DNA of 64,000 nt, from assembly GCF_020382885.2 (NCBI RefSeq), contig NC_058501.1:16444501-16508500 (forward strand), read 5' to 3'. The notes under the pieces were generated by a model, which saw only the letters and a list, made by a program, of their open reading frames with translations, was not told the origin of the DNA and searched no databases. The stretch is from Scatophagus argus (taxonomy: Eukaryota > Chordata > Actinopteri > Scatophagidae). Below are positions 1-64,000 of the stretch, in pieces (position 1 is the stretch's first letter; every line of letters starts with the position of its first letter). Position numbers and translations under genes: made by a program.

Positions 1-1499
1 ATTTATTGCACTGAGATGTATGAAAGCTTAAATGAAAGGGCAGACTGCGACACTGTACTGATACAGATATGATTTTTACAAGAAGTACACAAAGGGCACA
101 AAAATGATTATGTTTGATTTAGGCATTGGCTGCAACTGACGCTTTACAATCATTGCAATTTGCACATTTCACCACCAGGAGGGTTCAGTGGCTCCTCTGC
201 TCTGAGTCAAGCTCTACTTTAAGCCCTTGACTCAACATTTCATATGAATTAAACCTTCACCAGATTACTGTTAACTTGCAGAGGAATGACTCCACACTAA
301 TGTGTGGAGTATGCTGGCGAAAGCAAAACACATCAAGAATATCTGACTATTCTCCGATAGTATCATGGAAGCATAAGTTGTCCATTAGTGCATTATATAT
401 CTGCTAAGTAAAGTGACACCCCATTTTTCACAACTCATGCTCAGTTTACGACTCTGACTTTAGCAGAGACAGACAGCAAATTTGCCCGTAAGGACAAATT
501 GATATTCAAATTGCAAAAGTATGTGTGTGTGAGTCGAGGCCTTCTGGTTCCTTTGATGGTCCTGTGTAAAAGATTATGGGCTCCACATGCAGTGTGCATA
601 CATTTCACAACACAACCCAAGAATGATTACCATCCAGTGGCCCAGAGCGGAAATTATTTCCATCTTTGTGATTAAAATAACTGAATCAAACCATACAATC
701 ATATGATGATAAAATGAGGATTTTTTTTTTCTTGAGTTATTACATTCATCACAGCTTTGGAAGAACACAAATCGTACCCATATCTCTATCTCTTCATCAT
801 CATATTGACCTGGAAATGGACTTTGTTGATTTGAGGATGATCATTTTTAAACTGGCTCTGTTGTTAGGATACAGAAGAGTAAAAGGGGGCCTTATAGACA
901 CATTTCACCTACCAGTTGCAGGCGTTACTGCATTTTAAAGGTAAGAATTATGTGTTTGGTGTCAAAAGGCCTGGTTTCATGAACCACTTCTTTGCAAAGA
1001 CTAGCCAGTGTTATATACCTTATATAGCTGATAACATGTCCAGAAAAGAGACAGAGACAGACAGACAGAGATAATTAGAGGTAAGCATGGTGTGGTGTAG
1101 ATTTTTCAAGAAGAGAAACCTCCTCTGTATTTACTTCGGTATTTATAACAATTACTAATGTCATAACAATATATTATTGATTCATACACCTCACATATAT
1201 TTGATACACAGGCCCAGACCTATATACGTGCAAAAAATAATTTGGAAGAGGGTTATGGTGAACATTTATACTTTTTTTATTTACTAACTGCTATTTATTT
1301 TCAATAAACGTCATAGTTACATTAAAGATATTCCTATGGTGTAATACGCCTGTAAGAAATCACATTTAATATGCAGCTTGGCAGAAAGTTATTAACCATC
1401 CACTGAGAGTGGTTATCTTTTGATATAATCGGGCATAGGACTGTGGATGTAAAAAGGGCACTTAATGTCTGAATATGCAAAGTTTGTGGTAAGAGAATC

Positions 1500-2060
1500 C
1501 TCTTTAACCAAACGCTGAACCCGTTGTGAGCCCTATACAGCCGCCCGTGAGCCCCGCTAGTGCTACCCGGAAATATTACAAGGGCCGGAAAGGACCAATG
1601 TTAAGAGAGCACACGTCACTCACTTTTACCCAAAAATATTATCGCCGACCACCCAAATTTTTCTCGGCCGTCGAACTCTTTTGCAAAACCTTCCTGCCGG
1701 CGCAAAGAGCCGTAATCAAATGGCAAGAGGGCGGCTGCGGTATCCATCGGCGTTGATTTCTGTTGGGAACGGTGTAAGCTTTCACCCAGCTCAGCATCAG
1801 TGAAAATGGCTCTGGCTAACGACTGGAAAACAGCACGCAGAAATGGAAGCGGACGATAGCTAGCTAGGCAGTTAGAAGAAGGCGTGACAGGCCTCATCCA
1901 TCCGCAACTGTGCTCTGCAACTGGATGCGTAGGTAAACATTTGCCGAATATAGGTTACGCAGATGTATACGCTAACGCTAGCATCATAATGTTAACGGTA
2001 GTCTGCATACTTAAAATATCGTGCTGTGAAATGATGGCTAATGTTAGCAACGGCGTTTCT
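1500..2060 (+). promoter_or_regulatory. CpG-rich putative promoter and first exon of the znf865-like gene
   Basis: This stretch is clearly richer in CpG than the AT-rich DNA on both sides. A good donor (TAG|GTAAAC, GT at 1933) could end a non-coding first exon. A second exon with a clean acceptor follows at 2336. No TATA box is evident. A short upstream ORF starts at the ATG at 1806 and ends with TAG at 1857-1859. Assignment to the downstream zinc-finger gene is inference from position and strand. A transcript would decide it. Confidence 0.45.
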
Positions 2061-2335
2061 GTTGCTCCTTTTTTTCGGATTGCGTGGGGCACCGAATAGC
2101 TAAACACGCTGAGCCAGTGTAAAATATGATGCTAAAGAGAACCATGAAGTTTTTCATGCAAGCGCGTCCAATGTTTTTCTATTTTTTTTCTTCCAAAATG
2201 CCAACCAATACTAGTACAGGATGCTACCTCAAGTGCATCCGTTATTACTTGCGCCTGTAAGGTTCCGTTAATGTTTACATTATGCAGCGAGTGTGATACT
2301 GATGTTGATTTGAGCATTTCTGCCCTTCTTCGCAG

Positions 2336-2463
2336 GATTGGTGATTTACATTAAAATGAGAGGCAGTCAAATATGCGTTAGATTACCTCCCTCATCTGCC
2401 AGGGGAGCTCACTCCCCGCTAGGTTCATCGCAACGACAAGAGGAAACGGTAAGATTTTACGAG
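2336..2463 (+). other. Probable 5' UTR exon of the znf865-like gene
   Basis: The segment starts after a pyrimidine-rich acceptor (CTTCTTCGCAG, AG at 2334-2335). It has two usable donors, ACG|GTAAGA (exon end 2448) and GAG|GTGAGC (exon end 2463). Neither joins in frame to the coding exon that begins at 5401, so I read it as non-coding leader. It contains an ATG at 2356 whose frame stays open to the donor. Either donor leaves the same phase. Confidence 0.4.
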
Positions 2464-5400
2464 GTGAGCAAAATGAGATTCAAAGTGAGTGATTCTGATA
2501 ATAGCCGATGTAACTTACTTTGAACCTTTTCGGGAGTAATTTTCTACTCTCCTTTGTTTTGTTTTTTTTCAGCCGAGAATTGTATCTAGGTAAATTTATC
2601 TACTTGACTTGTGTAAATTTATCCTATTGTTATCACGAGTGGGAGTTTGATTAGATATCAGTCTACTTTGTTTTGGCTACACAAACTAAGTGCAAGTACA
2701 GCAACAAGCAGTATTAGTATCTGAACAGAGTGCAAACTGTAGGTACTATGCAGCACCTGATACTGTGCATTTATACATTATTTTTACTCAGGTGACTGCA
2801 CGCTGCTAGCATTCTTTTGAGAGCATTTATTAAAGATAAGACAATCCCATATATTGTAATTTTACACTGAGGGCCAATTTTAGGTTGAGAATGAAATCAG
2901 CAGTTTAATGTATTGAATATTCCCATGCCTTTGTAACTAGCTGGTAATAATCTAAAACAGAAATGAAAAAATGGTAATGTCACAAATATGGTCGAAGGTG
3001 GGGCAAGAAAATTTCATCACCTTAGTGCTGAAAGAGCACTGAATGTAAATAATAACACTTCTTTTTTGCAGGACAGGCTGACATGCATTTCAAAACATTC
3101 ATTGCAGCTCTCTGATGTGTACTTACACACTAATGGCCAATAAATAGTTTCATGTTGAAAGGGTAAACCTGGATAAGGAACAGTGTCCCAGTGATTTCCA
3201 CCAATTTAAGGTATGCTGTAATGTAAAAGGCCTTAAAATAGGTTCTTAAGATTGAATAGAAATGTTCTCAAGATCGTATGGAAATCATCCGATATTCAAT
3301 GAATATTCATCATTAACCCATTTTAATGACTGTGGGTAAGTTGTGAAATGCATCGTTTAATTTTTGCTTATGTGGTGTTGGATTATCTGTCGGCACAATA
3401 TCTGGACCAATGGACCTGTCAGCTTCCTTGTGGTATTAATTTTAAGTCATAATTTGCAGAACTTTGACAGCTGGTAAAATATAACTTTGATGCCACACTT
3501 GTAAGTATTATAGGTAAAATAATCAGTTACATACACACACCTGCATTAAACCAAAAACGAGGCATCTGGTGTCTAATGTGGTTTTTCATGCAAGGCTGCC
3601 ACACCCATCTTTATTCTGTCTGTACTTCCTCCTCAATAAACATTTGGTACTTGAAGAAATAGCCATAAATAAATATACTATGTTTGTAGTCTACATCTCA
3701 TCTGTGAGAGGAGGAACTTGTGCATCAGATACGTATATCACCCATAACTCACTTTCATAGCAGACCGTTATGAACAACTATATGTAGACAGCTAGAGTAC
3801 TGAAAATGGCTTTTACTTCTTTTTTTTTTTTTTAAATATGCACATATGATAAAATAATTCATGCAACAGTTCTGTTTGTGCTTAATGAGATCAGATTGCA
3901 CTTGTTTGTGAGTGACTTTAGAAGTAGAATGATCTGGAAGGAGTTGCCTTGAATTATTAATTTTTGCATGTCTTCAAATGACATCAACGAAAATGTTATG
4001 CATTTTTTTTTATTATTTTAAACTAGTTTTTGAAACCTATATTTTGAAACTTATTGACATATCCTGTGTACACATGTGAGTCAACCGGAAGTCTTTTCAT
4101 TCCACACGATGTGTTTATGAATCTCCTTCTGAGTTGTTGGCTCATAATTTAAACCCAATGTCAAAAGTATTCTGCTAAACTTCCCTAAATCCCTAAGTGC
4201 TTGCATCACACTCCTTCCAGTTTGCATTGGTATTGTGACATTGTAATTGCAATACTGAATTTAATTGATAATTTCCCTTACTGTTGACTGTGCAAGAAAA
4301 ATCTCTGTGTTGTGTAATCTTGAAGAACAGGGTTTCTGATATAGGTTAAATTTACAAGGGACAGTAATGGCTGAAATACATGGGGCACGGAAGCTGCAGC
4401 AACATGTCTGCATGTACATTCTAATCAACTTAATCTTCTCAAAATGCAATTGCAATGCTTATGCCCTCGAGAACAAGCCTTCAACAGGTGAAAACCGAAT
4501 AAAAGAATGACTACAGAACAAATTTCATGAAAACAAATTCTTCTTGAAAAAAATAGTCAAATAAGTACCTCATTGTACCAGAGGCAATGTAATGCAGCAA
4601 AGCAACAAAACTATGTGTTTTTACGTTGCACAATAAAATTAAATCAAACTGATGTGTATTCATCATCCTGTAGTGCAAACCATCTAGTTAATTAATCAAG
4701 CGTTGGTTAATATGGGCTACACTGTCAAAGCCTGCTTAACCAACTTGTCAAAACTCAGCATGCACACGGTGAAGCGTGTGGGAAAATACTGGCAAGGAAA
4801 GGAAGTGGAAGGGATGCTAATTTTTCTCAGAAAACATGACTGACATGCATCCATGGGCTACAATGATGGACTCTGTATAGCAGGTATAAAATAAACCCCA
4901 CTCTGCCCTGCATATGTGATGCATCCGCACCCCATATATTTCGGCACTTAGTAATCTTTTAATCAAAATTACAATTCTGTTCCCCTCTATCATTTTCACA
5001 CTTTTCTGAATTTTGTTTTTTCAGCTGTAGGAACTTCTTGGCTGAACACGGATGAGGAATATTGCTTAGATGAACAAATTGTCAACGCAGTAACTCTCAA
5101 AGGAAACAAGACGAAGTCATTTGAACTGCTTCTCAATAAAACCTATTTTAAGTGATTTTGAAATTAGGTGGAACTCATCTACCTGTTAAAAAGGCACTTT
5201 TACCCTTTGATCATAAACTCATCTTCCTGGCTACCCCACTCATTTTGGAAGTAGAGTGTGGGCAGTGGATGATCAACAGGGAGTAGCAGCACCAGAAGTA
5301 AACTATCTGGAGAAACGAACATTAAATTTAAGACATTCAAGTAGTTCTGGAAAAATAGTATCGTAACCTCACCCTTAGGGTAAAGTTTGTCTTTCACCAG
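2464..5400 (+). other. Probable 5' UTR intron, no gene seen
   Basis: AT-rich sequence with short homopolymer runs and no ORF that resembles a protein on either strand. It ends in an acceptor (TTTCACCAG, AG at 5399-5400) directly upstream of the coding exon. I see no recognisable mobile element in it. Confidence 0.4.
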
Positions 5401-5477
5401 TCAGTACTGGGATCATCGTTGCCGCTCCTAGCGCTGGAGGTTTGGCCCCTGCACCCCTATGTGCCAGTGAGTGGGAA

Positions 5478-8400
5478 ATGTTCCAATTTGGAAAATACAA
5501 TCTGGACATTATAGAGATGTTAAGTGGGCACCAGGCCCACCAGTTTAAAGGCCTTGGTTTAGATCGACAACTACAGCATCAACAGCAAGTGCAGCTTCAC
5601 CAGCATCAACTCCAGCAGCAGCAGCAGCAGCAGGCTGAGTCTTCTGGAGCTCTTCTGTCTGGACTTGGCTTGGGCTCCCTGCAGGGGTCTAGAGGTAACG
5701 CCTTTTCTGATTCTGCCTCCATTTTTGCCAAGATGAGTGCCCCTCCTCCCCCACCTTTACAACAACAGCCTTCCTCATCTCAGAGCTCTCGTTCAAAGTC
5801 AAGCAAGATGAGCAGCAGCAGCTCAACTCATTCTTCAGGCTACCCACAGTTCCTGCGCTCTTTCCACCCGTCTGAGGCAGCACTAGCACAGGAGCAGTTA
5901 CATCCAGGTGTAGGCCGCTTTGAGCACTTTGCTGGGGGAAGTAGCAGTAGTGGGAGTGCTGGGGGATTAGGAGGACTAGTAACATCAGCACCTCCACCCC
6001 CTCCTCCTCTGCATCCCGGCCTCTCTGTCCCCCAAGCATCATCTGGTCCCTCCTCTTCCTCTCCTTCCCCTTCAACCTCTGTGGCCACCTCTAATAACCC
6101 TCCTAGCAGCAGTGCAGTCAGCTCATTGGGACACCAGTTGGTTGGGGCCCAGTCTGATGCACGGAGTCTTCACCAACAGTTTAGTTGCATGTTAGCTGCT
6201 AATCAGTATTTCCTTTCTGGGGTGCCTGCTAATGCTAGTTTAGAGCAATTTCTTGTTCAACAGGGAACCCATAATCACTTAGGGATCGGTTTAAGTCAGA
6301 CAGGTGGGGAGCCTAGTACTAGTCTTGCTTCGCCGCCTGCTTTGCATTCTTCTCATTCACATGGCCACTCCACTCCTCAGCCACAGCAGGGTCCACAGCA
6401 GCCTCCCCAGCAACAACAGCTTTCAGCTCACACCCTCTCTCATCCTCACTCTCATTCTCATCCTCACCACCCACTCCACCCAGGCTCCCAGCCCTCATCA
6501 CTGGGTGGCTTTGACTTCCAGGGCATCCCTGTACTCTCGTCAAATCAGATAGCTTCTCTGATGCAGCAGGAAGCAGGGTTGCCTCTGCCCTTGCCACTTC
6601 ATTTATCTTTATCTAAGGATGATGGTAAAGGGGAAAGCAGTGGAGGCGGAAGTAGTACTGGTGGTAGCAGTAGCAGTAGAAGGAAGAAAGCTATGGCCGG
6701 CTATTTGCCACAGAGAAAATCTGATAGTGCCAGTAATAGCAGCAGCAGCCATGGCCACAGCAGCCACAGTGGTAATCCCAGCACTGCTAGTAATGGAGGA
6801 GGGCTTAGTCACGGTCAGCCTCCAGCTTTAATTGGGAGTGGGGTTGGTATGTCAAATATGGGTGGAGACCCATCATCCCTTCTTGCCTCATCATCTTCAT
6901 CCTCATCTGTAGTTTCTTCCTCCTCCTCCTCTGCTCCCTCTTCCACTGCTGCCTCAGTACTGGTTACTAATGATTCTCACCTTTCTAAATCTGATAACCA
7001 GAGCTCAATGCAAGCCAACCCCACAGATTCTGATAGAGAGCCCATTTATCGCTGTGGAGATTGTGGCAAAAGCTTCCCTCACCTTTCAAGCCTTCGCAGG
7101 CATTTGCGCATGCATGAGCCAACCACAGCAGGTACTAGCAATACTAGCACTACTGGCCCAAACCCTGTTCATATTAAAACACAGTCTGACCCAAGCCTTC
7201 CCCATTCGACCCAAGAAAGTCAGTCTTCGTCTAATTCTTGTCCTAGTCCAGACAAAATATTTCATTGCCCTGATTGTGGCAAAGGCTTTAAGAAAAAAGG
7301 GCACCTCCTGCAACACGGTGTTATACACTCTTCAGCCCGCCCATATGGCTGCTCCACCTGCTCTCGGGCTTTTAATCGTAGAGAGTCACTGACACGCCAC
7401 GAGAAGATACATGAGGAAAAGCCATTCCGATGTCCTGCCTGTGGTCGTGCCTTCCGTGAGAGCACCTCTCTACTCAACCATGCTGCCTCAGGCACCTGCG
7501 GCAAGCCAGGTAGGGGACCCAAACAAAGGGGCAGCAAGACAGGAACTGATGGTGAGGACAGAGTCGAGGGAGGGGGTGGAGGAGGTAACGGAGGAGGGGG
7601 AACTTATCAGAGCAATAGAGGGGTTATTTATGGGAAAACTGAGGAAGAGGATGGTGTAATCATTGTGGGGGAAGGAGAACCAAAATCAGGTATAGGATGT
7701 GATGGTCTGTTTCAGTCTGGAAGGGGAGGGAATTCAAATGACAGGGACAGAACAGATGGTAAATACCCCACTGACTACTCTCGGAATCGTTACACAGGCT
7801 ACCATGATGACCACCGTTCTCAAGGTAATCCATCTCCATGCTACTCTGGTGCCTCCCCCTGTGGAAGTGGGATGGCGGGCCCAGCTCTGAGAAAGGCACC
7901 CCTGGCCCCAACACTGCATCCACACTCACAGAGCCACAGCCAGCACCACCATCCGCAGCAACAGCCCCATCTGCCCCTTTCTTCTCTACTGGATGACTCA
8001 GAGGATGATGTCACTAGCTCTGTCAATAATGCAATCTCTGCTATAACAGCAGCTAGTCACAGTGGAAATAGAGGGGATGATAGGGGAGACATCATAGGAG
8101 GTCTACTAGGTGGTCTTGGTTTAGGTCCTCTGGGCTCACCCTCATCAACATCTGGCATGGATAAGAATTTCAGAGGTGTGGGGAGCCAGGAGGCTATGAG
8201 CAGCAACCCACAGAATCCTACTGCTAAACCAAAACGTCCCCGCAAACCCAGAGCTAAGAAGGATCCTGTACCTGGTGGGCAGCCCCCCAAACGTAGGCAG
8301 TACACCCCTAGAATGGGTCCCAGCGGACTCCCACGCACTCACCTCTGCAGCGTCTGTGGTAAGGGATTTGCACGCCGTGAGACCCTACGCAGGCATGACC

Positions 8401-10163
8401 GCATCCATACTGGAGAAAAGCCCCATCACTGCACTGTTTGTGGAAAGTATTTTAGAGAGGCTTTTCACCTGAGCAAGCATCAAACAGTCCACTCCGGGGC
8501 AAAGAATTACAAATGCAGCATCTGTGGGAAAGAGTTTGGTTACTCCCAAAGCCTCAGGAGACACAGCAAACTCCACCAGAAAGGGGAGCTAGAAGAGGTG
8601 CCCACAACACCAGCTGCGGATAACCTTAACAGCTATAACCCAAACCCTCAATGTAGCGTGGCCCAAGACAGAAGCCAGAACCAAGCACCAAGCACCTCCT
8701 CCTATTACTACTCTCAAGATGTCAAGCCTCAAGACACCAACCCCCAGCCGCAGCCTCCACCCCCACCCCAACCACAGCCGCCACCTCCACCTCGACTCTA
8801 CACTTGTGCTATATGTTGGAAGTCGTTTCGCCATCACTTCCATCTGACTGCCCATCACCAGACGGTTCATGAAGGTGGGGGCGAAAAGCTCTTCTGCTGT
8901 GAGGTATGTGGGAAAGCATTTGCTTACTCTAATAGCCTCACACGACATAGGCAATCACAGCACGGGATGACCCGCACTGAACCGTCTAACCCACAAGAAG
9001 GTAGCAGTGGGTCAGGAGACAACAGAAATGGGAGTGATGTTAATCAGTCAACAGCGGAGAGTGAGGCTGCCACCAATGCCCTGCTACAGATGGCTCCTTC
9101 CACAGAGGGCCATGGAGGTCAGAGTCTTAGCGTTGTCACTCATAGCCACCAACAGGCACCCCCTCAACCACCAGCTGGTTACTCTCCCCTCTTTTATGAT
9201 GCAGCCCATTCTTCAGCCTCTAATGCTTCGGCTTACTCACAGCCTCTGCCTCCAAACTCTACGATCATGGCACCCCAGCACCCGCATTCCCCAGCCGGGG
9301 TGAAAGGAGAGCACATATATCCAGCTGGATCCCGTAGCCGTACTCTTCACACCACGGCCCCGTTTCAGCCCCTCACGGAACTGCCCTCCACTGAACATCA
9401 TCATCTGCATCATCATCATCATCACTCCCACCATCATCCTCATCATCAGTCAGGTACCCAGCCCCAACAGCACCTTGACTGCAGCATCCAGTTGTCACAC
9501 GATGAATCGAGGCGACACAAGAAGAAAAAAAAAAAGTCCAACAGGAGAGATTGGAGGGAAAATAAATGGGAATCCCAAGATTTAGTCAGATTTGATGGAA
9601 GTAAAAGGAAGAGAAAGATAAGTTGTACAGTAAGAGGGCAGTTGAATAAAAAACAAGGCTCTCTTCGTTTGACAATTAGGCGAGGAGGAGGATCAGGTGG
9701 TGGAGGTTATAAGCTTGTCAACACTGGGGGAATGAAGGTGCAGATCCTGTCGTCTCTCAAAGTCCCTGTGAAACGTTATGGTTGTCCTATATGCCCCAAT
9801 TCTGTGTTTTCCCGTAAAGCAGGACTGCTAGTCCACATGGCAGTAAAACACCCACATAAAGCCTTGACCACTCAGGAGCGACTAAGGTGCAGTGTATGTG
9901 GGAAGCAGTCTCACAGGCCTTTGGCAGCCTTCATCCATCGGGCCTCCCATCGTGCCAGAGGGACATTCTCCTGCCGACGCTGCTCCACTCGCTTCTGGAA
10001 TGCATCGCTTCTCCGCAGGCATAAGGTGTCCTGCCGCCGCAGGGCTAAAGGACTGCAGCGAGGAGATGCTAAAAGGCTGAAGATTTCAAAGAGACCAGGA
10101 GAGAGACAGACCCAGGAGGGTCAGGGGGAGATGCCATATCTACAGGGACCATACAGATACTGA
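5478..10163 (+). CDS. znf865: Large multi-C2H2 zinc-finger protein, ZNF865-like
   Basis: Probable nuclear DNA-binding regulator of 1561 residues encoded in one exon. I start it at the ATG at 5478 (gggaaATGt, A at -3). The frame is open for 26 codons further upstream, to the acceptor at 5400, but holds no other ATG. The N-terminus (FQFGKYNLDIIEML) resembles the FQxYxxDxxEFL start of human ZNF865. A long low-complexity Q, S, P and H-rich region follows. The fingers sit in four clusters: about residues 524-675 (four), 955-1033 (three), 1108-1162 (two) and 1434-1519 (three, the last C2HC-like). The finger series NRRESL, RRETLRRH, REAFHLSKH and FGYSQSLRRH is the same order I know from ZNF865, which is the main basis for the name. 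Basic PKRPRKPRAKK (about 917) may be a weak AT-hook. A His-rich run lies near 1307. At about 1060 residues, human ZNF865 is shorter. Its DNA target is not deducible. Confidence 0.75.
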   Translation: MFQFGKYNLDIIEMLSGHQAHQFKGLGLDRQLQHQQQVQLHQHQLQQQQQQQAESSGALLSGLGLGSLQGSRGNAFSDSASIFAKMSAPPPPPLQQQPSSSQSSRSKSSKMSSSSSTHSSGYPQFLRSFHPSEAALAQEQLHPGVGRFEHFAGGSSSSGSAGGLGGLVTSAPPPPPPLHPGLSVPQASSGPSSSSPSPSTSVATSNNPPSSSAVSSLGHQLVGAQSDARSLHQQFSCMLAANQYFLSGVPANASLEQFLVQQGTHNHLGIGLSQTGGEPSTSLASPPALHSSHSHGHSTPQPQQGPQQPPQQQQLSAHTLSHPHSHSHPHHPLHPGSQPSSLGGFDFQGIPVLSSNQIASLMQQEAGLPLPLPLHLSLSKDDGKGESSGGGSSTGGSSSSRRKKAMAGYLPQRKSDSASNSSSSHGHSSHSGNPSTASNGGGLSHGQPPALIGSGVGMSNMGGDPSSLLASSSSSSSVVSSSSSSAPSSTAASVLVTNDSHLSKSDNQSSMQANPTDSDREPIYRCGDCGKSFPHLSSLRRHLRMHEPTTAGTSNTSTTGPNPVHIKTQSDPSLPHSTQESQSSSNSCPSPDKIFHCPDCGKGFKKKGHLLQHGVIHSSARPYGCSTCSRAFNRRESLTRHEKIHEEKPFRCPACGRAFRESTSLLNHAASGTCGKPGRGPKQRGSKTGTDGEDRVEGGGGGGNGGGGTYQSNRGVIYGKTEEEDGVIIVGEGEPKSGIGCDGLFQSGRGGNSNDRDRTDGKYPTDYSRNRYTGYHDDHRSQGNPSPCYSGASPCGSGMAGPALRKAPLAPTLHPHSQSHSQHHHPQQQPHLPLSSLLDDSEDDVTSSVNNAISAITAASHSGNRGDDRGDIIGGLLGGLGLGPLGSPSSTSGMDKNFRGVGSQEAMSSNPQNPTAKPKRPRKPRAKKDPVPGGQPPKRRQYTPRMGPSGLPRTHLCSVCGKGFARRETLRRHDRIHTGEKPHHCTVCGKYFREAFHLSKHQTVHSGAKNYKCSICGKEFGYSQSLRRHSKLHQKGELEEVPTTPAADNLNSYNPNPQCSVAQDRSQNQAPSTSSYYYSQDVKPQDTNPQPQPPPPPQPQPPPPPRLYTCAICWKSFRHHFHLTAHHQTVHEGGGEKLFCCEVCGKAFAYSNSLTRHRQSQHGMTRTEPSNPQEGSSGSGDNRNGSDVNQSTAESEAATNALLQMAPSTEGHGGQSLSVVTHSHQQAPPQPPAGYSPLFYDAAHSSASNASAYSQPLPPNSTIMAPQHPHSPAGVKGEHIYPAGSRSRTLHTTAPFQPLTELPSTEHHHLHHHHHHSHHHPHHQSGTQPQQHLDCSIQLSHDESRRHKKKKKKSNRRDWRENKWESQDLVRFDGSKRKRKISCTVRGQLNKKQGSLRLTIRRGGGSGGGGYKLVNTGGMKVQILSSLKVPVKRYGCPICPNSVFSRKAGLLVHMAVKHPHKALTTQERLRCSVCGKQSHRPLAAFIHRASHRARGTFSCRRCSTRFWNASLLRRHKVSCRRRAKGLQRGDAKRLKISKRPGERQTQEGQGEMPYLQGPYRY

Positions 10164-11700
10164 GCATCCCGGTATTTGAAAAGAGTTGGGGTACAAGAGG
10201 GATATTTCAGTTCTAAAGTGGGAAGGTGAGAAATAAGGGACTTAAAATGGCATATGCTGCCTTTAGGAGAATTTGCCTCATGTCTCTGTTGACATCTACT
10301 CTGCTGTCTGTTAGAATGAGTGTGTTAACAACTACTGTAGAGCATCCTATAAAATATCACCAGAATTTCTTCCATATTATATTGGAAGGTGTTTTCAAAG
10401 ACGTGACTGTTTTCCATAGGTTCATTAACCCCTTAAGTGCATTGACACTATGCTTGGCTGACACTGTGCAGTTACTAGACAAGTTTAGGTGAAATGAACT
10501 GCTAATGTATCTCTCTTCCTCATAACTAGAATCCCTGCTACACCTCTTGCTGTATGATAAATGTCTCTGCCGTGTACTTTGTCTTGTTGTTGTTCACTTA
10601 GAGGCTCTGAGGATTTTTTAAAATGTAAAGTGCATTTATTAGGAGTAGGGACATGGGGACAAAGACCTTTGTTGATAGTTTGTCAGTGCATGTTTGTTCT
10701 CTGGTCAAGTTTTTTGCTGAGGTTGTGAGATCACTCCTACAGTATGTGATGGTTTATTCAGTATATCCCCAGAAGTTTGTAGTGTTAAACTTGATTTGAA
10801 ATTTACTCTATATTCCCTAGTGATTTAATCACACATAGATAAAATGTCAGAGTTACTGGTAATTAGCATTACAAGGATCCCACTCCTGCCAAAATGAAGA
10901 AACTTATAAAAAAGCCTTGCTTAGTATGTTCACTTTACTTCATTTATTTGAGATATTCCTAGCTTTTATACCAAGAAATTGAAAACAGGTTAAACAAGTG
11001 GACTGTAACACATGTTTATCTCATGTTATTTGTATGCTCTTTTTAGCAGTGATTATTTCTACAGTACTTCACAGTGTGTTAAAGACAAGGACCTATCATA
11101 ATAGAATAAATGTAATATTCCATGTATTTATGTGTGTAACCCAATCAGTCTTCATGCCAATCTTATACTTAACCCCTTCTACTCTTTATTTTTTGCTGAG
11201 TTGCAATCATCTTACTGTCAAGCCTTGTTTTTTTTTCTTTGAAAGATGAATTATGTTTTAAGTACATCTTGTCACTTTATTCACATATGAAATGTTCATA
11301 CCCCTGTCAAGCCTTGTTTTTTTCTTCTAAAGAAAAATGATAGTTTCAGTAGATTTCTATCACATTATTTACTGAGAAGTCAGTAGTTGATTATATTTCA
11401 GCAATGAATAAACCTTAAGTGTAATCCTTTGTTTCCTTTCATTTCTTATTCACACTTACCGACTGCAATATGCAAAAGACAGTAAAAACTGGTAGTAATT
11501 GAATAAACCAAAGTCAATATTGAAGTTTGATTTTTCTATTTAGCTTTATGTCCTGTGTGAACTACACATCACGGTGGATTAAATTGGTTTCAGTGGAGTT
11601 GATACCAATGAATTAAAGTTAAGTTCTTAGAGTTACCTATGTTGTTTAAAAATAATAGGCAGACATATTATCACCTTACTTGAAATAAATGGCTGTGAGA
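10164..11700 (+). other. 3' UTR of the znf865-like gene with candidate poly(A) signals
   Basis: AT-rich sequence after the stop codon. AATAAA hexamers lie at 11407-11412, 11502-11507 and 11684-11689, so the mRNA probably ends between about 11.4 and 11.7 kb. An imperfect direct duplication lies inside it (11215-11372). The extent is inferred from the hexamers only. Confidence 0.5.
11215..11372 (+). repeat. Imperfect tandem duplication of about 89 bp in the 3' UTR
   Basis: CTGTCAAGCCTTGTTTTTTT occurs at 11215 and again at 11304. The sequence after each copy stays alignable with substitutions and small gaps, ending near TTTATTCAC and TTATTTAC. The copies have clearly diverged, so the duplication is not recent. 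Confidence 0.6.
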
Positions 11701-12550
11701 GACTAGTTGGAGCTAGTTGCTCCTAGCTCCACAAGATGGCAGTAAGCAACTCATTTATACTGTACTCTTGGCCTGGTGTGGATGAGTGTGGCAGTCACAT
11801 GGATTTTGCACTGATAGGGGGTGGACTGGAGAGTGTTGTGTGACTGAATTATGTGGCTGTGTGCTGTTTACTACAAGATTCATGCAACAAAGTAAACAAA
11901 ATGCATGAGTACCAGTCAGTCGTCTCACTCAATGAAATAATTTCACATTTGTGTGAACCATAAAGTAATTTCAGAAGAGAATTAAATAAGTTGTCAGTGT
12001 TAAACTCTTTCCAAATCAACGCTTTCACGATGGGAAAAAAAAGTAAATACTTGATACTTATGTGAATGGTACCAATCATAATGTTGTGTATGTGATAAAG
12101 TTAATATATAGTACATGTGAAGTGATTTTAAAGTCACAAGTACATGCATTTGCATTTGTCATGCTTGCAAACTTAAACAGTGATGAGTCATATCCACTGG
12201 TGTTTTAGGTGTGGTGACAGGTGGTTTCTGTCTGCGGGAACCACAGCTGCACCAAACGTCCAGCTCAATGGGTTGATTTAAAGGAAAAAAGAGGGGATCC
12301 GTGGACAGGACTGTTAACTGAAGGGGCCCAGAACCTTTTCACTTGGTACATCCGTGAACCCATTCTTCGAGAACCCATTCTTACCGTTGACAGCACTGTT
12401 GAACGTAATGTTATTTACTTATAATTTGATTCATGATCATTTTACTCTTTATTATTTACTAACAATTTGAGCTCTGTGGTGACTTAAGTCTGCCCACTAC
12501 TTAAATGCCATCTTTCCATGTCCACCTCTGTGAAACATTGAAAAAAAAAA
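11700..12550. other. Intergenic spacer between the znf865-like gene and dbp
   Basis: No coding exon or RNA gene is seen. The only structure is a two-copy 15-bp direct repeat (GAACCCATTCTT unit) at about 12356-12385. Confidence 0.5.
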
Positions 12551-13310
12551 GATGTGAATTCCTGCGGCGCGCTATGTTTTTCATGTGCCCTGCAACTGTA
12601 CAGTAGACCAGAGAGCACTCGCGCTTTTTGTGTTTCGAACTGGTCTCACGCGGCAGTGGCATGCACGGGGAGAAGCTAGGCGGGCGGATTCGACCCATTT
12701 CTATCCAATAAGCGCTCGCCGTGGGCGGAGAGACCAGCTTCTAAAGCCAATCGGAGGCAGAGTCGCCAGCTACAGCCTTCGCCTCCGCGTGCCTGATACA
12801 CGTGAGGTGGAACAGCTATTGTACACCGGGAGGCAACGTGCTGAAGCGTTCCTCTCGCCTGAAAAAACGGCGCTCTCACGTTTTCTGTGGATTACAAGGA
12901 AACTGGAAAAGCCATGCCGCGCTACCTGATTATTACAGAAAGCCCCAAAACTCTGCTCTAATAGAGATTGGCAAAGTTTTGAGCCAGTGATCCTGAGCAG
13001 AAGTAAATGAGTTGTGTGTGATGGCCTAGTAGCGTGAAGACAAATTATTTTCACTCATCATAATAAATCTGTAACGTATTCATGTTTGTCGCTGCAGCAT
13101 AAACAAACCAGGAAACGTCACTGTGCCGAGACCAGACAAAACAAGTTGCCTGTTCTCCTCGAAGTGTGGCACGAGGGAAGGTGTGTCTCATAAATAATAA
13201 GCGAGAATTGATCCGCCTGTTAAGCTCCGCCCCCCTCCGCTAGCCTCTCGCTTGTTCTGTGAGGCGTGACGTCACGTGAACTGCCCGTGTCCGTTCCAGC
13301 TGAGAGGGAA
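12550..13310 (+). promoter_or_regulatory. CpG-rich promoter region of dbp with E-boxes and a CRE
   Basis: The region is CpG- and GC-rich. It holds two CCAAT boxes (near 12709 and 12748), a perfect E-box CACGTG at 12799-12804, an E-box-like AACGTG at 12835-12840, an AT-rich TATA-like tract (CATAAATAATAA, about 13189) and a GC-box stretch (about 13227-13236). At 13267-13278 a perfect CRE (TGACGTCA) overlaps a perfect E-box (CACGTG). Mammalian Dbp is a classic CLOCK:BMAL1 E-box target, so these sites fit the gene. The TSS is not determined; the GA repeat and leader begin just downstream. Confidence 0.6.
13267..13278. promoter_or_regulatory. Composite CRE/E-box (TGACGTCACGTG)
   Basis: The palindromic CRE TGACGTCA at 13267-13274 shares its last two bases with the palindromic E-box CACGTG at 13273-13278. 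CREB/ATF and CLOCK:BMAL1 (or USF) would compete for, or combine on, these 12 bases. The sequence is certain; function is inferred from location upstream of a PAR-bZIP clock-output gene. Confidence 0.6.
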
Positions 13311-13311
13311 G

Positions 13312-13335
13312 GAGAGAGAGAGAGAGAGAGAGAGG
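13312..13335. repeat. (GA)n microsatellite in the dbp leader or promoter
   Basis: About 12 consecutive GA units lie immediately downstream of the CRE/E-box and close to the likely transcription start. Confidence 0.85.
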
Positions 13336-14202
13336 ACTGTCGGACGTGGACGTCGCGCGGCCCAAACACAGACCGAAGCCCGTGCGCCCGTGACTGGATC
13401 CACCGGATGCAAAAAAAAGTACAGACAGAAAAAGAGGAAACGACCCCCTCCTCCCCCCACGACGGACAGCAGAGCGCGACAGCAGAAGAGAGAAACACCA
13501 ATACAACTTGTCATCTGACCAACACAGCCACTGCCCTCGTCGCTGTTTTTTTTCCTCTCTCCTTCTTTTTTGTGGCTGTACACACTGTTTCGTTGTTTTG
13601 TTTAAAAGGGGGATTGGCTTTGCAATTTGTTCTGGCTTTGTGCTTTTGGATTGCCGCGTGATTAACTCGTGATATCACAATTTAAGTTTTAATTGTGACA
13701 TTGTCGTGTCCGCGCGGTGTGCGGGTTTCATTGTTATTTCCACGCCTTTGCGTTCTTATTATGGACAGTATTCTCACTCAGATGGTCTGACTGATCCTCC
13801 CACACTGAGAATAACAGCTTGATCTGCTGAACAGTTTTAACAGCATCCAACTGCAATGGAATATTTCGATGAAGATATTTCTGCAGGAATATAAGAAACT
13901 CTTCAGAACTACAAGTGAAAGGTAAAAGTTTAATGTGTTTCTTTTCTCAACTGAAGTTTCCAACGTATAATTAAACTGCGTCATTAACTGTGTGCTCATG
14001 CTTGTAATTTTACATTACAGTGGTTGCTTTATTGTGCATGGACTAAACTATCAAAACTATCTCGTTCTCCCCTCCACCCCCACCCTCCCTGCACACTCAC
14101 GCAGAGTCATCCATCCAGCACACTATTGGTAGGTACTCCGGTCAGTTTGCCACGCCCCTTCAAAAGCCCCAGGTGTCTTTCTGCAACCCCGTCTGGTCCA
14201 GG
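13336..14202 (+). other. Probable dbp 5' UTR with a small intron
   Basis: A leader exon probably ends at 13921 (AAAG|GTAAAA). A 99-base intron then ends at 14020 (TTTTACATTACAG), and the second part of the leader runs to the ATG at 14203. The leader contains an upstream ATG at 13407 opening an 84-codon ORF (stop 13659-13661). The splice sites look good, but no transcript was available to confirm them. Confidence 0.45.
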
Positions 14203-17200
14203 ATGTCCAGGCAGCTCTCCCAGCTTCCGACCCCCGATCTCCCAGCTGGTGCAAGCCCACAGTTTGGAAGTTGTACTCAGCCTGCAGGGGGCTCCCTCAC
14301 AGGGGGGCATCTCAACTCCATGACAGGTCTTAAATCCCTTCTGCATCACCCCATGAAGGGAGACCAACGCCTGAAAAGCCCATGTGATGCAAAAGGTGAG
14401 AGCTCCTCTCATTTGATAAATCAACACAATGCCACAGTGTTGTTTTTGTGCAGCATGAGCACCTGACTCAGTCTGTCTTCAATATGTGCAATGACAGAGC
14501 ATGAATAAATACTGGTCTGTTCCACCCACTCCTGCTTTTGTTGTAATACAAATATGAAACATTGCTGTGTAACAAACACTGTATTTCCGCACAAAAATCT
14601 GATGAACAATAACTTATTCATCATAACTTCTCCATGACCGTGACAAGTGTTCACCTGGGTTACAACCCCTGCTCCTGCTCTAAATCAGGCTTCAGAATGA
14701 AATGAGTAATAACAAGTTTTGTTCGAGCCATGATGCTGTGCTGTGTTGCGGTTGCTTTTTCTACCAAAATGTACATTTGACTATTGTGAGATTTGTTCAG
14801 GAGCTTATGTATATGTTATGATAGCAAGTTTGTTTGGACTCATGCTTAATGCTGCCATTCAGCGACCATCTGGTCCATCTGTGAGTGTGTGTATGTGTGT
14901 TTGTGCGTGTGAGACATAGATTGAAAGGGGAGATTTTGCAAAAATGCATCTGATGTATACACCTGCCACCAGTCTGGAGAGTTGATGTTAGCAATCCATT
15001 TGCTACAGAATAAAGTATCTCATGAAAACCCTCTGGTAATCAAACTTTCTTGGGCGTTGAAAAAACAAAAAAAAAGTACTGTTTACCATCCTCATTCTGT
15101 ACTCACAATGACTCCGCTCATTTATCTCTGGCAGATAAAGAGAGGCTGGACCTTGATGAGGACTCCTTGGGCGTGTGCCCCATGAGGAATGGCAGTGGAA
15201 TAGGCAACAGTAATAGCAGTAATGGCTGTGGAGGAGGTGGAGGTGGAAATGGCGGAGGCAGTTTCAACCAGTTCTTGGGCCCTCTCTTGTGGGATCGCAC
15301 CCTGCCTGCAGATGGGGGACTCTTCCAGCTTCAGTACATGGACTTGGAGGAGTTTCTGACTGAAAATGGAATGGGCAGCATTCACAACAACAACAGTTCC
15401 AGCTCAGCTCAGATCCCCTCACAGAGCTCCCAGTCAGCTGTTCCCAATCAGAGCTCCCAGTGCCTACCGCCCTCATCCCCACCTGGCTCTTCATCTTCGT
15501 CACCGTCTTCCTCTTCTTCCCCATCACTCATTGGCTTGGAAGTGGCTCAGCCGCAGAGCCTCGCAGGAGGGAGCGACTGTCTGCATGGTGAGTTTACTTA
15601 CATGTTTTGTTCTCAGTTGAATAGGTGGACAGTTGAAGCAGACAGTAAAAAAGGACAACAAGGACAGTTCATTCGTCAGGGTTTGTCCATATCAGCTCAA
15701 CGACAACAGCACTATCACAGAATAGGGTTCTGCAAAGTTTGCAGATCTGACAAACTGAAAGAGACAAATTGTCCCAAGATATGAGACCAGTAGACCCTAC
15801 AATTCAGTAGTGGTTGAGATGTAATCGAGGTTATGTAGTGAGCTTCTAATGTTTCCCCTGGGTGGTGATCCAGCATTTCAAATCTCCTTTGAGTTTTTAT
15901 TGAATACTGTTGGCGGTTGAGCATTTTTCTGTCCTGTGCTGACCGGCCGGAGATACAGTCACATGGCTGTGCACAAAGTCAACTTGAAAGAGAAAACACA
16001 AAGTGTAGAAATGGCTGCTTAGCAATGACTGAAATTCACTTTTCATTTTGTGTAATGGTACAGGGTTAAAAGTTGGATGAGGGAGAAAAAAAAACGACCA
16101 AGGGGGTCTCGAGGGTTTGAGAAGAAAACAGTGCTGGGAAGAATGAAGTCTTGAGCTATTTGATGAGTCAACATCATAACATTGACAACGGGGTCGGCTT
16201 TATTTTGGCATGTGATCGTTGTACCGCAGTGTACAACACGAGCATCAGCATTCACTCCCAGCCAATTATTAATGCGCAGCTGGGTCAAAACAGTACTCAG
16301 AAATAGATAGATAGACAGAGAGAGAGAGGGAAGGAGAGAGAGAACTGTGTGGAGTGTTTGCGGTTGCGTGTCTTTAAATCTCTCCCCGCTTCACACGCCA
16401 CAGCCATGTGTACGCGTCAGTACACGTGCTGAGGCTGAGAGAACTGGAGTGAGAGAACTAGAGGCAGGGCCAGTAGACATGGAGGAGGAGCCCACACGGG
16501 GAGGGACAGACGGAGCAACAGGAAGAGTTTCCCTGTCCTGCTGCTGGACTTCAAACGAAACATTTGATCAACAGACGAGGGTTTTGTGCTGTATGTTGAT
16601 GCAGGACTAATTCAGTCTTTCAGTGACAAAGTTGCATGTTTAAACTCTGATAGTGCATGTATATTACAGTTACAGTCCCTTTATGCAAAATCATATCATT
16701 ACATGAAGATAACAAAATAATTAGAGAATGAAGCTGGTAAAAGTGGACTATTCTTATATATCTTATCATGTAGCTGAGTTGCCTTTGTTGAAGAGTGAAT
16801 AATTCTCATCGACTCTCCCAAAGCTTAAAACTAGAGTTGTATTAAAATTTAATAAAGGTGCACAATCAACTGCTGCTTTATAAACAGAAGCATCGGGCCT
16901 TCCTGGGATACTGTAATATGAGTCCTGAAATGTGTGTGTAGTCACATATTGGACCATTTTTTTTCCACAGAGAAAGCCTCCTGTTCTCTGAGGGCTGAAA
17001 CAGAAAAGCACCAAATCAACTTAGCAGGTCTGCATTCCAGAGCTTCCTAAAAAGCAGGGAGAGGCAACCTCGTACCACAGGAGTGCTGAGGGTTTACAGG
17101 TTTTCTTTTCAACAAACACCGCACTGGGTTGCTGCGCCGACTAGTTTCTGCTCTGTGGTTTAAGCAGCAGAAATCACTGAAATCTTATGGTTTTGTCATA

Positions 17201-20200
17201 TACACAAAGGAAAACATGCATATTTTTGGGTCTCAGTGGCACTTGCTTGCCTACGGTATCCACAACAACATTTCAGTGATGGTTATACGCGCTGATTATC
17301 TATGATGGGACATGCTTGACTTCACCTTGGTGTCACTGAAAGCACTCTTTTATTTGTTTTGCTGTTTATGGAGACGTGATTATTGTGGAGCACGGGAACG
17401 TCAGGAGGGAACTTTGCACCTTAGGGCAGTGGTTTCTAAACTTCATCAAGGACCCAGAAACTGAAATTAGACCACGGATCACATTTGATAAGATTTTGTC
17501 CATGTGTCCCAAAACTGATGAGAATGTTGCTTTTTGATGCTGTATCACAGAAAGTGTATGAAACATATGACCCTCAAATACCCCTGAAGGTCCACAGACC
17601 CCACTCTGAAAACAGCCACCTTGGGGTGCAGCTTGTGAGATAACCTCTTTTTTAGACAATATATTGTCTCAGAAATAACTGCAATAAATGATATTGTCAT
17701 TTTTGGAACCATTTTATGCCACTGATATATTGATAATAGCATAATAATGCAAGGGCACCCTTTGAAAGAGCAATAAGCTTTACTAATATTCAGATATTGG
17801 AACTGAAATGAAAAAAACACACACACAAAAAACTCCAAATGAATGAAATAACTAAAATAAACCACATAGCCAAAACAAAATCTTGCATCAAAATTGCACT
17901 TAAATAAATATAAAATATTTGGGACAATGGTATAATCATTCATTCCTTACCAGGCAATAAGCTGCTAATCCAGTGTTTGTCACTTTTATTTGCTAGGTCA
18001 TGTATTGTTAATTCAATAAGATAAGATGTACTTGTAGTCAGCAGTGTGATTGCTGTAACAGGCCAAGTCAGTACTCGTATGATAGCTGCTCATATTTTAC
18101 AGATCCATAGATAATAAGTTTAGCTGGTAGTCATAGATAGCACAGATAGAGGGAATGCTTTTGTTCTTGGTGCTGTTCTTGGTCAGCGTTTTTTTCTGCA
18201 TTACCACAGCCCATTGTGTACTTATTGTTATAGTGTTCTTGTGCAGTGTTTCTACATAGAAAATTCTGCATTAATTACCAGCTTTGGGGGACTTAAGGCG
18301 TGCAGGTTTTATTTAGACTGTGCTCATGCAATTCTGTGGTGACTTCCAGGGCTGCAGTGCTGTGGTGTTTAACAGCTATATACTCGTCTATCCCTGACTG
18401 AAATTATCCCTGACTGGTTTTTGGCACAGTTCCATTTTACCAAGTGAATTAATTCTAAGATGATTTTTTTAAGTAGCATTTGTCTTGCCTGGTAAGTTTA
18501 AAGTCATACTTTGTTCTATTGAATTTGTCCATATTTATTACAAGACTGTTGATTGAGCTGTTTTTATGGATATATAGGAACAATTAAGAGTTCTGTGCTT
18601 TCATAGTGAAGAAAAATCAGTTTAGTGACGTGCATTGGACCTTAAAGGGGGTGGGGTGAGGTATAGCCCTATACAGGCCCCACTTAAACTAGTTTTTAGG
18701 GGAGGGGTAAAAAGTTATGTAACTCTTCCACTTTTAGATTTCTCTATTGGTATTTAGTTCTGGATTTTGGCCTTTGTCTATCAAAACTGATGTTTTTGAT
18801 TCATGAAAGCCAATATTGTGTCCAGCTCGGATTTGTGTGGTTTACACTGCAGACTGCTGAAGCAGATTCCATAGGAGTCCCAGGAGCTTAACTAATTTAG
18901 ACATGTTTTTAGCAGTTGTGCACAGAGATACAAAACAACCACTTCTGAATGTGGTTTCTCATCACTGACAGTTTGCACATGTGTAATAGATTGTATAAAT
19001 AAATGATGCAGGTAGAATTTAAGTGGAGATAATCTGTTTAAAAGGTATATTGTAGAAAAGCTGGAGCTTTGCAATGACAAGTAGTTCTTACAGCAGCCTG
19101 TATATCATTGTATATCATTTGCGTCCTATCTGAATGGTATATTTCCTGAAATATTCTTTAAAATTACCCTGTGAAAACCCTACTCTCAGTGAGAGCTGAT
19201 AGAAAAACATTTCTTTCACGTTCTTTGGAAGTAATGAGGTGCAAAGGAATGTTGTTTGTAGTTTACAGCAGTCAAAAAGTAGCTCTCTACTTCCATCTGG
19301 TGGTCATCGTGATGTGATGCTGCATGTGTTTATATTGTCTTCTTGAACAGGTGTCATCAGCTGCTCTCTCCCAGTCTTAGTGGTTCAGTGAAAAGCATGT
19401 AGAAATCATTGTCCTTCCCTTTTCTTTCAGGGAGCCAGACAAGTATGAACGACTCCTGTGAGTCACCCTGTTCCTCCTCCTCGTCCTCCTGTCCACCTCT
19501 GCTGACGCCCACGGGCAGCGGGCCAGATGTGGTTGGGATGTTTGACATGGATCCTTCAGACAGCCTGTCCAGTTCCTCTGGCCAACATAACTTTGATCCT
19601 ATGAGGCACACCTTCAGTGAAGAGGAGCTCAAGCCACAGCCGATGATCAAGAAGGCTCGCAAGATCCTGGTGCCTGATAACATGAAGGTGAGTCTGCACT
19701 GCATCCATCCATCCATTTTCTACACCGCTTATCCGTCAGGGTTTCGGGGGAGCTGGAGCCTATCCCAGCCGACTACAGGCGAGAGGCGGGGTACACCCTG
19801 GACTGGTCGCCAATCAATCGCAGGGCTGACACACAAAGACATACAACCGCTCACGCACACACTCACACCTAGGGGCAATGTAGAGTAGCCAATTAACCTA
19901 ACGTGCATGTTTTTGGTATTGTGGGAGGAAGCCGCATAACTCCACATAGAAGGGCCCAGACCGAGATTCGAACCTGGAACCCTCTTGCTATGAGGCGACA
20001 GTGCTAACCACTGCATTCATAATATAAGAGCAGAAATTAGTATCTTGATGAACCTTTTTTTTTTAATCTAAAATAGGCAGATACAGGGGCCTGGACTTCC
20101 TGCTTCAGTTTACTGACAGAACAATGTAAGTAAGTAAGGAAAAAGATTTGTTTATATAGAACTTTTCAAAATAGAAGTTAGAAAGTGTTTTACAGTCAGG

Positions 20201-20781
20201 ATATGTAAGTGAGTACCGAGAAGTTTTTACAAAATATTCCACAGTAAATGACACTGACGGGTATTTTGTTGTTCATGTACTTTACTTACTCTCGGACACA
20301 AGCTCATTTACAGACCAAACACTGAAAAGAGGGATCTGAAAGGAACATGTCCCACGCTCACTCATGGCCAAACACCCACATTACCAATAACAAGACAGGA
20401 GTTAGATTGTACAAGAGGACTACAGACTCGTTAAGAAACAAACCTGACCATTCATTGATTATTTTATCAAAGTACCTCTGAAGAATACCTTAATTCACTG
20501 ATCGACCAAGGCGAATAATTTGATTGAATATTCACCGTGTTCTGTTTCTATATGTCCTTTTTTAGGATGAAAAGTATTGGACCAGGAGGTATAAAAACAA
20601 TGAAGCAGCAAAGCGTTCCCGAGATGCTCGCCGTCTTAAGGAGAACCAGATATCAGTCCGTGCTGCTTACCTGGAGAGAGAGAACGCGGCTCTCCGACAG
20701 GAAGTGGCCGAGATTCGGAAGGAACTGGGCCGCTGTCGCAACATCCTTAGTAAATACGAGAATCGTCTCGCTGACCAGTGA
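14203..20781 (+). CDS. dbp: D-site albumin promoter binding protein (DBP), PAR-bZIP factor
   Basis: Nuclear circadian output activator that binds RTTAYGTAAY sites as a dimer. Coding exons are 14203-14395, 15135-15587, 19431-19687 and 20566-20781. All have GT/AG ends and phases 1, 1, 0 close exactly, giving 372 residues. Exon 1 has the GLKSLLHHP segment. Exon 2 has the conserved [12 protein letters not shown] and YMDLEEFL activation-domain motifs plus Gly, Asn and Ser runs. The PAR domain is residues 268-301 ([17 protein letters not shown]...). Exon 4 is the bZIP (302-372): basic region [18 protein letters not shown], then leucine heptads. The four-exon layout is the family standard. The C-terminus ([14 protein letters not shown]) fits DBP-type divergence better than TEF or HLF, whose tails I recall as more conserved. 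Chromosomal company (ZNF865- and ZNF581-like genes) also favours DBP. Teleosts can carry dbpa and dbpb, and I cannot say which this is. Confidence 0.88.
16423..16428. promoter_or_regulatory. Intronic E-box CACGTG in dbp
   Basis: Perfect palindromic E-box in dbp intron 2. In mouse, CLOCK:BMAL1 sites in Dbp introns 1 and 2 are established. The equivalence of this one is inference. Confidence 0.4.
17430..17640. repeat. Decayed dispersed repeat (GTGGTTTCTAAACTT type)
   Basis: The wording GTGGTTTCTAAACTTCATCA, then GGACCCAGAAAC, and later CCCTGAAGGTCCACAGACCC, resembles a common vertebrate or teleost dispersed repeat. Assigned from memory of the family's character, not a database search. It lies in dbp intron 2. 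Confidence 0.35.
18714..18723 (+). promoter_or_regulatory. Candidate PAR-bZIP (D-box) site GTTATGTAAC
   Basis: All ten bases match the RTTAYGTAAY consensus bound by DBP, TEF, HLF and the repressor NFIL3. The site lies in intron 2 of dbp itself. About one match per 65 kb is expected by chance on two strands, so location is the only reason to single it out. Confidence 0.3.
19698..20018 (+). repeat. Teleost dispersed repeat of the CCTATCCCAGC type in dbp intron 3
   Basis: It begins with CATCCATCCATTTTCTACAC just 11 bases after the exon 3 donor. Recognisable blocks follow: GGAGCTGGAGCCTATCCCAG, GGGGTACACCCTGGACTGG, CAATCGCAGGGC, GTGGGAGGAAGCCG and GATTCGAACCTGGAACCC. This order is typical of a very common fish interspersed repeat. 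I am sure of the family likeness but not of its formal class. Confidence 0.75.
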
Positions 20782-23035
20782 TGAAGGCGTGGAGCAAAAT
20801 CAGGAAGAGGAAGAACAAAAGCTGGATTAAATTTTAAGACTTGGAATTTTTAGGGTGGCACGATGGACAGAATGGTGTCAAGAAAATGGTGATGATGATG
20901 AGGAAGCTGATGATTATGATGATGAATGTATAAGACAGGGACAAGGTTTGTGTAATGAAGCTCAGGTGTTTTGTTTTGTTGAGGTGTCAGCTCTTAAAAG
21001 TGAAAGGCAGAGAGAATAATTTAACAGATGAAAGATGTGACTTTTAAGAGTTTTGTTATTGGAGAATTGTATATTTTTATAATACTTAAGAAAAATTAGA
21101 GGGAGAGCAAATTTGAAGAATAATTTTGTATATTTTCTACATGATGAGGACATACAGGCGGGGCAAAGCTATGGTAAATATCTTTTTATTATAGATGAGT
21201 CAGGAGATGTTTAACAGGTGGTCAGCCATTGATTGGTATTTTTCAACTTAATTATTATAGTCAGGATGCAGCAGAAGAGGCGAGGACGCATGTAACAATT
21301 GTAATATAGAGAGCAAAAATGATCTTATAATCGTATAGTTCAACATTTTTGTGGATTTAACTCAAGCACTTAATTTTTTTTCCTGATATGTTGCTGTCAC
21401 AGGGAATGGGCATGACTGAGAGAGAGAGACAAGGGGAGGCAACATGTAAACAGTATAGCACTATCTTCAGCACTTGTCTTGATCAGTCTCGTGGGTTTTT
21501 TTTTTTTTCTTTTTTAAATACAACAGTTCCGTCCTTTTGAATTCAATTCCCCAACTACGTTAGTTCTTTGTTCTTTGAGCTTCACTTTATGCCTTTGGTA
21601 CATCTTTCTCTTGTCCATTCTTGTATCTTTGACTATTTTTTTCCCCCTCTGTGCCAGTTTGAGTGCTTTTAATCTGCTTTGGTGTTTTGTATCTTACCTA
21701 AGCTGGTGAAAGCCTGCTGTTGTGATGCCCTGGGTAACTCTGCTCCTCTTGATCCTCTCTGAATTATTGGGACTTTTCTCTTCCTCTGTTTCTATATCCA
21801 ACCGTTCTATTTCTGTCTGCTCTCACTCACGGTCAATCCCCTAACAGCTATGTGCAAACTCTCCCCACGAAATTGTTGTCCCCGTGTCTCTCTTGTACCT
21901 CTGTGGTACACGGAGTAGTTCAGATCTCACTGTTGTAATGTATTCTGAAGTAGCTGTTAATCATCCCAGTAAAATGCACATCTTTACTTTATTGTATTAC
22001 ATGAACACACTTTAATTAGAGTTATAGTTAGTGTGTGTGTGTGTGTGTGTGTGTGCGTGTGTGTGTGTGTGTGTGTTGGGGGGGGGTATATTAGATAGTT
22101 TGTATGTATTTCGGGAGACGGGTTCCCATTGGGCAGACTGGTGTTTCTCAGATTTCTGGGAGAAATTAAAGCCAAAATAACCCCTTGTTGATCCACAAAG
22201 CTTGTTGCTGTTTAGTGCATTTCTTTCAATGCTGCTCCTTCCTTACTGTTTTACTCTTCTTATTACTTTTTACTGTATCTATAAACTTCTCTGTGTACCC
22301 ACAACACCTACACAGGGGGATGGTACACTTTGTTATGTTCCTGGGGTTGGGTTGACCAGTCATAGAGTGTGATTTTTAATCCCCTTTAATGACCATGATG
22401 AATAGTTACCATTACTACTATTATTATTGTTATGATTATGATGATTATCCCTCTTGTTGTTGCTGTTCTATATTATTGAATGATTTTCTTTCTTTGGATG
22501 AACATGATCTGTTGCACCTTGAAACATCTTCGATCTTCATTGTTCCCTAGAAAGACAATTCAAAAGGAAAAACAAAAAAACCCTCACTGTCTGCTACGTG
22601 CATCCTGTCTCAGACCTCCAGACGTTACTCGGACACTGCTGCCGGCTTCGGGTTCTTTGACCATGGATTTCACGAGCACGGCTCCGTAACTTGATGTGAC
22701 GAACATGATGTTCATGCAGACTTACTTTACCTTTCATGATGACCTCTTCTGTTCCCCGGCGTTGTATGGACTATGCACACTATCAGTATGCTCATTGTCA
22801 GTTTAATTCAGTCTTCATCACCTCAGTCAGTGATTGTTTGCTCTCCCAACAGGATTTAGTCTCTAATATCCTCACACATGTGTTTGATAACTCTTTTAGT
22901 GACTCTAATTGAACTACAACTGCCCTGCTGCATCAGTGGTGTCCATGGTGCCCAGCCCTGTCAGTGCTGGTTATTTGGATGTAGTTGAGATTTTTCCAAA
23001 ACCACCAATAAAAGATTGTTCTCATTCACACTGCT
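20782..23035 (+). other. dbp 3' UTR with poly(A) signal
   Basis: A long 3' UTR follows the TGA at 20779-20781. It includes a GAT-rich patch (20885-20925) and a (GT)n microsatellite (22031-22076) followed by a run of ten G. The best poly(A) signal is AATAAA at 23007-23012, followed by a T- and GT-rich stretch. Confidence 0.55.
22031..22087. repeat. (GT)n microsatellite plus poly-G run
   Basis: About 23 GT units with one interruption, followed directly by a run of ten G, inside the dbp 3' UTR. Confidence 0.9.
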
Positions 23036-23888
23036 TTGCTTTTCTCAGGTGTATTTTTTAGTAGTTCCATGTGCTTCCTTTTTTAAATTAAAGTCCAGTT
23101 TAGTCCAGTTAGGCGATTGGACAACATGGGTCAAAATCTGGAGAACTACTGCTTTATTTATTTACAAAAGCTTGATTACCAGACTAGAATATGCAGTGAA
23201 TTGCCTCGAGACCTCTTGTTTTGATATCCTCCCTGTTTGTTCGCATTGTGTGCATTCCTTGAATAGATAAAGCAATTCAAATATGCAGTCTTGCTCAACA
23301 AAAGGCAATGCAGCTCCCTTTGGACACTTAGGGGGTATTTTACACATTTCTAAATTAAGTCCACTGGATGTTTTCAGGAGTAAAGCACTCACAGATAGGA
23401 TCAGTCCTCCAGTGCAGCTGAGGTAGAATATTTAGTTCACAAGTGGGTATAATTAGAAAATAAAAGCTTCTGAACCAGCCTTGAAATCAAAAAGACAATG
23501 CTATAAAAGATATAAATCACAGTAGGCAGCATGGTCAGATGTATAGGCGGGGCGGTCATGACATCAGATAAACTCCTGTTGTTAGCATTTCCTGTTTGAT
23601 TATTCCGGTTTTATTATTGTGTCTGTATGCAACAGCCTTGTGTATGTCATCCCCTTTATCTGCTGTCTCAGAAGAAATGGGTGAAAGGTCCTTCAGAGTG
23701 GAATTTTCCTCAAATCTCTCCTCCTCAACGCGAACCAGATGTGTGCTCCTGGGCTGCCCCCTCCCGACACCCTCTCGCCATCCCCCACCTCCCCCTTCTC
23801 TACCCCACTCCCACCCTTTGTTCCCCCGTCTTTAAAAATGCTGTGTCTGCTGTCTCTCCCTCAAATCGTCTCAGGCCTGACTTCAAGG
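23036..23888 (+). promoter_or_regulatory. Short spacer and promoter of the sushi gene
   Basis: Only about 0.85 kb separates the dbp poly(A) signal from the next start codon, so the promoter of the secreted-protein gene must lie here unless an upstream exon was missed. A C-rich tract lies at 23753-23830. No clear TATA box is present. Two in-frame ATGs, at 23739 and 23838, precede the start I chose. Confidence 0.4.
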
Positions 23889-25418
23889 ATGGACTGTGCA
23901 CTGCTGCTGCTGTCCCTGTGGGCTCTGATGGGCACGGTGTCCCTGCAGGCTTCAGGTAAGACCACTGACTCTCACACCTATCATCCCTCACACCTGATCG
24001 CTATCACTGAACCTTGCAGACATAATGAATACAGCCAGACTGTGACTAAATACTGGGAATAAATGCAAAAAAGACCATAAGTGTCCTACTGAGTGTCCTC
24101 AGGCAGTGCAATTAAAGGACAGTTGGACTTTACTCTGCTAACCTGCTCTGTACACATGCATTTTATATAAACAAAACCAAAATATGAAGACGATCACATA
24201 ACCACAGCTAGCTGTCTGTGTATTTTATCCTTTAAACAGCTGCACTCAGTGCAGTCAGGACTAACTAAGACTGGGACTGTGCATTGTGTACATTTTAGAT
24301 GGTTGATATTCACAGACCACTGACTGAAAACCGGCTCAGCTGGCTCAGTCGTGTTTATGCTGAATTAAAATAAATTTCATGGGTCTGAATTACCGGTACC
24401 ACACAGTACATAGTCATGGTAAATGGGTTATATAATTTGGTGAAAGCAAATGCTTCTGTTGGATCATCGTTGACCTTTCACACACCCTCATAGATGTTTC
24501 TAGGTCTGATGATATGCAGTAATTATTTAGATGCTTGGTGTATGTACTGTACGCCATGTCTCCATGATGTCCTGGGACGATGGTGTGTGCATTAGCGCTG
24601 CACATGTGTGTTGACATGTGCTGTGGGCAGAGTGAATACAGTAGTACACATGTTTTCATTCTGAGAAATGAAAAATAGGGAACCTCCCCGCTATAAATGT
24701 TCTGGAAATCCAGGGTGCGTTGAAGTTGTACAAGTGGAACATTTGGTTTTATGATGTGTGATGGAATACGTATGGAAAGGTGAGGAGGTATTAAAGATAC
24801 TCTTGTATACTGTTCAAATAAGAATTGCATTTTTAGTTAATGTTTCTCCACTCGCACAGTAAACATCAGTCACGCCAGTTGGTGAGACGACAATCTCACT
24901 TTTCTATAAAAAACAAGATTGATAGCTGAATGGCAAAGAGTAATAAAGCCTGCCATCTAACTACTTACTCATCTGGCAACCTGGGTGGAAAATGTTTGCC
25001 CGGCCACCCACGCAAAATTTACTTTCCTTCAAACAGAAAACAAAGCAGAATTGGCAAACAAACTCTCAATTACGGCCCTCAGCGTTTGCGTTTTTTTATG
25101 AGGGGCCATGAATGACTGGAAGCAAACAAACAGACAATTGCTGTGATGGTGTGACAGTGTGTGTGGTATCACAACAGGATCGTGTCCAGAGAGGCTTCTG
25201 GGAGAAGAGAGGAGGAGGACGTGTCCTCGGCCCTGCAAAGCTGACAGCGACTGTGGCAACAAACGTCAGTGTCTGTGTGACGGCCAGTGTGGTCTCAGCT
25301 GTGTGGCTCCAGGTAACCATTTGTATGCATGTGTGGGCTCAGTTGTCACTGTGAACACCATTGTGGGCTCAGCCATTAAAAGTGTTTGTGTGCGTATACC
25401 CAGCTGTGCCAACATACA

Positions 25419-25453
<35 letters not shown>

Positions 25454-28400
25454 CTGGAAAATAGATTAAAAACCTTGCTTATGTACAAAATCTGGGCTCA
25501 GAATGTTTCCTATGTGAGTGCTGAACACAAGCTTTTCATTATGCCTGTGCATTGTAAAAGGGGCACAGTGCACAGACCCGTTCTCATTATACAACCTCAT
25601 TAGTGCCTTTTCAAAATGGTTTAGCCCTAAACATTTCATTTGTCTTGTACAAGGAACACTCCAGTACATTTTGTGAAATGTTCTGCTCCCTTACCACTCG
25701 CTTTCTCTCCTCTCTCTCCTCCTCAGGTCGAACTTGTCCCTGGCCTCTACCCCCTGGTGAAAACTCAGTGGCTCGCCTCCTCTCTCCCACTCACTCCTTC
25801 TCTGCCCTGCTTGAAGTGCACTGCAAGCCAGGATTCACACTGCCCAGTGGCTTGGATGTCACTATTCGCCGTTGTCAAGGTGACAGACAGTGGAGTGGGG
25901 ATGAGCCCATCTGCATAGGTGGGTTTGAGTTCAACAGAAAAGTTCTTATTCTGGTTCCTTCACTGCATATTCACACCACAAGCAATAAACATATGCAAGA
26001 ATTTTTCTGCAGTATTTATTATTTTTCTCAAACTAAATATTGCCTCTCTTGTGCATGTGTGTGCATCTGCATAGTTCATGTGTTTAGGTCAATGGCATGA
26101 TCCAGGATTAAACTTAGCTTTTACTTTGTTTTTATGCAAGACAGTCAGACAGAGTCAGACAGACAGCAATAGAGGGAAGGATGGAGAGAGAGAGAGAGAG
26201 AGAAAGAGAGGTATTCAGAAATGAAACCCCTCTGCGATTGTGTCGACTGAGACATTGCACAACTGGGACCTATTCTCCTCATCACCATAGCAACCAGAGC
26301 TTTAGTTGTTCATGTTGGCCATCTGAATATTTTACTGTGGAAGTGCTGATAAGTTGAAAGAGGAAAGAAAAGCTGAACACACACAGGTGTGTGCGCATGC
26401 ATGAATACCATATGGATGTCCATGTATATATGTAGCATGTGCACCGCAGCACAGAAAACTATGTTTTTAGTTACTATATACAATAGAAGAAAAACCCAAA
26501 TTACAACCTAAAAATGGAATTAGAAAAGATTTTAAGTTCATTATAACCTTCAGTCATGTTGTTTCTAAGCTCCTGTTGTGCTAGAGGCCTTCTCTTATAT
26601 TTGTATAATTCATATTAACCTGAAACAAACACAGATGAACAGGTTTGCTTGAAAGATGTACCTGCCTTATGTAGTCCATAGGGACCAGAACAGAGCTGCA
26701 GACACACATAAACAAATACAGGAGCAGCTGAAGCCAGTCCTTAGAGAAAACTCACAGGACTATCCAGTAATTACTGGTTATAACCACCGATGTGCCCAAA
26801 ACAATAATGTGGTTGAGCATTTGTGCATTCTGTCAGTCTAAATATAGAACAAAAAATGATAAATCTGAATAGGTGGCTCACAAATTACATTTTATCTAAG
26901 GCTGTGTAGCCCTATTTCTGCTATATCTGTGCTGTGTGGCTGCACAGCACTACACGAAGTAAAGCCATCAATAGTTCTTACTGTCTTGACACATTTCATC
27001 ATCATGCAGCACCAGGAAATATGGTTTTTAGTGACTGCTTGTGTCAGCCTGACAGCTCTGATAAATAACAATGCAATTTCAACTGCAAATGTCCGAGTCC
27101 TGCTGCATTAATCTCACACCTGGAGCTACAGTAAACGTGCTTTCTTAGGAATCCTCAACCCAGCTGGGTCCCTGTCTCACCCTCGAGATTTTGTATCTTT
27201 TCTAAGATGTGAAATGAGGATACGATTATCAGCCCTCTCGTGGAGTATCCTCCTGCTGAGAGACGGGCAGAAGGTAGGTGGGTTTTGAACGTGTGAGAGC
27301 GTTTGTATTGTGCGTCCTTTGCATGTGTGTTAGAGTGTGAGTCGAGCTCCTTCATGCCTGTTGAGAGGCAGTGGGCGGCAGATCACTGTCAAAGTGGCAC
27401 AAAGCTGCATGCACACAGTGTGAGCGTGAGTGTGTGTGAATGTGTGTTTATAGGAGAGAGGTACAGAGATTTTTTTTCTGTATACATTAGATGTGTATGT
27501 GTGTGTGGGGGGGGGCTGGATTGCACATGTGTTAGAGAGTTTCTGTGTGTGTTGTGTGTGCGTGTGTGTGTGTGTGTGTGTGGGCGACAGATCACAGTCA
27601 GGAGAGTCAGAGAGTTCTCTTGCTCATGCTGCTCCAGGCCTTTCTGTTCCCTGTTCTCCTCTCCTCTGCTCTCCTCTCTCATCCTCTTTTCCTCTCATCT
27701 CTTTCTCCTCTCATCCTCTTCCATCTGAGGCCTCCGATAAGGTCTCTCTCTCTCTACAATGGGAGCCAAGGACAAGCATGCAGCTTTAGGCTATTTGGTT
27801 TGTGATGTGCACAAGTGTGTGTGTGATTGTGGGAGAAAGACAGTAAAAGCACAACCTTTACCATCTCTGGCCTCAGTCAGATTGCTGTGTATTTAATGTT
27901 GTGGTTCATTCAAAATCACTGTGTTTTAATACTGAGATGAATTTGATATACCTGCTTCATAGCAGTTTGGTGCTGCAGCCTGTGTGGGCGGCAGCAGTAC
28001 GAGGCAGAAGAAGGGGCGATATGTGAAAACAGAACTCGGCTTCGGGCTCTCATCCGCAGCCAAACAGACTTGTAACTCTCCCTCTCCCATAGGTCCCTTT
28101 ACATTCTTATATTAACGTTTCTCAGTTTCAGATACCTAAGACAGCCCTCAGGCAAGAGCTGTCTCTGCCTTTCAAAGCCGCGTTCAGCTCCGAAACCCCA
28201 CATCTGATGGAGCCCAGGTCACTCCAACCTCTCTCCAAGCACCACTCTTGATATTTATATTTTCACGAGCATGAGGCACTCAAACTTCCAGGAGTGAACA
28301 GTGCCAGGTGTTATACAATCACAGATATTGCTGTGAGATGGGAGAGGTGTGGGGCGGCGTTTCACCTGCTTCTCGAACTTTGATTTATTACCTAAGAAGG

Positions 28401-31400
28401 GTTATTTCAACTTAAATAGAACAAGACACTGGGTGAAACACCTCTGTTGGTCACAAGCTAAATAGAAACAATTGGATAATACAAGTCAAACGAGGTAACA
28501 GGAAGGATGTGGCTTCCTCTGTCCATCTGTTTTTCTTCCCTGCTTCTCTTTATATTCTTTCACTGTTTCCCTCAAGTATCCTTCCTCCTCTTTTTGCTAA
28601 TGGCTGTTTTGGGTAAAATTAGGTCCACATTTATCAGTTACACACTAATTCTAATGTGCTTTCAGTGATTGTGTGGGTACATGTGGGGCTACACGTCTAT
28701 TGGGTTGTGTTTACTTCTATGAATCACAGTACACAGTAGACACACACCGAATGTTGCTGCATTTCTTTCTGAGGAGCTTTACACACTGCATACATCACTG
28801 TCACTATAGGACAGTGGTGGAAGAAATATTCACATGCTTTACTTCACAAAAGTAGTAATAGTACAGTGTAAATGATTTCAAGATTTTCCATAAGTACAGT
28901 AAAAGTACAGAATGTACTGAAAGTAAAAGTATTCATTATGTCGATATAGTGTTAAGACTATGATATATTTTTGTCACTTTAGGTCTCCCCATTTTTCATT
29001 TATGAGCAGTACATAAACATTTAACAGACAGTATTACACACTAAAGCTAAGTATTACTCATATTTTATTATTGCATTAATTATTACAGGTGCCTTAGTGC
29101 ATAAACAGCATTTTAATGCAGGGACTGGTTAAAGCAAAGCTCATCACTTTACACTGTATATATATATATATATGTTATGTATTTGTACTCTAATATTTAT
29201 TGTATTTACAGTCTTAATCTGCCATGTAACTAATAATTGTGAGGAGTAAAAAGTACAATATTTTCATCTAAACTGTGAGTAAAATATTGAACTGTTAAGT
29301 GGCATGATTTTAAAATACTAAAGTACAAGTACCTCAAAATTGTATTTAAACCTGCAGTGTGGAACTCGCGTCCCCCTACTTATTGAAGTGAGAGTAATTA
29401 AGAAACGGCGTCGACACACGCTGATAACGCGTCTGCAGGTGAGCTCGCTCGTGAAGCTGCACCGATGGTTAGCCATGTTCGTTCCTAGGCACTAGGCATT
29501 GTGTGAACCTGTGTGGCATGAATTTAAAAGTCTTGCGATCCAGTTATAAGTACTGCACTTGACTAAATGTACGCAGGCACATTCCACTACTGCTATGGGA
29601 AGATGTGTATTTTCTGTTGAAGAAATGGCATGAAAGTAATTGAAGGTTTTTCTGACGGTTTGGGTATTTTTGTCTTCGATGCAGGACCTCCTACTTGCTG
29701 TGGAGTATTTATTTATGTGTCTGTTACTTAAATAAACAATAAAGACAACAAAGTCTTTAACCTCCTGTCTTCTCTGACCTTCAGAGGCTCAACCACCTGA
29801 ACCAGCCGCTGTCCAAACCTGCCCTCTGCCTGAAGAAGTCATCAACAGCTTCAGCATCCAGGGCGATGCTACAGTAGGAACTTCCATCCGCTACAGCTGC
29901 CTGTCTGGGTAAGGGGGGGGGTTAAGGTTGTGAGTGCGTAGGCAGAGGCTATGAAAACCTGAAATGATGCAAAGGTAGAAACGGAGGAAGTGAGAAGATG
30001 GGGATGGAGTGTGAAGAGGAGGGAGGGAGTGGTGGAGGAAATGCTTCATTGCAGGAAAGGTGTTGGGGAACGATGGATGATGAGTGATGAATGTCAGGGA
30101 ATTCATTTTGATCTCCCAGCTGACGATCTCTCCATTGAACTAACTGGGTCATTACAGTCTAATCTTGTATTGACTCCCCTTTACACACTGACTCATCCAC
30201 AGGATAAGATGAGCCTAAGTGGATGTGTCAGCCAGAACTGTGCACACAACATTTAGACACTGTGAAAGAGAGACAGAGTGGAAAAGGGAATCATTTACAC
30301 CTTCTTTCATCACTTTATTTAGACGAAGCTCCTTAGCTGTCTGTACTGTAAATGTCACACTGCCATCTGTCTCCATCACTCTCTCCCTTCTCTCCTACAG
30401 GGCAGATATGGTGGGGAGCAGTGAAAATTTCTGCCTGGATAACCAGACCTGGCAGTATCCTCACCCCATCTGTAAAAGTATGTGTGCAGTAGTGAACTGT
30501 ATTGTACACTGGCTGTGTGTGTGTGTGTGTGTGTGAGCAGGCATGTGTGTTGCTTTGTCCTCATTCATCTTTCAAGAATAGCAGAAGACGGGTTGGTGGT
30601 TGGTTGCGTGTGAGTGACTGGACTGAGAGACCTGTGAGTTTATTTTGCGAGGATGTAAATTTATTCGTCGTGTGTGTGTGTGTGTGTGTGTGTGTGCAGA
30701 TATTTAAAAAAAGAGAGAATGAAAGGAGACAGACAGAAACACACAAACGTCTTCAGATATACAGTATGCCTTTTCAAGAGCTACTGCTCTGTTTCACGGT
30801 GCTTTTCTGTCACCTTGTGGTTAAACATGGAATTGCATGGCCTTTTCCACAGTGAGGAACACAGAGAGGCTGCTTCTCAAGTCACACTACATGGCTGGCT
30901 TTTGTTAGGGCAAAGGACAAAAGATAGAAGGGTTGTAGTAGTTTCAAGCTTCTGTTCTCATACCTTTATAGGTTATAGTAACTCTGCTCCTCTATCTTTT
31001 AAAGTTTAGTGGATATCCCGAATAATCAGACTGATAATCTTCTCCTGTCGCTCTCTTAGATGTGTACTGCCAGCCTCCTCGGGAGGTGGAGCAGGGCTAT
31101 GTGGTCGCCGTCCAGAAGACTGAGTATGAAGTTGGCTTTGACATCCATTACCTTTGTAAAAAGAACTTTCTGCTGGATGGACCCCAGAAGGTCACCTGCC
31201 TGTCGAATGGCAGCTGGAGTGCACCGCCTCCATATTGCAGAGGTGAGGGATGTTTCAAATGGCCACACCACAAATATAATGTATGCATTTGATGAGTTTA
31301 ACTCAAAATGTCAATCCTCTCCCAAAAAAAATTCAAATTCAAATTCAATGACACATTCAGCGGATGCAAAATACTAATATGCTAGTTACATTAACATCCA

Positions 31401-31908
31401 TACAAAATACACAGTCGTGAACACAGTGCACATGCACTCAAGAAACCACAAAGCATTGTCTGTTATATTTTATATTTTCATACCTTGTTCATCAACTTCA
31501 CAGCTCGCTGTCTCATCCCTGCTGAGCGAAGCCGTGTGGTGATTGGTGGAGTGAAGCGCTGGCCATTTGATGTTACAGACGCCATGGTTCCTCACGGAGA
31601 AAATGTGATGTTCTACTGCAAACACCCCGACAAGCAGTGCAGCTTCACTGCAACTCAGACCTGCTTTGATGGAAAGCTGCAGCCACCAGCCTGCTACCTT
31701 GGTAAAACCTGGACCACCCACACAAGCCGTCCTTTTCTTTTTCAGCACGTCAAGAACCCGAGTGCGGCGCTTGATGACAGTTGGAGACTTCTAGAATAAT
31801 CATGCATCTCCTCTTTGTTTTTCAGAGCCCACATGGTTGCAGTATAAACTTTTCCCTCACCGGCTGGTTTCAGAGATTGAAGCATGCGAGGCTGGTGATG
31901 TGGAGTGA
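23889..31908 (+). CDS. Secreted WAP-like / 3x sushi (CCP) / beta-2-glycoprotein-1 domain V-like protein
   Basis: Secreted, disulphide-rich protein of 352 residues. Exons: 23889-23955, 25178-25312, 25727-25918, 29785-29908, 30401-30477, 31060-31242, 31504-31701 and 31826-31908, with matching phases. The ATG at 23889 (aggATGg) gives a clean signal peptide (MDCALLLLSLWALMGTVSLQ). Exon 2 encodes eight cysteines spaced like a WAP four-disulphide core, except that the usual CC pair is CLC. Exon 3 is CCP1, exons 4 and 5 form a split CCP2, and exon 6 is CCP3 (each C...C...C...W...C). Exons 7-8 match APOH domain V: ARCLIP..., VMFYCKHPDKQCSFT..., CFDGKLQPPACYL, then a C-terminal tail with WLQYKLF and a final Cys. 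APOH itself has four CCPs and no WAP module. The last domain in APOH binds anionic phospholipid, which hints at lipid or complement/coagulation surface binding. Function is otherwise unknown, and I do not recognise an established gene name. Confidence 0.82.
25421..25449. repeat. (TG)n microsatellite
   Basis: Uninterrupted TG dinucleotides in intron 2 of the sushi gene. Confidence 0.9.
26183..26210. repeat. (GA)n microsatellite
   Basis: Near-perfect GA tract in intron 3 of the sushi gene. Confidence 0.85.
27544..27582. repeat. (TG)n microsatellite
   Basis: Slightly interrupted TG/CG/TG tract in intron 3 of the sushi gene. Confidence 0.85.
28812..29592 (+). mobile_element. Non-autonomous hAT-type element (MITE-like) with TSD
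   Basis: It starts with CAGTGGTGGAA (28812-28822) and ends with TTCCACTACTG (29582-29592), inverted repeats matching at 10 of 11 bases. The flanking 8-mers CTATAGGA (28804-28811) and CTATGGGA (29593-29600) agree at 7 of 8 and form a target-site duplication of hAT length. The body is rich in AGTAAAAGTA-type words, typical of a very common teleost element. No transposase is encoded. A CpG-containing block at about 29353-29545 interrupts the usual body and looks like a nested insertion. Confidence 0.8.
29156..29173. repeat. (TA)n microsatellite
   Basis: Short TA tract inside the hAT-type element. Confidence 0.7.
30513..30535. repeat. (TG)n microsatellite
   Basis: TG tract in sushi-gene intron 5, 35 bases after the exon 5 donor. 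Confidence 0.85.
30671..30696. repeat. (TG)n microsatellite
   Basis: Second TG tract in intron 5 of the sushi gene. Confidence 0.85.
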
Positions 31909-32450
31909 TGACATGGATGTCTGACCTCGCCCCGTTCGACACTCATTAAACTGTGTCACACCTCCTGACACACCCCAGCAAACATCACCCAGAGCAGTCT
32001 TTTTCCAGTCTGCAGCTTTGCTTCCTCAACTATCTATGATTGTGGTCTATTAGACGCTGAAATATTTTTCACAGCTCGTGTGGATCAGTAGGCTAAGCTG
32101 TCTATCCTGTGCCCAGGGCCTTTGTCACTCTCTCCTGCATCCCGTCAAACTGCAGGCGTAATTATAATCCGCAAACCCCTCAAGTATTACTTTGATCCTC
32201 GTCCAGCTTGAGCCAATGCATCCTGTAGATGAAATCCATAGGCCTTTGAGATGATGTATATATAAAGTATTAGTACATGCTATATCAGTTGTGTCTGTGA
32301 TGATACCTCCATATAGCCTAACTCTTAATGCCTTGACTCTGTGAGATCTCACTATGTGATCTTTCTTTCCCTTGTTGAGCGTGACGCATCAAGCCTTGAG
32401 GCTTGTAAGTGTTTGTTTGGAATAAAGTAATGCCTAAACGGCTTTTGCTC
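31909..32450 (+). other. 3' UTR of the sushi gene
   Basis: Begins after the TGA at 31906-31908. The poly(A) signal AATAAA at 32421-32426 gives a 3' UTR of roughly 0.5 kb. Confidence 0.55.
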
Positions 32451-32599
32451 TCTGGTTTCCTCTCATTATGACACGCAGAGCGCTGTCGTGTGAGTTCAAG
32501 TTCATCTTTCTCCATCCTCTTCATCACTCTCCTGCTTTGCCTCCCGTCACTGTGACTCTCAGGCGCACAGAGAGCCTTTCTTTGCAGCTGCAGGTTCAA

Positions 32600-33450
32600 C
32601 AGTACTCATAGGCTGAACATGGCTACTGGTCGGACCCGGTAGGCTGCGACACCATAGCAACTCCCCTTGACCCCTCCCTCCCTCGGCATTCGCAGCATCA
32701 CCCTTTACACTGCACAGTCATATTTGGTCCTCCGGAAATATCCTCAGCACGGGTAAGCCAGTCCCTATGCAGCGAGAGTATGGGTGGAGTATAGTTTAAA
32801 ATACAGTTTTAAATGTATCGAAGGGGTGTCCGGCGCGTCCTACGCCGCCTCTGATAGCAGGGCTGGAGGAAATGGCTGCTCGCCGGGAAAGTTTGTCCTA
32901 AAGCTACCGGACGTTGCGCTCTCGGTGTCTCGGACCCTCGGCTCTAAAATGGCTGGCTGTAGGTCCGAGGAAGCTCCGGTGCAGAGGCGAGGATCCGCAC
33001 CACATCGCGAATGTGTGTAAATATACACGTTTCTTTACTCCGACCGACGCGTTAGTGGTGGCGTTGTCCCAGGTCCGAGAGCTGACAAGGCACACACGCA
33101 CCACATTAATGGCATTTCGGACCTAGGACTGTGCGTAATGGCGTCCACCGCGGACAGAGCTCCCGGGTTTATCCCCGACAGGCTTTCTTTTCTTTTTTTT
33201 TTTGAATAAGGTCATACTTGCGAAATACAATATGAATACTGTTCTAAGGCGAATTTGAAATAAAACGCCGTAATGTTTATGCTGCATGTGGACGACAGAA
33301 GTATGAGAGAGGAAATGTTATTTCGCTCACATTCTTCGGACCCTTCCGTACTCCGGTGCGTTTCTCTGAATTATCGACTGCACCGGTCGACCCCTCGGTA
33401 AGAAATTCGCTGAGCTGGGATTTCGTATCATATCCAGGTAACCAACGCAA
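32600..33450 (+). promoter_or_regulatory. CpG-rich promoter and 5' UTR region of the znf581-like gene
   Basis: CpG-rich between AT-richer flanks. Candidate leader donors are GGGTAAGC near 32752, TCG|GTAAGA (GT at 33398) and CAG|GTAACC (near 33438). The coding exon has an acceptor at 33749-33750 (TGTTTTATAG), so at least one upstream non-coding exon is expected here. Which donor is used cannot be told from sequence. Confidence 0.5.
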
Positions 33451-33774
33451 TTAGCAGGACGGTCTGATGTGAGGGGGAGGTGGGGGGGTCAAATGTGTCG
33501 ACCATCGTGTCAGACTGAGGAGTTAGGGGGGCACAGTCTGCTTCGTCCACAGGCTGTGAGAATTATGACAAATCAGTCAATATTGGCTTCTGCTCTAAAC
33601 TTGACCCCAATAAACACAATTGTGACATTGAGTTTTTACAGCCATCCCAGGATATTTGTTTAATTCCCTTGCTGCAATGAAACGTGTTTACTTGTATGCT
33701 AATTTTGCTACTCTGAGTTTCTAATTTCTTATTTTATTCCTGTTTTATAGAAATATAAATGAGTATGCCCCAAA

Positions 33775-36700
33775 ATGGATTCTCAGTTGGCTTCAGTCCT
33801 GACCAGTGGCAGCCTGAATGTCCAAAATGGCAGCCAGTGTGCAGAGGGATCAGGGCCAGTGACAGAGGTTTTTCTGGAACCAAAGGAAAAAACCTCATCC
33901 AGTACTGTACCAGGTAACCTCCAGTACTTCCCTGTCAAGGCAGCAGTGACCATCAGGCAAGACGCTCTATCAATCAATGGGAAAAAGCCAGAGGTGGGCG
34001 GGACTTGTAAGCCAGCCTCTCAGGAAACAAGCAAGATTGTCGGGTTCAGACAGCCAATCACAGTAAAGACTGGAGTGCCTGTGTTGCGCAGCCGACCAAT
34101 CAGACTCAAAATTGTTGTTCCCCCACAGCGCAGGAGGCCAATCACAAACTCTGCCATCAGCCTGACCAAAGACTTTCAGTTTAGAAGGCCTGTTTCAGTC
34201 TCATCTGGAGCAGTGATCACAGAAAAACACAGAAGTAACATCCAAGTATCTGCTGGCAAGAATGAAGGAGAAATCAAGGGAGTTACTTATCAACAGACTG
34301 AGGATGACAAACCAGATTCGTTCCATGAGACAGAGGCAGAGAGACTGGAAAAAATGTGCAAAGAGGGAGATGTTTTGGGTGCTAAAATCCACACTAATGG
34401 GACAGAATCTCCTTTAACCTCCAGCACTAATACATTTAAAATACTGAGCAAGCAAGGCATTAAAGAGGAAACCACAGAGGGAGAAACAGGGGAGAATACT
34501 CCCATAATTTTCAGAGAAATGGACTTCAAGTCCTGTAAGACGTTTGATAAGGAGGACATGGAGGAACAGACAGAACCACTGGACCTGAGTTTGCCCAAGA
34601 AAAGAGAGAGTCGAGAGAGGAGGTGTGGACGCTTTCTGGAAGATTGTGGCTGTGAGAGCTTGCTGATCATGGAGGTGGATGAATATGAGGGAGAAGGAGA
34701 CAGAGACATAGTAGAAGAGGACAACGAGGGGTATCAAGAGGACTCTGTGCTGCATGTGGACAGCACTGATACACTTGAAGACTCTCTCCTGTCTCCCTCT
34801 TTCTTTTCTACCTCTGTCTTTACCTCCCTCTCCTCTATAGACGGCGGCGACACTGACAACTTTCTTTTCATAGATGACCAGGGAATCCCGTATACTCTTA
34901 GTCCAGATGGACTCAAAGTGCCGCAACTCGATGCTTTCACGTCAGAGACTCCTCAGTCAGATCAGGCTAATTCAGCAGAGGTAGTAGGAAGGGGGTCGCC
35001 ACGATTGGCCCCCATAGCAGATCCGAGCCTCAGCCAAAGTTTAGATAATGCACTAAATGTACCTTCGGATGATCATAACCCCACACCAGCCCATGCGACT
35101 GACTCTCTATCTCTAGCTGTTGATCAGGCAAAGACTCCAGAAGTCTTCACAAGTTTGATTACAAACTCAGATGGCTCTAAGGCCGCAGAGCCAAGCGTTA
35201 CCTCTGTTCAGGCTAATGCTGTTCTGTCCCCTTCTTCTGAGATATCGGTCCCCACCCAGCCCATTCAGATCCTCACAAACCCTTCTACCAACACTCCGAT
35301 TCTCCTGCTGTCATCCTCCTCTTCCTCTTCTCAGTTCTCTTCGGCTCCAGTGGGTGTCACGCTTCCCTTTTCAGTTACCCAGACCGCATGTGCTACATCG
35401 GCCCCCATGTTCCTCCTCCTTTCATCTGTCCCTTCTTCCCCTGGTGACTCTGCCTCTGCCTCCACTCCTATGGCTGTCCTTGACCCCTCAACTGGCCAGT
35501 TGGCCCAGATCACAGCAGCCTCAGCCCCAGTCTCCCTCTCTTTGCCCTCTGGTCAAGTCAGCACCCTGGGATCACCTCTGCCTCCGGTGTCTCACCCCAT
35601 CATCAGACTGAGCCCCAATAACCCCCCTGTCATCCTGTCGGGAGTGAACAGTGTAAACTCCGGCTCTGTCCTCACCTCTCTTATGGCTCGTTCATCCCCC
35701 CCGGCTCTTCAAAACGACAACCACAGCAGCTCGATTCCCCTCCTTCTTTCTCAAATCAGCTCTTCCGATTCAAATTCTGGAAGTGAAGCCATATCTGTTG
35801 AAGAAGTCCCAAATGAAAACAACAAGCCATCGACTTCTACAGCATCCTCTCCGCACCCACAGGCTGCTAGTTTGTCCTATGACCCCTTAGCTCGGCCTGG
35901 TTCAGAGGCCCAATCACCAGCCTCAGAGCCCCAATTCGACCCGTCTGACCTGCACTCACAACATTTACCTCTGGATGACCATCTTTACTTCTCCAACTCT
36001 GCAGCTCCTCCCTCACCTGCCAGCGAACTCAGTCTCTCCTCTGGTAAACTCAAGCCCCCTGACCCTCTCGATCCACTGGATCCTCTCTCTCCAGCGGCGT
36101 CACCCAACGCTATGGGCCCTCGCAGGGTGCTGTACTGCCAGCTGTGCCCGCGGGTCTTCTTTTACCTCTCCGACCTTGAGCGCCATGCCATCACTCACTC
36201 TCAGAAGAAGCCCCACGTTTGTCAGCAGTGCGGCAAAGCCTTCAAACGCTCCAGCCATCTGCAGGTCAGTGTGAGCTAATCACACCGTCGTTTCATCAGC
36301 AATATAAGTAAAAACACAACTTTCTTGAACAGATGTTACAGATTACGAGTGCTGTGTTCAAGCTGCGAAAATAATCCTGGCATTTGATCACCTTTTAAGC
36401 TGATATTTTAGCAAACAGCTGCTTATATATGCACCCAGCAGAGATGGGGCAACATGAGCATTTGTTTGGAGTCATGTTTGTGGCCACCTGATGAAGAAGC
36501 TCGGTTCACTCGCCTCGTAGCTTTGTCTTAGTCTTCTCCATCTCCAGAGGGATAAATCCGGCTCTTTCGTCGCTAAATGTTCCGCTCTGCTCGACAGCTA
36601 GTCACTAACTGTGTCTGTTTATCATTAGGCGATGGGCAGGTAGCATTCATTAATTTTTAAGAGGTTTTCTGTAAAGAGTTAAGAGGTATTCTGAAAGCAG

Positions 36701-37279
36701 CTGCCAGCATGATGATGAAAGCACTGAGAGTGAACCAAAACAGTAAAAGTTTCTAATAAATCACACCACCGAGCTGAAAGGCGCTACTAGGCTCCAGGTG
36801 AACTGCTTCGGTTTGGTGTCCTTGTGGATTCATCACTACGAGTGAACTCTTTCAGGACAGTAAAAGTGCTGAGTGATATTTTCACCAATCTTTTATTTAG
36901 TGTTTTCTCTTTTCCTCAACAGAGACACAAGCACATTCACACAGGCCAGAGGAACTTTGTGTGCCCCATCTGCGGCAAACGCTTCAGGGAGGCCGGTGAG
37001 CTCCAGCGCCACCAAAGGGTCCACACGGGAGAGAAACCCTACCAGTGCCAACTTTGCCACACGCGCTTTGCCGAGCGCAACACGCTACGTCGACACACCA
37101 AACGCAAACACCCTTACCACCAAGTAGCCATGGAAATGCTGAACGAGAGAGGAGGAGGCGGTCGAGGAGCCGGAGGAGGCGGCGGCGGCGGATCTGGAGT
37201 GCAAGAGCAGGAGAGCGCTGAATGGTACAGCTCTACTGTATCTAATTTGGATAACTCAGAGTCTGAGGGGGAAACTTAA
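33775..37279 (+). CDS. znf581: ZNF581-like C2H2 zinc-finger protein with a long N-terminal region
   Basis: Probable nuclear transcription regulator, 948 residues in two coding exons (33775-36264 and 36923-37279, phase 0). Four C2H2 fingers lie at about residues 787-808, 814-836, 842-864 and 870-893. Their order and wording (CxRVFxYxSxLxRHxITH, [10 protein letters not shown], [15 protein letters not shown], then HTKRKHP) match human ZNF581. So does [12 protein letters not shown] (363-374) against the LLIDTQGVPYT segment of that protein. Human ZNF581 is only about 200 residues, so most of the N-terminal region here has no counterpart in it. That region contains PLDLS (268-272), a classic CtBP corepressor motif, an acidic stretch (about 304-330) and long Ser/Pro/Thr tracts. 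The intron splits finger 2 after SSHLQ. The tail is Gly-rich. Two out-of-frame ATGs (33761, 33767) sit just upstream of the start. Confidence 0.82.
36265..36922 (+). other. Intron within zinc finger 2 of the znf581-like gene
   Basis: The donor CAG|GTCAGT follows codon 830 and the acceptor is TTTTCCTCAACAG (AG at 36921-36922). The phase-0 join restores the finger as HLQ-RHKHIH. If the intron is retained, the frame stops five codons in (TAA at 36277-36279). Nothing else is recognised in it. Confidence 0.85.
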
Positions 37280-37980
37280 AGACATGCCTGCACGTAGGCT
37301 CCAAAGTAAAGGGACGAGATCATTTGTAACTCTGGTTAGACACTAAACTTTCCTTATTAATAAACATTCAAAAAAGGGAGCACTTGCAATTTTTTTATTA
37401 TGATTTTAAGGTAAATTATTTGTATGAATGTATATTATTCCCATTCCATTTAATGGTCCAAAAATAGTCATACATGATTTTGAGCCTTCCTGTATGAAAA
37501 ATATTGCGTATATGAAAGGGAAAGCTTATGCTTAAAATCATGCTTTTTTTATGCGAATTCAAAATAATAATGAGATGAAATTGCATTCCCGTAAAGTTCA
37601 CGATAAAAAAAAAACCCTCAAGTGCTCAGAAAAGAATGATAACTTACTTTCTCTGAACAATCCTCTGCTCTAGTTGTATATACGAGGAGTACTATTTGTA
37701 AGAGCTGCACTTCTGCACTATATTCTGTGAAAGATGTGATCTATCTTTCGTACCGTCAGAGACACTGTGAGTCATTTGCACTTGTTTTACTTTAACTCAA
37801 TGTTCACTTTTTATTGTGAAGGAAAATGCCTGCTTCTTTTGTTGCAGCTGTCGATTTTATGAATTGTGTTCATATCACTTAAGAATTTTACCATATGTCT
37901 TGATTAATTTTAACCTGAACACTATATTCATATTTTTTGTTTCATGTAAATTATGTTAACTTATTTGAATTAAACTTCTT
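37280..37980 (+). other. 3' UTR of the znf581-like gene
   Basis: Candidate poly(A) signals are AATAAA at 37359-37364 and ATTAAA at 37969-37974, giving short and long 3' UTR options. Confidence 0.5.
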
Positions 37981-39333
37981 TAACTGTAACTGAATTGTTT
38001 TCCCGTCTTCTTTTTCGGTTCCACTTTCACACAGATGTTAAAAGAGTTGAGGTATAATCAAATTGGTTTTTCATTAAAAGATTTTAATCACATATAACTC
38101 TCCTTGGTAATGAACACAAGGCTCAGGGTCAATATCTGTCCTCAGAGTTGACTCTCTTTACTACATTAATCACCAAAAAAAACAACACCAGACTTTGCAG
38201 AGAAATTTGTGAGAGGGAGAAAAAGGAAAGGAAATACTTGATATATATCAGCTGGACTACCTCCAGGGAGTAATTGAGTTTGTAAGACAGTCCTCTGTTT
38301 TTTGCACTCTCTCAATTTTCTGCTCCATTTAAGCCATGGAGCCTAACAGAGCTAAGCTCCAGATAAGTTATTAAGTACTGTATCGCTCAAATGACCTGAC
38401 TGGGTCCTCATGGCCGTACTGTTCGTATTTCTGTGCTGTATTCATTGTTGTCTTTTTAAACTATCCTAACTCCACATTCATGGAATAATTTTTTTGAAAC
38501 ACAAGCTCAAGATAAGTCTTACTTATCACTTTATCAGTTTAACAAATTGTTAAAGAACCGAAAAAAAATAAAAACGCGCCAAGTAATGTTTATAAATTCT
38601 CAGTGCCAGTCACCTTAATGGTATTGTTATGTATAAAAAAAATACCTTCACCACTTATATACATAGTGGCAGAAAATATTTAAAATATTTAATTAAAGAT
38701 GTATTACAGGTTATTTACATGGAAAAGGATTTTAAACAAACTCATTTTTCTGCCTTTTTCATTCAGAGTTCATGTGTGCCTGTGAGTCACAGAAAATAAT
38801 CATCATAATAATTCACAGATTTGAACATTTCGGTTTAATTTTATGGTCAACAGGCATAAATGTAAGAGCAAAATCTCCACACTGACACTTTAAACTTGTT
38901 TCCTTAAACTGGTTCTCTGCATGATATATAAATAAAATTATGTAACTATAAAGAAAACAAACTCCAGAGGGTGCCAAAAACAAACGTTTCCATCTTGGTT
39001 TTTGTGTCAGTCAGTGACTGTTTTACTCTGTGCTGTATGTTGACATCATGTTATTATTTTGAATATTATTAGTCACATTATTAAGGCTTATTAAAGTGCT
39101 ACATACATAATACTGAGGTCACTCCGGGGGTTCAGCCATCAAATCAGTGCTGTTCTGTCGGTAAAAAAGAAAGAATGAGTTGACACAAAATGGTCCCTTA
39201 ATTGACACCACCGGGCTGTTGCACTGCTGAGCCTACAAGGTCCTCAACACATGATGATGATGATGAATATTCAAGTGACCGAGTGTGTGAGATCAGCAAC
39301 CCAGCTGGAGATGTGTACCAACAGTGCGGTAAA

Positions 39334-39366
39334 TGTGTGTGCGCGCGCGTGTGTGTGTGTGTGCGC
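39334..39366. repeat. (GT/GC)n microsatellite
   Basis: Alternating GT with a CGCGCG core, in intergenic DNA. Alternating purine-pyrimidine of this kind can adopt Z-DNA. Confidence 0.8.
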
Positions 39367-40227
39367 GAGGCTGGAAGCTGTCCAGATATCGCAGAGCTTC
39401 AAAGTGCAGTGACTGACAGACAGGTGGAAGACGGACAGAGATAGGACAGAAATCTGTGGAGTCTTTGTGTGTGTATGAAATCTGTCCCTCTGTGTGTGTG
39501 TGTGTGAGTGTGCGTGTGCGTGCCTGTGTTTGTGTTGCGTGAAGTGAAAGGGGCAGCAGGGCTTCTGAGTGGCACAGGGCACATGGCCAAGTGATTGAAG
39601 TGATAAAGGCAGAGCAGGAGAGGAGAGAGGGACGGGATCAGATCCAGTGATGAACGAGCAGGGAGAGGCAGCAGATGTAATGGAGTGTGTTAGACTGGTA
39701 TGTTTCTGCTTTTTATTCTCTTTGATACATTCAACACTTTGATATGTTTGTTGTGTATCCGCTCTGTTGCATTGCAGGCGTCCAGTTATTGCCACTTTGA
39801 GCCAAAATGGCCAAAATGATGGAAAGCTAAACAAACCATGGATGGGTTTTGTTTTGGGGTGTCATTACACAGTTCAGCCATGTGAGGGCACACTTAAACT
39901 TGTGATGCGATGCATTTCCTGGCTTATTCCCATGGTGTCTCTCAGCTCTCTCAAATGGTGGAGGGATACTTACACCAGGGTGAAAGGCAGAAGACAGAGA
40001 GCCTAGGAAGAACTGGATCTGCATTGACTGTACTCTGCAGTTTCAGCAGCGAAGGAGGCAGTTTTGACACGAACGTGAAATTGCCCGTGAATGCTCATTA
40101 AGTAAGCTAGATGATGCTTTGCTTGTGTGTTGCGTGTGTGTCCAGAATTACACAGGGAAATATAATACTTCATGAGGGAAAACCTTCTCGCTCACCAGAT
40201 ACACTGCAGGATTAAGACTATGAAATC

Positions 40228-40278
40228 TGTGTGTGTGTGTGTGTGTTTGTGCATGTGTGTGTGTGTGTGTGTGTGTGC
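40228..40278. repeat. (GT)n microsatellite
   Basis: Two GT blocks with a short interruption, in intergenic DNA. Confidence 0.85.
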
Positions 40279-41224
40279 GAAGGAGAGGAGGAAAGGGGGG
40301 TAACAGGTGTTAATCAGAAAGGGAGTCCAGGCTGCAGAGGAGAGGGTGTAGCTGTGTAGGGGAACCAATTACATCACCTTTCCCTCAGTAATGTGCCATG
40401 CTGTCAGCGCAGTCTGTGTTTATATATGTGTATGTTACGCGTGCGTGAGTGTGTGAAAAGCATTTACAGGGCAGGAGAGGAGAAGCTGTCAAAGGTGAGG
40501 TTTTTTAACGATGAAAAAACACTGTCGTATTGCGTAAATGGCACCTGAAAGAGCTGTCCTTCGGTAACCACGTATTAAATTAAGGTTCCCCTTCGTTTTG
40601 TGTTCCATTAGTTGCTCCATTTTGTTCCATGGCAACCATAATAGGCCCAAGCGGTGCCATCTCTGCTCTGTGTTCTCTGATTAGTGGATCTCGACGTCAG
40701 GGACTTTCTTTCCACATCCAATAAAATGGCAGCAACCCCCTGTTTTTCCCTCCTGTTTTCCTGTCGCATGCAGCTCTCTTCCTGTCCTTGTCGTAAAGAC
40801 TTCCTTCCTGCATTGTGCCCTCCTTTCCTGTCCAACTTTTGCAGTCTCCGCTGCCTCACCCAATCTACCTCTCTTCTCTGTCTCCCCCTCTCTATGACCT
40901 GCTGAACCAGCACACACCGGCCTGTCTGTCAAATAGAGAGAACAGGTGCTCCGGCAACGACCTCACTTCCCCCACTTCTTTTCCCCACTCTGCAGCCCAA
41001 AGGCACACACACACACACACACATGCACATATAGACAGCATGCAAACATAGGCAAACACTCTCCTATACGTTCAGCCAATCAGCTTTGAAGGATTGACCA
41101 GCAAGGTGAAACTTTGGTGATTTTGCTTGGCACCAGTGCTGATACATACTGTAAACTATATGCTGACAGACACTGACTTACTGACCTGTGACTCTCTGTG
41201 GTGTCGTACACTCATACACGCATT

Positions 41225-41225
41225 G

Positions 41226-41256
<31 letters not shown>

Positions 41257-41274
41257 CACACACACACACACGCG
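41225..41274. repeat. (CA)n microsatellite
   Basis: About 24 CA units with one CG interruption, in intergenic DNA. Confidence 0.9.
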
Positions 41275-42984
41275 AATACTTGCACGCAAACAGTACTAAA
41301 TCACTTTAAGAGGGTGACCCAAAGGTATCTTGACAGGAGCATATGAGCCTGCAGTCCCGCTACAGTACATGATTTGATATGAGTCCAAAACACTCCCGGG
41401 CTTTTCTCACTGCCTTGTAATAAACTGTCTCTTTATCCTGCCTTCACTTCTCTATCCGCCACATTATGTGGAGATTCAGCTCCCAACACTAAGGAACTGC
41501 TTTAACGTCATCACTGAGTTTACTTTTATTAAAGACATGTTCAAACAAATGCAAAAGTGCTGATTGTCTTTGATTACGTCCCTCAATCAGTCAGTCAACA
41601 GATGCCAAGGGGGAGTGAATGGCTACTGGTGAGAGAGGGTAGGGGAAGGAGGGGTGAGGGCCACGGAGGGGGGAGGGGTAAAGTTTGACAGTCGCTCACA
41701 GTTGGCACCAAGCATCCAGGATGCTTTGGGGCGGATGGGGAGAGGGGCAGAGAGAGCGAGGCTGAGGTAGAGAGGGTGAGTTTTTATCGTAAGGGGACGA
41801 AGGAACCACAGATCCTTGTTCTCTTTGCATTTCACCTTTAGGAAGAAGAAGAAGAAGAAAAAAAACAGAGATAAGTGAGAAAGTGTGGAAAACGGGCAAC
41901 AGAAAAAAAAGGATATGAAAAGAACATGAAAGAAAGAAATCGTCATTAAACGCACTACGGAGTTCTCTGTTTCCCTCTCTTCTTCCATCTCGCACCTCTC
42001 TCAATTTAATCTTAAATCCACTCCAATTTCCCCTGAGGGACTCAATTCTCTCTTTTCCTGTAAGTATTCTCTTTCATTCTCTTGCTTTTATTCTCTCAGT
42101 GTTTTTGGTGCCTTCTTGTGCCTCAGTGCCCTACTGTGCTAGACAAGAAATCTCAATCAGTCACTTGTTATTTGACTGCAGCCATGAGAGAGTGGCCTTC
42201 TTTTGGCCTCCTCATGTAGTAAATAAGTGAGGTGTGTGTGTTTATGGGATTGGGAATAGGAAGAGCACTGTGGTGATTTAATATGCATAACCTCAGCTAA
42301 TCCAGAGTATGTGTGTGGTGGTTCTGTGTGTGTGTGTGTGTTTGTCCATTCCCTTCAAACAGACTTCCTCTGGGTGTTCTGTTGCCGGCCAGTTCAAATC
42401 AATATTCTTAATAGGTTGTGTGTGTGCACTAATGCAACTTATGTAGATTCCCAGCTCTCTCTATTTGAGATTCAGCTCCTCTTCTTTTAGTGCATGACAC
42501 ATTTGTGGTCCTGCTGCCACGGTGCAAAGGCGTGCGATGCTCTAAGTGTTGCGTGTTCGCGTTTGTCCACCACAATCAGTGTCCACCAGCTCTGATGTCC
42601 TGAGTATCTTCTGGGTCCTGGGTCTCAGACACTTGTGCTCGCTTAACTGTCATCTTCATCCTCTTCTTCCTCCTCGCTCCGTCTCTCTAAAAGCCTCCTT
42701 GTCTGTCTAATTCTCTGTGTCGTTGGCTCTGTCTCTGTGGGTGGGCCCCTGTGTCTCTCTGTGTGATTATGACAGACTGTCTACAGGGAGGCCTGCTGTT
42801 GCCAGAGCAGCTCATTGCAGTGTGCATTCTGCCTGTAGGTCTGGGAGGCTTTGCGTCTCTATTTCCCCCTCAATCTCTCTCCGCTGTGCTTTGTGTGCCT
42901 CTATCAATATCGGCGTGCATCTATCAGTGGATTAACAAGCATCTGTCTCTCTCACTCCCCTGCTTCCTCTTGTTCTCTCCTCAG

Positions 42985-43097
42985 CGAGACAGAAGGAGAG
43001 GGCTCCATTCCTCCTGGTAGAGCGACACCAGGAACTTCCTCTGTCTCTCTCTCTCTCTCTGTTCCACTCCCTGGCTTCCTCCACCCTCCCCTCCACC
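42985..43097 (+). other. 5' UTR part of the first coding exon of the myocardin-like gene
   Basis: Preceded by a strong acceptor (CTTGTTCTCTCCTCAG, AG at 42983-42984), so a non-coding exon should exist further upstream. It is CT-rich and ends in an ideal initiation context (CTCCACCATGA). Confidence 0.5.
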
Positions 43098-46000
43098 ATG
43101 ACGCTGTTGGCCTCTGAGAGGTCGCTTCTCATCCGGAACAAGTTCCGCTCAGGTGAGGATCCTGGAGTATCAGCTTGGGCCAATTAAAGGAGAGGAGGAT
43201 TTATTTTCCCACAGCAACGTCTTTACATCTCAGGCATAATTGGCAACATTAGCATCGATATGTAGAGGTGAAATGTACCTTAAAGTTATTGGCTGGTCGG
43301 TCACGCTGTCCGTCATGTGATCGACTGAGTGAGGGTATTGATCATGGTGAATAGATTTAATGATCGCTGCCCACAGACAGGGACGTTTTGAATGGACGTG
43401 AGGACAGCTGAGCTCGAGACATGGCACTTTAACAACAACATTTTGTTGATATACATGTTAAAAAAAGGCAGTTGGCCTTTGACAGTCCGTTTTATTTAAA
43501 GACCCTTAGAATACTTGCTTTCAAATTGAATTGAAAAGAATACAAAAAATTAATTTTCATTTATTGAAAACATATTAATCAAATGATTAAAACCTTCAGG
43601 AGTCAACCAGATCGCTGTGACAAACAGCACTGAACAACCCTCCTATCACTGCATAATCCAAGTTTCTACAAGTTGTAGCGCCTGCTCTTGTGTTCCCATG
43701 CAGCTGTTGTTAACGGCTGGTAAAATAGACAGGCGAGGAAACGACATGGAGACAGTCCCCTAGGTGTACAAACACCTGCTGGAAAACGTGATTCTTTAGA
43801 GCAGCTGCTCTGCTGGAAATCATGTATGTACATAGCAGAGCTGGAGGAATACACAAGTCTGTGAGAACATCAAACTGATGTGAAATAAACATGAGCTTTT
43901 GTCAGCTAGCATATGATTTGTTTAATTGTTAACAAATCTGCTTTTAACATTTTTGTTGACCTTTGACACTGGCGATCCCTTAACCAAAATGCATCTATGA
44001 GCTGTGAGTTCAACCAAAAGAACAAGATGATTCTTTTGGTTCTTTAATTTAAATGATTTGACATCTGAAAAGTTGAGTATTAGTCAGTATTTTTTTAAAA
44101 AAAAAAATGGTTTGGTCTTAAGACTCAGTTTCAGTTTGGGAACCACTATGTGATCCAGCATTAAAAGTCTAATGCGTAGGATTTAGGGGCTGAAATGGAA
44201 TACAATATTCAGAGTTATATTTTCATTGGTTTATAATCATCTGAAACTACTAATTGCTGTGTTTTCATAACCTTAGAATGTGCATCTTATGTGTAGACGA
44301 GTTTTTTGCACGTTGGTTTGAGACGAGCGGTGACGAGTTGGTTGCAATCAGCAAACAGACTGCAGGAAGCCACAGAGTCCTGCACAGTGGGCCTTTAAGG
44401 GGGTTTGAAATGGAGTTCATGACTTGTATTGAGCCTGCAGTTAAAATACAAAGTCATCGTGGCAGCACTGCTTCCCTAACTTGTTATGACGTCAGAGTAT
44501 GCCGCATTAATCTGCTTTAAATCTACATTTTTTACTACATTAAACTTTTGTTTTGAGTTGTCAGAGAGGCAGGAGAGCAGGAAGAATATACTTAGCAGCC
44601 AGAACGAGGATGACGTGAGGAGAAGGGGATGTATGAGAGGCTTGTGGAGAGAGCGGGACAGCTGAAGGGGGGATGGGACCAACAGAAATAGACATACTGA
44701 GAGATAAATAGTCACTGCCCTCAACCCCCTGTGCAGTCCTCCCCTCCCTTTCATCAGGTCTCAGGTCTTAAAACTCACTGGGGGGGACTCTGTGTAACAG
44801 GCCCAGCCCTGCCCTGCTTCGACCGTTTGTGTGTGCACTGAATGCAAATGTGTGTGTGCAAATATGTGGTGTGTAGATGTGTACAAGCATGCAGGGAGAT
44901 ACATAATCTACAAGTGCTGCAAAGTCGTGAGGTAACATAAGTCACAAGGCCATATCATTTAACAGTGATGCTGCTGTTTTGTGTTGCTCAACTCTTACCT
45001 TTCCACGTCAGCGTCTTTTCTGTTCCCCCCCGCATAATTTTGTCCTTCAATGAGAAATCAAACTAACTCGCTGATCCATCAGTTTAATGTGTGATTTTTC
45101 ATCATTTTTTTTAACAGTCTCTCTTCTTGTCTTTCAGTCCTGCAATTGAGGATTCAGAACCGAAGGCAGAGTGAGATCAATGCAGACCCTGGTTAGTCCA
45201 TGTGTATCATTAACATTGTTATTGATCCATTCATGCTATGACTGCAGGTTGGGTTTCATATTATGATCTTCAAGTCACCTCTTTTCACTGACAGATGATT
45301 GCTTATTGATTAGAAAATAACTGTGTAGGCTTTACTGTACGGATCAACTTTTACTTTTCTTTGATTTGATTTTTGGAGTTTAAGTTTTCTATTTGATTAT
45401 GTGCTTTTATAACCTCTGACAGTGCAGGAGCCTGCTTTAGTTGGATGAGAGGGTTAATGGTTAGTGTCATATGCCTCATCACAATTAAAAACAATTAAAA
45501 TAACTTTAATGCAAAGAACAAGGGGCAACATTTTCATTATGAATGAGTGGCAACAACAAGAATGATAACCATGATATGCAAAACGTGTTTCCACAATAAT
45601 AAGTCTGCACAAGGCAAAACACAGCAGGTATCAGAGGTGTTAAAAGAAGTACGTGCATAAAGGCAACACCTGCAAAAATAACAATATACTTTTACTATCA
45701 GGCATTACCTAAAGATAAGGGTGTAAATAAAATGTGCTATAAGCACAAAATACAGATACATTCAACCAGATTTGTGCAGCCCATTTTGTACAGACTAGTC
45801 TAGACGCAAGAAATAATTTTATCTCAGATACTTTGTCGACAGGCACGGCGGCTTGCTTTAGTTCCCACCTCACTGTCTGAGGCTGAAGCAGGTTGCACAA
45901 GCAAGCGGCACTGCACTTTCTGATGCCTGCCAACACAAAAGAGCGCCAGAGATGCTCTGTGCTGTAACGTGGAGGGATGAGCTGAAGGCTTAAAGTGCTT

Positions 46001-49000
46001 TGTTGATGAACTGGTTCAACTGAGTCGCTCCTCTACTTGGCTAACCTTCTGTAAAAGAAATAAAAATCCTGCCGTTGCCATTTAATCTTACTATCACAAC
46101 TTGTCTGTGTCCATAGGCTTGAAATCTTCTTGTCCCTCTCAAAAAGCAGAGAAAGACCAGAGTGAAGCTCTGGTGAGTATGATTCTGTTTCTCAATAATA
46201 TCCAGCAGCATGACATTGCCACGCTATAGATCAAATATGATTTTGATGTTATAAAAGTCGAATTGTCATGTCAAGACATTTTCCCTCCACATATGTCATG
46301 TATTTTTAAAAGAAATTATATTAATTTGTGCTACTTACATATAGCTATAAGTTCATAAGAAATTAACATGAATTGTGACACATTTTACTATAGGGCAATG
46401 TTTTCCCCCAACATTGAATGGGTCACATGGTGTCTTGTGTGGATTTATTTCACCTTAAAAGAGCTAATTTGTACTGGTGAATCTCTGAAGCGTAGGATCC
46501 ATGTGTTCTTTCAAAGACCTTGCAAATTCGTTGGGGGAAACACTGTTGTAAATGAGTATTTCTTTAGGCTACATTGACATTAGAGTATAGTTGTATTTAA
46601 CATTCCCCTGAATGAACTGCATTGTAATCTCTGGGCCCTGGTTGTTGGTTTGACCTGCTGTTTCCTGATGCAGCGTCTAACTGACGATGGTGCCGCACAG
46701 AAGTTGCCCCCTAGTGGTCTGAACACTGAAACTGCAGAAGGTGATGCCCTGCCTACAGTAATGTTGTTGTCTCCTTCCTGCTTTACCCTGTCACACTCCC
46801 AGCACAGTGCACAGTAACATATTTCTCTGCCTCGCACTTTCTTTCTGCCTGTATTCTATCATATCTGTGCTGCTCGCCGCTCTCTGTTGTACAGTAGCTG
46901 TGTGAGCAAATGGAGTGCGTAAATCTGGCAGTGGGCTCGGTGTTTTATCAGCTGTCAGTTAAATAGAAATGTGACCTTGTTGCACACTGTAACTCTGCAT
47001 TTTAAGCAGCCTGTAAACATATCAGTGATTGACAGCGCATGATAAGCCCGCCCATCCACGGATCATCATTTTCTGCCATTACTGACATCTCTGTCTCTCT
47101 CATCTCTCTTTATCTCTCCTTCTCTCCTCACCCTCAAACCCTTTAACTTGTAAAGACTATTATTATAATACCTGACTTTTCAAACAGTCTGTTTTCCCAA
47201 ATGGTCATTTTCTGCCCTTTTAAAAATGTTGTGGGTGTGTGTGTGTTTATATCCAAGGGAATACATCTCCCTATGGGCTGGAGTGTTTATTATTTTTTGA
47301 TGCCTCTGCTGGTTATATTGGTACTGATAGCCTGTGGCAACACTGTTGAGCATGCTCACATCACGTATGATCTGAAATCCTGTCGTCTCTCTCCCTCCAA
47401 TCTCCTCTCGTCTCTCTCTGTTGATCTCCCTTCTGTCCCCCTCTCTCCACTTATCTGCACCCCCCTGCAACCCACCCACAGAGAGGACTGTGTGTGGCGC
47501 CCAGAGGCAGAAGAAGGCTCGCCAGGCGCAGGACTTCACTGAGAGCATCCAACGTCCTGGACCTGTGGAGCAGCAGCGCAAACACACGCTGCCCCTGGAG
47601 AGCTGTGAGTCAACATGCATCCACATGCACCGGCACACACAGACAGAGTCACAAACATATTTTTTTTTCCAGTTTCCTCCAAATCTCTTCTGTGCCTCTC
47701 CTGACCTTACCTCCTTTCACTTTCCATTTCCTCAGGTTCTGCCTCTTTCCCTCTGTCGACTGATGTCTTCGAAGATGACATCTCCTCCTGCTCCTCGTCC
47801 TCGCCCACTGACCAAAATGGCGTTCACCAGTCACCGACCTTTTCTTCATTGCCGGGGCTTCCAGGTGACCAATTACTTAGTGACTTCTCAGCTGTGGGCC
47901 CGCCCCTGAACCACAGTCCCTGTCGTGCTCAGGTGAAGAAATAACACTTTACGTAAAACAAAGACTCTTGCAAACACATTAAAGTGAATATTAAAAGACT
48001 GGTGCATTTATAAATAGCTTCATATTTCAGCTATAATAATCTGATATTCTGCCTTCAGTCTGGCTTGGCACTGCTCCCGGCAACCGAGGGCATGAGACAA
48101 CCAATGAGTGTAACACTGGGTGAATCAAACTCCATGGCAACAACTGGGAGACCAAATGGGATGTATCTGACCTCTCAGACCACACCTCTGCTGCCAAAGG
48201 TAATGTGGGGTCAGTGCATGCTAAAAAACAAAAAACAGTGCTATCAGATTTACTCTTATTTTTTTCCTGGCTCATTTAAATTTTATAAGAGTCCTTCTTT
48301 TTGTTCTGAACATTTTCCTGACTGCTCAAAATAAAATTATAATATCAAGCACACAAGCAGATAAATGTGGTAATATGACATTTGCATTCAGAAAAACAAT
48401 GTTTAGATTGTGTATGTGTGCTTACAGTATTCACAGCAGGTATACAACATAAAAGATAAAAGAGTATTGTAGAGGTCTTCAACCTAACAGGACGGTCACT
48501 CCTCTGTTCTGTCGAACACAATGCTGCGCTCTAAGCTGCTCTGCATTCATTACTGTCAATTTGCACTTCTAGGGGAGCTCAGTATTTGCCCTGTAGGTTA
48601 ACAGATTCATACACAAGCAGCGTGGCTGTATGTCAGAACCAGCACATGCTGTCATCTGGAGATTTGTGAGGTATTTGTACATTTCATGTAAGAACTTAAC
48701 CTTGACATGGGGCAAATACTGTCTAACAACATGAAACGAGTTGACATTTTAGCTGATATATTTTATATGCTCTGGATATTACTCACTGGAACCACAGTAT
48801 GGTTGCAGTTTTAGAACATGTGGAAAATATTTGTTTTTGCAGACAGCTCGGCCTCCCAGTCCCACCTGCTCCTCCCTGCCGACCTCCCTGAACTTCAACC
48901 ATCTCCCCCGCCCACGGAAACCGCGGGACTCCAAACCCAAAATGAAGAAACTCAAGTATCACCAGTACATTCCTCCAGATCAGAGAGGAGCGTCTATGAA

Positions 49001-51412
49001 TGGAGGTACCAATGTATATGTATACTATTTTCCACATTTATTCAAAAATTCCTTTCATTTGTCCAATCAAGGCTTACTCTTGTGACAAAAAATGTGTTTA
49101 TTTCCAGTGGGAGGAGCTAAACAGAAGAGCCCTACCCCTACCCAGTCTTTAGACCCAGCCTATTCTCATCTGCTGAAGCAGCAGCAGGTCTTCCTCCAGC
49201 TACAAATCCTCCAGAACCAGCAGCAGCAACAACAACAGCAACAGCTACAACCACAACAGCTCACTGTTGTGTCCAGGTAGGGAAACGCATTGCTGTTGAT
49301 GCACTGCCAGGTTATCCAACTTAACAAAACTATTTCTGCTTTATCAATGAGATGTTAGTCCTCAGATAGTTTAGGTGAGCTAATGCTTCTGTAATTCCTC
49401 CAGTGGAGACCACAGTGATCTTCTGAAGTCCTCTGGAGCCATGCCTGTGAATCCCCAACCTGTTGCCGCCACAACGAACCACACACCAACGGACACAAAC
49501 CCTATATCGAAGCCTGAGCTCCTCCCTGCGAATCTTGTTGATCTAACCGTAAGAAATGCATGAAAGTGCTCAAAGACAGAAATGCTCATTTTTATTTACA
49601 GTCCATGTTGAAGACAAACTGTTAAGTATCCTTTCCTCTTCTATTGTGACCTCCTCTCTTTTCCTCAGGTGTCAGAGTTGCGGCAGCAGTTGCGTAAGCG
49701 TGGACTCCCTGTCTCCGGGACCAAGCCCGCTCTGTTGCAGCGTCTCCGCCCCTTCCAGCTTCCCCATTCTTGCCTCACCCCTGCTCCCCTCTCCCAGCTG
49801 GGTACCAGCCTGGAGCCCAACACCCCCTGCCTTCCAGTGCCACCCAGTCAGAGCCCTGGCTCAAGCTGCAGCTCTGGACTTGACTCGCCCAGCAGTAGCC
49901 CGAACCAACAGATGTATATGCCAGAAAGGGGAATTCCTAATGGGATTCTCAGCGATGCTCCAAACGGAGTTCTGAACGGAATTCCGAACACGGTGCCAAA
50001 TGGTTTCTCCAGTGCTCCGTCAGTCAGTTTGCCAGGTGAACAGTGTGGTCTCACCAACACTGTCTTCCTGGCTCCTGCTAGCCCTGCCTCAGCAACTCCA
50101 AGTCCCAGTCTACCCATGTCTTCCTCCTCTCCCCTACACTGTGGGACTCCCTGGAGAACTGAGAAACAGCAGCAGCAGGAGCTGAATGTGGAGCTGGAGA
50201 TGAGGGAGAGGCTGAGGAACAGGCCCAGGGACCGCTCCACTAACACCGACAACGAGGTGATGAAGACAGGCTCAGGTCTTTGGTATAAGATGTGTTGGAG
50301 ACAAGTTCATTTAAAAGGGTAAATGTTTCCAGAACTGCAGCCAGTAATGCTGTTTTTCTTATTCTTCCAGTCTTGTGGAGGATCCCTTCATCCATTCCTG
50401 CAACAGGATCCTGGATGCCCTAGACACAAGCCTGAATCAGATGCACAGACAGAACTGTTGTTTACACAGGTAAACACACAATATACACGGAGCTTGGATA
50501 ATCACCTTCCAATTGTACACTAAAGATCACACCCTCAATCTATAAAACTGGTCAAACACGAGAACATAGTGTCATCACCACTATCTCTCAACTAATGTGT
50601 TCTTATTTTCTAAACAGGCATTTTGCCAACCGTGTGATGTGATCGGCAAGGATTTTGAGCTGCCAGTGCAGATTACAGCAAGTCCTGCTCAGACCTTGTC
50701 CATTGCTCGCAGCTTTGAGGAAGAACTACAGGAGGCGATTCAGAAAGCACAGGTTAGACTTTGTAGGTGAACAGGGAGAGATCAGGAAGAGTTCCATTTG
50801 TACAGTGGGATTCAAGTGTTTTTCCGTTCTCTTGGCCACAGATGGACCTTCACCAGTCCATAGATGACATTCTGGATGAGCCTCTAACTTGTGTCAGTGA
50901 GTATCCCATAATTAATAAGCAATCAATTTTGAATGGCACTAATATTTCTTTCAGTGTCTAATCCTTTTTCTGTCTTTCTTCGAGGCTCTGTCAGTGTCTC
51001 CGATCATAAATCCCCTGCTCGCTTAGTCCCCGACCCATCGCCTCCTTCTCCTCTACCTCAAGCGGATCAGTCCCAGGCCTCCCAGAAACACAAGGATGAC
51101 AGCTACCTTCCCTCACCGCTTTGCTCCTCTCTCTTGCTAGAGCTCCCTCCATCTCCTGCCATAATAAACCCTAGCCAGGTGATCCCAGCTCCTCCCCCGC
51201 CGCCCATCTGCACCTCCCCTCTGTCGTCCACTGGGAAGTCACGGAAACGTCGGGCTCCGGCACTGTTTGATGCTGCCGACTGGCTTGAAACGCTGACGTC
51301 TGGCCTCCACCCTCTTACTCCACCGACAGCTCCTTTTGTTGAGTCAGACTTCAGTCTGGATTCAGATCTGAATGTCAGTAGAGTGTTAGATCTAATGATA
51401 GAGCAGTGGTAA
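43098..51412 (+). CDS. Myocardin-like SRF coactivator with degenerate RPEL motifs
   Basis: Probable nuclear coactivator of serum response factor, 824 residues. Exons: 43098-43152, 45138-45191, 46117-46172, 46674-46740, 47482-47604, 47736-47932, 48059-48199, 48843-49005, 49108-49276, 49404-49548, 49669-50256, 50371-50469, 50618-50752, 50842-50896 and 50985-51412; all phases close. The start MTLLASERSLLIRNKFRSVL is almost that of myocardin. The basic box KPKMKKLKYHQYIPPDQ is at 262-278, the Q-rich region at about 303-340, and the SAP domain at about 387-420 (VSELRQQLRKRGLPVSGTK). The C-terminus (DWLETLTSGL...DLNVSRVLDLMIEQW) resembles myocardin's ...QQW ending rather than the MRTF ending. RPEL1 and RPEL3 (RPGPVEQQRKHTLP) lack key residues, RPEL2 is absent, and the leucine-zipper region is cut short by Pro. 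It is a divergent family member; whether it is a myocd duplicate or a separate ancient paralogue needs a tree. Confidence 0.87.
43153..45137 (+). other. Intron 1 of the myocardin-like gene
   Basis: Intron of 2.0 kb, AT-rich, containing a teleost dispersed repeat (44164-44400). No extra exon was recognised. Confidence 0.7.
44164..44400 (+). repeat. Teleost dispersed repeat (AGGATTTAGGGG type)
   Basis: Blocks TAGGATTTAGGGGCTGAAAT, GGAATACAATATTCA, TTTTCATTGGTTTATAATCA and GTTTTCATAACCTTAGAATG occur in the order I associate with a frequent teleost interspersed repeat. The element class is not resolved from sequence alone. Confidence 0.55.
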
Positions 51413-53250
51413 GGACTGCTCATATCTGTTTGTAACTTCTTTGTATGTACAGTAGGTGAGCGTGATTGTTTTTCGATGGTCATGAATGGGGCAAACTGTA
51501 TGCTTCCCAATAAGGGCACAAGATTGTCAATAGCGGCCTCCATCTATCCATCACCAAAAGGCTGTTAGAGTCACTGGCTCCACACAATGTTGAGAGCTGG
51601 ATTCATTGCTAGCTTTAACAACAAGAGCACAAACACATGCACACATAGACACTATAAAGGGCTGTTTAAAAGCACTTGGGCTCTGCCAGGAATGGCAAAC
51701 AAGAAGCACATCTGTGGATTGACACACTCCACAGCACAATGTTTGCAGTGCAAAACAAAAGAAAACCTGGTGGCATATTAGTTTAAACATGCTTCCTGGC
51801 TGCGCTGGGAGAATGTTGTTTCTGACTTATCGCCAAAACCCATTGTCGGATTTGGTAGAGTATGGCCCCTGGTGTTGAGTCAGTCATTGAGTCCTAGCCA
51901 TTCATAAACCCCATTTAGAGTGTGTAAAAGCCAGACAGAGCACACAGCTTGTATGTGGCTCCAGACCTTAACCCTGATGCCAGACACACAGTCGGCATGC
52001 AGAGGGAGAAAGCTGGCAGAAGCTACAAACAAGCATTGTGTGAGTGTGTGCTTGTGTGTATGCGCAAGTGTGTGTGTGAGCTTGTTTGTATATGTGTTAA
52101 GTATGCATGTGTTCAATATGTAATTGTGTGACTGAGTGCGCAAGGCTGCTTTTGTTTGAATGTGTCAGCTTTTGTAAACATTAATGCCAAATGCACTTGT
52201 AGTTATTTGCTTACAATTAAGCATGCCTGTTTGTGTGCGGCATCGCTGATCTGTGAGGGGATACACGTGAAAGACATAGACAAGAAGCTGTGCATTTCTG
52301 TGTCCACATTTCAGATCAGGCATTTCATTGTAGTCTCAATGCCAGCAGGCAATAACTCCAGTGTAGTTATCCAGTGTAATCATCAGAACAACCACATTAC
52401 CTTGTTCAAGTCGCTATTCTCCAGGAGAGCAATCAGGCGACCACCCCAAAAATAGTCCCCTTACAAATGCACCAATCAGACGAGTGAGAGTTTCCTCATC
52501 ACTTTGCAAAAACAGGTGGTCATTTTGTTCCCTGATTAAGCCCCAACAGCGTCTGGCCTGCTGCACGGTACTTACTCTGCGACCAGCAAAGCCAGATTTA
52601 GCACAATTTATAGCCCAACAGCAAGGCCACACCTGTTCACTTAGTGTAAATGAATTCCACAAATGTTTTATGTGACATTGTTAAATCGTTGCTGTACATT
52701 ACAAAATGACCACTTATATAAGAAAAAAAATGCACTGTAGAATTAGCACAAAAATAATTTGTATGGAGAACATGACCACAGGTGAGCGTGTCAGTTGAAG
52801 CTGATACAGTAAATGCTGCACATTTCCTTAACGGTGACAGTGATCTTGCTTTTATATTCTACATGATTTACTAGTCATTCAGAAATGGATACATTATTTG
52901 TTTGCATAATACACTTTTAGTGAGTTATGTCTATTCTCAACCCCACTTAACATAATGACATTAATGAAAAAAAATTGACAGAGGTAGGCTGCCATTAGCC
53001 TCTGCCGTGACAGATAAATGTAATTTAGATACAAGATCTCGTCTATATGAATGTACATTCTGTCCTTAATTGGGTGCACGTCCCATCAATCATTTTGGAG
53101 CGCTCTGATTGGCTCATTCATATCTGGAACATTTTGCAACTTTATAACAAACTGATAGTCCTTCCACAAGCCCACATTATTTTGGTAAAAGGAGGTTTTG
53201 TCCTCTCCTCAGTCTGAAACTACTGTGTTAAAATAAAGGTTAAGTGTTGA
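51413..53250 (+). other. Probable 3' UTR of the myocardin-like gene
   Basis: The first convincing poly(A) signal after the stop is AATAAA at 53232-53237, suggesting a 3' UTR of about 1.8 kb. No splice sites or ORFs of note are present. An earlier, non-canonical signal cannot be excluded. Confidence 0.4.
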
Positions 53251-54596
53251 ATACAATATCATTTGTGTAAAGGGCACAGAAACATAAACAGATCTGAGGT
53301 CATGCTATGTTCATGTCGTTTTTAATATGCAATCTTTACTGTGTTGCTGCGGTCAGTTTCTTGTTCTGATGAAAAGTCAATGTCATGCTAAGCAGGACAA
53401 ACAAGACAAATTGTTGGAAGAAGAAATCTGTTCAAAGGCAAACCTTCAACACTCCGCTATATGTTGAAGCAGCTCTTGTACAGCTAGAAAAATGCAGTTG
53501 AATGTGGATGGATCACTGTGATAATCATAGCGACCAGTAAACAGTTCCTGCTGCATGAATAAAAAAAATGTAAAAAAGAGAATCAGACAGGAGAGTAAGA
53601 TGCTACCTCCTGTGACTTCCATTGCTTTAGGGCCAACACCAGTGTTTTCCTCTTTATCTTATTTAATTTCCAAACATTGGTGCAGAGTTTCCTGGAGCAA
53701 CCCTGAGACTGTTTCACACGTTTGACTGAACCCCTGGTTTGAAATATGTGTTTTAACCTGGGTTTGAAACTGACCTGATTTAGATTCGAAGCTGGTTAGG
53801 ACAGATGCCAACTGGAAACACTCGGTTGTTTCAGGATACTTTGTTGGCCACTTCTGCTGCTATACAAGCCTTATGAAAACGTGAGAGAAATGTATTTGCT
53901 TTTATTTATTATGTAACTTATTCATGCAAATTCATCCACTGTCCAAAATGAATTTGAAAGCATTAAAAAATTAAAGTCTTAATAGATTTTCTATGTGACT
54001 TGTTTGTTTTTTTTTAATGCAAAGTGAGCAAACAGCTTGCAATATGGCTGTGATATGGCACATACTGAAAGGATTAATAAGGGAAATGCTTCATGAAGAA
54101 AGAACAACTGATAACTTATATATTGCACAAGAAACTGTCAAAAATTTTCTCTTCTTCTCAAATACGGATGATCACAAAGTAAATTATATATTCATTTGTG
54201 CCAATATGCTGTTTAAATATCCGTGAAACAGTACTAATATCCGCATGACTTGATGGATAATCTTCACAATGACACAGTATTGTAATGATGTGGATGTAAA
54301 TGAAAAGCTGCATAAACTATGACCTCCAGTCATCATCAAACAAAAAAGATTTCTTTTTTCAAAAAATATTTTATGTTTTTTGTTAAAATACCTAATAATA
54401 TTAAAAACCTACATTTCTATATTATTACTGCTATAAATTTTGTTACGTATCGGAATAAACCCCTTGAGGTGTCCCACCAACGTTGGACCTGGAACTGTAG
54501 ATATGCAAGTTTAGGACATAATGACATAATGAATTTTGGTAATGAAAAGGTGGTTCAATTGAATTTCAGAGTGTTGATCCTCCACTAAACTGAAAC

Positions 54597-55160
54597 GCCA
54601 GCAGCAAATCAGTAGCTAAACGAGAGTCTACAGCCATGATAGTGGCTCTCTGAGACCACTAGTATGCTACCATGTGCACAGCGATAATGATAACATTCTT
54701 CTTCAGTTCTTCTCTAAGGTGTAATGTTTACCATGTTCTTAGTTTAGTGTGTTAGCATGCTAACATTTGGTAAATGAAGATGAAGTAGAGCAGAGGCTGA
54801 TGGGAAAACCTTCACTTTTGCTTGTATTTGGTCATAAAAAAAATACTGGATGAATTGAAAATTTGACCTGATCATCATCAAAGATCACCAAAGCTATTAT
54901 AATTCACCTTACATGTCTTTACAAAAAAATCCCTGCAATCAACTGAATATTTGTGGAGATGTTTTACTCCAAACCATAAATATCAACCTAGTGACAGCTA
55001 GAATAAAAGTCACAGAATCACCAAAACATCCATCCTCCAAGCTTCATAAATATCTAAGATTTGTAGACATTCATCTAATCGTGAGATGTTTGAAATGTTT
55101 TGATCTGGGCTGAAGTGGTGCAATGACCGACAGATATCCATAGAGCTATGCATGGGGGCA
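54597..55160 (+). repeat. Teleost dispersed repeat (GTTAGCATGCTAACATT type)
   Basis: The order of blocks is diagnostic of a common fish repeat: CTACAGCCATGATAGTGGCT, GTGTTAGCATGCTAACATTT, GAGGCTGATGGGAA, TATTTGGTCATAAA, GATCACCAAAGCTATTATAA, ATTTGTGGAGATGTTTTACT, CTAATCGTGAGATGTTTGAA and GACCGACAG. The copy is diverged and has internal changes. Class not assigned. Confidence 0.7.
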
Positions 55161-56415
55161 TTTGTCAGTATTCCTGCTTGATGGAACCACACGTATCTGA
55201 TGGATGAGTCAAGATGTTTTTTCTATCTGACTTCGTAATGTTTCCTATTACTGTGCAATGCAAGACAACTCAAGCACTTTTTTTTCCATCAGGCTTGATG
55301 ACTCTGTAGTTCTCTTCAGCGTTTCTTCAGAGTTGCGGCAGTTGCTGCAAACAAGCTACCTGAAAACAGGTGGGTTGATTAATTCATTGATCACAGAGAT
55401 CTGTTAACAGGATCCATCTCCATTCCAGAAAGGAATATATAAAAGATACAACAAACAATTCTTTAGGCTCACTTGCAGCTCAGAGAGATCTAAACCAGCC
55501 CGTCTGTTGGTTCTACAGCGAGCTGCGGCATGTGCATATGTTGATAAGTTTAACGCTACCGTACCTGCCTAGAGAACAGGCTCAAAGAGAAGAAATAAGA
55601 TGAGACAATCAACTCTCTTTGACTTATCCACCCTGGGGTGAGAGTGTGTTTTCACAGGGGTAATACTCCAAAGCTGTGACCAGGGTGTAATGAGGGATTC
55701 TCTGTAATGGCCCCTCTAGCTGTTCCACATCACTTCCTCCTCATCCCTCCTTTGCAATAACTGCTTCTTGCGTGATTTCATGGGAATTAAAGGGAGAAAG
55801 GTGTGTTTCATATGTAAAGCAGGTAGCTCTCGCTGAGACGTGAGATGGTTTGTGTGGTTTCCCTCCCTTCCCCCTCCATCCCTCCCTCTCTCTTCCTCGC
55901 TCTCTCGTTTCGTCTCTTGGGTCAGGGTTGGGGTGGGCTTTGATCACTGGCAGAAGGTCGCTATGGTTCGATTTCTGTGGCGCTCCTCTGAGAGGTTTGC
56001 TCCGCAATTATAAACCATGTGAGAGAAGGCAGAAGGATGTTAATTTCTCAGCAGCTACTGTAGCCCCTGTGTCAGTTAGCCAACAGCGAACATGAATCAC
56101 ATTTACAGTATGAGGCAGAAAAACGGCATTTGGTGCCACAGCAACCAATACATGGGATGTAAAATCCATTAAATAATCTCTTTACTATGTGAGCTGCATG
56201 TGTATAAGGACTGTAATAGCATGAGGCCCTGAACTTCTGCTGGTATCCACAGCCTAATATATACAATAGATCAGAATGTGACAGATTATGTCATGTCTGA
56301 AAGGATCCCAAAACAACATATACAGCTGCAGTTCAAAACATATATGACCATTTAACAGAACCAGCAAAAACAAAAAACAAGTATGGTTCACGTTGCTGAA
56401 TGGCTACATTTTGTT

Positions 56416-56545
56416 TAGGTGTAGGCAACAATACTATGCTGTTAGGTTGAGGTAAAGGTCATGGTTTGGATTAAAACAGGTATGTGTGTTAACTCACGTA
56501 ACATACTTAATGTACATTAGCATATATTATGTACTTTAATTCGCG
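56416..56545 (+). repeat. Teleost dispersed repeat (TTAGGTTTAGGCAACAAAAC type)
   Basis: TTTAGGTGTAGGCAACAATA, then GTTAGGTTGAGGTAAAGGTC, ATGGTTTGGATTAAAA and GTTAACTCACGTAACATACT, resembles a frequent fish repeat rich in TTACGTAAC words. Confidence 0.5.
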
Positions 56546-56750
56546 GAACATATGTCACATTACCTGAATCAAATTAAGTCAATATTTAAGACTTAATACT
56601 TTAACTTTCAACAATAGTTTCCAGCCCAGGCACAGGTCAGATAAAGGGTTAACTGAGTGAAGGGTAGCTATAGCTACAGCCAAAGATATCTACAGAACTG
56701 CCTGACTATCTAAGATACAGCCAACAGTATAATGAGTAGGTTTTATTTTT

Positions 56751-57200
56751 CAACATGAAAACAATCCCAAGCACACTGCCAGTGCAGTGAAATCATATTT
56801 GGCGAGAAAAAAAGCGGATAAAACGCGGACAATCACGGACTGGCCTTCACAGAAACCAGACTTGAATATTATAGAGGCAGTATGAGATCGCCTGGACAGA
56901 GAAATATAAAAGACTGCCTAAATCTAAAGAAGAACTCTGGGAAGTGCTAGAAGAAGCCTGGTATAATATACAAGAAGATTACTTTAGAAAACTTCAAGAC
57001 AGTCTCTCCAAAAGAGTTCAAGACGTGCTCAGTGCCAAGGGAGGTCACACTAAATACAGACTTTTGCCAGTAGAAGTCATTTTGTTCTGAAAATTCTGGT
57101 TTTTAAATTTTGTGCACATATTTCCTGTATTTTCTGTTTGCGTCTTAATAAAGAGACTGAAAAATAAATATGGATGGTCATTAAAACTTTGCTAAAACAG
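56751..57200 (+). pseudogene. Dead Tc1/mariner transposase remnant with 3' end
   Basis: Only the C-terminal part of a Tc1-like DDE transposase is readable. It contains the NPKHT segment, [14 protein letters not shown] (with the catalytic Glu) and the LPKSKEELWEVLEEAW region. It is disabled: the first residues of the D-N-D-PKHT-type motif read ENNPKHT, a stop codon replaces the Trp after EAV, and a frameshift follows near 56913. The 3' flank (ATTAAAACTTTGCTAAAACA) is the typical end of such elements. No 5' half or complete inverted repeats were found, so it cannot mobilise itself. Confidence 0.8.
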
Positions 57201-57201
57201 C

Positions 57202-57202
57202 A

Positions 57203-57231
<29 letters not shown>
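57202..57231. repeat. (CA)n microsatellite
   Basis: Perfect CA tract directly abutting the 3' end of the Tc1 remnant. Confidence 0.9.
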
Positions 57232-57233
<2 letters not shown>

Positions 57234-58666
57234 CAAACTATGAACTGTTCATTTACTCATTATTTACAGAATTATTACTGTTGCTCTGCCCTAAGGAGGA
57301 AATATTTGAAAAATGCAGCTGTTGTTCTCTCTGCCTTTAGAAGGTATAATGTTATGACAAATGTCACTTATTAGATCCAGCAGTGTCCTATTCTAAGTAA
57401 TTATATAATTTGCAAACAGCAATTTGTATAATTTGTATTTATAAAAAGAAATAACTGAGGGAAGATGTTGGTTGATTCATGATGATAAACTGCTTCTGTA
57501 AAGAGGTTGTTGTTGAGGAATGATTAATTATTCTTCTTATGTTCAGAATAACTAATTTCCCTGTAGTTTTCTGTTCAGCTGTATCTAACTGGTTCATTCA
57601 AAGCTCCTCATGAAATCTGTTATCACACAGCACACGCGACCAATATGGAACCTGCCCTTCAGCATTGCTAATCATGAAATTACGGCTGTGGGAATTTTAC
57701 CTCCACACTGGAGTCTGACTCCTTCCTCACAAAACCATGTTTCTGTGCTAAAATCTTGCTAAAGGGACATACACAGAATATTTCAAAGACATGGCATGGT
57801 GCAGTTTTATCCTGTGAAGCAAGGATGCCCTGAAACTGTTTAAAGTAGCCTGCGTCTGTGTCTGTAACTAGAGGCTTCTGCAGCTTTTCCAGCACTGCCA
57901 CACATCAAACTGCGGGGCTGGTTAAGCTGAGCAGAGCTGCTGCTCGTCTTTGTTTAAAACTGTGTGAGATGGGGAAGGCTAATTGGACTAATTAGCACCA
58001 AAACAAGGCTTGACTGAACAGTCTTTCTGTACCACAGATGTTTTGCCTCTTTTTAGTTTTTAAAAAAAGATGCAGGAAGAAAAGAGCCTCATTTTCAAGG
58101 CTAAACCAATGTGGCATTCTTTGCCTCCGTGCAGTCACAAAGCGGGCGGGTAGACATGTTTCTGATGTACTGCTGCTTAAAAAGACCTTTGCCACAATAG
58201 CAGGAGCCTCAACAACTCCAGACAAGCTTCTTGACAGTCAGTAGTTGAGGCAAACTATCCTGTGGGATGAAAGCTTAGCCAACTTTACACTTTTCTTGCT
58301 TGAACTATGTGTTTTTTTTCTTTTTTTTCTGGGCTTAAAGTTACCTCAAAAAATACTTGAAGTTTCCAACTGTAATCCCCAGACTTCATGAAGGCTATCA
58401 AGCTCTACCTCAGTATAGGCCCACAAAGTGAAGTTTGGGCAAATACACCACGCAATGTCTTGAATTCTGTGAACAATATTTTATTTCTACAGGCAATGCA
58501 GTATATAGGTGAAGGCTACTCCCTAACGGGAGACATAAAATCAGTCAGTCAATGCTGTTGAGAATCTGCTAGAGAACACGAAGATCATCGGAAGATTTTC
58601 TGCCTGATTTTCATCATTTATTGCTACAATGCTTCACATTATCAACCCAAAATGACTGCACTGTGC

Positions 58667-58722
58667 AAAAAATAAATAAATAAAATAAAATAAAAAAATA
58701 AAAAAAATATTTAAAAAAAAGC
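58667..58722. repeat. A-rich AAAT-type simple repeat
   Basis: AATA/AAAAT-rich tract with almost no C or G, in the gene-free region. Confidence 0.75.
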
Positions 58723-59343
58723 AAGCCAGAGGGTTTTTGGTAAGTATTCCTCTCTTGAAAATCTTACAAGCATGCTGTAGGCTCTGCATGGGATAAATAT
58801 AGACAGTATATTCAATTATAGTGGTTCATCACGATATAAAAGACCAAGAAGCTTTCGTGGATTCTCTGAATATTTTAATATAAAATTCACATCATTGCAA
58901 AAATAGTGTCTTTGGAACATTTCATCAGTAAAAAGACCTGCATTTTCTCCAATAAGGCAATTAAAACCGAGCGTGAAACACAAAGCTGCTATTTGTCAGA
59001 GATGAGGACATAGCCGTATCACATATGTCTGAAACTGTGATGAGAATTTTTGCACATTTTATACACTAAATGCTTGATTGACTGATCAGGAAAATAATCA
59101 TCAGATTAATTGCTAATGAAAACAATTGTTATTGTTGTTGTTATAGTCTGAGAGATGATTATAGAGCATGTGCTTTGATTTCCTCATAACCAACTGTGCA
59201 GTGTTATAAGCAGACTGGATCACATCACAATATATACATTTTTTAATTTTATTATACTTTATAAATCCCAAGCTAGGAAATCACTTAACCCATCACTCAT
59301 TGACGCATACACACATGCAACATGCAGTAAAACACATAGGAGC

Positions 59344-59475
59344 AGTGGGCTGCCATTTCAGGTGCCCAGAGAGCAAACTGGGGGGGGGTTAAGTGTCTTG
59401 CTCGAGGGCACATCAGCTGGCTAATGCGAGGGTGGGGGTCATTGTTAATCACTCCACCACACCCAAAACCTCAGG
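59344..59475. repeat. Teleost dispersed repeat (CAGTGGGCTGCCATTTC type)
   Basis: CAGTGGGCTGCCATTTCAGG, TGCCCAGAGAGCAAACTGGG and GTTAAGTGTCTTGCTCGAGG resemble a frequent fish interspersed repeat. A more decayed relative may lie at 62850-62960 (CACTGCATTGCTCAAGGACA). Confidence 0.5.
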
Positions 59476-60529
59476 CCATGGCTGCCCCCTAACCTGATAT
59501 AGTCAACCAATAACATTACATTCTTTTGGTGATCGTGCTGTTTTCAGTTAGTGAGCTGGGGGCATGCAAACATTTGCAGCTTATATTGCAGCAGATAAAT
59601 ATAATTCATTCCTTATAATTATGTCCTTATTTTTTGTGAAAGATGCACCACCCTCCAAAGTATTGTTAGAGCCCCACGCTCACCATTTTGTCATGTGAAG
59701 ATATGTAAAACATGACAGCTCTGTATGGTGGTGGGGTTTAGAGAATTGCTTCAGTCTGATAAGAGGTCAGTGTAGGGAAGGGGCAAGCACTGAAGATCAC
59801 TCTAAATATTTGGTGTTGTTCTTATCTGTTTGGAGCATTTGGATGCTCATTTGCATCCCTGGTATGTGTGATGTGAGACCATGTACTCTCACATAATTCT
59901 TATCAAATGACCCGCTATCCAACAAGATGAATCTGTCACACCTTCTCATACTGTTTTCTGATAAGGATGCCATTCAAATCATGTGAAAAAGCCAAAATGT
60001 CTTTAAACCCATAGGGGGAAAAAGGTCAATGAGCAGAAGGACAAAAAGGATGAGTGATGTGATTTTTGATATGAAAAATTCATGTAAGTTGAGGGAAAAG
60101 GGTTCACAAATGCAGAAGTTAGCTGTGCTGAAGTCAATGACCTCAGTCTTTCTTCAACAGCCAGATAAAAAGTTTCAGAAAACCAAAATCTTTTCCAAAG
60201 AATTATGCAAACCGTTTTAGACATTTTTATTTTGTTTTAGCAGAGATGGCAGAAAGAAAGATGACAGAGGTGTAAAAATTACCATCATCAAAGGTGATTG
60301 CACCTTCATTTCAGTGTTGAGGTTCTTCTTGTCAAGTTACTCTGCATAACAATGATGTTAATTTTAGAAACCTGCCAGTGAATGTTAAGTGAGTGTCAAT
60401 TTGGTATAGAATGAAATCCAAATTTAATAATGCATATTTTTTTTAATCCTCAGAAATCCCCAGAAATCTCTTTAAAGTCACATCAAAAATCACATTAGGA
60501 AGCGTTCAGAGCCAGTTTCCTCTGTGAGG

Positions 60530-60553
60530 TGTGTGTGTGTGTGTGTGTGTGTG
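60530..60553. repeat. (GT)n microsatellite
   Basis: Perfect GT tract in the gene-free region. Confidence 0.9.
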
Positions 60554-61405
60554 AAGAGCTAAATGTTCCTGACCCACATTTACGGTGGCCGAGAGAGCTC
60601 AGCACACTGCAGCTTAAATTAACAGTTTGACAACACATGCACATCATTTAGTAAACAATAAGCAAATACACAAAGGCGCTGCAAATACAGAAAATACCCA
60701 AAGGTTTTCAGAGGAACATTAAGGAACAAGGTTTGATGGGCTTGTCACAGTCTTTGACACACATGTCATTTACGCTTATGGTATGGACTGATGTGTGATT
60801 TTTTAAACATTCAAGGCATATGCTTGTTACAGTAAATCAGACGTATGACAAAAATCGGTCTGACTCCAACTTTGTTAAACAACTTGCACCTGAAGTGTAC
60901 TTTCATCCTCTCGAGAGTTATTGTCTTGTAGAAGCAAGATTACAGCTAGATCAGATAAAGCAAAGCTTGTGCCACTGGTACTCTTGTGTGTGTTTGAGTG
61001 AGTGCATTTGTGCCTGCTAAAGACAGAGCTGAGTTCCAGCGCAAGCCTACACCCCTCACTGCTTGCTTTCTGCTCCCCCGCTGGGTCTTTCCTGTACTTC
61101 TTAGTAACGACTCGTGTTTGAGGCCGAGTGTCAATGACAGCCCACCTCGCATACAGCTGCAGCGTAACACAGCCCAACCTTGCCTCCAGCTGATTGTATT
61201 GTAATAATGAAAAATAGATGCTGGGGGTCTGTGCATGCCTGACTGCTCAGATGAGTGTGTGTGTGTACATACATGTATGTTCATGTACGAGTGTAACCTC
61301 CTCTGCTGGTTTGCTGCAAGCCAGGCTGAGCTGGTAGGTGTGTTCACCTTGTGGCCATGCTTCATCCATGTTAATGAGAATATAAGAGTTCCCATCCCTC
61401 CAAGG

Positions 61406-61406
<1 letters not shown>

Positions 61407-61438
<32 letters not shown>
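61407..61438. repeat. (CA)n microsatellite
   Basis: Perfect CA tract in the gene-free region. Confidence 0.9.
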
Positions 61439-61439
<1 letters not shown>

Positions 61440-61980
61440 TAGCAGTACTGTAGGGATTAACCACCCCCTGCTTCCTTATTGCACATGCTCTGAATGTGAC
61501 CATGGGTACTCGCAGGTTAGATTGACATTGTCACATTTGTGGCTTTCTGTTTGTGAAAATACGTACAGGGCAGTGGTGAACCGTGGTCCTGGGCCCTGGA
61601 CCTTCAGCAGGACTGTGGGACCACACTTAAAAATAAACAGTCAATCCACTGAGTCTTTGCAAATGCCTGGAGGATGTTGGGAAATTATCCCACACACAGC
61701 TCAGTAAAATTATGATTGGCTAAGACTGTCAAAATCCAATTTGTGCCCACATTCAGTTGAATTACCATTGACTGTGCATATATTTATAGATAAATAACTA
61801 CATAAATAAACAGGAGTACAGTTTTTTTTTCAGCATTTTTTCTTCAGTCTTCATTGAAGCCCCAGTTAACCTATGTGTGCTCAAGGTGTGTCCGTCCCTC
61901 ATGTCATCAGCGATGCTGTTTTTACATTTTAAATTCGACAGGAAGAGAAATAAGTTAATTTGCTAATTTGAGAGTAACAT

Positions 61981-62236
61981 GAGAAAACTGATACTGCTCG
62001 TAAGTTAGCCTGGCTCTGTTCAAAGGCAGCTAAATCTGTCTATCTACATCTGTCTGCATCTAAATCTATCTGTCTACAACATGTTAAATAGAGAGCTTTA
62101 GAGAAGCTGAACTGATCCCCCTGTTTCCAGTTTTTATGCTATGCTAAGATACCTGCTGCTGGTGGTGGTTTCATATTAACCGCAGCTGTCATCTCAGTCT
62201 CTTAAAGAAAATGTAGTGTTGAACTATTCCTTTAAG
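61981..62236 (-). repeat. Teleost dispersed repeat (TTAGCATAAAAACTGGAAACAGG type)
   Basis: It contains TTAGCCTGGCTCTGTTCAAA, CCCTGTTTCCAGTTTTTATG followed by CTATGCTAA, and ends in GAACTATTCCTTTAA. These are blocks of a common fish repeat; strand is given for the TTAGCATAG...CTGGAAACAGGG reading. A TCTG/TCTA-rich simple stretch interrupts it at about 62030-62080. Confidence 0.5.
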
Positions 62237-64000
62237 CACCAGCTACATGGCGTGTAGCAACAATCATGCGACAGAGTTAGTATGCGGTGTTCAGCTGTGC
62301 AAATTCTGAGTTTATGCTGGCATGGCTCTGTCCGTCCCACAGTTGTGTTGCTGCTCTGTGGCTGCCTATTTAAACCCTCCAGAATGCTTCCAAGGAGAGA
62401 TTGCCATGCTTGAGCTAATCTCAGAGCCCAGAACCAAATCTTGCTCTGTGGCAAGCTACCGGTTGTCTGTCAGGAGAGATTCTGCTCCCTCTACCTTAAC
62501 AACCAAGCCAACCAAGCATGACCCCGTTTCCTTCAATGGAGGACCCATATATGCCAACACTCTCTCCTCATGTCTGTCTTTGTCATTTACTCTCGAAAAC
62601 TCTGTAATCCAAATTGATTGGAGGGATGAGGGATGCAACACGAGTCATAAACGGGGGCTCAAAACCTATTCCAGTTTTTCAATTGTTTTTCCACTAAGCT
62701 CTCTCAGTTTCTTGAGGGTGTAGTTGGTGCAGAGGCTGCTCAATGAGGCAAAGTGTCCAGTGGTGCTGCTGTCAGAGCTGTATGATGTGCAGCCCGGCTG
62801 CAAGCGAATTTGTTACGTGTAGATTCTCTGTTTGATTACCATTTCTCTGCAGGGTCAGTTAGGGAGCAATCTAGGATATTTTAGGGATTCACTGCATTGC
62901 TCAAGGACACGTCAGCCAAACAAGCTGCATGCAGTTGCTAGAACCTCAGTGCTTCACGGTTGAAGGGTGTTTTCCCTCATCAGTGTGACAACCTGATTAG
63001 GAAGTACTGGATATATTTGTTCAGGAGCTGTTCTGCTTCAGTTTATCCTGTTAAGAGGAGGTGAGCAGGATTGATTGAAGAAGGGTAACCAGTGGACATT
63101 CAGTTGCTCTCCCTCAGATGGAGTCAGAACCTCCGCTTGCATGTAGATAGAACAAGAAATGGTTCCCAATGTGTTCATATTATTGACTTGAAATAACCAA
63201 ACAGATATTGAGTTTCTGGCTTCCAGGTGCATTCACTCATATGGATCCAGCAAGCAGTGTGCATCAGAGGGAAGACTGCATGCAGAGACATTATATGGGC
63301 AGCATTATTTCTCAGCCCTGGATAACAGAGTCTATTTCACAGAGGCAGATCTTAGGTGGTGAATAACAGGCCCTGCAGAGATGCACATTATATGAACTAA
63401 AGGTTTTGATGCATCCCCTCCCCCCAAGTCCCTCCACACACTAACATACTGCCTACTGCCCTTCAATAGAAAAGCATTTATTTTTCTGTCCATCCCACAA
63501 GACTCAAGCATGGCTCACTTTTTCTCGTACGCCTCAGTTCGCCCGATCATCAGTGTAAAATTCCTCACCCCTGCAGACAGAGACAGATGGAGAGAGCAGC
63601 ACCAACCCCCTGCTCAGCTCCAATGATTTATGCCATGGCAGCACGGACCCGCACACATACTCACACACACCTATGCATTCGCGCATGCAGTACGCATGTG
63701 ATCATGCATCAGCGGATGAGATTGCATGCATAAATATGCAAGGACTTGTGGTGACACAGAGCTGAATGTATGGTGGCACCTGTCCTGTGTTAATGTTAAA
63801 TATCAGAGCTCCAGGGCCTTTTTAAAAGGACATGTGCATCTTTGAAGCAGTGGCAACAGAGTCTGACATCATTTGTCCCTTTCTGTGACAGTTAAAGAGG
63901 AACAGGCTGCAGGCACATTTTTCCTCCTTATTTCACCTGACTGAGGTGTCAGACCTAAAAAAGCTGTGTTATACTCAGCTGCAACACTACACTACAAAAG

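Follow-up and report, generated by a model that had tools for sequence, protein, structure and literature searches.

MAMSTR (MASTR) is the fourth member of the myocardin family, and loss of the RPEL motifs is a feature of it. In published passages, MASTR is presented as a MEF2 coactivator that has its MEF2-binding motif in common with myocardin (PMC3362810), and in cardiac MYOCD this motif (MBM) is given as amino acids 1-27 (PMC9900090). With respect to SRF, the passages at hand vary: one describes MASTR as being without an SRF-binding domain (PMC4526231), one states that it is not known to bind SRF (PMC8806183), and others place it among the SRF cofactors. The B1 basic box of mouse Mkl1, used here for comparison, is quoted in a passage of PMC3933235.

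The window, a 64,000-nucleotide stretch of the Scatophagus argus genome, carries a myocardin-family gene at 43098-51412 on the + strand. The initial annotation had placed it at 43098-47604, which corresponds to exons 1-5 only; for these exons, its positions and reading agree with ours. The frame is open across 15 predicted exons with GT-AG borders, giving 824 or 834 amino acids (the Pfam scan used the 824-residue form), and a TAA stop at 51410-51412 closes exon 15. The exons are:

43098..43152, + strand, exon 1: MTLLASERSLLIRNKFRS; matches the part of myocardin with the MEF2-binding motif (MBM)
45138..45191, + strand, exon 2: eroded RPEL1, VLQLRIQNRRQSEINADP
46117..46172, + strand, predicted exon 3: without similarity to exon 3 of the family; possibly not a real exon
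46674..46740, + strand, predicted exon 4: without RPEL2; may not be real
47482..47604, + strand, exon 5: basic remnant RQKKAR and eroded RPEL3, QRPGPVEQQRKHTLP
47736..47932, + strand, exon 6
48059..48199, + strand, exon 7
48843..49005, + strand, exon 8: basic box (B1) KPKMKKLKYHQYIPPDQ, where MRTF/MYOCD contact SRF
49108..49276, + strand, exon 9: Q-rich stretch AYSHLLKQQQVFLQLQILQNQQQQQQQQQ
49404..49548, + strand, exon 10: runs into the SAP domain (LLPANLVDLT)
49669..50256, + strand, exon 11: SAP domain VSELRQQLRKRGLPVSGTKPALLQRLRPFQ; leucine-zipper vestige near the 3' end
50371..50469, + strand, exon 12
50618..50752, + strand, exon 13: terminates in SFEEELQEAIQKAQ
50842..50896, + strand, exon 14: MDLHQSIDDILDEPLTC
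50955..51412, + strand, exon 15: C-terminal region with KSRKRR and DWLETL...LDLMIEQW; start at 50985 with an alternative acceptor

This gene is very likely the fish orthologue of MAMSTR, coding for a nuclear, MEF2-recruited coactivator without a working RPEL. It is the sixth of six myocardin-family loci in the genome, and the five others carry RPELs. A canonical myocd, containing MTLLGSEHSILIRSKFRS and ending in MDLHLEHW, lies at C21:3.127-3.151 Mb, and on this account the window gene was rejected as the myocd of this genome. Four MRTF genes are found as two pairs on C21 and C16.

The surroundings of the window gene on C9 are of the MAMSTR type. All four rpl18 matches fall at one C9 locus, 261 kb upstream. 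Inside the window there is a PAR-type bZIP gene (bZIP at 20566), which we take to be DBP-like, rather than TEF or HLF. Its PDB matches were VBP, NFIL3 and C/EBP chains and one construct; no Pfam family was found in the three reading frames scanned, the bZIP lying in another frame. Downstream, at 293 kb, lies a gene that encodes RA and DIL domains. Of the 12 residues that distinguish RASIP1 from RADIL, it has 8 as in RASIP1 and 1 as in RADIL, while its RA-domain bit scores tie (RADIL 82.8, RASIP1 81.2). RPL18, DBP and RASIP1 presumably also surround human MAMSTR at 19q13.33, so that the adjoining genes of the MAMSTR locus are found here, with the human order and the DBP type as our assumptions. 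In print, a passage places FUT2/MAMSTR on human chromosome 19 with a RASIP1 signal. Glycogen synthase, also expected near MAMSTR, had matches on C22 and C16 and none on C9. The branched-chain aminotransferase family had no match anywhere in the genome, and is therefore uninformative as a neighbour.

The initial annotation had read the gene as a myocardin further along its own path. The separate canonical myocd and the MAMSTR-type neighbourhood speak against this reading. Meant in this way, the gene would be a second, fast-evolving myocardin, a copy of myocd from the teleost duplication that lost its actin sensors. We consider this improbable, even if the closest in-genome relative is indeed myocd (75% identity over 81 columns). 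In a tree of the in-genome family members and mouse MRTF-A, with no MAMSTR protein of another species among its rows, the two pair with a fork support of 88/97, below the strong mark of the tree tool, which no inner branch attains. The MRTF at C21:5.84 entered this tree by its basic box and Q stretch only (no SAP in the DNA examined), and mouse MRTF-A by B1 and SAP only. The N-terminus also scores higher against the genome's own myocd than against a provisional MAMSTR fragment (106 and 85). However, C21 and C16 carry the MRTF pairs (with modest pair support, 52/25 and 74/86), and one would therefore look for a second copy of the C21 myocd on C16 rather than on C9 beside rpl18, the DBP-type bZIP and the rasip1-type gene. 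Furthermore, exons 13-14 are without the YEDAVKQ and DELLDVLI of myocd. Their score is higher against a provisional human MAMSTR fragment (77) than against own myocd (29), opposite in direction to the N-terminus, although this is a lead only. The C-terminus separates own myocd and the provisional MAMSTR fragment less well (62 against 71). A myocardin-like fish gene that loses its RPELs need not be a new kind of myocardin.

The main observation of the initial annotation, the erosion of the RPELs, holds. Pfam found a SAP domain in the window protein (PF02037, 45.3 bits, E 6.2e-12) and no RPEL, and among the best candidates, 25 RPEL matches listed genome-wide, none falls inside the window. With a profile built from 17 family RPELs, which themselves score 43-63 bits and do not include RPEL2 of own myocd (this motif was not found), RPEL1 of the window gene reaches 6.6 bits, compared with 49.0-62.4 for the RPEL1 of six relatives including mouse MRTF-A. 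RPEL3 reaches 0.8 bits ungapped and 18.5 with one gap. In 2000 shuffles, the 99th percentile of the best score was 0.7 bits, which places the ungapped RPEL3 only at the limit. RPEL1 had been described as lacking the RP...EL core. The EL is indeed gone, but the absence of the P does not count as a loss, since an intact MRTF-A RPEL1 (VLQLKLQQRRTREELVSQGIMP) likewise has no "RP". What RPEL1 has lost is the EL and the subsequent GIMP (window: VLQLRIQNRRQSEINADPGLKS). RPEL3 retains RPGP but not the EL core, as annotated.

The absence of RPEL2 from exon 4 was also borne out, under either exon structure. HMMs of the family exons 3 and 4 scored no higher than 0 bits in any of the three forward frames of the interval between exons 2 and 5, and a hidden RPEL2 exon in this interval was rejected. 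The positive control (43 and 63 bits) was an MRTF locus that is one of the five sequences building the HMMs, and therefore only shows that the search runs. Predicted exons 3 and 4 (56 + 67 = 123 nt) have no detectable similarity to the family exons 3-4, and splicing exon 2 straight to exon 5 also keeps the frame, so these two exons may not be coding.

The three G-actin-binding RPELs of MRTF-A/B are thus not present, and the gene appears to have no functional RPELs, as in MASTR. The loss of these motifs argues for the earlier prediction that the protein would not bind G-actin through RPELs and would be insensitive to actin. For a MASTR, such a loss is expected rather than new. At the sequence level, both RPEL1 and RPEL3 are still recognisable as remnants, with scores (6.6 and up to 18.5 bits) above the shuffles and the RPGP retained, and they could bind G-actin weakly, leaving the protein damped rather than blind to actin. 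This is slightly less probable still than a second myocardin, as the EL core is gone from both remnants, and passages of PMC9900090 report the conserved leucines and the RPxxxEL core as necessary, and myocardin, with better RPELs, as always nuclear.

Besides the eroded RPELs, the window gene retains the SRF-contact basic box KKLKYHQYIPPDQ and the Q-rich stretch. The box was rightly called conserved. Compared with the five paralogues, its 13 codons show 4, 7, 6, 4 and 8 silent changes and 0, 0, 1, 1 and 0 replacements; both replacements are changes on the paralogue side, and the window box has none of its own. The SAP region, also noted before, matches structure 2kvu (E 4.9e-11). Its codons show 15 silent and 7 replacing changes against own myocd, whereas against three MRTFs the replacing changes are similarly or more numerous (silent/replacing 9/14, 12/11 and 10/14). 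In exons 1-2, 22 of 28 residues are identical to own myocd, so that by sequence the N-terminal MEF2 motif of a MASTR is present. In cardiac myocardin, ARP5 has its binding site close to this motif. After SAP, the leucine zipper has dwindled to a vestige, which scores 40 against the myocd zipper and 37 against the MRTF zipper (reached by 4/1000 and 13/1000 shuffles), while these two zippers score 118 against each other. The eroded zipper and the oddity of a kept basic box in a MASTR are absent from the initial annotation.

A decaying gene with neutral motif losses would fit the long window branch (0.42 vs ~0 for myocd) and the degraded RPELs and zipper, but is very improbable given the open frame with GT-AG borders, the window-side changes in the basic box being silent only, and the silent excess in SAP against myocd, the latter not repeated against the MRTFs. 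A pseudogene was rejected on the open frame and the kept basic box.

The retained SRF box is at odds with the printed description of MASTR in the passage of PMC4526231. As the absence of an SRF-binding domain is a description and not a naming criterion, we file the gene as an orthologue by its locus and note the difference.

For this MAMSTR orthologue, we infer that it is transcribed and that its product is nuclear. Through the N-terminal motif, MEF2 would recruit the coactivator to muscle genes, and activation would proceed through the C-terminus. Having no working RPEL, the protein should escape actin control directly, and with the leucine zipper, the pairing site of the family, reduced to a vestige, also the control exerted via MRTF partners. 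Since the basic box and the Q-rich region, which contact SRF in MRTFs and myocardin, are kept, it may bind SRF and additionally act through it. In the window, 9 MEF2-type sites were found vs 4.6 expected (5/100 shuffles reach 9); one of them lies in intron 6, and the 5 kb preceding the gene hold none. CArG boxes in the window numbered 3 vs 4.7 expected.

Tentatively, and as a proposal that falls somewhat short of probable, fish MASTR could be a dual-input coactivator of MEF2 and SRF without actin sensor or pairing zipper. If so, SRF targets in muscle would be driven irrespective of Rho-actin signalling. The gene would then be an intermediate between the four-paralogue ancestral state and mammalian MASTR, with the loss of actin sensing preceding that of SRF binding. 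In the family, MASTR has been portrayed as the member that does not bind SRF. With the SRF-contact box kept and the actin sensor gone, two properties coupled in the MRTFs come apart, and the fish gene offers a natural experiment on whether SRF coactivation is feasible in muscle without actin control.

Compared with the known systems, the window gene resembles MASTR in the N-terminal MEF2 motif region, the SAP domain, the lack of a working RPEL, and the locus near a DBP-type bZIP, a rasip1-type gene and rpl18. It differs from MASTR, as described in the passages cited, in keeping the SRF-contact basic box and the Q-rich stretch. With own MYOCD, its nearest tree row, it shares the exon 1-2 motif region, basic box, Q stretch and SAP, but MYOCD retains RPEL1, RPEL3 and the leucine zipper, and has a different C-terminus (YEDAVKQ / EWLDLTPP / MDLHLEHW). 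The four genes of MRTF-A/MRTF-B type share the basic box and Q stretch (4/4) and SAP (3/4). Unlike the window gene, they have three intact RPELs (4/4) and a SAP of the VAELK type, and MRTFs lack the MEF2 motif according to a passage of PMC3362810.

Inspection of splice sites resolved the myocardin-family gene of the window into 15 predicted exons with GT-AG borders and a single open frame, running from an ATG at 43098 to a TAA at 51410-51412. The product has 824 or 834 residues, as set by the last acceptor (exon 15 starting at 50985 or 50955), and the region first described (43098-47604) is the 5' portion of this one gene. Predicted exons 3 (46117-46172) and 4 (46674-46740) could be skipped, alternative or wrong, because they lack family similarity and together, at 123 nt, preserve the frame.

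The initial annotation had proposed that the G-actin-binding RPEL motifs of this gene have eroded, and this was borne out. In the 824-residue protein, Pfam recognized the SAP domain (45.3 bits) and no RPEL at E<=1, with scanner filters that discard most matches above about 0.1. None of the 25 listed matches of a genome-wide RPEL search, which scored best candidates only, fell in the window. A profile was built from 17 motifs, three each from the genome's four MRTFs and mouse MRTF-A, and two from the genome's own myocd. These family RPELs scored 43.2-62.8 bits when their own gene was left out, while the all-17 profile gave 6.6 bits for the window RPEL1, 0.8 bits ungapped for RPEL3 (18.5 with one gap at penalty 4), and -19.2 bits for the best start within predicted exons 3-4. 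Judged by the best scores of 2000 shuffles (mean -13.7, 99th percentile 0.7), both RPEL1 and RPEL3 seem to be genuine relics in an eroded state. Over its entire N-terminal region the protein aligns with the solved RPEL domain of MRTF-A (2yje, E 1.1e-4), an alignment that demonstrates homology as well as the sites of residue loss. In the forward frames that were searched, nothing supported an alternative exon structure that restores the RPELs: HMMs of exons 3 and 4 returned nothing above 0 bits in the interval from window exon 2 to exon 5, whereas an MRTF locus that belonged to their training set reached 43 and 63 bits. One argument for the erosion does need replacing, as the missing RP is a poor sign of RPEL1 loss; the intact RPEL1 reads RRTREEL, itself without P. 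Loss of RPELs is ordinary for MASTR, the MAMSTR product.

The same annotation saw the protein as further along the path that myocardin has taken. A protein search of the genome (570.7 Mb in 48 contigs, the window being C9:16444501-16508500, with a gene content suggestive of a fish) gave 15 listed matches distributed over six loci, one of them in the window. Four of the other five, at C21:5.84, C16:7.92, C21:6.34 and C16:16.24 Mb, carry all three RPELs; by motif letters they resemble two C21/C16 pairs, with tree support of 52/25 and 74/86. The fifth, at C21:3.127-3.151 Mb, is the canonical myocd, with MTLLGSEHSILIRSKFRS, RPEL1 and RPEL3, a two-exon leucine zipper and a C-terminus ending MDLHLEHW. 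The window gene is therefore neither the only nor the main myocardin of this genome. In that myocd (C21:3132575-3138725), no recognizable RPEL2 exon lies between the RPEL1 and RPEL3 exons, and the 18 kb contain no Ns; the myocardin of this fish may thus also have lost its RPEL2, or carry it in a strongly altered form.

A tree computed from the basic box, the Q stretch and the SAP domain (82/101 columns, seven rows) grouped the window gene with the genome's own myocd (88/97; branch length 0.42). None of its inner branches reached the tool's strong mark, and a MASTR and a duplicated myocd are not distinguishable in it. Scores against fragments of human MAMSTR, treated as leads only, clearly favour MAMSTR in exons 13-14 (77, versus 29 for own myocd), less clearly so at the C-terminus (71 versus 62), and own myocd at the N-terminus (106, versus 85 for MAMSTR).

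The surroundings of the gene on C9 include the following features (window positions).

5379-10160, plus strand: one 1594-residue open frame in which Pfam marks nine C2H2 zinc-finger stretches, probably a single long zinc-finger exon
15026-20800 (about 15.0-20.8 kb), plus strand: PAR-type bZIP gene, bZIP from 20566
25147-31796, plus strand: WAP domain, sushi repeat and beta-2-glycoprotein-1 fifth domain, each in its own reading frame, which may be one gene of unusual make-up or several genes
33763-37276, plus strand: second C2H2 zinc-finger gene, apparently of at least two exons
40636-40645: CCATAATAGG, a perfect CArG box lying some 2.5 kb 5' of the start codon; CArG boxes show no excess across the whole window

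Human MAMSTR lies at 19q13.33, close to RASIP1, DBP and RPL18. The PAR-type bZIP gene is probably DBP-like, rather than TEF or HLF; comparison of its bZIP with the PDB yielded chains of VBP, NFIL3 and C/EBP as well as one construct, and Pfam gave no match on three other reading frames at this gene. Ribosomal protein L18 is encoded 261 kb upstream, the one locus of all four listed matches. The gene 293 kb downstream encodes RA and DIL domains. Its PDB bit scores tie (RADIL 82.8, RASIP1 81.2), while over 39 ungapped residues 23 are identical to RASIP1 and 16 to RADIL, and at the 12 residues where the two differ it is RASIP1-like at eight and RADIL-like at one. Passages of PMC7744576 assign FUT2/MAMSTR to chromosome 19, together with a RASIP1 signal. 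The glycogen synthase search of the genome did not support a MAMSTR-type block, with matches on C22 and C16.

To the motif set, open frame, neighbours and retained SRF box shown for this gene, a mechanism can be fitted in which the protein would act as a nuclear coactivator recruited by MEF2 via the exon 1-2 motif, free of G-actin retention and possibly with a second input from SRF. Nuclear import could rely on the basic clusters of exon 8 and on KSRKRR close to the C-terminus. A vestige is left of the leucine zipper, scoring 40 and 37 against the myocd and MRTF zippers (4 and 13 of 1000 shuffles reached these values; myocd versus MRTF, 118). Since myocardin may become actin-sensitive by pairing with MRTFs, according to part of PMC4526231, loss of the zipper would cut this route as well. 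ARP5, which in cardiac myocardin binds close to the MEF2 motif (PMC9900090), could still regulate the protein.

Among the matches listed in the literature searched, we found no paper on fish mamstr, and none on zebrafish mamstr in connection with srf. The frog MASTR study of Meadows (2008) may have described the SRF box before.

Both domains through which MRTFs and myocardin contact SRF, the basic box and the Q-rich stretch, are present in the window gene. Over the 13 basic-box codons it differs silently from the five paralogues at 4, 7, 6, 4 and 8 positions; only two paralogues have a replacement, one each and on the paralogue side. Compared within this one genome, such a pattern is what constraint would look like. 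The SAP codons show 15 silent and 7 replacing differences from own myocd, and 9/14, 12/11 and 10/14 (silent/replacing) from three MRTFs. Retention of the two domains is unusual for MASTR, which according to PMC4526231 has no SRF-binding domain and according to PMC8806183 is not known to bind SRF. Other passages point the opposite way: the introduction of PMC4526231 names MASTR among SRF-binding coactivators, a passage of PMC5167519 links MEF2 and SRF factors to the family and counts MASTR among its members, and one in PMC6726840 places it together with MEF2 at a hybrid SRF/MEF2 site. Changing four B1 residues to alanine, as described in part of PMC3933235, lowers typical SRF targets and leaves an Acta2 reporter uninduced, and the basic box of the window gene, KKLKYHQYIPPDQ, is identical to the mouse Mkl1 box given there.
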